A stretch of 37,206 nucleotides of DNA. Source: Gracilariopsis chorda. Its lineage: Eukaryota; Rhodophyta; Florideophyceae; Gracilariales; Gracilariaceae. This document shows positions 1 through 37,206 of the stretch, one piece after another (the stretch's first letter is position 1; the number at the start of each line of letters is the position of its first letter). A program made the position numbers and the translations under genes. The stretch spans positions 1-37,206 of the forward strand of contig NBIV01000514.1 in the NCBI GenBank assembly GCA_003194525.1, given 5' to 3'. Under the pieces are notes generated by a model. That model searched no databases. It was given only the letters and a program-made list of their open reading frames with translations, and was not told the DNA's origin.

Positions 1-546
1 TAGGCAAGGCCGAGCTCGTGTGCAGGTCGCCACAAGAGTAACCCACTAAGTACCACGGATCTGGGAAAAGTCGGGTGCTCCTCTGTGGTATACTGGTCGT
101 TTGACGGCGATCAGGAAGGTCTGAGGTTTACCGGACTAATACCAGCTTGCTGTGCAGGGTCCGGGGCGGCCGCCGTGTCGTACCTCTTGGGGCCGGAAAG
201 CACACTTCGGTGTGTGAGTAAAAGCAGACCAATCCTTACAAACGGACGCGGGTTAAACGTCAAACGGCTGAACCGGCTGGGCACACTCCGCCCGTCATAA
301 TCCAGCAGGAGTTTGTCGACAGTCCTGTGCTGCGCACGACTGCATCGGGTAAATATAAGCCTTGCAGCAATTTGTTTTTTTAATTGCTGCATGCGACTAG
401 GCCCGGTGGGTGCAAAGCAACAAACTGCAACCAGTTTTTTCACTTTCAACTTTGTGTTTTATTGGGAATTATTCTGGAAACTCTGGCAAATTTTTTAACG
501 GTTTAAAAACATAGAATTGTTTTTTTCTTTTCTTTGGTAAATTGAA
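1..546 (+). promoter_or_regulatory. Helitron unit 1 leader with TATA-like site
   Basis: This is the non-coding leader upstream of ORF1. It holds a TATA-like AAATATAAGC at 351-360, about 190 bp before the ATG at 547, T-rich tracts at about 373-384 and 520-536, and no gene. It carries several 1-base differences from the leaders of units 2-4 (for example near 118, 246 and 324), mostly in short homopolymers. The promoter role is inferred from position and sequence only. Confidence 0.4.
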
Positions 547-2230
547 ATGACGAGAGGAGGGCGACGTCTGAACTCTGGTGGCATCCGATCTAACTCGGGA
601 GGTGCCAGAGACAATTCTGGAGGTGCCAGGTTGAACGCAGGCGGTTCAAAGGCAAAACGCTGGTGGTCGTCGCGTCGGCAGTGGTGGAGCACGGGCAGGA
701 GCTGGAAGACCCCGAAGAGAACCAGCTCCTCCATCTCCAGATGAGTTGGGAGTAAATGAGAGCGGAGCACACGTTCAAGGACCTATTGTTCCAGTGGTTG
801 AAGAAGACGAAATTACTCCTGCACCTACTTCGGTTGCAGCAGCAGTTAGCACAAGCGCCGCTGGAGCCAGTGGGTCTGCTGCCACAGATCTACCAACATC
901 GTGCCCAATTCCTGGATTTCTGGAGTTTGTGAGAGGCCTTCCAAGTCACATTCCACCGCCTCCGATGCCTCCCCCTCTCCCACCGATGCCTGCAGAACAG
1001 ATGCCTATTGCAATGGAATTGGAAGAGGATGAGATCATCCCTGCTCCCTCACAGCCACCGCCATCACAGCAGCCTGCTCTGTCACAAGCTAAACAAGAGG
1101 AAGAACAGATGCCAGTCCCGATGGAAGTGGAAGAGGATGAGATCACCCCGGCTCCCTCACACCCGCCGCCGCAGCCTGCGTTGCCACAAGCTGAACAGGA
1201 AGAACAACAGATGTCCATTCCGATGGAGGTGGAAGCGGATGAGATCACACCGGCTCCCTCACACCAGCCGCAGCATCAGCCACAGCAACAGCTTGATATG
1301 ACGGTCATGCACTGTGCTGGGCGTCCTGATCGAGGACTCTATCGCGTGTACTATGCGTGGGATTCCGTGGCAGCTCAGGCGAGGAATGATCCGGCCATCC
1401 GTGCAAGCGTGCCGGAGTTTGAGATGCTTCCCACTGCAGGTCAAAGGCGATGCGGAAGATGCGGCGAACACTCACACACGCTCTCCTCCTGCCCGTACGC
1501 GGACTGGACATTGAAAATACATAGCTGCAAGTATTGCGGCTGTGTTTTGCTTGGCACAGAGGTCACTGGAGTGTGCTGTGGAATGAAAAGAATGTCAGGA
1601 TGGGGCGTCACGTTCCGCAGAAGGCATAGCAGTGAGTTGGTTCGCAGTCTTTATAGCCTGAGAGCCTTCCACAGCCATTTCCTCAACTTGAATACGCTCT
1701 TCGCGACGACGCAACTGCTCATGGACATGTCGTATGTGACGGGAGGCGGTCCCTCCTTTCTCAGACTTGAGGGCAACGCAGCTCTCGCTCTGCCCGCGCA
1801 GAACCAGAACAACACGCGCTACAGCTTTCTGTGGGGTACTGGTCCACCTTCCTTGGATCCCTCTCACTATGCGCGTGCCAATTTGCGTGCGTTCATTCAA
1901 GACATCAACGGACGAGACATCGTGCCCAAGTTGTACGATGTGATCAAGCCCAAGCCAGACGTGGTGCGTGAGCGGTACCGATCCATGCTTAGCACGCATC
2001 AACAACAACAAAATGCAGATACCACCGTCGATATCAGCATGCAGGCAGCAGAAGAGGGAGTAGTCGTACGTGGTTACGAAGGAACCCGAAGTGCCACAGT
2101 CAGTGCTCCTCACGCAGGTGCTGGGCCTCTCCCTGAAGATGCACCTGGTGGCGGGCCAACCATGATGAGAACGCTTCGTTGGATCCAACTGGCCTGTATC
2201 GACTGGAGTCTGAAGTACCGCGCTTGGTAG
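547..2230 (+). pseudogene. Helitron ORF1 (zinc-knuckle protein), unit 1, frameshifted
   Basis: This is the N-terminal part of the Helitron protein, as in unit 2 (see 7187-8842). The ATG at 547 is the same start as in the other units. An extra A in the run at 648-650 shifts the frame after about 34 codons, so the GRPRR motif is lost there; the main frame is open again from 746. The central acidic/proline repeats and the CCHC knuckle (nt 1451-1492) are intact. A missing base near 2175 shifts the frame again and gives a spurious end at 2230. Beyond that lesion unit 1 would encode GLYRLES where units 2-4 have GLL-stop, so this lineage lacks the TGA stop found in the others. The two shifts could be real decay or consensus errors. 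Confidence 0.75.
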
Positions 2231-3540
2231 AAGGACCGTAACCGAGGCACACTGCAGTGACAAGCGCTGCTCCTGCTGGAGCAGGGGCGACTGCGAATGC
2301 CGCAAACAATGCGGCAAGTGCGATACCGACTTCTAAAACCGGCTTCCAAACTTGCAGAGAAGGGCACTTTCCCTCTTCTCTACCCGTACGGTGATCAGCA
2401 CGAACCATTTGACATCGGCCTGTTCCTGGAGGCAAGGGATCCACACAGCAAAGCTCAGTCTCAGCGTCAACGAGTGGAAGCTCCGAAAAGCTCACCTGGG
2501 CTCAGAACGCGAAGCGACGTTTGTACTCAGACAACATCCTCTCAACAGTGGACCGTGTATGCAGATGTGTATGCTCCGCACGCACACAAACATTGAGGAC
2601 ATGCGACTACGTTTCCTGGAGAGAGAACAACAGGCACGTATTGTACAAGAGCAAGAGATCCAGCAAGCACAGCAGCAAACAGGTCATGTGTCACCATCCA
2701 GTTCGCGCAAATGGGACGCATATTTCTGCCCGACGACTCGGTCAACTCAGCAGCGTACTGGAAGAAAAAGCGCATGGATGTACAGGCGATCGTAGCGCGG
2801 AGAGGACCGCCTTCTGTGTTCATTACAATCACCATGAAACATCTGGAGAGAGGACATCCAGCGCCTTGGTATGGATACCAGCAATCGGAGCGCATTTACG
2901 GCACAGAGTAAGCGCCCTCGACCGTTTGACCGACCTGATCTGATTGCAAGGGTGTACAACCAGTACGCAAACGACTTCATGAAGGACTTGGAGAAGAACT
3001 CGGAGCACATCTTCGGATTCAAGTGCCTGGGGCTTGCATCAAAGCTCGAGTTTCAGGAGCGCAATGTGCCTCATCACCACATGCTCGTGTTGGCTCGAAG
3101 GAGGCGTGATTGAAGACGTTGATCTGATCGACGAGCTGATTAGTGCAGAACTTCCTCTTCCCAGTGAAGACGACGCGTTGCGTGCCTCATTCGTTCCATG
3201 CACAGGCACCGCCACTCCACCTATTGCCGGAAATCGCGCTGGCGGTGCAAGTTTGGATACACAGCATATGATTGTGCCGGAGACGTACATTGAAGAAGGC
3301 ACGAATCGCGTTATTTACCGCAGAAGAAGGCAACATGACCTCAAGATTGTGCCGTACAACCCAACTCTGACCAAGAAGTACCGCTCTCATATCAACGTAG
3401 AGCGCACGCAAGGAGGGGGCGCAGTGGCTTATCTGATGAAGTACGCGTTTAAGCAGCCAAAGCTCAGGAGGTGGTGCTCATGTGAGTGATGCTGATGAGA
3501 CAGGCACACAAAACGAGCAGCAACAAGAGCCACAGGTGCA
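2231..3540 (+). pseudogene. Helitron Rep (HUH/Y2) domain, unit 1, multiply frameshifted
   Basis: This corresponds to the Rep nuclease segment of units 2-3. The His triad of the HUH motif is encoded at 3072-3080 and the paired tyrosines (Y-L-M-K-Y) at 3430-3444. Conserved pieces recur in different frames: YPYGDQHEPFD near 2385, the region of FITITM near 2818, and YNPTLTKKYRSHINVE near 3355. At least five 1-base shifts break it, including an extra T just after the triad (GTGTTGG versus GTGTGG at about 3089). HUH Reps nick one strand at the element ends and join through tyrosine; this copy cannot make a whole domain. Position 3523-3528 reads CAAGAG, where units 2-3 have the TAG stop. Confidence 0.7.
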
Positions 3541-4737
3541 GAACGACATTCGTGCATACATGCGAGCGCGTGTGGTGGGCGCCGTCAATGCAGCTTGGAG
3601 ACTTTTCGAGTTCGACATGTTCACATCGTACCAAAGTAGAGCGACTGGCCATTCACTTGGAAGGAGAGCGCACATTTCTGCTGAGAGGTCCAAACCAGCT
3701 CTTTTCTGCATCACAGCCGTCTACACTGGAGAGATACTTTGCAAGGCCGAAGCATACGCGAACCTCGACTACCTTTCGTACTTTGAAAAAGTTCGATTGA
3801 ATCGCACGCTTCAGCCCGTGTGCTTAACCAATACGACGGAGACAGCACCAGGTGCCCACAGACGACTGCGATCTGCCCATGTACGTGGTAGAGCGCACGG
3901 AAGACGAGCAGTGTGTTGCAAGGATCAGAGCTGTTTCACCGTCGGACATTGAGCTATTTGCTCTGCGCTTGCTGCTCATGAATCACGGCTCGAGCTCTTA
4001 TGATGACGCAAGGACTTTCAATGGACAGAAGTATGGAACGTATCGTGAAACTGCGATTGTAAGCGGACTGCTTGCGGACGGATCTGAGTTTGATATTGCA
4101 TTCCAAGAAGCAGTGCAGATATACAGCACGCCTCCGAGCTACGACGTCTGGTTGTCACACTATACCAACAAGGCGCAGACCCAGAAAAATGGCCGTCGAA
4201 AACTGGAGGCAGTATGTAGTGACATACATACAGGAGATGAGCAGCAACGAAAGCAAGAATGTATCGACGTGTGGTGGAGATCTCAGACCGGCACGGAGGA
4301 CGACTGCTTCGCGATCAAGCTTCTTCTCCCAACACCTACAGCAGGATCATACAGCATTGACTGAGGCGAATCGAGCTACAACAACTCGAGACGCACGAGT
4401 GGTGCGAAATTCGTCAACTTTGCAGTCAAGGTACGCCACCTTAAAACCTCGCCAAGACAAGTCATTGACACCGTCATTGCCGCATTGCAACAACGACAGG
4501 CGCTGCAAGAGCGAACAAGCACTCCTGGAAACGTGTTCTTTGTCCAAGGATCCGCAGGAACCGGAAGACATACGTGCTCAACCTCCTTCGTGATATCGTT
4601 GAGTCGGAAGGAATGCTCGCTGAAATGACTGCTACAACAGGCATTGCAGCTTCGTTGTACGAAGGTGCCGCACTTTACATAGCCTTCTCGGACTGGGTGT
4701 AGCTGATAGGGACAGCACAAGCAGCACTACAGCCACT
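3541..4737 (+). pseudogene. Helitron Rep-helicase linker and helicase N-part, unit 1, frameshifted
   Basis: This matches the first 400 or so residues of the helicase segment of unit 2. A piece with FALRLLLMNHGSS followed by SGLLADGSEFDIAFQEAV is open at about 3852-4135. The Walker A region is at 4548-4570, but one G of the expected GGG is missing, so the frame breaks inside the ATP-binding loop. Further 1-base losses occur near 4455 and 4665. Most of the lesions shorten a homopolymer by one. The product would be non-functional as written. Confidence 0.65.
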
Positions 4738-5943
4738 TTGTCAAAGTTTGGTCCCCGATCTCAACGTGCAGAACTGCTACGCGAAATACAACTGCTCGTC
4801 TTGGATGAGGCGTCCATGCTCTCACGAAAGATCTTCGAACTCATGGATGCGTTGCTCAAAGATCTTCGCTGCAGTGGAATGGAAAACCCGCCTCCGTTTG
4901 GGGGCTTGACCATCGTTCTATCCGGCGACTACTCCCAGCTGCTTCCAGTGGTGCCGCAGGTGTACATGGAGGCCGAGCCAAGTGGTAATTTGAGACGAGT
5001 GTACACAAACATTCTCAACGAATTGCCGTGGAAGAGTGATCTGTGGACATTGTGCTCGGTTCAAGTGCTGTACCTCACGGAACAAGTACGCCAAGCGGAT
5101 GATCCGGCATTTGCGTCACTGTTACGTTCCATTGCACGAAACACAATATCCAACAACGCTCCACTACCACTCAGATCTACCGGTGGCATGCAAACCGCCT
5201 ACCAATTCCTGTGGAAGTGGCTCACAACACGACGCAAGGAGGATGTGGATCTCAGCAAAAATGCTCATTGCCTCCACAATCAGTTGGTCGACGAACATAA
5301 TGCGGCAGCGCTAGATCTGTTTCCTGGTGAGCGCTTCACTCTTCCGTCAGTGACAACCGTGCAACCTGTTCGTGGACAGAACCCGGAGTCTGACTTTGCC
5401 ATTTCTATCGTCCCTGAGTTTGCATATCAGTATGCGCCTACTGGAGTACCGCCTCATAACTTGGACTTGAAGATTGGTGTGCCAGTTATGGTCATTCGGA
5501 ACGTGCTGCATCCCGCTGTGGTCAACGGAAAGCTGTTCGTAGTCGTGCGTGTCGATCAATTTACGATGCAGGTGGCTCGTTTCGACGAGAACAGACAGGT
5601 GCTCGAACGACAGCTCCTGCATCGCATCGACTTCGAGTTTTCTTTCGCAGATATTCGCATGATTCGAAGGCAGTTTCCCATTCGTCTCGCGTTTGCAGCT
5701 ACCGTTCACAAAGGACAGGGAAAGACGTTGGATGGCTTGGTTGTGGATGTACGATCCAACTTCTTCTGCGCAGGTCAGTTGTATGTCGCATTGTCGCGCG
5801 TTCGAAGGAACGACCATGTGCTGCTCCTGCATGATCCCCAGCGCACACCCTCGAATGCGCACACAATTCATCCCATGCCTGTTCCCATCGCCAACCCAGT
5901 GCTGCCTGAAGCTATTCAATTCTGCATCCCTCCACAACCGTAA
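4738..5943 (+). pseudogene. PIF1-like helicase C-terminal part, unit 1 (open, 401 codons)
   Basis: This is an uninterrupted reading frame for the C-terminal two thirds of the helicase. Visible motifs are Walker B (LLVLDEASMLS), motif III (ILSGDYSQLLP-like, here with V), LTEQVRQADDPAF, the late PIF1 motif [16 protein letters not shown] and the motif VI segment [12 protein letters not shown]. It is open across the site where units 2 and 3 have lost one base (near 5522). It has a compensated double shift near 5259-5277 (one extra A, then one missing A), replacing MLIAST of the other copies with NAHCLH. It ends with FCIPPQP and TAA. The first codon of this interval (TTG) is only the edge of the open frame, not a start. 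The role would be unwinding during rolling-circle transposition. Confidence 0.8.
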
Positions 5944-6635
5944 TCATATCTCTTGCATTCTTCTTTCATTGAACTAAACTACTTGCTTTTCTGCTTTTGC
6001 TTTCTCCACCCTCTTTTTTCGTCACCACTGTTTATCACTCCTCCACCGCGGCGCGCAGCGCCACCCGCGGCCGAAGGCCGCTTCCTCTTGTCTCAACACC
6101 CCACTCTTAATGATTTACACATGTCTGAGGGGGGTGTTGTTGACTGACGGGAGGCGTTGCGCCACAAAATCGCTTTGCACGCCCCCGTTTGCGCATGCAA
6201 ATCGCCCATTTGGCGCAACGCCTCCCCACCATTAAAAAAATTCAGCAGCAGCAGCAGCAGCAAAGCGTTCAGTTAATTAGCTGCTGCTGCTGCAGGTTGA
6301 CTGTGCAATGGCTGCTGAATGGCTTGCAATACAATCAAATTGTAGTGCCAGCCACTCAGCAGCAGAAACCCAGCGGTTCATTCAGACACGTGGCAAATTG
6401 CACTGCGCCAGTGCATTGCATTCCAACACGTGGCAAATTGCACTGCGCCAGTGCAGCGTATACTGAAGTTTCATTGCAGACTTGCCTGCAACAGACGTAT
6501 ATACTGCACTGGCGCAGTGCCAAATGCATCTCGCTTGCTGACCCTAACCACTATTCTCCATCCCATTCAGGCTTGGCCAATAGCGCAGTGTCGTAACCTT
6601 TTGCTACTTTGGGCACTGTTTGCTGGCCTGGGACG
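5944..6635 (+). repeat. Helitron unit 1 tail: serial hairpins and repeats
   Basis: This is a non-coding tail with at least six inverted repeats in series. They are GGCGCGCAGCGCC (6050-6062), GCGGCCGAAGGCCGC (6067-6081), a 13-bp pair with one mismatch (6094-6106 with 6127-6139), a perfect 16-bp pair (6149-6164 with 6211-6226), CAG repeats (6243-6260) facing CTG repeats (6281-6292), and a perfect 17-bp pair (6440-6456 with 6504-6520). A 30-bp direct repeat lies at 6386-6415 and 6426-6455. Helitrons normally have one short 3' hairpin as terminator; the cluster here probably contains it, but which one cannot be decided. Confidence 0.75.
6149..6226. repeat. 78-bp palindromic module with perfect 16-bp arms
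   Basis: The left arm GGGAGGCGTTGCGCCA (6149-6164) is the exact reverse complement of the right arm (6211-6226), around a 46-nt centre. It is followed by an A-rich run and CAG repeats. The same module occurs at 12815-12892, 19476-19554, 26124-26200, 26593-26670 and 26833-26910, the last three with small changes. It looks like a tiny inverted-repeat element or a structural part of the Helitron tail. No flanking target-site duplication is visible, so independent transposition is not supported. Confidence 0.8.
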
Positions 6636-7186
6636 TAGGCAAGGCCGAGCTCGTGTGCAGGTCGCCACAAGAGTAACCCACTAAGTACCACGGATCTGGG
6701 AAAAGTCGGGTGCTCCTCTGTGGTATACTGGTCGTTTGACGGCGATCAGGAAGTCTGAGGGTTTACCGGACCTAATACCAGCTTGCTGTGCAGGGTCCGG
6801 GGCGGCCGCCGTGTCGTACCTCTTGGGGCCGGAAAGCACACTTCGGTGTGTGAGTAAAAGCAGACCAATCCTTACAACCGGACGCGGGTTAAACGTCAAA
6901 CGGCTTGAAAACCGGCTGGGCACACTCCGCCCGTCATAATCCAGCAGGAGTTTGTCGACAGTCCCTGTGCTGCGCACGACTGCATCGGGTAAATATAAGC
7001 CTTGCAGCAATTTGTTTTTTTTAATTACTGCATGCGACTAGGCCCGGTGGGTGCAAAGCAACAAACTGCAACCAGTTTTTTCATTTTCAACTTTGTGTTT
7101 TATTGAGAATTATTCTGGAACTCTGGCAAATTTTTTAACGGTTTAAAAACATAGAATTGTTTTTTTCTTTTCTTTGGTAAATTGAA
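6636..7186 (+). promoter_or_regulatory. Helitron unit 2 leader with TATA-like site
   Basis: This is the leader between the tail of unit 1 and the ATG at 7187. The TATA-like AAATATAAGC is at 6991-7000. No gene is seen in it. The tandem arrangement means any transcript failing to end in the unit 1 tail would run into this unit. Confidence 0.4.
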
Positions 7187-8842
7187 ATGACGAGAGGAGG
7201 GCGACGTCTGAACTCTGGTGGCATCCGATCTAACTCGGGAGGTGCCAGAGACAATTCTGGAGGTGCCAGGTTGAACGCAGGCGGTTCAAGGCAAAACGCT
7301 GGTGGTCGTCGCGTCGGCAGTGGTGGAGCACGGGCAGGAGCTGGAAGACCCCGAAGAGAACCAGCTCCTCCATCTCCAGATGAGTTGGGAGTAAATGAGA
7401 GCGGAGCACACGTTCAAGGACCTATTGTTCCAGTGGTTGAAGAAGACGAAATTACTCCTGCACCTACTTCGGTTGCAGCAGCAGTTAGCACAAGCGCCGC
7501 TGGAGCCAGTGGGTCTGCTGCCACAGATCTACCAACATCGTGCCCAATTCCTGGATTTCTGGAGTTTGTGAGAGGCCTTCCAAGTCACATTCCACCGCCT
7601 CCGATGCCTCCCCCTCTCCCACCGATGCCTGCAGAACAGATGCCTATTGCAATGGAATTGGAAGAGGATGAGATCATCCCTGCTCCCTCACAGCCACCGC
7701 CATCACAGCAGCCTGCTCTGTCACAAGCTAAACAAGAGGAAGAACAGATGCCAGTCCCGATGGAAGTGGAAGAGGATGAGATCACCCCGGCTCCCTCACA
7801 CCCGCCGCCGCAGCCTGCGTTGCCACAAGCTGAACAGGAAGAACAACAGATGTCCATTCCGATGGAGGTGGAAGCGGATGAGATCACACCGGCTCCCTCA
7901 CACCAGCCGCAGCATCAGCCACAGCAACAGCTTGATATGACGGTCATGCACTGTGCTGGGCGTCCTGATCGAGGACTCTATCGCGTGTACTATGCGTGGG
8001 ATTCCGTGGCAGCTCAGGCGAGGAATGATCCGGCCATCCGTGCAAGCGTGCCGGAGTTTGAGATGCTTCCCACTGCAGGTCAAAGGCGATGCGGAAGATG
8101 CGGCGAACACTCACACACGCTCTCCTCCTGCCCGTACGCGGACTGGACATTGAAAATACATAGCTGCAAGTATTGCGGCTGTGTTTTGCTTGGCACAGAG
8201 GTCACTGGAGTGTGCTGTGGAATGAAAAGAATGTCAGGATGGGGCGTCACGTTCCGCAGAAGGCATAGCAGTGAGTTGGTTCGCAGTCTTTATAGCCTGA
8301 GAGCCTTCCACAGCCATTTCCTCAACTTGAATACGCTCTTCGCGACGACGCAACTGCTCATGGACATGTCGTATGTGACGGGAGGCGGTCCCTCCTTTCT
8401 CAGACTTGAGGGCAACGCAGCTCTCGCTCTGCCCGCGCAGAACCAGAACAACACGCGCTACAGCTTTCTGTGGGGTACTGGTCCACCTTCCTTGGATCCC
8501 TCTCACTATGCGCGTGCCAATTTGCGTGCGTTCATTCAAGACATCAACGGACGAGACATCGTGCCCAAGTTGTACGATGTGATCAAGCCCAAGCCAGACG
8601 TGGTGCGTGAGCGGTACCGATCCATGCTTAGCACGCATCAACAACAACAAAATGCAGATACCACCGTCGATATCAGCATGCAGGCAGCAGAAGAGGGAGT
8701 AGTCGTACGTGGTTACGAAGGAACCCGAAGTGCCACAGTCAGTGCTCCTCACGCAGGTGCTGGGCCTCTCCCTGAAGATGCTCCTGGTGGCGGGCCAACC
8801 ATGATGAGAACGCTCCTCGTGGATCCAACTGGCCTGTTATGA
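7187..8842 (+). CDS. Helitron ORF1: AT-hook-like, zinc-knuckle N-terminal protein, unit 2
   Basis: This is an open frame of 551 codons. Residues 1-50 are short GG-R-N-S-G-G repeats (RGG-like), followed by an AT-hook-like GRPRR at 53-57, all typical of nucleic-acid binding. Residues 75-260 are low complexity with three diverged repeats of about 33 residues around EVEEDEITPAPS, alternately acidic and Pro/Gln-rich. A CCHC zinc knuckle follows, C302-x2-C305-x4-H310-x4-C315, then a second cysteine group (C327, C330, C332, C343, C344). The rest (SFLRLEG..., DPSHYARANLRAFIQDINGR, RERYRSML) resembles the region before Rep in Helitron proteins. It ends at TGA 8840-8842, in frame with the Rep segment that follows, so ORF1 is probably the truncated N-terminus of one Rep-helicase. 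A free-standing protein is possible because it is intact in three units. Confidence 0.85.
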   Translation: MTRGGRRLNSGGIRSNSGGARDNSGGARLNAGGSRQNAGGRRVGSGGARAGAGRPRREPAPPSPDELGVNESGAHVQGPIVPVVEEDEITPAPTSVAAAVSTSAAGASGSAATDLPTSCPIPGFLEFVRGLPSHIPPPPMPPPLPPMPAEQMPIAMELEEDEIIPAPSQPPPSQQPALSQAKQEEEQMPVPMEVEEDEITPAPSHPPPQPALPQAEQEEQQMSIPMEVEADEITPAPSHQPQHQPQQQLDMTVMHCAGRPDRGLYRVYYAWDSVAAQARNDPAIRASVPEFEMLPTAGQRRCGRCGEHSHTLSSCPYADWTLKIHSCKYCGCVLLGTEVTGVCCGMKRMSGWGVTFRRRHSSELVRSLYSLRAFHSHFLNLNTLFATTQLLMDMSYVTGGGPSFLRLEGNAALALPAQNQNNTRYSFLWGTGPPSLDPSHYARANLRAFIQDINGRDIVPKLYDVIKPKPDVVRERYRSMLSTHQQQQNADTTVDISMQAAEEGVVVRGYEGTRSATVSAPHAGAGPLPEDAPGGGPTMMRTLLVDPTGLL

Positions 8843-10183
8843 GTGGAGTCTATAGTACCGCGCTTGGTAGAAGGAACTGTAACCGAAGAGCACGCTGTAT
8901 TGACGGCTGCTAGAGCTGCTAATGCTGGAGATTGGGCGACTGCAAATGCCGCAAACAATGCGCAAGTGCGGTACCGCCTTCTAAAACCGGCATCCAAAAT
9001 GGCAGAGAAAGGCACTTTTCCTCTTCTCTACCCGTACGGAGATCAGCACGAACCGTTTGACATTGGCGTGTTTCTGGAGGCAAAGAACTCAACACAGCAA
9101 ATCTCATGTCTCAGCGTCAACGAGTGGAAGCTCCGAAAGCTCACCTGGGCTGAGAACGCGAAGAGACCACTGTACTCAGACAACATCCTTCTGGACAGTG
9201 GACCGTTGATGCAGATGTGGATGCTTCGCACCCACACAAACATTGAGGACATGCGACTGCGTTTCCTGGAAAGAGAACAACGGGCACGTATTGTACAAGA
9301 GCAAGAAATGCAGCAAGCACAACAGCAAACCGGTCACGTGCCACAATCCCAGTTCGTGCTAATGGGACGCATATTTCTGCCCGATGACTCGGTCAACTCA
9401 GCAGCGTACTGGAAGAACAAGCGCATGGATGTACAGGCGATCGTGGCGCGGAGAGGACCGCCTTCTGTGTTCATTACAATCACCATGAACATCTGGCGAG
9501 AGGACATCCAGCGTCTTGGGATGGACACCACCAATCGTGGCGCATTTACGGCACAAAGTAACCGCCCTCGACCGTTTGACCGACCGGATCTGATTGCAAG
9601 TGTGTACAACCAGTACGCAAACGACTTCATGAAGGATTTGGAGAAGAACTCGGAGCAGATCTTTGGATTGAAGTGCCTGGGGCTTGCATCAAAGCTCGAG
9701 TTTCAAGAGCGCAATGTGCCTCATCACCACATGCTCGTGTGGCTCGAAGGAGGCATGATTGAAGACGTTGATGTGATCGACGAGCTCATTCGTGCAGAAC
9801 TTCCCCTTCCAGGCGAAGACGACACGTTGCGTGCTCTCATTCGTTCCATGCACAGGCACCGCCACTCCACCTATTTCCGGAATCGCGCTGGGCGGTGCAA
9901 GTTTGGATACGACAGCAATATGATTGTGCCGGAGACGTACATTGAAGAAGGCACGAATCGCGTTATTTACCGCAAAAGAAGGCAAGAATACCTCAAGATT
10001 GTGCCGTACAACCCAACACTGACCAAGAAGTACCGCTCTCATATCAACGTAGAGCGCACGCAAGGAGGGGGCGCAGTGGCTTATCTGATGAAGTACGCGT
10101 TTAAGCAGCCCAAAGCTCAGGAGGTGGTGCTCAATGTGAGTGGTGCTGATGAGACAGGCACACAAAACGAGCAGCAACAATAG
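8843..10183 (+). CDS. Helitron Rep endonuclease domain (HUH/Y2), unit 2
   Basis: This is the Rep segment between the in-frame TGA at 8840 and TAG at 10181; codon 8843 (GTG) is simply the first after the stop. Motifs, counted from 8843: YPYGDQHEPFD near residue 64; PSVFITITMN at 207-216, the first conserved Rep block; ERNVPHHHMLVWLEGG with the His triad at 294-296, the metal-binding HUH motif; SHINVE; and two tyrosines spaced i, i+4 (Y414 and Y418 in YLMKY), the Y2 arrangement of Helitron nucleases. The domain would cut and rejoin single strands at the element ends. All catalytic residues are present, but no start codon or promoter follows the TGA, so expression needs read-through or re-initiation. 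Units 2 and 3 share both stops. Confidence 0.85.
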   Translation: MESIVPRLVEGTVTEEHAVLTAARAANAGDWATANAANNAQVRYRLLKPASKMAEKGTFPLLYPYGDQHEPFDIGVFLEAKNSTQQISCLSVNEWKLRKLTWAENAKRPLYSDNILLDSGPLMQMWMLRTHTNIEDMRLRFLEREQRARIVQEQEMQQAQQQTGHVPQSQFVLMGRIFLPDDSVNSAAYWKNKRMDVQAIVARRGPPSVFITITMNIWREDIQRLGMDTTNRGAFTAQSNRPRPFDRPDLIASVYNQYANDFMKDLEKNSEQIFGLKCLGLASKLEFQERNVPHHHMLVWLEGGMIEDVDVIDELIRAELPLPGEDDTLRALIRSMHRHRHSTYFRNRAGRCKFGYDSNMIVPETYIEEGTNRVIYRKRRQEYLKIVPYNPTLTKKYRSHINVERTQGGGAVAYLMKYAFKQPKAQEVVLNVSGADETGTQNEQQQ

Positions 10184-12208
10184 CCACAGGTGCAGAACGA
10201 CATTCGTGCATACATGCGAGCGCGTGTGGTGGGCGCCGTCAATGCAGCTTGGAGACTTTTCGAGTTTCGACATGTTCACATCGTACCAAAAGTAGAGCGA
10301 CTGGCCATTCACTTGGAAGGAGAGCGCACATTTCTGCTGAGAGGTCCAAACCAGCTCTTTTCTGCATCACAGCCGTCTACACTGGAGAGATACTTTGCAA
10401 GGCCCGAAGCATACGCGAACCTCGACTACCTTTCGTACTTTGAAAAAGTGCGATTGTATCGCACGCTTACTGCCCGCGTGCTTAACCAATACGACGGAGA
10501 CAGCACTCAGGTGCCCACAGACGACTGCGATCCGCCCACGTTCGTGGTAGAGCGCACGGACGACGAGCAGTGTGTCGCAAGGATCAGAGCTGTTTCACCG
10601 TCGGACATTGAGCTCTTTGCTCTGCGCTTGCTGCTCATGAATCACGGCTCGAGCTCTTATGAAGACGCAAGGACTTTCAACGGACAGCAGTATGGAACGT
10701 ATCGTGAAACTGCGATTGTAAGCGGACTGCTCGCGGACGGATCCGAGTTTGATATTGCATTCCAAGAAGCAGTGCACATATACAGCACGCCCTCAGAGCT
10801 ACGACGTCTGGTTGTCACACTATACCAACAAGGCGCAGACCCAGAAAAAATGGCCGTCGAAAACTGGGAGGCGTTATGTAGCGACATACATACAGGAGAT
10901 GAGCAGCAACGAAAGCAAGAAATGTATCGACGGGTGGTGGAAATCTCAGACCGGCACGGAGGACGACTGCTTCGCGATCGCAGCTTCTTCTCCCAGCACC
11001 TACAGCATGATCATACAGCATTGACTGAGGCAAATCGAGCTACAATAACTCGAGACGCACGAGTGGTGCAAAATTCGTCAACTTTGCAGTCAAGGTACGC
11101 CACCTTAAAACCTCGCCAAAGACAAGTCATTGACACCGTCATTGCCGCATTGCAAAAACGACAGGCGCTGCAAGAGCGAACAAGCACTCCTGGAAACGTG
11201 TTCTTTGTCCAAGGATCCGCAGGAACCGGGAAGACATACGTGCTCAACCTCCTTCGTGATATCGTTGAGTCGGAAGGAATGCTCTCTGAAATGACTGCTA
11301 CAACAGGCATTGCAGCTTCGTTGTACGAAGGTGGCCGCACTTTACATAGCCTGCTCGGACTGGGTGTAGCTGATAGGGACAGCACAAGCAGCACTACAGC
11401 CACTTTGTCAAAGTACGGTCCCCGATCTCAACGTGCAGAACTGCTACGCGAAATACAACTGCTCGTCTTGGATGAGGCGTCCATGCTCTCACGAAAGATC
11501 TTCGAACTCATGGGTGCGTTGCTCAAAGATCTTCGCTGCAGTGGAATGGAAAACCCGCCTCCGTTTGGGGGCTTGACCATCATTCTATCCGGCGACTACT
11601 CCCAGCTGCTTCCAGTGGTGCCGCAGGTGTACATGGAGGCCGAGCCAAGTGGTAATGTGAGACGAGTGTACACAAACATTCTCAACGAATTGCCGTGGAA
11701 GAGTGATCTGTGGACATTGTGCGCGGTTCAAGTGCTGTACCTCACGGAACAAGTACGCCAAGCCGATGATCCTGCATTTGCGTCGCTGTTACGTTCCATT
11801 GCACGAAACACAATATCCAACAACGCTCCAATACCACTCAGATCTACCGGTGGCATGCAAACCGCCTACCAATTCCTGTGGAAGTGGCTCACAACACGAC
11901 GCAAGGAGGATGTGAATCTCAGCAAAATGCTCATTGCCTCCACAAATCAGTTGGTCGATGAACACAATGCGGCAGCGCTGGATCTGTTTACTGGTGAACC
12001 CTTCACTCTTCCGTCAGCTACGACGGTACAACCTGACGGTGTACCACACTCAGAGCCCGACGTCACCAATACCTTTGTTCCCGAGTTTGCGTATCAGTAT
12101 GCACCTACTGGTGTACCTCCTCATAACTTGGATTTGAAGATTGGTGTGCCAGTTATGGTCATTCGGAACGTGTTGCATCCGGCTGTGGTAACGGAAAGCT
12201 GTTCGTAG
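10184..12208 (+). CDS. Helitron PIF1-like helicase, N-terminal and core part, unit 2
   Basis: This continues the Rep frame after TAG 10181-10183; unit 1 has GAG at this codon. The first 330 residues form the linker between Rep and helicase. The SF1B helicase core follows: Walker A GSAGTGKT (nt 11213-11236), Walker B with DE at nt 11471-11476 (LLVLDEASMLS), motif III LSGDYSQLLP, LTEQVRQADDPAF, and NQLVDEHNAAAL followed by [16 protein letters not shown] lost C near 12188 (GTAACGG where unit 1 has GTCAACGG) shifts the frame and ends it at 12208. The enzyme would unwind the displaced strand 5'-3' during rolling-circle transposition. The missing last 130 residues carry motifs V and VI, so this fragment should be inactive as a helicase. 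Confidence 0.85.
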   Translation, partial: PQVQNDIRAYMRARVVGAVNAAWRLFEFRHVHIVPKVERLAIHLEGERTFLLRGPNQLFSASQPSTLERYFARPEAYANLDYLSYFEKVRLYRTLTARVLNQYDGDSTQVPTDDCDPPTFVVERTDDEQCVARIRAVSPSDIELFALRLLLMNHGSSSYEDARTFNGQQYGTYRETAIVSGLLADGSEFDIAFQEAVHIYSTPSELRRLVVTLYQQGADPEKMAVENWEALCSDIHTGDEQQRKQEMYRRVVEISDRHGGRLLRDRSFFSQHLQHDHTALTEANRATITRDARVVQNSSTLQSRYATLKPRQRQVIDTVIAALQKRQALQERTSTPGNVFFVQGSAGTGKTYVLNLLRDIVESEGMLSEMTATTGIAASLYEGGRTLHSLLGLGVADRDSTSSTTATLSKYGPRSQRAELLREIQLLVLDEASMLSRKIFELMGALLKDLRCSGMENPPPFGGLTIILSGDYSQLLPVVPQVYMEAEPSGNVRRVYTNILNELPWKSDLWTLCAVQVLYLTEQVRQADDPAFASLLRSIARNTISNNAPIPLRSTGGMQTAYQFLWKWLTTRRKEDVNLSKMLIASTNQLVDEHNAAALDLFTGEPFTLPSATTVQPDGVPHSEPDVTNTFVPEFAYQYAPTGVPPHNLDLKIGVPVMVIRNVLHPAVVTESCS

Positions 12209-12210
12209 TC

Positions 12211-12609
12211 GTGCGTGTCGATCAATTTACGATGCAGGTGGCTCGATTCGACGAGAACATACAGGTGCTCGAACGACAGCTCCTGCATCGTATCGACTTC
12301 GAGTTTTCTTTCGCAGATATTCGCATGATTCAAAGGCAGTTTCCCATTCGTCTCGCGTTTGCAGCTACCGTTCACAAAGGACAGGGAAAGACGTTGGATG
12401 GCTTGGTTGTGGATGTGCGATCCAACTTCTTCTGCGCAGGTCAGTTGTATGTCGCATTGTCGCGCGTTCGAAGGAACGACCATGTGCTGCTCCTGCATGA
12501 TCCCCAGCGCACACCCTCGAATGCGCACACAATTCATCCCATGCCTGTTCCCATCGCCAACCCAGTGCTGCCTGAAGCCATTCAATTCTGCATCCCTCCA
12601 CAACCGTAA
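12211..12609 (+). CDS. Helitron helicase C-terminal fragment, unit 2
   Basis: This is the continuation of the helicase in the next frame after the 1-base deletion near 12188. It carries [18 protein letters not shown] and [17 protein letters not shown], the late motifs of PIF1/RecD-type helicases, and ends with FCIPPQP and TAA as in unit 1. The true join to the upstream part lies at about 12188-12192, a little before the interval given. It is an orphaned C-terminus rather than a separate gene. Confidence 0.8.
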   Translation: MRVDQFTMQVARFDENIQVLERQLLHRIDFEFSFADIRMIQRQFPIRLAFAATVHKGQGKTLDGLVVDVRSNFFCAGQLYVALSRVRRNDHVLLLHDPQRTPSNAHTIHPMPVPIANPVLPEAIQFCIPPQP

Positions 12610-13298
12610 TCATATCTCTTGCATTCTTCTTTCATTGAACTAAACTACTTGCTTTTCTGCTTTTGCTTTCTCCACCCTCTTTTTTCGTCACCACTGTTTA
12701 TCACTCCTCCACCGCGGCGCGCAGCGCCACCCGCGGCCGAAGGCCGCTTCCTCTTGTCTCAACACCCCACTCTTAATGATTTACACATGTATGAGGGGGG
12801 TGTTGTTGACTGACGGGAGGCGTTGCGCCACAAATTCGCTTTGCACGCCCCCGTTTGCGCATGCAAATCGCCCATTTGGCGCAACGCCTCCCCACCATTA
12901 AAAAAATTCAGCAGCAGCAGCAGCAAAGCGTTCAGTTAATTAGCTGCTGCTGCTGCAGGTTGACTGTGCAATGGCTGCTGAATGGCTTGCAATACAATCA
13001 AATTGTAGTGCCAGCCACTCAGCAGCAGAAACCCAGCGGTTCATTCAGACACGTGGCAAATTGCACTGCGCCAGTGCATTGCATTCCAACACGTGGCAAA
13101 TTGCACTGCGCCAGTGCAGCGTATACTGAAGTTTCATTGCAGACTTGCCTGCAACAGACGTATATACTGCACTGGCGCAGTGCCAAATGCATCTCGCTTG
13201 CTGACCCTAACCACTATTCTCCATCCCATTCAGGCTTGGCCAATAGCGCAGTGTCGTAACCTTTTGCTACTTTGGGCACTGTTTGCTGGCCTGGGACG
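12610..13298 (+). repeat. Helitron unit 2 tail
   Basis: This has the same hairpin series as the unit 1 tail. The 16-bp palindrome arms are at 12815-12830 and 12877-12892, the 30-bp direct repeats at 13049-13078 and 13089-13118, and the 17-bp inverted pair at 13103-13119 and 13167-13183. The CAG run has five repeats (12909-12923) against six in unit 1. No gene is seen. Confidence 0.75.
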
Positions 13299-13848
13299 TA
13301 GGCAAGGCCGAGCTCGTGTGCAGGTCGCCACAAGAGTAACCCACTAAGTACCACGGATCTGGGAAAAGTCGGGTGCTCCTCTGTGGTATACTGGTCGTTT
13401 GACGGCGATCAGGAAGTCTGAGGGTTTACCGGACCTAATACCAGCTTGCTGTGCAGGGTCCGGGGCGGCCGCCGTGTCGTACCTCTTGGGGCCGGAAAGC
13501 ACACTTCGGTGTGTGAGTAAAAGCAGACCAATCCTTACAACCGGACGCGGGTTAAACGTCAAACGGCTTGAAAACCGGCTGGGCACACTCCGCCCGTCAT
13601 AATCCAGCAGGAGTTTGTCGACAGTCCCTGTGCTGCGCACGACTGCATCGGGTAAATATAAGCCTTGCAGCAATTTGTTTTTTTAATTGCTGCATGCGAC
13701 TAGGCCCGGTGGGTGCAAAGCAACAAACTGCAACCAGTTTTTTCACTTTCAACTTTGTGTTTTATTGGGAATTATTCTGGAACTCTGGCAAATTTTTTAA
13801 CGGTTTAAAAACATAGAATTGTTTTTTTCTTTTCTTTGGTAAATTGAA
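13299..13848 (+). promoter_or_regulatory. Helitron unit 3 leader with TATA-like site
   Basis: This leader is identical in layout to that of unit 2, with the TATA-like AAATATAAGC at 13654-13663. No gene is seen. Confidence 0.4.
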
Positions 13849-15504
13849 ATGACGAGAGGAGGGCGACGTCTGAACTCTGGTGGCATCCGATCTAACTCGG
13901 GAGGTGCCAGAGACAATTCTGGAGGTGCCAGGTTGAACGCAGGCGGTTCAAGGCAAAACGCTGGTGGTCGTCGCGTCGGCAGTGGTGGAGCACGGGCAGG
14001 AGCTGGAAGACCCCGAAGAGAACCAGCTCCTCCATCTCCAGATGAGTTGGGAGTAAATGAGAGCGGAGAACACGTTCAAGGACCTATTGTTCCAGTGGTT
14101 GAAGAAGACGAAATTACTCCTGCACCTACTTCGGTTGCAGCAGCAGTTAGCACAAGCGCCGCTGGAGCCAGTGGGTCTGCTGCCACAGATCTACCAACAT
14201 CGTGCCCAATTCCTGGATTTCTGGAGTTTGTGAGAGGCCTTCCAAGTCACATTCCACCGCCTCCGATGCCTCCCCCTCTCCCACCGATGCCTGCAGAACA
14301 GATGCCTATTGCAATGGAATTGGAAGAGGATGAGATCATCCCTGCTCCCTCACAGCCACCGCCATCACAGCAGCCTGCTCTGTCACAAGCTAAACAAGAG
14401 GAAGAACAGATGCCAGTCCCGATGGAAGTGGAAGAGGATGAGATCACCCCGGCTCCCTCACACCCGCCGCCGCAGCCTGCGTTGCCACAAGCTGAACAGG
14501 AAGAACAACAGATGTCCATTCCGATGGAGGTGGAAGCGGATGAGATCACACCGGCTCCCTCACACCAGCCGCAGCATCAGCCACAGCAACAGCTTGATAT
14601 GACGGTCATGCACTGTGCTGGGCGTCCTGATCGAGGACTCTATCGCGTGTACTATGCGTGGGATTCCGTGGCAGCTCAGGCGAGGAATGATCCGGCCATC
14701 CGTGCAAGCGTGCCGGAGTTTGAGATGCTTCCCACTGCAGGTCAAAGGCGATGCGGAAGATGCGGCGAACACTCACACACGCTCTCCTCCTGCCCGTACG
14801 CGGACTGGACATTGAAAATACATAGCTGCAAGTATTGCGGCTGTGTTTTGCTTGGCACAGAGGTCACTGGAGTGTGCTGTGGAATGAAAAGAATGTCAGG
14901 ATGGGGCGTCACGTTCCGCAGAAGGCATAGCAGTGAGTTGGTTCGCAGTCTTTATAGCCTGAGAGCCTTCCACAGCCATTTCCTCAACTTGAATACGCTC
15001 TTCGCGACGACGCAACTGCTCATGGACATGTCGTATGTGACGGGAGGCGGTCCCTCCTTTCTCAGACTTGAGGGCAACGCAGCTCTCGCTCTGCCCGCGC
15101 AGAACCAGAACAACACGCGCTACAGCTTTCTGTGGGGTACTGGTCCACCTTCCTTGGATCCCTCTCACTATGCGCGTGCCAATTTGCGTGCGTTCATTCA
15201 AGACATCAACGGACGAGACATCGTGCCCAAGTTGTACGATGTGATCAAGCCCAAGCCAGACGTGGTGCGTGAGCGGTACCGATCCATGCTTAGCACGCAT
15301 CAACAACAACAAAATGCAGATACCACCGTCGATATCAGCATGCAGGCAGCAGAAGAGGGAGTAGTCGTACGTGGTTACGAAGGAACCCGAAGTGCCACAG
15401 TCAGTGCTCCTCACGCAGGTGCTGGGCCTCTCCCTGAAGATGCTCCTGGTGGCGGGCCAACCATGATGAGAACGCTCCTCGTGGATCCAACTGGCCTGTT
15501 ATGA
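13849..15504 (+). CDS. Helitron ORF1 zinc-knuckle protein, unit 3
   Basis: This 551-codon open frame equals unit 2 ORF1 except for a few residues, such as GEHVQ for GAHVQ near residue 73. It has the same RGG-like head, GRPRR at 53-57, three acidic/proline repeats, CCHC knuckle at residues 302-315 and second Cys cluster. It ends at the in-frame TGA that separates it from Rep. Confidence 0.85.
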   Translation: MTRGGRRLNSGGIRSNSGGARDNSGGARLNAGGSRQNAGGRRVGSGGARAGAGRPRREPAPPSPDELGVNESGEHVQGPIVPVVEEDEITPAPTSVAAAVSTSAAGASGSAATDLPTSCPIPGFLEFVRGLPSHIPPPPMPPPLPPMPAEQMPIAMELEEDEIIPAPSQPPPSQQPALSQAKQEEEQMPVPMEVEEDEITPAPSHPPPQPALPQAEQEEQQMSIPMEVEADEITPAPSHQPQHQPQQQLDMTVMHCAGRPDRGLYRVYYAWDSVAAQARNDPAIRASVPEFEMLPTAGQRRCGRCGEHSHTLSSCPYADWTLKIHSCKYCGCVLLGTEVTGVCCGMKRMSGWGVTFRRRHSSELVRSLYSLRAFHSHFLNLNTLFATTQLLMDMSYVTGGGPSFLRLEGNAALALPAQNQNNTRYSFLWGTGPPSLDPSHYARANLRAFIQDINGRDIVPKLYDVIKPKPDVVRERYRSMLSTHQQQQNADTTVDISMQAAEEGVVVRGYEGTRSATVSAPHAGAGPLPEDAPGGGPTMMRTLLVDPTGLL

Positions 15505-16845
15505 GTGGAGTCTATAGTACCGCGCTTGGTAGAAGGAACTGTAACCGAAGAGCACGCTGTATTGACGGCTGCTAGAGCTGCTAATGCTGGAGATGGGGCG
15601 ACTGCAAATGCCGCAAACAATGCGCAAGTGCGGTACCGCCTTCTAAAACCGGCATCCAAAATGGCAGAGAAAGGCACTTTTCCTCTTCTCTACCCGTACG
15701 GAGATCAGCACGAACCGTTTGACATTGGCGTGTTTCTGGAGGCAAAGAACTCAACACAGCAAATCTCATGTCTCAGCGTCAACGAGTGGAAGCTCCGAAA
15801 GCTCACCTGGGCTGAGAACGCGAAGAGACCACTGTACTCAGACAACATCCTTCTGGACAGTGGACCGTTGATGCAGATGTGGATGCTTCGCACCCACACA
15901 AACATTGAGGACATGCGACTGCGTTTCCTGGAAAGAGAACAACGGGCACGTATTGTACAAGAGCAAGAAATGCAGCAAGCACAACAGCAAACCGGTCACG
16001 TGCCACAATCCCAGTTCGTGCTAATGGGACGCATATTTCTGCCCGATGACTCGGTCAACTCAGCAGCGTACTGGAAGAACAAGCGCATGGATGTACAGGC
16101 GATCGTGGCGCGGAGAGGACCGCCTTCTGTGTTCATTACAATCACCATGAACATCTGGCGAGAGGACATCCAGCGTCTTGGGATGGACACCACCAATCGT
16201 GGCGCATTTACGGCACAAAGTAACCGCCCTCGACCGTTTGACCGACCGGATCTGATTGCAAGTGTGTACAACCAGTACGCAAACGACTTCATGAAGGATT
16301 TGGAGAAGAACTCGGAGCAGATCTTTGGATTGAAGTGCCTGGGGCTTGCATCAAAGCTCGAGTTTCAAGAGCGCAATGTGCCTCATCACCACATGCTCGT
16401 GTGGCTCGAAGGAGGCATGATTGAAGACGTTGATGTGATCGACGAGCTCATTCGTGCAGAACTTCCCCTTCCAGGCGAAGACGACACGTTGCGTGCTCTC
16501 ATTCGTTCCATGCACAGGCACCGCCACTCCACCTATTTCCGGAATCGCGCTGGGCGGTGCAAGTTTGGATACGACAGCAATATGATTGTGCCGGAGACGT
16601 ACATTGAAGAAGGCACGAATCGCGTTATTTACCGCAAAAGAAGGCAAGAATACCTCAAGATTGTGCCGTACAACCCAACACTGACCAAGAAGTACCGCTC
16701 TCATATCAACGTAGAGCGCACGCAAGGAGGGGGCGCAGTGGCTTATCTGATGAAGTACGCGTTTAAGCAGCCCAAAGCTCAGGAGGTGGTGCTCAATGTG
16801 AGTGGTGCTGATGAGACAGGCACACAAAACGAGCAGCAACAATAG
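15505..16845 (+). CDS. Helitron Rep domain (HUH/Y2), unit 3
   Basis: This is the Rep segment, in frame with ORF1 across TGA 15502-15504 and ending at TAG 16843-16845. The His triad is at 16384-16392 and the two tyrosines at 16744 and 16756. It differs from unit 2 by D-G-A-T for D-W-A-T near residue 31. As in unit 2, no start codon of its own is evident. Confidence 0.85.
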   Translation: MESIVPRLVEGTVTEEHAVLTAARAANAGDGATANAANNAQVRYRLLKPASKMAEKGTFPLLYPYGDQHEPFDIGVFLEAKNSTQQISCLSVNEWKLRKLTWAENAKRPLYSDNILLDSGPLMQMWMLRTHTNIEDMRLRFLEREQRARIVQEQEMQQAQQQTGHVPQSQFVLMGRIFLPDDSVNSAAYWKNKRMDVQAIVARRGPPSVFITITMNIWREDIQRLGMDTTNRGAFTAQSNRPRPFDRPDLIASVYNQYANDFMKDLEKNSEQIFGLKCLGLASKLEFQERNVPHHHMLVWLEGGMIEDVDVIDELIRAELPLPGEDDTLRALIRSMHRHRHSTYFRNRAGRCKFGYDSNMIVPETYIEEGTNRVIYRKRRQEYLKIVPYNPTLTKKYRSHINVERTQGGGAVAYLMKYAFKQPKAQEVVLNVSGADETGTQNEQQQ

Positions 16846-18870
16846 CCACAGGTGCAGAACGACATTCGTGCATACATGCGAGCGCGTGTGGTGGGCGCCG
16901 TCAATGCAGCTTGGAGACTTTTCGAGTTTCGACATGTTCACATCGTACCAAAAGTAGAGCGACTGGCCATTCACTTGGAAGGAGAGCGCACATTTCTGCT
17001 GAGAGGTCCAAACCAGCTCTTTTCTGCATCACAGCCGTCTACACTGGAGAGATACTTTGCAAGGCCCGAAGCATACGCGAACCTCGACTACCTTTCGTAC
17101 TTTGAAAAAGTGCGATTGTATCGCACGCTTACTGCCCGCGTGCTTAACCAATACGACGGAGACAGCACTCAGGTGCCCACAGACGACTGCGATCCGCCCA
17201 TGTTCGTGGTAGAGCGCACGGACGACGAGCAGTGTGTCGCAAGGATCAGAGCTGTTTCACCGTCGGACATTGAGCTCTTTGCTCTGCGCTTGCTGCTCAT
17301 GAATCACGGCTCGAGCTCTTATGAAGACGCAAGGACTTTCAACGGACAGCAGTATGGAACGTATCGTGAAACTGCGATTGTAAGCGGACTGCTCGCGGAC
17401 GGATCCGAGTTTGATATTGCATTCCAAGAAGCAGTGCACATATACAGCACGCCCTCAGAGCTACGACGTCTGGTTGTCACACTATACCAACAAGGCGCAG
17501 ACCCAGAAAAAATGGCCGTCGAAAACTGGGAGGCGTTATGTAGCGACATACATACAGGAGATGAGCAGCAACGAAAGCAAGAAATGTATCGACGGGTGGT
17601 GGAAATCTCAGACCGGCACGGAGGACGACTGCTTCGCGATCGCAGCTTCTTCTCCCAGCACCTACAGCATGATCATACAGCATTGACTGAGGCAAATCGA
17701 GCTACAATAACTCGAGACGCACGAGTGGTGCAAAATTCGTCAACTTTGCAGTCAAGGTACGCCACCTTAAAACCTCGCCAAAGACAAGTCATTGACACCG
17801 TCATTGCCGCATTGCAAAAACGACAGGCGCTGCAAGAGCGAACAAGCACTCCTGGAAACGTGTTCTTTGTCCAAGGATCCGCAGGAACCGGGAAGACATA
17901 CGTGCTCAACCTCCTTCGTGATATCGTTGAGTCGGAAGGAATGCTCTCTGAAATGACTGCTACAACAGGCATTGCAGCTTCGTTGTACGAAGGTGGCCGC
18001 ACTTTACATAGCCTGCTCGGACTGGGTGTAGCTGATAGGGACAGCACAAGCAGCACTACAGCCACTTTGTCAAAGTACGGTCCCCGATCTCAACGTGCAG
18101 AACTGCTACGCGAAATACAACTGCTCGTCTTGGATGAGGCGTCCATGCTCTCACGAAAGATCTTCGAACTCATGGGTGCGTTGCTCAAAGATCTTCGCTG
18201 CAGTGGAATGGAAAACCCGCCTCCGTTTGGGGGCTTGACCATCATTCTATCCGGCGACTACTCCCAGCTGCTTCCAGTGGTGCCGCAGGTGTACATGGAG
18301 GCCGAGCCAAGTGGTAATGTGAGACGAGTGTACACAAACATTCTCAACGAATTGCCGTGGAAGAGTGATCTGTGGACATTGTGCGCGGTTCAAGTGCTGT
18401 ACCTCACGGAACAAGTACGCCAAGCCGATGATCCTGCATTTGCGTCGCTGTTACGTTCCATTGCACGAAACACAATATCCAACAACGCTCCAATACCACT
18501 CAGATCTACCGGTGGCATGCAAACCGCCTACCAATTCCTGTGGAAGTGGCTCACAACACGACGCAAGGAGGATGTGAATCTCAGCAAAATGCTCATTGCC
18601 TCCACAAATCAGTTGGTCGATGAACACAATGCGGCAGCGCTGGATCTGTTTACTGGTGAACCCTTCACTCTTCCGTCAGCTACGACGGTACAACCTGACG
18701 GTGTACCACACTCAGAGCCCGACGTCACCAATACCTTTGTTCCCGAGTTTGCGTATCAGTATGCACCTACTGGTGTACCTCCTCATAACTTGGATTTGAA
18801 GATTGGTGTGCCAGTTATGGTCATTCGGAACGTGTTGCATCCGGCTGTGGTAACGGAAAGCTGTTCGTAG
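16846..18870 (+). CDS. Helitron PIF1-like helicase, N-terminal and core part, unit 3
   Basis: This copy has the same content as unit 2: linker, Walker A GSAGTGKT at 17875-17898, Walker B DE at 18133-18138, and LSGDYSQLLP. It is cut short at 18870 by the shared 1-base deletion near 18850. Residue DPPMFV near 17199 differs from DPPTFV in unit 2 and returns to the M seen in the other lineage. Confidence 0.85.
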   Translation, partial: PQVQNDIRAYMRARVVGAVNAAWRLFEFRHVHIVPKVERLAIHLEGERTFLLRGPNQLFSASQPSTLERYFARPEAYANLDYLSYFEKVRLYRTLTARVLNQYDGDSTQVPTDDCDPPMFVVERTDDEQCVARIRAVSPSDIELFALRLLLMNHGSSSYEDARTFNGQQYGTYRETAIVSGLLADGSEFDIAFQEAVHIYSTPSELRRLVVTLYQQGADPEKMAVENWEALCSDIHTGDEQQRKQEMYRRVVEISDRHGGRLLRDRSFFSQHLQHDHTALTEANRATITRDARVVQNSSTLQSRYATLKPRQRQVIDTVIAALQKRQALQERTSTPGNVFFVQGSAGTGKTYVLNLLRDIVESEGMLSEMTATTGIAASLYEGGRTLHSLLGLGVADRDSTSSTTATLSKYGPRSQRAELLREIQLLVLDEASMLSRKIFELMGALLKDLRCSGMENPPPFGGLTIILSGDYSQLLPVVPQVYMEAEPSGNVRRVYTNILNELPWKSDLWTLCAVQVLYLTEQVRQADDPAFASLLRSIARNTISNNAPIPLRSTGGMQTAYQFLWKWLTTRRKEDVNLSKMLIASTNQLVDEHNAAALDLFTGEPFTLPSATTVQPDGVPHSEPDVTNTFVPEFAYQYAPTGVPPHNLDLKIGVPVMVIRNVLHPAVVTESCS

Positions 18871-18872
18871 TC

Positions 18873-19304
18873 GTGCGTGTCGATCAATTTACGATGCAGG
18901 TGGCTCGATTCGACGAGAACATACAGGTGCTCGAACGACAGCTCCTGCATCGTATCGACTTCGAGTTTTCTTTCGCAGATATTCGCATGATTCAAAGGCA
19001 GTTTCCCATTCGTCTCGCGTTTGCAGCTACCGTTCACAAAGGACAGGGAAAGACGTTGGATGGCTTGGTTGTGGATGTGCGATCCAACTTCTTCTGCGCA
19101 GGTCAGTTGTATGTCGCATTGTCGCGCGTTCGAAGGAACGACCATGTGCTGCTCCTGCATGATCCCCAGCGCACACCCTCGAATGCGCACACAATTCATC
19201 CCATGCCTGTTCCCATCGCCAACCCAGTGCTGCCTGAAGCCATTCAATTCTGCATCCTCCACAACCGTAATCATATCTCTTGCATTCTTCTTTCATTGAA
19301 CTAA
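18873..19304 (+). CDS. Helitron helicase C-terminal fragment with altered end, unit 3
   Basis: This is the late helicase motif fragment ([21 protein letters not shown]), out of frame with the upstream part as in unit 2. A lost C in the CCC run near 19256 changes the end from FCIPPQP-stop to a longer tail reading into the 3' region, stopping at 19304. The tail is not expected to be a real feature of the protein. Confidence 0.7.
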   Translation: MRVDQFTMQVARFDENIQVLERQLLHRIDFEFSFADIRMIQRQFPIRLAFAATVHKGQGKTLDGLVVDVRSNFFCAGQLYVALSRVRRNDHVLLLHDPQRTPSNAHTIHPMPVPIANPVLPEAIQFCILHNRNHISCILLSLN

Positions 19305-19960
19305 ACTACTTGCTTTTCTGCTTTTGCTTTCTCCACCCTCTTTTTTCGTCACCACTGTTTATCACTCCTCCACCGCGGCGCGCAGCGCCACCCGCGGCCG
19401 AAGGCCGCTTCCTCTTGTCTCAACACCCCACTCTTAATGATTTACACATGTATGAGGGGGGTGTTGTTGACTGACGGGAGGCGTTGCGCCACAAAATTCG
19501 CTTTGCACGCCCCCGTTTGCGCATGCAAATCGCCCATTTGGCGCAACGCCTCCCCACCATTAAAAAAATTCAGCAGCAGCAGCAGCAAAGCGTTCAGTTA
19601 ATTAGCTGCTGCTGCTGCAGGTTGACTGTGCAATGGCTGCTGAATGGCTTGCAATACAATCAAATTGTAGTGCCAGCCACTCAGCAGCAGAAACCCAGCG
19701 GTTCATTCAGACACGTGGCAAATTGCACTGCGCCAGTGCATTGCATTCCAACACGTGGCAAATTGCACTGCGCCAGTGCAGCGTATACTGAAGTTTCATT
19801 GCAGACTTGCCTGCAACAGACGTATATACTGCACTGGCGCAGTGCCAAATGCATCTCGCTTGCTGACCCTAACCACTATTCTCCATCCCATTCAGGCTTG
19901 GCCAATAGCGCAGTGTCGTAACCTTTTGCTACTTTGGGCACTGTTTGCTGGCCTGGGACG
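19305..19960 (+). repeat. Helitron unit 3 tail
   Basis: This non-coding tail has the same hairpin series as unit 1. The 16-bp palindrome arms are at 19476-19491 and 19539-19554, and there are five CAG repeats near 19571-19585 facing CTG repeats. The direct-repeat pair and 17-bp inverted pair are present at 19711-19846. No gene is seen. Confidence 0.75.
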
Positions 19961-20510
19961 TAGGCAAGGCCGAGCTCGTGTGCAGGTCGCCACAAGAGTA
20001 ACCCACTAAGTACCACGGATCTGGGAAAAGTCGGGTGCTCCTCTGTGGTATACTGGTCGTTTGACGGCGATCAGGAAGTCTGAGGGTTTACCGGACCTAA
20101 TACCAGCTTGCTGTGCAGGGTCCGGGGCGGCCGCCGTGTCGTACCTCTTGGGGCCGGAAAGCACACTTCGGTGTGTGAGTAAAAGCAGACCAATCCTTAC
20201 AACCGGACGCGGGTTAAACGTCAAACGGCTTGAAAACCGGCTGGGCACACTCCGCCCGTCATAATCCAGCAGGAGTTTGTCGACAGTCCCTGTGCTGCGC
20301 ACGACTGCATCGGGTAAATATAAGCCTTGCAGCAATTTGTTTTTTTAATTGCTGCATGCGACTAGGCCCGGTGGGTGCAAAGCAACAAACTGCAACCAGT
20401 TTTTTCACTTTCAACTTTGTGTTTTATTGGGAATTATTCTGGAACTCTGGCAAATTTTTTAACGGTTTAAAAACATAGAATTGTTTTTTTCTTTTCTTTG
20501 GTAAATTGAA
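19961..20510 (+). promoter_or_regulatory. Helitron unit 4 leader with TATA-like site
   Basis: This has the same leader as unit 3, with the TATA-like AAATATAAGC at 20316-20325. No gene is seen. Confidence 0.4.
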
Positions 20511-22166
20511 ATGACGAGAGGAGGGCGACGTCTGAACTCTGGTGGCATCCGATCTAACTCGGGAGGTGCCAGAGACAATTCTGGAGGTGCCAGGTTGAAC
20601 GCAGGCGGTTCAAGGCAAAACGCTGGTGGTCGTCGCGTCGGCAGTGGTGGAGCACGGGCAGGAGCTGGAAGACCCCGAAGAGAACCAGCTCCTCCATCTC
20701 CAGATGAGTTGGGAGTAAATGAGAGCGGAGAACACGTTCAAGGACCTATTGTTCCAGTGGTTGAAGAAGACGAAATTACTCCTGCACCTACTTCGGTTGC
20801 AGCAGCAGTTAGCACAAGCGCCGCTGGAGCCAGTGGGTCTGCTGCCACAGATCTACCAACATCGTGCCCAATTCCTGGATTTCTGGAGTTTGTGAGAGGC
20901 CTTCCAAGTCACATTCCACCGCCTCCGATGCCTCCCCCTCTCCCACCGATGCCTGCAGAACAGATGCCTATTGCAATGGAATTGGAAGAGGATGAGATCA
21001 TCCCTGCTCCCTCACAGCCACCGCCATCACAGCAGCCTGCTCTGTCACAAGCTAAACAAGAGGAAGAACAGATGCCAGTCCCGATGGAAGTGGAAGAGGA
21101 TGAGATCACCCCGGCTCCCTCACACCCGCCGCCGCAGCCTGCGTTGCCACAAGCTGAACAGGAAGAACAACAGATGTCCATTCCGATGGAGGTGGAAGCG
21201 GATGAGATCACACCGGCTCCCTCACACCAGCCGCAGCATCAGCCACAGCAACAGCTTGATATGACGGTCATGCACTGTGCTGGGCGTCCTGATCGAGGAC
21301 TCTATCGCGTGTACTATGCGTGGGATTCCGTGGCAGCTCAGGCGAGGAATGATCCGGCCATCCGTGCAAGCGTGCCGGAGTTTGAGATGCTTCCCACTGC
21401 AGGTCAAAGGCGATGCGGAAGATGCGGCGAACACTCACACACGCTCTCCTCCTGCCCGTACGCGGACTGGACATTGAAAATACATAGCTGCAAGTATTGC
21501 GGCTGTGTTTTGCTTGGCACAGAGGTCACTGGAGTGTGCTGTGGAATGAAAAGAATGTCAGGATGGGGCGTCACGTTCCGCAGAAGGCATAGCAGTGAGT
21601 TGGTTCGCAGTCTTTATAGCCTGAGAGCCTTCCACAGCCATTTCCTCAACTTGAATACGCTCTTCGCGACGACGCAACTGCTCATGGACATGTCGTATGT
21701 GACGGGAGGCGGTCCCTCCTTTCTCAGACTTGAGGGCAACGCAGCTCTCGCTCTGCCCGCGCAGAACCAGAACAACACGCGCTACAGCTTTCTGTGGGGT
21801 ACTGGTCCACCTTCCTTGGATCCCTCTCACTATGCGCGTGCCAATTTGCGTGCGTTCATTCAAGACATCAACGGACGAGACATCGTGCCCAAGTTGTACG
21901 ATGTGATCAAGCCCAAGCCAGACGTGGTGCGTGAGCGGTACCGATCCATGCTTAGCACGCATCAACAACAACAAAATGCAGATACCACCGTCGATATCAG
22001 CATGCAGGCAGCAGAAGAGGGAGTAGTCGTACGTGGTTACGAAGGAACCCGAAGTGCCACAGTCAGTGCTCCTCACGCAGGTGCTGGGCCTCTCCCTGAA
22101 GATGCTCCTGGTGGCGGGCCAACCATGATGAGAACGCTCCTCGTGGATCCAACTGGCCTGTTATGA
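20511..22166 (+). CDS. Helitron ORF1 zinc-knuckle protein, unit 4
   Basis: This is a third intact 551-codon copy of ORF1, matching unit 3 including the GEHVQ variant. It keeps the RGG-like head, GRPRR, acidic/proline repeats and CCHC knuckle, and ends at the same in-frame TGA (22164-22166). ORF1 remains intact here although the following Rep and helicase are heavily broken. Confidence 0.85.
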   Translation: MTRGGRRLNSGGIRSNSGGARDNSGGARLNAGGSRQNAGGRRVGSGGARAGAGRPRREPAPPSPDELGVNESGEHVQGPIVPVVEEDEITPAPTSVAAAVSTSAAGASGSAATDLPTSCPIPGFLEFVRGLPSHIPPPPMPPPLPPMPAEQMPIAMELEEDEIIPAPSQPPPSQQPALSQAKQEEEQMPVPMEVEEDEITPAPSHPPPQPALPQAEQEEQQMSIPMEVEADEITPAPSHQPQHQPQQQLDMTVMHCAGRPDRGLYRVYYAWDSVAAQARNDPAIRASVPEFEMLPTAGQRRCGRCGEHSHTLSSCPYADWTLKIHSCKYCGCVLLGTEVTGVCCGMKRMSGWGVTFRRRHSSELVRSLYSLRAFHSHFLNLNTLFATTQLLMDMSYVTGGGPSFLRLEGNAALALPAQNQNNTRYSFLWGTGPPSLDPSHYARANLRAFIQDINGRDIVPKLYDVIKPKPDVVRERYRSMLSTHQQQQNADTTVDISMQAAEEGVVVRGYEGTRSATVSAPHAGAGPLPEDAPGGGPTMMRTLLVDPTGLL

Positions 22167-23490
22167 GTGGAGTCTATAGTACCGCGCTTGGTAGAAGGAA
22201 CTGTAACCGAAGAGCACGCTGTATTGACGGCTGCTAGAGCTGCTAATGCTGGAGATGGGGCGACTGCAAATGCCGCAAACAATGCGCAAGTGCGGTACCG
22301 CCTTCTAAAACCGGCATCCAAAATGGCAGAGAAAGGCACTTTTCCTCTTCTCTACCCGTACGGAGATCAGCACGAACCGTTTGACATTGGCGTGTTTCTG
22401 GAGGCAAAGAACTCAACACAGCAAATCTCATGTCTCAGCGTCAACGAGTGGGAAGCTCCGAAAGCTCACCTGGGCTGAGAACGCGAAGAGACCACTGTAC
22501 TCAGACAACATCCTCTGGACAGTGGACCGTTGATGCAGATGTGGATGCTTCGCACCCACACAAACATTGAGGACATGCGACTGCGTTTCTGAAAGAGAAC
22601 AACGGGCACGTATTGTACAAGAGCAAGAAATGCAGCAAGCACAACAGCAAACCGGTCACGTGCCACAATCCCAGTTCGTGCTAATGGGACGCATATTTCT
22701 GCCCGATGACTCGGTCAACTCAGCAGCGTACTGGAAGAACGAGCGCATGGATGTACAGGCGATCGTGGCGCGGAGAGGACCGCCTTCTGTGTTCATTACA
22801 ATCACCATGAACATCTGGCGAGAGGACATCCAGCGTCTTGGGATGGACACCACCAATCGTGGCGCATTTACGGCACAAAGTAACCGCCCTCGACCGTTTG
22901 ACCGACCGGATCTGATTGCAAGTGTGTACAACCAGTACGCAAAACGACTTCATGAAGATTTGGAGAAGAACTCGAGCAGATCTTTGGATTGAAGTGCCTG
23001 GGCTTGCATCAAAGCTCGAGTTTCAAGAGCGCAATGTGCCTCATCACCACATGCTCGTGTGGCTCGAAGGAGGCATGATTGAAGACGTTGATGTGATCGA
23101 CGAGCTCATTCGTGCAGAATTCCCCTTCCAGGCGAAGACGACACGTTGCGTGCTCTCATTCGTTCCATGCACAGGCACCGCCACTCCACCTATTTCCGGA
23201 ATCGCGCTGGGCGGTGCAAGTTTGGATACGACAGCAATATGATTGTGCCGGAGACGTACATTGAAGAAGGCACGAATCGCGTTATTTACCGCAAAAGAAG
23301 CAAGAATACCTCAAGATTGTGCCGTACAACCCAACACTGACCAAGAAGTACGCTCTCATATCAACGTAGAGCGCACGCAAGGAGGGGCGCAGTGGCTTAT
23401 CTGATGAAGTACGCGTTTAAGCAGCCCAAAGCTCAGGAGGTGGTGCTCAATGTGAGTGATGCTAAGAGACAGGCACACACAACGAGCAGC
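22167..23490 (+). pseudogene. Helitron Rep domain, unit 4, multiply frameshifted
   Basis: The first 93 codons match units 2-3; an extra G at about 22450 then breaks the frame, which ends at 22478. At least ten further 1-base changes follow (near 22513, 22588, 22943, 22956, 22974, 22999, 23121, 23300, 23350 and 23387), nearly all shortening or lengthening a short homopolymer. The His triad is still encoded at 23042-23050 and the tyrosine pair at 23398-23412. The codon that is TAG in units 2-3 is GAG here, as in unit 1. Confidence 0.7.
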
Positions 23491-25923
23491 AACAAGAGCC
23501 ACAGGTGCAGAACGACATTCGTGCATACATGCGAGCGCGTGTGGTGGGCGCGTCAATGCAGCTTGGAGACTTTTCGAGTTTCGACATGTTCACATCGTAC
23601 CAAAAGTAGAGCGACTGGCCATTCACTTGGAAGGAGAGCGCACATTTCTGCTGAGAGGTCCAAACCAGCTCTTTTTCTGCATCACAGCCGTCTACACTGG
23701 AGAGATACTTTGCAAGGCCCGAAGCATACGCGAACCTCGACTACCTTTCGTACTTTGAAAAAGTGCGATTGTATCGCACGCTTCCAGCCCGCGTGCTTAA
23801 CCAATACGACGGAGACAGCACTCAGGTGCCACAGACGACTGCGATCCGCCATGTACGTGGTAGAGCGCACGGACGACGAGCAGTGTGTCGCAAGGATCAG
23901 AGCTGTTTCACCGTCGGACATTGAGCTCTTTGCTCTGCGCTTGCTGCTCATGAATCACGGCTCGAGCTCTTATGAAGACGCAAGGACTTTCAACGGACAG
24001 CAGTATGGAACGTATCGTGAAACTGCGATTGTAAGCGGACTGCTCGCGGAACGGATCCGAGTTTGATATTGCATTCCAAGAAGCAGTGCAGATATACAGC
24101 ACGCCTCAGAGCTACGACGTCTGGTTGTTACACATATACCAACAAGGCGCAGACCCAGAAAAAATGGCCGTCGAAAACTGGGAGGCACTATGTAGCGACA
24201 TACATACAGGAGATGAGCAGCAAGAAAGCAAGAAATGTATCGACGTGTGGTGGAAATCTCAGACAGGCACGGAGGACGACTGCTTCGCGATCACAGCTTC
24301 TTTCTCCCAGCACCTACAGCAGGATCATACAGCATTGACTGAGGCGAAATCGAGCTACAACAACTCGAGACGCACGAGTGGTGCGAAATTCGTCAACTTT
24401 GCAGTCAAGGTACGCCACCTTAAAACCTCGCCAAAGACAAGTCATTGACACCGTCATTGCTGCATTGCAACAACGACAGGCACTGCAGGAGCGAACAAGC
24501 ACTCCTGAAACGTGTTCTTTGTGCAAGGATCCGCAGGAAACCGGAAGACATACGTGCTCAACCTCCTTCGTGATATCGTTGAGTCGGAAAGGAATTGCTC
24601 GCCGAAATGACTGCTACAACAGGCATTGCAGCTTCGTTGTACGAAGGTGGCCGCACTTTACATAGCCTCTCGGACTGGGTGTAGCTGATAGGGACAGCAC
24701 AAGCAGCACTACAGCCACTTTGTCAAAGTACGGTCCCCGATCTCAACGTGCAGAACTGCTACGCGAAATACAACTGCTCGTCTTGGATGAGGCGTCCATG
24801 CTCTCACGAAAGCTCTTCGAACTCATGGATGCGTTGCTCAAAGATCTTCGCTGCAGTGGAATGGAAAACCCGCCTCCGTTTGGGGGCTTGACCATCGTTC
24901 TATCCGGCGACTACTCCCAGCTGCTTCCAGTGGTGCCGCAGGTGTACATGGAGGCCGAGCCAAGTGGTAATGTGAGACGAGTGTACACAAACATTCTCAA
25001 CGAATTGCCGTGGAAGAGTGATCTGTGGACATTGTGCTCGGTTCAAGTGCTGTACCTCACGGAACAAGTACGCCAAGCCGATGATCCGGCATTTGCGTCG
25101 CTGTTACGTTCCATTGCACGAAACACAATATCCAACAACGCTCCACTACCACTCAGATCTACCGGTGGCATGCAAACCGCCTACCAATTCCTGTGGAAGT
25201 GGCTGACAACACGACGCAAGGAGGATGTGGATCTCAGCAAAATGCTCATTGCCTCCACAAATCAGTTGGTCGACGAACATAATGCGGCAGCGTAGATCTG
25301 TTTCCTGGTGAACGCTTCACTCTTCCGTCAGCGACAACCGTGCAACCTGTGCGTGGGCAGAACCCAGAGTCTGACTTTGCCAGTTCTATCGTCCCCGAGT
25401 TTGCATATCAGTATGCGCCTACTGGAGTACCGCCTCATAACTTGGACTTGAAGATTGGTGTGCCAGTTATGGTCATTCGGAACGTGCTGCATCCCGCTGT
25501 GGTCAACGGAAAGCTGTTCTCAGTCGTGCGTGTCGATCAATTTACGATTCAGGTGGCTCGATTCGACGAGAACAGACAGGTGCTCGAACGACAGCTCCTG
25601 CATCGTATCGACTTCGAGTTTTCTTTACGCAGATATTCGCATGATTCGAAGGCAGTTTCCCATTCGTCTCGCGTTTGCAGCTACCGTTCACAAAGGACAA
25701 GGAAAGACGTTGGATGGCTTGGTTGTGGATGTGCGATCCAACTTCTTCTGCGCTGGTCAGTTGTATGTCGCATTGTCGCGCGTTCGAAGGAACGACCATG
25801 TGCTGCTCCTGCATGATCCGCAGCATACACCCCGAATGCGACACAATTCATCCCATGCCTGTTCCCATCGCCAACCCAGTGCTGCCTGAAGCCATTCAGT
25901 TCTGCATCCCTCCACAACCGTAA
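23491..25923 (+). pseudogene. Helitron PIF1-like helicase, unit 4, frameshifted
   Basis: The helicase is in pieces. The Walker A site (24527-24549) carries an extra A and a missing G that cancel, so GSAGTGKT reads GSAGNRKT. An open piece at 24720-25295 holds Walker B (DE at 24786) and LSGDYSQLLP. A lost C near 25292 creates a stop. The next piece from 25340 holds [15 protein letters not shown] without the deletion of units 2-3. An extra A near 25627 shifts the frame before the late motifs. The canonical TAA is at 25921-25923. Confidence 0.7.
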
Positions 25924-26476
25924 TCATATCTCTTGCATTCTTCTTTCATTGAATTAAACTACTTGCTTTTCTGTTTTTGCTTTCTCCACCCTCTTTTTTC
26001 CTCACCGCTGTTTATCACTCCTCCATTGCGGCGCGCAGCGCCGCCCGCGGCCGAAGGCCACTTCCTCTTGTCTCTCCATTATAATGATTTACTCCTCTAT
26101 GAGGGGGGGGTTCTTGATTGAATGGAGGCGTTGCGCCACAAAATCCTCTTGCACGCCCCCGTTTGCACATCCAAATCGCCCATTTGGCGCAACGCCTCCC
26201 TACCATTTAAAAAATTCAGCAGCAGCAGCAGCAGCAAAGCTTGCTGCTTACTGGCTGGCACTCCCGTAATGACTGCAGTGCCATCCAGTTACACAAAGCA
26301 ACGTGTCGCGCTTTCTCATCATTGGCAGGCACTGCAGTCAATTTAGGCACCTAAACACAAATCCATACGGCTCCCATACTCTAGGCGCCGCGGCGCCCCG
26401 TGGTTCTACGAGCGCTATTGCGAGCGCAAGCGAGCAAAGGGCTCGGAGAGCCTCCGAACGCCACGAAATACACAAA
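25924..26476 (+). repeat. Helitron unit 4 tail, diverged form (tail T1)
   Basis: This is the non-coding tail after the unit 4 stop. It has the GGCGCGCAGCGCC hairpin at 26030-26042, a GGAGGCG palindrome with arms at 26124-26138 and 26185-26200, and CAG repeats near 26217-26236. It then continues with sequence absent from units 1-3 (CTTGCTGCTTACTGGC onward), including a GC-rich palindromic patch near 26385-26450 (GGCGCCGCGGCGCC and GGCTCGGAGAGCC). The sequence after the palindrome reappears in the tail at 26932. Confidence 0.65.
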
Positions 26477-26530
26477 GCTACAAACACAACGCGGCGCGCA
26501 GCGCCGCCCACGGCCGAAGGCCGTTTCCAC
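26216..26530 (+). repeat. Direct repeat block R1 (copy 1 of 2)
   Basis: This block of about 315 bp starts in the CAG repeats and runs to the paired hairpins. It recurs at 26932-27242, about 715 bp downstream, with scattered substitutions and 1-base indels. Shared landmarks are GACTGCAGTGC, ACGTGTCGCGCTTTCTC, TAGGCACCTAAACAC and the GGCGCCGCGGCGCC palindrome. It belongs to the second tail subfamily and is not part of units 1-3. Confidence 0.75.
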
Positions 26531-26826
26531 TTGTCTCAAAACCCCCACTCTTAATGATTTACACATGTATGAGGGGGGTGTTGTTGACTGACGGGAGGCG
26601 TTGCGCCACAAAAATCGTCTTGCACGCCCCCTTTGCCCATGCAAAACGCCCATTTGGCGCAACGCCTCCCTACCTTCAAAAAAAATCAGCAGCAGCAGCA
26701 GCAGCAGCAAAGCGTTCAGTTAATTAGCTGCTGCTGCTGCATGTTGACTGTGCAATGGCTGCTGAATGGCTTGCAATACAATCAAATTGTAGTGCCAGCC
26801 ACTCAGCAGCAAAAACCCAGCGGTTG
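26477..26826 (+). repeat. Second partial Helitron tail (T2)
   Basis: This partial tail matches the 3' region of units 1-3 (unit 1 about 6045-6378) but has no coding sequence in front of it. It contains the paired hairpins (26493-26505 and 26511-26523), the 16-bp palindrome (arms 26593-26608 and 26655-26670), CAG repeats near 26688-26708 and the facing CTG repeats. It breaks off at GCGGTT near 26824, where the next palindrome-containing tail begins. Confidence 0.7.
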
Positions 26827-27245
26827 ATTGACGGGAGGCGGTGCGCCAATAAACCGCCCTGTATGCCCCTCTACGCGCTTGCAAAACTGCCATTTGGCGC
26901 AATGCCTCCCTACCATTTAAAAAATTCAGCAGCAGCAGCAGCAGCAAAGCTTGCTGCTTACTGGCTGGCACTCCCATAATGACTGCAGTGCAACCCAGTT
27001 ACACAAAGCAACGTGTCGCGCTTTCTCATCATTGGCTGGCACTGCAGTCAAATTTAGGCACCTAAACACAAATCCATACGGCTCCACATACTCTAGGCGC
27101 CGCGGCGCCCGTGGTTCTACGAGCGCTATTGCGATCGCAAGCGAGCAAAGTGCTCGGGGAGCCTCCGAACGCTACTAAATACATAAAGCTACAAAACCAA
27201 CGCGGCGCGCAGCGCCGCCCATGGCCGAAGGCCGTTTCCACTTGT
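26827..27245 (+). repeat. Third partial Helitron tail (T3) and right end of the array
   Basis: It begins with a diverged GGGAGGCGGTGCGCCA palindrome (arms 26833-26848 and 26895-26910), then CAG repeats, then the T1-type sequence, and ends after the paired hairpins at 27204-27216 and 27223-27233. Similarity to Helitron sequence stops near 27245. This is the only visible outer boundary of the array. No CTRR end adjoining a T, as expected for a canonical Helitron, is evident here. Confidence 0.65.
26932..27242 (+). repeat. Direct repeat block R1 (copy 2 of 2)
   Basis: This is the second copy of the block at 26216-26530. Its divergence from copy 1 is clearly greater than that between the coding units, which suggests that these tails are older. 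Confidence 0.75.
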
Positions 27246-28556
27246 TTGATGTCTAACAACTGTAGTCGAACGATAGCGAGAGCCTGGAGACACACTCGGC
27301 GATGAGTGGGAGGATCCAGGAATTGACAAACGGAGAGAGTGACAGGCTTGTATCCAATAGGGCGTCGCAAAAGAAAGCTTCCCTCGCTGAAGTTTGTCGT
27401 TTTGCGGCGGGTTCTGGTACCCGCTGTAGAACAAAAACCCTGATATCCAATAATTCACAAGCAACCAACTCTCCTTTTACGAATATCAGACCCAACCCAC
27501 CTCCATCTAGCTATCATCTCCTCAGCTGTTCCACATTACTAAATTTGATAACATGCACTGAGAAATCTCTCAGGATGAGACCCGACATAAAATTGTTTGT
27601 TATGCTCTTTCTTCTCGATACTATGTGGTGGAATACAAACGAGCTTCGCTTGAAAACAGTTTAAGCTCTTCAAACGCAGCAAAGCATCTCGAAAAAGAAA
27701 AGGTTCAAAAGAGTCGGGTAACAAAAAATGTATCCACGCTCAAGTCGGCACAGAATGGTATGAATTCATATTATGTGATAAAGATGACAATTATATCGTT
27801 CATATGAACGCTAACAGATAGCGGATCTCCCATGATCTTCTTCCTGTAATTGAAAAAATGCATCAAAATTGTGAAAATCAACCCCCATACTCTATGCATG
27901 GCAAAAAGAGAGAAAGAAAAACAAGTTGGCGATCAGTGGACCCTCTGAGATTGGAAATGTGGTATGTTAGAACAGTGAGTGTTATGTAAGCGCTTTCCCC
28001 AGTATTTGGCTTTGTAAAATCTAGTGTGAGTGCTTTATAAAGGCTTCTGAAGACCTATGTTCAAGGTAGTTTCCGTTTTTTCTCAAATAGAAGTCCTGAA
28101 CAGCAGATATAGATACAAAACCTCTTTTCTTTTGAGCAGAGCTCTTGGTACATTAAACAATATCAAGCATGGTCGTCATCATAGTTTCCATGTGTTTTGC
28201 GATATCTACATGCATTTGATTCGCCAATTGTTGTTTGGAATTACCTGCTACTCTTCTTTTTTCTACTTTCACCGACAATACCAGACGTTTTTTTCGCATT
28301 TTTCATTTCCTTTTTTGCATGTGCAGGGTTTTCATCGTGGTTTCGGAGCACAGTAGCCTGTTTTTTGGCTTGAATATTACGGTATATTCGTTTTGCACGG
28401 CGCAATTCGGGTGGAATATGTAGATCTTCGGTTGCTGTCCGCGTTTAATCCGGATGATCCAACTTAACCTTCAAACTTTCTGTCATTCTTCGCGGTACAT
28501 CGTTCTTTTCAGCCCACTGCGTGAAGTTTATTGCAACTCTGTCCCAATGGGTTCTG
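27246..28556. other. AT-rich interval with no recognisable gene
   Basis: This lies between the Helitron tails and the retrotransposon LTR. It is more AT-rich than either neighbour and contains only short open frames (the longest about 120 codons from 27302) with no motif I recognise. No tRNA, rRNA or repeat is apparent. It is probably intergenic host DNA or decayed repeat. The hairpin comb described for the retrotransposon is not seen here, except for CCCAATGGG at 28543-28551 just outside the LTR. Confidence 0.5.
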
Positions 28557-29375
28557 TGTTGCAACGCCCCAAAGGGGAGAAACACCGAAAGACGTTCGGC
28601 ATCTTTCCTCCGTGGAGGTGAACCCAGTTGGGTAGAGCCCCTCTAGGGGTGGCACGGCGGAGCCGGTTTGTAAGACCGAGGCCACCTTTCGCGACTAGCG
28701 CAAGAGGGTTTAGGACAAGAATCGGTATCCGCGAGAGCGGGAATGCGTCCTCGTCAGAGGTAGGTTTCCACGTAAGTGGGGGTGTGCGAGCGGATGCGCA
28801 CACGAGAGCCGCGGATAGCGGGAGGTGCCCCTAAAAAGGGGAAAAGGAATGGCGAAGAGGAGGAAGAGAGGACGAAGTGAGTTGCGAGAGCGACGGGGAC
28901 GAACGGCGATGCCGGTAACAATATCCCTATACAGGGCGCAACACCAATGTAATTGAAATAATATGACTCCCAGTGATGGGTCCCTTTAGATGTGCAAGGG
29001 GTTAGATGTCCCGTGGTTCACGGCGTTTCCCTCCAAGGAGGAGTAGAGCACGCGCGCAAGCGGTAACAACTAGAGCCAATTCCCCAGGTTAAGGTCCCTT
29101 TTTGGGGAATGTTTACTGGTGCGACGGCAGTGCGCCGTCGCACTAAGTACTTGCTTCCCTGAAATGGGTGTGAAAATAATAAATAAAATCAAGTAAAATA
29201 CTCCACATTTCGTGGCAACATCCACTACTGTGGCCAACCGCCAATTGACCCAAAACCGTGTCCCACGTGTCAATACCCACCATTGTGGGGCGTAGTTCAT
29301 ATACACACTACACAACCGATAATATCGGGAAACAATCAAGTACCAGGAATCTCTCCCTGAGGGCGTTGCACTACA
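28557..29375 (-). repeat. 3' LTR of the Ty3/gypsy element
   Basis: This is placed by three signs. On the minus strand it begins TGTAGTGCAACGCCC directly after a polypurine tract. It ends in CGTTGCAACA, giving TGT...ACA termini. The two ends carry a 10-bp inverted repeat (TGCAACGCCC at 28560-28569 and its complement at 29361-29370). The length is 819 bp. A TATA-like GTGTATATGAA lies on the minus strand near 29298-29308. The partner LTR is outside the window, so neither identity nor a target duplication (candidate TTCTG, 28552-28556) can be checked. Confidence 0.7.
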
Positions 29376-29387
29376 TCTCCCCCCCCT
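29376..29387 (-). promoter_or_regulatory. Polypurine tract (plus-strand primer site)
   Basis: The minus strand reads AGGGGGGGGAGA immediately before the TGT that opens the LTR. This is the expected place and composition for the RNase H-resistant primer of plus-strand synthesis. Confidence 0.75.
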
Positions 29388-29648
29388 AAGACGGGAAAAC
29401 GACCGCGGACGCGGAGGGTTCCCAGACGAAAATGGGTGATAAAAGCGCGTACGCCGTCTCCGGTTCTTCTTTCCTGGCATAGCCGGCTATTGTAGTATAT
29501 TGTTGTGGGGAGCTAGCTGCTCCCTTGAATAAACTTTCCCGTTTTGAACGGTGATTCTCGGTTGAGTTCCCCGTCTTCGACGGACCTTGCCTTGTTATCC
29601 TTTCCTATTGCCCTCCGTTTGCGCGGCAACGTTACCCAACTTGGGCAT
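29388..29648 (-). other. 3' untranslated interval between pol and polypurine tract
   Basis: This stretch of about 260 bases follows the likely pol stop and precedes the polypurine tract. No coding motif is recognised in it. Confidence 0.45.
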
Positions 29649-29910
29649 TTACCAGCGTGGCTGGAGCTGCAGTTCCTCTTTGAGGGTGGTATCGCACGAC
29701 CTGCGACCGTGGGAGGTGTTCGATTGACTCCCACGTATCCCCACTGGGGTCATACCCGTACCAGCGGACGCGGTATTGTAGAATACCATCCTGGTCCCAG
29801 GTGTGTCCGACAAGTCGGTCTACTACGAACTCTCGTTCGTAGACCTGCCGGCCGTGCCGGGGGTGGTTGTACTCCCTTGCGGGGCTGCCCGCTGTGCGGT
29901 ATAATGTCCC
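29649..29910 (-). CDS. pol: Chromodomain at the C-terminus of pol
   Basis: Minus-strand codons 29841-29686 read as a chromodomain: EREFVVDRLVGHTWDQDG, then QYRVRWYGYDPSGDTWES, then IEHLPRSQVVRY. The aromatic W-Y-G-Y core and the DTWE signature are those of Ty3/gypsy chromodomains, which bind histone marks and guide integration into chromatin. The frame is open back to about 29910. Just after RYH a 1-base shift is likely, because the neighbouring frame continues LKEELQLQPRW and ends with TAA at 29649-29651. The domain is overlaid by a run of hairpins (29739-29842). Confidence 0.8.
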
Positions 29911-31200
29911 TTAGCAGGGTGTTCGGCGATAACTCCGGCGTTGCCGTGCGCTGTGATAGCGGCCGCTGCTCATGCGGGAAGATATACCTCAAGAGGGTGT
30001 GTGGTGCCACGGTTTTCACCGGCAAGTCATTCCCCATTGGGGCAGGTTCATTTCCGCTTTCGCGGTATTGCGGGCGAACCGCCAGTCGGCGGGGGACTTG
30101 GGCTCCGCCTTCGTGGTTGAGCTCATGAACCGCGAGTTTGCGGGAAGATGACCACTCCTGCGGAATCGGCAATTCCACAATCCCCTGGGGGGTCCCGTGC
30201 GACACGGTGATTGGGTGGCAAACCGCCTCCCTGCCAGGCGCACGAGCGCTCTGCACCATACGTTCCGGCGATGCCGTGGTGTCCCCGGTTACTGACGGGT
30301 TGCCTGGGGCTAACTCCGGTACACCGGTATTTTGGTCAAAATTCCCCATTGGTAGGTGCCGGGCAGGTGCCGATGACACCCTTTTCAGGGGCTTGGCCGC
30401 TAAGTGCGGTGCACCGTCTCCACGCGGAGGAGCAGCGTCCGGTATGACCGGTTTTGAGCGTGCGATGGCGTGCGCTTTTTCCAGGTTCCTCGGTTCTTCC
30501 TCGCAGCGTTGCGAGAGGTGGCGCAAATTATTCCCCGGAACGGGGGGTTCAATTCCGTCAACGACGGGAGGCATTTCCGGTGCTTGCGAGCCAGGGCTTC
30601 AAGCTTCGACTGCGGCTTGGCTGCCTTTTTCCCCAAGAGGGGTGTGGGTATTTCCCTGTGAGGCCGGCGTATCTGGGCGCCCCTTCTCCGCAAGGCGCGG
30701 GTCTGATCGACCTGATTGAACAGCTTCCACGTGGGCATCCGCCAGTGGCGGCTTCGATGCATCGCTCTGCTCAGGGGATTGAGGGCGATCGTCGCCGTAG
30801 TCCCGTAACGGGGATCCCTCCCTGACAGGGGTGTGCGGTGACTGCGTTTCAACTTCCCGTTGCGACGACGATATCGTTCCTCGAAAACGAGTGCTCTCCT
30901 CCTCCTCTTCTTAGACGGAACGGCGGGATAAGGGATAAAATTCCCCACCTGGCGGGTATAAATGCGCGCCAGTGGAGCCGACGTGGTAGGGGAGGGCGCT
31001 GAGAGGCCCGAATTACCCGCTGAGCCGGTGAGTCGGACAGAGTCGGTAGGTCTGAGAGTCCCCGGCTGGGGTGTGGTAGTACCGTAGGCCTAGTACTCCC
31101 GGATGGTTCCGGTGTTGAAGAGTTTGTAGAAACGGGGTTGCCTGGATCCAGGACTACCTCTCACGAGGGAGGAGGGACAAGGACAACACACGATCACGGG
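29911..31200 (-). CDS. pol: Long basic/proline-rich linker between integrase and chromodomain
   Basis: About 1.3 kb separates the end of the integrase core from the chromodomain, much longer than the few dozen residues I would expect. Open frames on the minus strand (30400-30948 and 29750-30574) overlap in different frames. They are rich in Pro, Arg and Ser and include a nuclear-localisation-like PSKKRRRRALVF near 30900. No domain is recognised. This is also one of the densest parts of the hairpin comb. Whether one continuous protein passes through it cannot be decided because the frame breaks. Confidence 0.45.
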
Positions 31201-32366
31201 AAATCCGTTCGTGCGTGTCGCCCATCTCTACCACGACAGTGTCGGTGTTTACAGAGATGACCTTGGATGGTCCATCCACCACAGGCGAGAGTTTATGGCG
31301 ATTCTCCGGTTCCGGGTTGTAGTACTCCTTCCTGATGAAGATGTAGTTATTCGCCCGAGTCGGGACATTTTTCCTCGCAAGCGAGCATCATAATCCCGCT
31401 TGTAAGCGGCTTGGGCCCGTGCCATAGACGTCCGCGCAGCGGGGACCAGCTTGGAAAGCCATTGCCATTGCTGCCGGTAGATACCCACGGATGGGAAATT
31501 GTCCAAGGTAGCTTGGGGTTCCAGCGCCACAGGCGGGGGTTTTTAGATACAACCAACTCGAATGGCGAAACTCCGGTAGTCCGGTGTACCTGCGTGTTGT
31601 ACGCGTAGGTTACCGCATCAGCGTACATGTTCCAGTTCTTTGGGTGGTCTGCGACGTAGGAACGTAACGCCGCGAGTAACGTCCAGTTAAACCGTTCAAC
31701 TTGCCCATTACACTGGGGGTGGTAGGTAGTCGTGAACAAGTTCTTGACATCCAGGATGCGACAAACATCCTGGAAGAACTTGCTCACGAACTGCTTCCCG
31801 TTGTCAGAGAGCACCTCTACAGGGGGACCGTAGACAAAAATCCAGTGCGTCACCAGAGCCTGGGGCACTGTGAGAGCGGTTATCCTCCGAAGAGGGACAG
31901 TCCGTACCAGCTTAGAAAAGCGGTCGGTAATGACAAGTAGAAACTTGTTTCCACGTTTCGTGGTGATTAATGGTCCAAGAATATCGATCGCGATAAACTC
32001 GAGCGGCGCCCTTGCGGGGAATAGTTTCATCTTCTTCGCATTTTTGCGGAGTTTGAGGCGATTCTTCGCGCATTCGCTACAAAACCGCACAGTTGCGTAG
32101 CAATCCACCGCCATTGCGGGCCAATAGAAATCCCTTCGCAGGGTTAGGTAGAGTTTCCTCCCACCTGGGTGACCTCCAATGGGGGCGTAGTGTGATAGAT
32201 GCAACACCCGCGATTGCAGGGAATGTGGTACCACAATCTGTGGGCGGGCTTCGACCTTTCTTACGAGGTAGCCTTTGTCGTTTACCCCGAAAGGGACATC
32301 TTCACCACCGTTGATACGGGCACGAATTCTCGTACAGAATGGGTTGCCGAATTGTTCTCGGATCAT
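31201..32366 (-). CDS. pol: Integrase
   Basis: One open frame covers 32366-31347. It starts after an HYAPIGGHPGGRK zinc-binding segment (His pair, then C-S-E-C about 30 residues on). The catalytic triad follows: D in FIAIDILGP, D in LSDNGKQF and E in GQVERFN, the last two separated by 35 residues as in D,D-35-E integrases. YAYNTQVHRTTGVSPFELV is the usual post-catalytic block. After a 1-base shift near 31370 the C-terminal domain continues as NNYIFIRKEYYNPEPENRHK, then KLSPVVDGPSKVISV and ERISRDRV (about 31360-31210), the GPY/F-like module. Integrase inserts the cDNA into the host genome. A 58-nt inverted repeat lies within the catalytic core (31731-31788). Confidence 0.9.
31731..31788. repeat. 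Long inverted repeat inside the integrase core
   Basis: The arms pair as CGTGA (31731-31735), CAAGTTCTT (31737-31745) and CCAGGATG (31751-31758) with CATCCTGG (31766-31773), AAGAACTTG (31774-31782) and TCACG (31784-31788). That gives 22 paired bases, a 5-nt bulge on one side and a 7-nt loop. The same bases encode the conserved stretch from QFVSKFFQD to the LFTTTYHP block of integrase. Confidence 0.85.
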
Positions 32367-32890
32367 TTTTCCGGTGATACGGGTACAAAGTTTCCCGGTA
32401 ACGGGTTCTCAGATTTATCTCGCGATGCGAGTAGTTCGTCAAATTCAGCATCCTCGTCCCAGTTTTCTGGCCCAGCCTCGACGGCACATTCCGGATCATC
32501 CGGGTCTATGGCCATGAAACATGGGACTTCATCATCCTCCGTTGGGAGTGCTTCCCCACTTGTGGGTAACCGCGACAGGGCGTCGGCTTGGGTGTTCTGC
32601 GCGCCCTTTTTATAAATGACTTGAAAGTCATATTCCGCGAGGCGCAGTCTCCAGCGCATGAGGCGTCCCGACGGGTCGGAGATATTCATCAACCACCTCA
32701 GCGAGGAATGATCCGTGTACACGGTGAAGTGAACTCCCATAAGGTAGGGGCGCAGAGTGGTCATCGCCCATACGACGGCGAGGCACTCCTTCTCCGATAC
32801 GGAGTAGTTCCGCTCATGAACATTGAGCGAGCGCGAACAATAACCCATTGGGTCGTTTCCCCCTCGGGCGTGGTTTGAAAAAGAGCACAC
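32363..32890 (-). CDS. pol: Ty3-type RNase H and connection to integrase
   Basis: This open frame has MGYCSRSLNVHERNYSVSEK, then ECLAVVWAM, YTDHSSLRWLMN, MRWRLRLAEYDF and QADALSRL, in the order found in Ty3/gypsy RNase H. These carry the acidic residues E (ECLAVV) and D (YTDHSS). It degrades the RNA strand of the RNA-DNA hybrid. The last 60 residues are acidic and lead into the integrase frame, which overlaps by a few bases. The N-terminal VDTDSSHYQVGCAL part lies in the preceding open frame (near 32900). Confidence 0.88.
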   Translation of the reverse strand: MCSFSNHARGGNDPMGYCSRSLNVHERNYSVSEKECLAVVWAMTTLRPYLMGVHFTVYTDHSSLRWLMNISDPSGRLMRWRLRLAEYDFQVIYKKGAQNTQADALSRLPTSGEALPTEDDEVPCFMAIDPDDPECAVEAGPENWDEDAEFDELLASRDKSENPLPGNFVPVSPEK

Positions 32891-33369
32891 CCGACTTGGT
32901 AGTGGCTCGAGTCCGTATCTACGGAGTATGGCAACCCAAGTTTTGGGAGATGTAGGATTGGTGCTGATGTGACAGCCTCCTTCAAGGAGTTAAAAGCTTC
33001 CGATTGCTCGGGCGTAAATGTTCCCAGTTTTGGGGGGTTCCCCTTTCGCAACAACGCGTTCAGGGGCGCCGCAGTATCCGAAAAGTTCGGGATAAACCGT
33101 CGATAGACGTTGACCAGCCCCAAAAAGGAGCACAGTTCCATTTTAGTACGGGGTTCTTTCGCCTCGACGAGGGATTTGACTCGAGCTTTCTCGATCGCTA
33201 ACCGTCCAGGACGGATAATGTGACCCAGATACTTCACAGTATCTGTGAAAAACTCGCATTTCCTCACTTGAGGGTTATTCCCGCATCGCGTAGTACGGTC
33301 AGCACGTCTTGGACGTGAGTGAGATGGTCGTCCAACGAGATGATATATCATCAAAGGTAGACCAGACAA
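32761..33369 (-). CDS. pol: Reverse transcriptase palm/thumb and start of RNase H
   Basis: The minus-strand frame carries RKCEFFTDTVKYLGHII, then MELCSFLGLVNVYRRFIPNF and YSVDTDSSHYQVGCALF, which are the RT thumb/connection and the RNase H start. The catalytic box is at 33347-33362. The bases spell V-Y-L, then D-D only if one T is skipped, so the YLDD motif is split by a 1-base insertion in a T run. Upstream the frame shifts again, and 33370-33532 holds the remaining palm in pieces. Confidence 0.8.
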   Translation of the reverse strand: MSGLPLMIYHLVGRPSHSRPRRADRTTRCGNNPQVRKCEFFTDTVKYLGHIIRPGRLAIEKARVKSLVEAKEPRTKMELCSFLGLVNVYRRFIPNFSDTAAPLNALLRKGNPPKLGTFTPEQSEAFNSLKEAVTSAPILHLPKLGLPYSVDTDSSHYQVGCALFQTTPEGETTQWVIVRARSMFMSGTTPYRRRSASPSYGR

Positions 33370-33532
33370 CTCCCGCCACTTAAAGCGGTTGAGTAGAATA
33401 TCTACTGCACGCTGAAAGTTGGGGGGCGTTGGTTAACCCAAATGGCATCCGCTTGAAGCAGTACGTTCCTGCGTGGCAGATGAATGCGGTTTTGTCGCGA
33501 TCCTCCTGTCTGATAGGTACTTGCCAATATCC

Positions 33533-33754
33533 CTAATTGGCATCAAGGGCCGTGAACACGGTGGCGTCTCTAAGGGAGTCAATGCACTCGTCCATACGAG
33601 GGATAGGGTACGTGTCCCTAACGGTCACGGCATTGAGCCGGCGGTAGTCGACACAGAACCTCCAGGTTCCGTCGGCCTTTAAAGCCAGTACAACTGGGGA
33701 TGCCCAGGGTGATTGAGCGGGCTCAATCACACCTGCGCGGAGCATCTTGTCCAC
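33533..33754 (-). CDS. pol: Reverse transcriptase fingers/palm block
   Basis: This open block has GVIEPAQSPWASPVVLALK, then FCVDYRRLNAVTVRDTYP and FTALDAN, the most conserved part of Ty3/gypsy RT, including the first catalytic Asp in LDAN. It ends where SGYWQ would be expected, at a frame break. Two strong hairpins fall inside it: a 9-bp stem with a 2-nt loop at 33710-33729 and a 7-bp stem at 33522-33542. Confidence 0.85.
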   Translation of the reverse strand: MDKMLRAGVIEPAQSPWASPVVLALKADGTWRFCVDYRRLNAVTVRDTYPIPRMDECIDSLRDATVFTALDAN

Positions 33755-33801
33755 TTGGGACTGCTCCTCTTCCCGAGCTTTCGGACTGCCCTGTAAGGGG
33801 G

Positions 33802-34143
33802 TTATGCAACCGGTCGCGCACCGGGGATTAAATCGATCCGGTGTTCCGTTTCATTAATCTCGCCAAGCGAGCCATCCCACATTGTGTTGAATTCCCGTAA
33901 CATGGTACGGAGTTTGTCGCGGTGCGACTCTGGCACGTGGCTGAAGTCCAGCGCTTCAAGTGCTTTTTCCGGATCATTCCAGTCGTTGCTCGATGGAGCA
34001 TTGTCCTGTGGAACAGGTGTGGTTCGCAATTCGGAGTTACTCGGTATTTCGACGCTGAAGTAGCGGTTTCCTCCCCCTCCTAGACTTGACGTCTTCGAAC
34101 GGCGGGGCGAACTCCTCAGAAGGGGTGGTAACTCCGAGTACAT
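33802..34143 (-). CDS. pol: Pre-RT segment of pol
   Basis: This frame encodes LREFNTMWDGSLGEINETEH and RIDLIPGARPV, the linker that precedes the RT fingers in Ty3/gypsy polyproteins. It ends at 33802 by a frame break; the next conserved block starts at 33754. Its first third is Pro/Ser-rich. Confidence 0.75.
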   Translation of the reverse strand: MYSELPPLLRSSPRRSKTSSLGGGGNRYFSVEIPSNSELRTTPVPQDNAPSSNDWNDPEKALEALDFSHVPESHRDKLRTMLREFNTMWDGSLGEINETEHRIDLIPGARPVA

Positions 34144-34536
34144 CGGCGGCTGTCATCTTCGTTGGCAGCATTCCCATAGGATGGGGGTTACACTCCCAAT
34201 TACTTGGTGTTTGACCAGATACTGGGGGTGTTGCCAAGGTTAGCAACCAATATCCGGAAAGGAACATCCGGGGAAATGGAGAAAATTCCATTAGCTAGCG
34301 CCAGCTGGGATTTCTCGTACAACGAGGCGAGGGGTTGTATAACCCGAAGACCGTGTTGACGGGAAATTACCTGCACCCAGACTTGGGACTCAGCCGGTAT
34401 AGAAACCGAGGCAGCGACGCGGAGCTTGGTGGACTAGCGGGACGCGGGCGGTGGTTCCTGCGCAGCAGGGAGCGGAACTTGTTTCCGAGAGGACCGCTTT
34501 AGCGGGCGGCAAACAATCGGAACCGACGATCCGTCG
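34144..34536 (-). other. Protease-RT spacer without recognised domain
   Basis: This stretch of about 390 bases lies between the protease and the pre-RT linker. Short minus-strand frames are present (for example 34037-34291), but no motif is recognised. It is probably the variable spacer of the polyprotein, with frame breaks. Confidence 0.4.
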
Positions 34537-34945
34537 TCAAGTTCTACACGCCTGAGGCGGGCTGATTGCGTCGACAAATCTGTCGCAGTAATCACATCCC
34601 AGTATCACTGGTGCTGCCAATGAATGGCAAACGATGAAGTCCAACTTCACCACGGAGGTACCAAGTCTCACGACGACTGTGCCCACCGTTTGTAACGGAT
34701 TGTTTGTTCGCATCCAAAATGTCGGGGACCGCGTCAGAGCGGATATGTGACCGCACAAGCGGGGGTAACAATGATTCCACAACAAAGTTGGGGCCTGCAC
34801 CTGTATCCAGGACGGTGAGAAACCTCACCATAAACTGGGGATCAAGGCCAAGGTCGGCATAGACCTTATAATTGCGTTTGGCCAAGACCAAGACTCTACC
34901 GGGAATCCGGGGACTTTTACTCCGTATCCACGGGCGACGCAACAC
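34537..34945 (-). CDS. pol: Retropepsin-type aspartic protease
   Basis: The frame 34945-34592 has the active-site box FLTVLDTGAGPNFV. A 1-base shift near 34720 moves the rest into the frame 34800-34537, which carries NPLQTVGTVVVRLGTSVV and the C-terminal APVILGCDYCDRFVDAI, equivalent to the ILG-D block that packs on the active site. The protease processes Gag and Pol. As written, the domain is split over two frames. Confidence 0.82.
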
Positions 34946-35078
34946 ACCGAGTGCGCAGAGTCCGCTTCAGCGGTGTCTTTCCTCGAAAGGACTTTCACCG
35001 GGGAGCGAGGCGGGGACGCCTCGGGCGCCAACAGCCTCGTTCTTGAGGACGTCTCTCCCAAAGGGGAGACTCCCTCAG
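34946..35078 (-). other. Gag-protease linker
   Basis: This short Pro/Ser/Arg-rich stretch lies between the end of the Gag frame at 35079 and the protease frame. It is open in the frame 35061-34825. It has no recognised motif. Confidence 0.4.
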
Positions 35079-35888
35079 TTAGTTTTCCGCCTTCGGCGGT
35101 GGGTTGGGTTCCTCGACAACGAGTGCTTCATCCCGTTGACGGGGGTTTCTATCCGCATAAGCGGGGGTTGCAACGGATGGTTGCACGATCTCCCGAATCG
35201 GGGTGTATGAAGCTTGCCGCGCACGCGGGGTCTGTGGTAGGGCATGGGAAAAGTCCGTTCTAGCACGGAAGTAGGAAGCCGTCGGGACGGAACGTTTCTC
35301 CTCTGGAGTGAGGGCCTCGTAGTTTGCCACCACCTTGGCCATATCCTTCAGTGAGCAGATACACTGAGGCGAGGTATGGCCATAGGCATAACAAAGGTGG
35401 CAAATGAGAGCCAACACCGCGACAGGCGGATTATTATTCCGAGTATCGGAGAAGCGAACCGCAGGGCGGGTGTCAGTCCATGCAGGCCGTTGATAACGGG
35501 AATGACCGTTTGAAAACGGGAGTCGTTGGGGTTGGACCCCACCGTTTCCACCGTAAAGAACGGGATCTTCTGTTCCCGTATCACGGGTCATCTCCGTCGT
35601 CAACGGCAAATCACTGGTAAGTATCGACACACCATCCCCTTGCACTAAATGCACGGTATCAAATCCCTGTCTAGGGTTCCCATCCCCAGTGAGCGGGAGT
35701 GAGGAAGCTTTGCTTTCTATCAACAACGCCTTGGTGGATTTAGACCGATTGTTCGGAGTTCTTGCACGAAGTGCATCCCCTTCCGCTCGGGCGTGTTGGA
35801 CCAGCTCGAGATAGGTGATCCTCCGCTTGTCCTCCCGATAACGGGTAACTAAACCCCGGATTGCCGGGTCAAGACCATCAATGAACAT
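35079..35888 (-). CDS. gag: Gag C-terminal part with CCHC zinc knuckle
   Basis: This is a 269-codon minus-strand frame. The first 50 residues (FIDGLDPAIRGLVTRYRED and YLELVQHARAEGDALR) look like the end of a capsid domain. A single zinc knuckle CHLCYAYGHTSPQC (C-x2-C-x4-H-x4-C) follows near 35410-35370 and would bind RNA in the nucleocapsid. The tail is Pro/Arg-rich. It overlaps the preceding Gag frame, which points to a 1-base shift near 35880. Confidence 0.82.
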   Translation of the reverse strand: MFIDGLDPAIRGLVTRYREDKRRITYLELVQHARAEGDALRARTPNNRSKSTKALLIESKASSLPLTGDGNPRQGFDTVHLVQGDGVSILTSDLPLTTEMTRDTGTEDPVLYGGNGGVQPQRLPFSNGHSRYQRPAWTDTRPAVRFSDTRNNNPPVAVLALICHLCYAYGHTSPQCICSLKDMAKVVANYEALTPEEKRSVPTASYFRARTDFSHALPQTPRARQASYTPIREIVQPSVATPAYADRNPRQRDEALVVEEPNPPPKAEN

Positions 35889-36406
35889 GGTACTGCGCGC
35901 TCCCCAGCGGGGTATACGTTACCACATCTGTGGAAAGCCTTGTGAATGCGCACCGAGTAATCAGTCTCGGTCTCTCCAGCACGCTGGCGTGTATCTCGCG
36001 AAGCGAGGATAGCCTGCTGAATAGCGGTGTTTGTGGCGTACGAGCGCAGAAGATACTGCACAGCCTCCAGCCCGCAAGTAACCCCTCCCTCAGAGGCGCG
36101 AGAAGATCCTCTGACAGAGTTGTATTGGTCCTCCTCCACTCCCCGTAAGAAATACGGTAAAGCCAAATAGGCTTGTCCCTCATTCATACCGAGGATATCG
36201 GCCTCCGCTACAAAGCGGCATAGGAAATCCAGTACTAGGACCGGGTCCTCTCCAGTAAAATACTGGTTGCAGAGCGAGAGCTGCATTCGCTTAATGCATT
36301 CTCGCACCTTTCCCGTACCACGGGGCGTACGTCCAAGTGACGAATCTTCGAGCCGGTAGTACCGGTATGATAAAAGCTTCCGGTAATCCGGGTTTGTCGG
36401 TTTCAA
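35849..36406 (-). CDS. gag: Gag capsid-like domain
   Basis: This frame is like the retrotransposon Gag domain, with VRECIKRMQLSLCNQYFTGE, DPVLVLDFLCRFVAEADILG and EGQAYLALPYFLRGVEEDQY. The F-x-G-x-DP and LPYFLRG words are typical of Ty3/gypsy capsids. It would assemble virus-like particles in the cytoplasm. It overlaps the next Gag frame (from 35888) and the previous one (to 36291), so Gag is broken by two shifts. Confidence 0.8.
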   Translation of the reverse strand: MKPTNPDYRKLLSYRYYRLEDSSLGRTPRGTGKVRECIKRMQLSLCNQYFTGEDPVLVLDFLCRFVAEADILGMNEGQAYLALPYFLRGVEEDQYNSVRGSSRASEGGVTCGLEAVQYLLRSYATNTAIQQAILASRDTRQRAGETETDYSVRIHKAFHRCGNVYPAGERAVPCSLMVLTRQSGV

Positions 36407-36866
36407 TTCCCGGAGACCGGGGTGTCTTCTCCCCTTCTGGCGGGGTTCGGATCACACCTTCAGTGGCCGATGACCGCTTCGAGCGGGAGGAGTAGCCTCG
36501 CTTCTCGTTCTCCGAGTCGGAGTCCGAGGAGCTTGAGCTAACCGAATGGTTTCGGGATGAGTCCGACGATGTCGAAGAATCGGAGTCCGAATATTTTCGG
36601 TGGTGCTTCCGTCGATGACGGCGTTTCTTCTTCCCAGCAAGCTGGTCGTTGTGCGATGCCTCGTTTACTGGATCATCCGGGGATGGTTTGTCCCTGAAGA
36701 CGAACTGCTCCAGCGTCTCCAGGCGGGCACCAATCCGATGAAATCGGGCTTCAACTCCTTCTTTGAAGGTAGCGGGTTGTCCCAAACTCTCCAACACGGA
36801 GTTGACGTCAGACCGTAAAATACGGAGTTCCTCGGCGACCTCCTTTACGGGGGTTGCCAAGACCAC
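36291..36866 (-). CDS. gag: Gag N-terminal part: coiled-coil and Ser-rich segment
   Basis: The minus-strand frame begins with helical, heptad-like sequence (VKEVAEELRILRSDVNSVLE, then RFHRIGARLETLEQFV). A basic cluster KKKRRHRRKHHRK and an acidic/serine stretch (SDSDSSTSSDSS) follow. It looks like a multimerisation region plus a charged linker. The open frame runs a little upstream (RELKSLQEVV) to the hairpin CCCTTGTAGGG at 36885-36895, where the frame shifts to the segment beyond. Confidence 0.65.
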   Translation of the reverse strand: MVLATPVKEVAEELRILRSDVNSVLESLGQPATFKEGVEARFHRIGARLETLEQFVFRDKPSPDDPVNEASHNDQLAGKKKRRHRRKHHRKYSDSDSSTSSDSSRNHSVSSSSSDSDSENEKRGYSSRSKRSSATEGVIRTPPEGEKTPRSPGIETDKPGLPEAFIIPVLPARRFVTWTYAPWYGKGARMH

Positions 36867-36880
36867 CTCTTGGAGGGATT

Positions 36881-37206
36881 TTAGTTCCCTACAAGGGTGT
36901 CATGGGCGGTCCACAGAGCGTGGACCTGGGATTCCAGGGAAGCCCCCTGGGGTGTGTTATCGCCCGTTCCACGGGGGCTTGAAGCCGCGACAGCGGGAGC
37001 AGGCTGGGGTGCCTGGGGCACTGCCGCAACAGCCGGAGTCGATGCTGCATTCCCCTGCGGGGGTGATGACGAGGGCAAAAGGAGGTTCCGGGGTTCCCGG
37101 TCGGGGGTATCATTGCGGAATGAAGCGGCGCCAGCACGGCTGGGACTTGTCCGTATAGGGGTACAAGGTACGAACCGAACTTCGGAAGTGTCCGCGTTGT
37201 CGCGGG
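36881..37206 (-). CDS. gag: Putative start region of Gag (partial)
   Basis: This is a Pro/Ala-rich minus-strand frame (37078 to 36881) that ends at a stop just after LWTAHDTLVGN and appears to continue into the coiled-coil frame through a 1-base shift. No convincing ATG is seen; the sequence from 37079 to 37206 is not assigned. The true Gag start may lie outside the window. Confidence 0.4.
   Translation of the reverse strand, partial: RDNADTSEVRFVPCTPIRTSPSRAGAASFRNDTPDREPRNLLLPSSSPPQGNAASTPAVAAVPQAPQPAPAVAASSPRGTGDNTPQGASLESQVHALWTAHDTLVGN

Follow-up and report, generated by a model that had tools for sequence, protein, structure and literature searches.

The question raised by this locus is why a retrotransposon, probably of a red alga, should be filled with short hairpins along its whole length, in coding and non-coding DNA alike. 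The window, i.e. the whole 37,206-nt stretch of DNA that was analysed, holds a Helitron and a spacer followed by the element, whose parts are as follows:

28555..37206, minus strand: Ty3/gypsy-type LTR retrotransposon, combed throughout with short hairpins (density, edges, domains)
28555..29375, minus strand: LTR, 821 bp, TG...CA (boundaries and density)
29376..29387, minus strand: sense-strand tract rich in purines, immediately adjoining the 3′ LTR (sequence)
29738..29919, no strand assigned: hairpin run cited by the sequence-only reading, seven of nine named centres found within 0.5 nt
31347..32366, minus strand: integrase, with an H2C2 zinc domain (Pfam E 2e-13) and an rve core (2.3e-11)
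32363..33369, minus strand: RNase H region, spread over two broken frames that overlap (Pfam RT_RNaseH 8.2e-28, RT_RNaseH_2)
35361..35402, minus strand: gag region, zinc knuckle of the CCHC type, CX2CX4HX4C (motif scan)

The copy in the window consists of the 3′ LTR, pol and a partial gag and is cut by the contig end; the element is present in at least 40 places in the genome, the window included. The TG...CA LTR with its adjacent purine tract, which we take from LTR-retrotransposon biology to be the likely plus-strand primer, is that of a Ty3/gypsy element, as is the order of reverse transcriptase (RT) and RNase H before integrase. RNase H and integrase were detected in the window copy itself, with the RT region lying upstream of RNase H on the sense strand, while the RVT_1 match comes not from a window-copy frame but from the relative L006, in which the order is RVT_1, RNase H, H2C2, rve. 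A chromodomain was not found in the two window frames tested (29750-30574 and 30400-30948, minus strand) but was found in the relative P0001.

Hairpins were counted as a non-overlapping set of perfect stems of at least 4 bp with loops of 2-6 nt, some densities using loops of 3-5 nt. Between 28555 and 37206 there are 282 of them, compared with a shuffle mean of 126.0 (SD 9.9, top of 100 shuffles 155), so the hairpin-dense element described by the sequence-only reading is real. All six sections are enriched (loops 2-6), namely the LTR (30.5/kb, z 5.7), 29376-31340 (32.6/kb, z 8.3), the integrase (30.4/kb, z 4.8), RNase H/RT (29.4/kb, z 5.2), protease/linker (36.2/kb, z 7.3) and gag (35.2/kb, z 9.6) sections, which bears out that the trait spans coding and non-coding DNA and is not a by-product of one protein; with loops of 3-5 nt the LTR has 28.0/kb vs 9.3 in shuffles. 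The Helitron (1-26000, 14.0/kb vs 14.7 in shuffles) and the spacer (27251-28540, 14.0/kb vs 15.6) show no hairpin excess, as had been judged by eye. The excess ends at the LTR edge, with 11.8/kb in the external flanks vs 29.8/kb inside. A separate excess at 26001-27250 lies in repeats with longer stems. As for the nine named centres, those at 29878 and 29894 are replaced by an overlapping hairpin at 29885.5.

The coding control consisted of codon- and dinucleotide-preserving shuffles of five open frames from three families of the genome, L005 (family A), L006 (B) and L016, L023 and L014 (C), in which 106, 102, 93, 58 and 45 hairpins were observed vs 62, 60, 44, 29 and 24 in shuffles (z 6.3 to 15.4). 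Chance, base composition or a coding by-product, for which no support was found, is ruled out by the shuffle, flank and other-frame controls, and its probability is virtually nil. A host-wide mutational bias is ruled out by the difference between flanks and interior and by private mutations that fall about at random (see below).

Families A, B and C, with a nucleotide identity of 62-66% to each other, have 24.1, 24.1 and 31.1 hairpins/kb (loops 3-5); under simulated neutral decay, 0.3 substitutions per site would reduce the density to 13/kb. The comb is also present in L072, a sequence from another source with a bacterial MAG title (22.0/kb vs 10.0, z 8), whose closest match in this genome is 70% alike over 496 of 1501 nt. 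L071 has diverged to a similar degree and lacks a comb of 4-bp stems (11.4 vs 10.5/kb), though it shows a modest excess of stems of at least 5 bp (5.0 vs 3.1/kb, z 3.3). The CCHC knuckle motif occurs in L072 and L071, and since the latter has a similar knuckle without the comb, the knuckle alone does not explain it. Outside the comb group, seven gypsy-type loci (L071 and L073-L078) all lack the comb, L071 and L075 showing small excesses. The within-genome controls, one frame of each kind, are a Copia RT frame and a DDE transposase frame; both are near shuffle level, and so are two frames whose RT or integrase matches are weak. The test on other gypsy copies took 25 of 70 loci, and one subset comprised 31 rows, i.e. 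10 loci and 21 of 120 listed proteins, L078 being left out.

Among the sequences tested, the comb is restricted to one Ty3/gypsy clade; the expectation that other copies and relatives would share it holds for this clade and fails for gypsy elements at large. No relative was found in the viral contigs scanned, and an RdRP search gave no match, a negative that carries no weight because the control genomes likewise gave none. No precedent for an element-wide hairpin comb was found in the literature searched. The closer look at flank frames covered 10 of 13 (L067, with 14.6 vs 8.7/kb, L044 and L051 were left out); L059, a flank without any Pfam match, is also hairpin-rich (21.8 vs 8.4/kb).

The preferred form is a Watson-Crick stem of 4-5 bp with a loop of 3-5 nt. 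Loop 0 is not enriched, loops 3 and 4 are enriched 3.5 and 3.0 fold and stems longer than 6 bp are few; a minimum loop of this kind is what a physical hairpin would have. Among internal pairs, GC is enriched 5.4-fold, AT 3.9-fold and combinations other than these, G-U and A-C 1.01-fold; internal G-U (1.14 and 1.16 in two counts) gains nothing over A-C (1.17 and 1.15). It is pairing rather than a motif that is enriched, strictly Watson-Crick and strand-symmetric, and protein-dimer sites are ruled out as the arm sequences vary. The C-rich 5′ arms seen in comb elements, absent in L072, are a feature for which the folding reading preferred below does not account.

Some animal RNA viruses have genome-scale ordered RNA structure, and selection on the folding of sense-strand RNA alone might have produced something similar here. 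It would fit the dense local hairpins, the mean fold z, which is below zero in each comb sequence tested (on the sense strand it ranges from -0.2 to -1.5 in families A-C, B being weak, and reaches -2.3 in L072), and the two pairs nearest the loop, which lean to G-U (GU 1.64 and 2.08 vs AC 1.08 and 1.52). Hairpin counts and fold z do reveal structure above composition and coding controls along the genome. However, the tolerance of G-U expected under RNA-strand selection was not found overall, unlike in four RNA phages (internal pairs GU 1.61, AC 1.33), and fold z is alike on both strands, the sense strand being no more stable than the antisense in families A-C (in B both are near zero, -0.2 sense and -0.3 antisense, and in C the antisense strand folds more stably). 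The suggestion of an ordered RNA structure is thus disfavoured in its sense-only form, which we regard as quite improbable.

Whether the pairing is maintained was judged from tree-polarised changes on deep (lineage) vs terminal branches in 25 of 30 copies, with root branches left out unless stated. Stem losses account for 9 of 97 deep changes vs 143 of 556 terminal ones (p 2e-4), i.e. they are about a third as frequent, while losses of mirror repeats, taken as a control, show no drop (11/97 vs 44/556, p 0.32) and stem gains are not raised (7/97 vs 53/556). At third codon positions, root branches included, losses number 5 of 54 deep vs 49 of 171 terminal changes (p 0.003). When root branches are kept, the deep set has 152 changes with 12 losses and 21 gains, and gains rise slightly (21/152 vs 57/614 terminal). 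The effect is weaker in the integrase part (losses 17/103 vs 102/413, p 0.09; 28 of 30 copies), and the LTR has few deep changes (losses 4/18 vs 100/372; 28 of 30 LTRs). With deep losses suppressed and the mirror-repeat control unchanged, these counts, in which deep changes are few, suggest that in the active lineage pairing is under purifying selection that treats both strands alike. Terminal changes outside the L016 frame include 32 losses in 195, below the random 0.30, which the selection reading does not account for.

Non-CpG mutations private to single copies, counted against four reference copies, give stem losses of 0.24-0.28 and gains of 0.07-0.09, the random expectation being 0.27-0.30 and 0.08-0.09; at CpG sites losses are commoner (0.44-0.48). 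The stem/loop comparison to a reference copy carries an ascertainment bias, and the tree-polarised counts were relied on instead. Exact centres common between families number 8-17 of 67-103 hairpins vs 1.2-1.4 expected, the rest differ, and double changes at shared centres are few (9 of 186 pairs), which rules out a fixed conserved structure as the main picture. The data support a density kept by the active lineage while hairpin positions turn over.

The turnover also bears on the idea that the RT of the element perfects quasi-palindromes by self-templating, a mutational or repair bias which would account for the strict Watson-Crick pairing, the clade restriction and the spread over coding and non-coding DNA, and which could claim the slight rise in gains with root branches kept. 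Yet two or more arm changes were found in 13 of 110 distinct turnover events (61 places), below the 22% of 1381 at shifted places of the same shape, and compensatory pairs were absent among these events. Two or more changes in the span occur in 34% vs 37% at the shifted places, which were used instead of control windows not matched to the hairpins in shape (19% with two or more changes). On deep branches, moreover, it is losses that are suppressed and not gains that are raised. A palindrome-making mutational process, one of the roles proposed in the sequence-only reading, is therefore disfavoured by the near-random private mutations, the few double arm changes and the deep branches, where losses drop without a rise in gains, and bias of the RT in particular is decidedly unlikely.

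The spacing of the hairpins had been described as quasi-regular at about 20 nt. The median centre distance is 22.5-27 nt, CC..CC pairs are most frequent at distances of 21-23 and 41-44 nt, and there is a soft mode at 20-22 nt, but in all six sequences the spacing has a coefficient of variation no more than 2 SD away from that of hairpins placed at random without overlap. The pol part of family C has few gaps below 3 nt (0.04 vs 0.12) and many of 3-9 nt (0.36 vs 0.27). Since the variation is near random, "every 20 nt" describes a density that has a soft mode and no period, and a strict 20-nt comb is not supported beyond that mode; the suggested two helical turns per step are weakly supported by the CC recurrence and the spacing.

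CC and GG alternate about 11 nt apart and CC recurs at about 21-22 nt, which together with the strand symmetry would suit a DNA-level role in the integrated copy, be it in chromatin, helical phasing, recombination or integration. Such a role is improbable given that the minimum loop points to single strands, private mutations are about random relative to stems, L072 is without the C-rich arm base, and a DNA duplex would not be expected to extrude stems as short as 4-5 bp. Evasion of host RNA silencing, in which a hairpin in many stretches of about 22 nt on both strands would hinder target sites, guide RNAs and sense/antisense annealing, also draws on the strand-symmetric pairing, as well as on the extension of the comb over the LTR and on a genome with two strong Piwi-domain matches and, in two open frames, paired RNase III domains; it is unlikely all the same, as the Copia and DNA-transposon frames examined have no comb and the spacing is hardly more even than random.

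The reading we tentatively prefer, short of calling it probable, is that the clade-wide comb (about 24-33/kb in three families) is kept by selection and acts in single-stranded RNA and cDNA, the most likely purpose being local folding of both in the particle. The hairpins would act in single-stranded forms of both polarities, genomic RNA and minus-strand cDNA inside the particle, where local knots would form in each strand immediately and keep it compact, so that it avoids long-range pairing and re-annealing, and the one-knuckle nucleocapsid might handle this fold during packaging and reverse transcription. The more general statement, that the whole genome is written as minimal Watson-Crick hairpins needed in both polarities, with selection on local self-pairing everywhere and not on a fixed structure or motif, appears to us evenly balanced.

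If true, this would mean that a structural demand shapes a retrotransposon along its full length, reaching into synonymous choice, at a hairpin density exceeding that of the four RNA phages measured. It would amount to a genome architecture new to retroelements, would open to testing the way in which their RNA and cDNA have to fold within the particle, and would provide a natural case for separating RNA-strand from two-strand selection, the comb serving as a sequence-only mark of one element clade.

Among known systems, the element resembles chromovirus-like Ty3/gypsy elements (Metaviridae) in its TG...CA LTR, purine tract, CCHC gag and RT-RNase H-integrase order, the chromodomain being that of the relative P0001, and differs from the Ty3/gypsy loci outside the comb group in its element-wide comb. 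It is hairpin-rich like the ssRNA phages (Leviviricetes: MS2, PP7, AP205, GA; 13.0-20.5/kb, loops 3-5), although denser (24-31/kb in A, B and C) and without their G-U tolerance. With the genome-scale ordered RNA structure of animal viruses it shares the spread over the whole genome, whereas the comb is strictly Watson-Crick, strand-symmetric and built of units of 11-14 nt. The organelle DNA of fungi and algae likewise has many small palindromes, hairpin elements that are mobile insertions in spacers, but the comb runs through coding sequence and turns over mostly by point changes.

The minus strand of the window carries a Ty3/gypsy-type retrotransposon, a member of family C, with the following features:

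28555-29375, minus strand: LTR of 821 bp with TG...CA ends
adjoining the LTR, minus strand: purine tract
minus strand: integrase with H2C2 and rve
minus strand: RNase H
35361-35402, minus strand: CCHC knuckle of the gag region

The gag is interrupted by the contig end in this copy, and its reading frames are many and broken. The pol region is found at at least 40 places in the genome (91.3 Mb in 1081 contigs), the window included, with identity mostly of 93-96%. The copies on contigs C82 and C144 match the window copy at about 99% and have the identical 10 bases beside the LTR, which suggests segmental duplication. Two family C copies, L016 and L018, are nearly identical upstream but diverge by up to 30% in the integrase part (alignment columns after about 3300), a pattern that is probably a mosaic produced by template switching between subfamilies. 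A protein from the red alga Agarophyton chilense, the only organism-named one among 120 listed of 660, shows 63% identity and groups with the window's family in the RT tree (SH-aLRT 92), which makes a red-algal host likely.

The element contains 282 short perfect hairpins against 126 ± 10 in 100 shuffles. The edges of this comb are sharp: at 30 LTR loci the internal parts hold 1175 hairpins in 39.4 kb (29.8/kb) and the external flanks 601 in 51.1 kb (11.8/kb), the latter value including flank L050, itself a gypsy RT (28.1/kb), and the hairpin-rich flank L059 (21.8/kb). The excess in L059 lies at positions 415-1011 (21.8 vs 8.4/kb), where there is an open frame without a Pfam match, and this flank is perhaps a further comb element. 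In five open frames the hairpin excess persists over both codon-preserving and codon- and dinucleotide-preserving shuffles (z 5.6 to 19), so much of the comb is made by synonymous choice. Open-access literature on stem-loops in retrotransposons, ordered RNA structure, red algae, small RNAs and RNA phages yielded no description of such a comb as judged by titles and abstract openings, which is weak evidence of absence.

Elsewhere in the window, region 26001-27250 has a hairpin excess distinct from the comb, with repeats carrying CAG runs and longer palindromes spaced 463-711 nt apart. A tandem array at 7187-22166 has a repeat interval of 6,662 bp and three reading frames (551, 446 and 672 aa), the 446-aa one matching Helitron_like_N; of the third array copy, the 551-aa frame is the sole one recorded in full.

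Counted with stems of 4 bp or more and loops of 3-5 nt, hairpin density is 24.1/kb in families A and B and 31.1/kb in family C against about 10 expected, with a pol identity among the three of 62-66% at the nucleotide level. Two gypsy relatives come from public bacterial MAGs titled Moorena (L071) and Robiginitomaculum (L072), where they are evidently eukaryotic contamination. L072 (52% aa identity) has 22.0 vs 10.0/kb; L071 (51%) has only 11.4 vs 10.5/kb, with 5.0 vs 3.1/kb for stems of 5 bp or more (z 3.3). Of six further gypsy-type loci (L073-L078), one, L075, is weakly enriched (14.0 vs 10.9/kb, z 2.5), and the other five are not. No comb was detected in single host-genome frames of Copia RT (12.6 vs 11.0/kb), DDE transposase (9.8 vs 9.9/kb), a sub-threshold integrase match (10.0 vs 10.1/kb) or a sub-threshold RVT_1 match (9.0 vs 9.7/kb). 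The limitation of the comb to one clade points away from the host and towards machinery belonging to the element itself.

In the three families pooled, enrichment is 3.5-fold for loops of 3 nt, 3.0 for 4 and 2.0 for 5, falling from 1.6 to 1.3 for loops of 6-8 and absent for loop 0 (0.94), while loop 1 occurs about as often as expected from loop-3 hairpins gaining a chance inner pair. The commonest stems are of 4-5 bp and the total size is 11-14 nt, as for the smallest hairpin that can physically form. The 5' arm has a C-rich base in the window's family, with a CC..GG peak at 11 nt and CC..CC peaks at 21-23 and 41-44 nt. This arm-base bias was not found in L072, and the common trait is therefore pairing and not the CC..GG word. 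The sequence-only reading had described quasi-regular spacing; apart from the CC/GG peaks, spacing is close to random non-overlapping placement.

Among 30 family C copies (reference L018), private non-CpG substitutions are similar in stems (0.125), loops (0.123) and spacers (0.113), with stem loss of 0.284 vs 0.297 at random and gain of 0.083 vs 0.084. On a tree of 25 of these copies with root branches left out, stem losses account for 9 of 97 changes on deep branches and 143 of 556 on terminal ones (p 2e-4), the corresponding figures being 7/97 and 53/556 for gains (p 0.57) and 11/97 and 44/556 for losses of mirror-repeat controls (p 0.32). Third codon positions, root branches included, also show fewer deep losses (5/54 vs 49/171, p 0.003); the integrase part has the same direction without significance (p 0.09), and the LTR, with few deep changes, gave 4/18 vs 100/372. 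A simulated neutral element falls from 31 to 13 hairpins/kb at 0.3 substitutions per site. The simplest reading is that, in the active lineage, pairing is under purifying selection. Were a self-templating reverse transcriptase the source of the stems, raised gains or double changes would be expected, and neither is clearly seen: of the 110 distinct turnover events between copies (61 places), 97 involved a single arm substitution, and two or more arm changes made up 12% of events vs 22% at shifted control places with matching shape.

As the favoured mechanism, genomic RNA and minus-strand cDNA, both single-stranded, would fold locally inside the particle; selection on pairing is its sole data-based step and particle folding is putative. 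A serious rival is evasion of host silencing, for which the host genome offers two strong Piwi matches and two Dicer-like frames, although its examined Copia frame lacks the comb. There are 44 further short Piwi-domain matches, mostly in opposite-strand pairs within about 1.5 kb; contigs with Piwi-domain matches are C483, C648, C777, C944, C626, C143, C345, C48, C882, C995, C317 and C785, and on C483 a pair repeats at an interval of 8,008 bp. Such pairs appear to belong to a repetitive element that carries part of an Argonaute gene as an inverted repeat and that may act against silencing.

Selection aimed at sense RNA should tolerate G-U pairs. For one internal pair of a five-pair stem, the other four being Watson-Crick (loops 3-6; families A, B, C and L072), enrichment is 3.48 for GC, 2.74 for AT, 1.16 for GU, 1.15 for AC and 1.05 for others; restricting the loops to 3-4 puts GU above AC at the two loop-nearest pairs and below it at the remaining three. 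RNA folding z-scores are about equal for sense and antisense, those of family B being near zero. As GU is close to AC and the strands fold alike, pairing is strict and overall strand-symmetric. The same pair test on four RNA phages gave GC 2.91, AT 2.63, GU 1.61, AC 1.33 and others 1.00.
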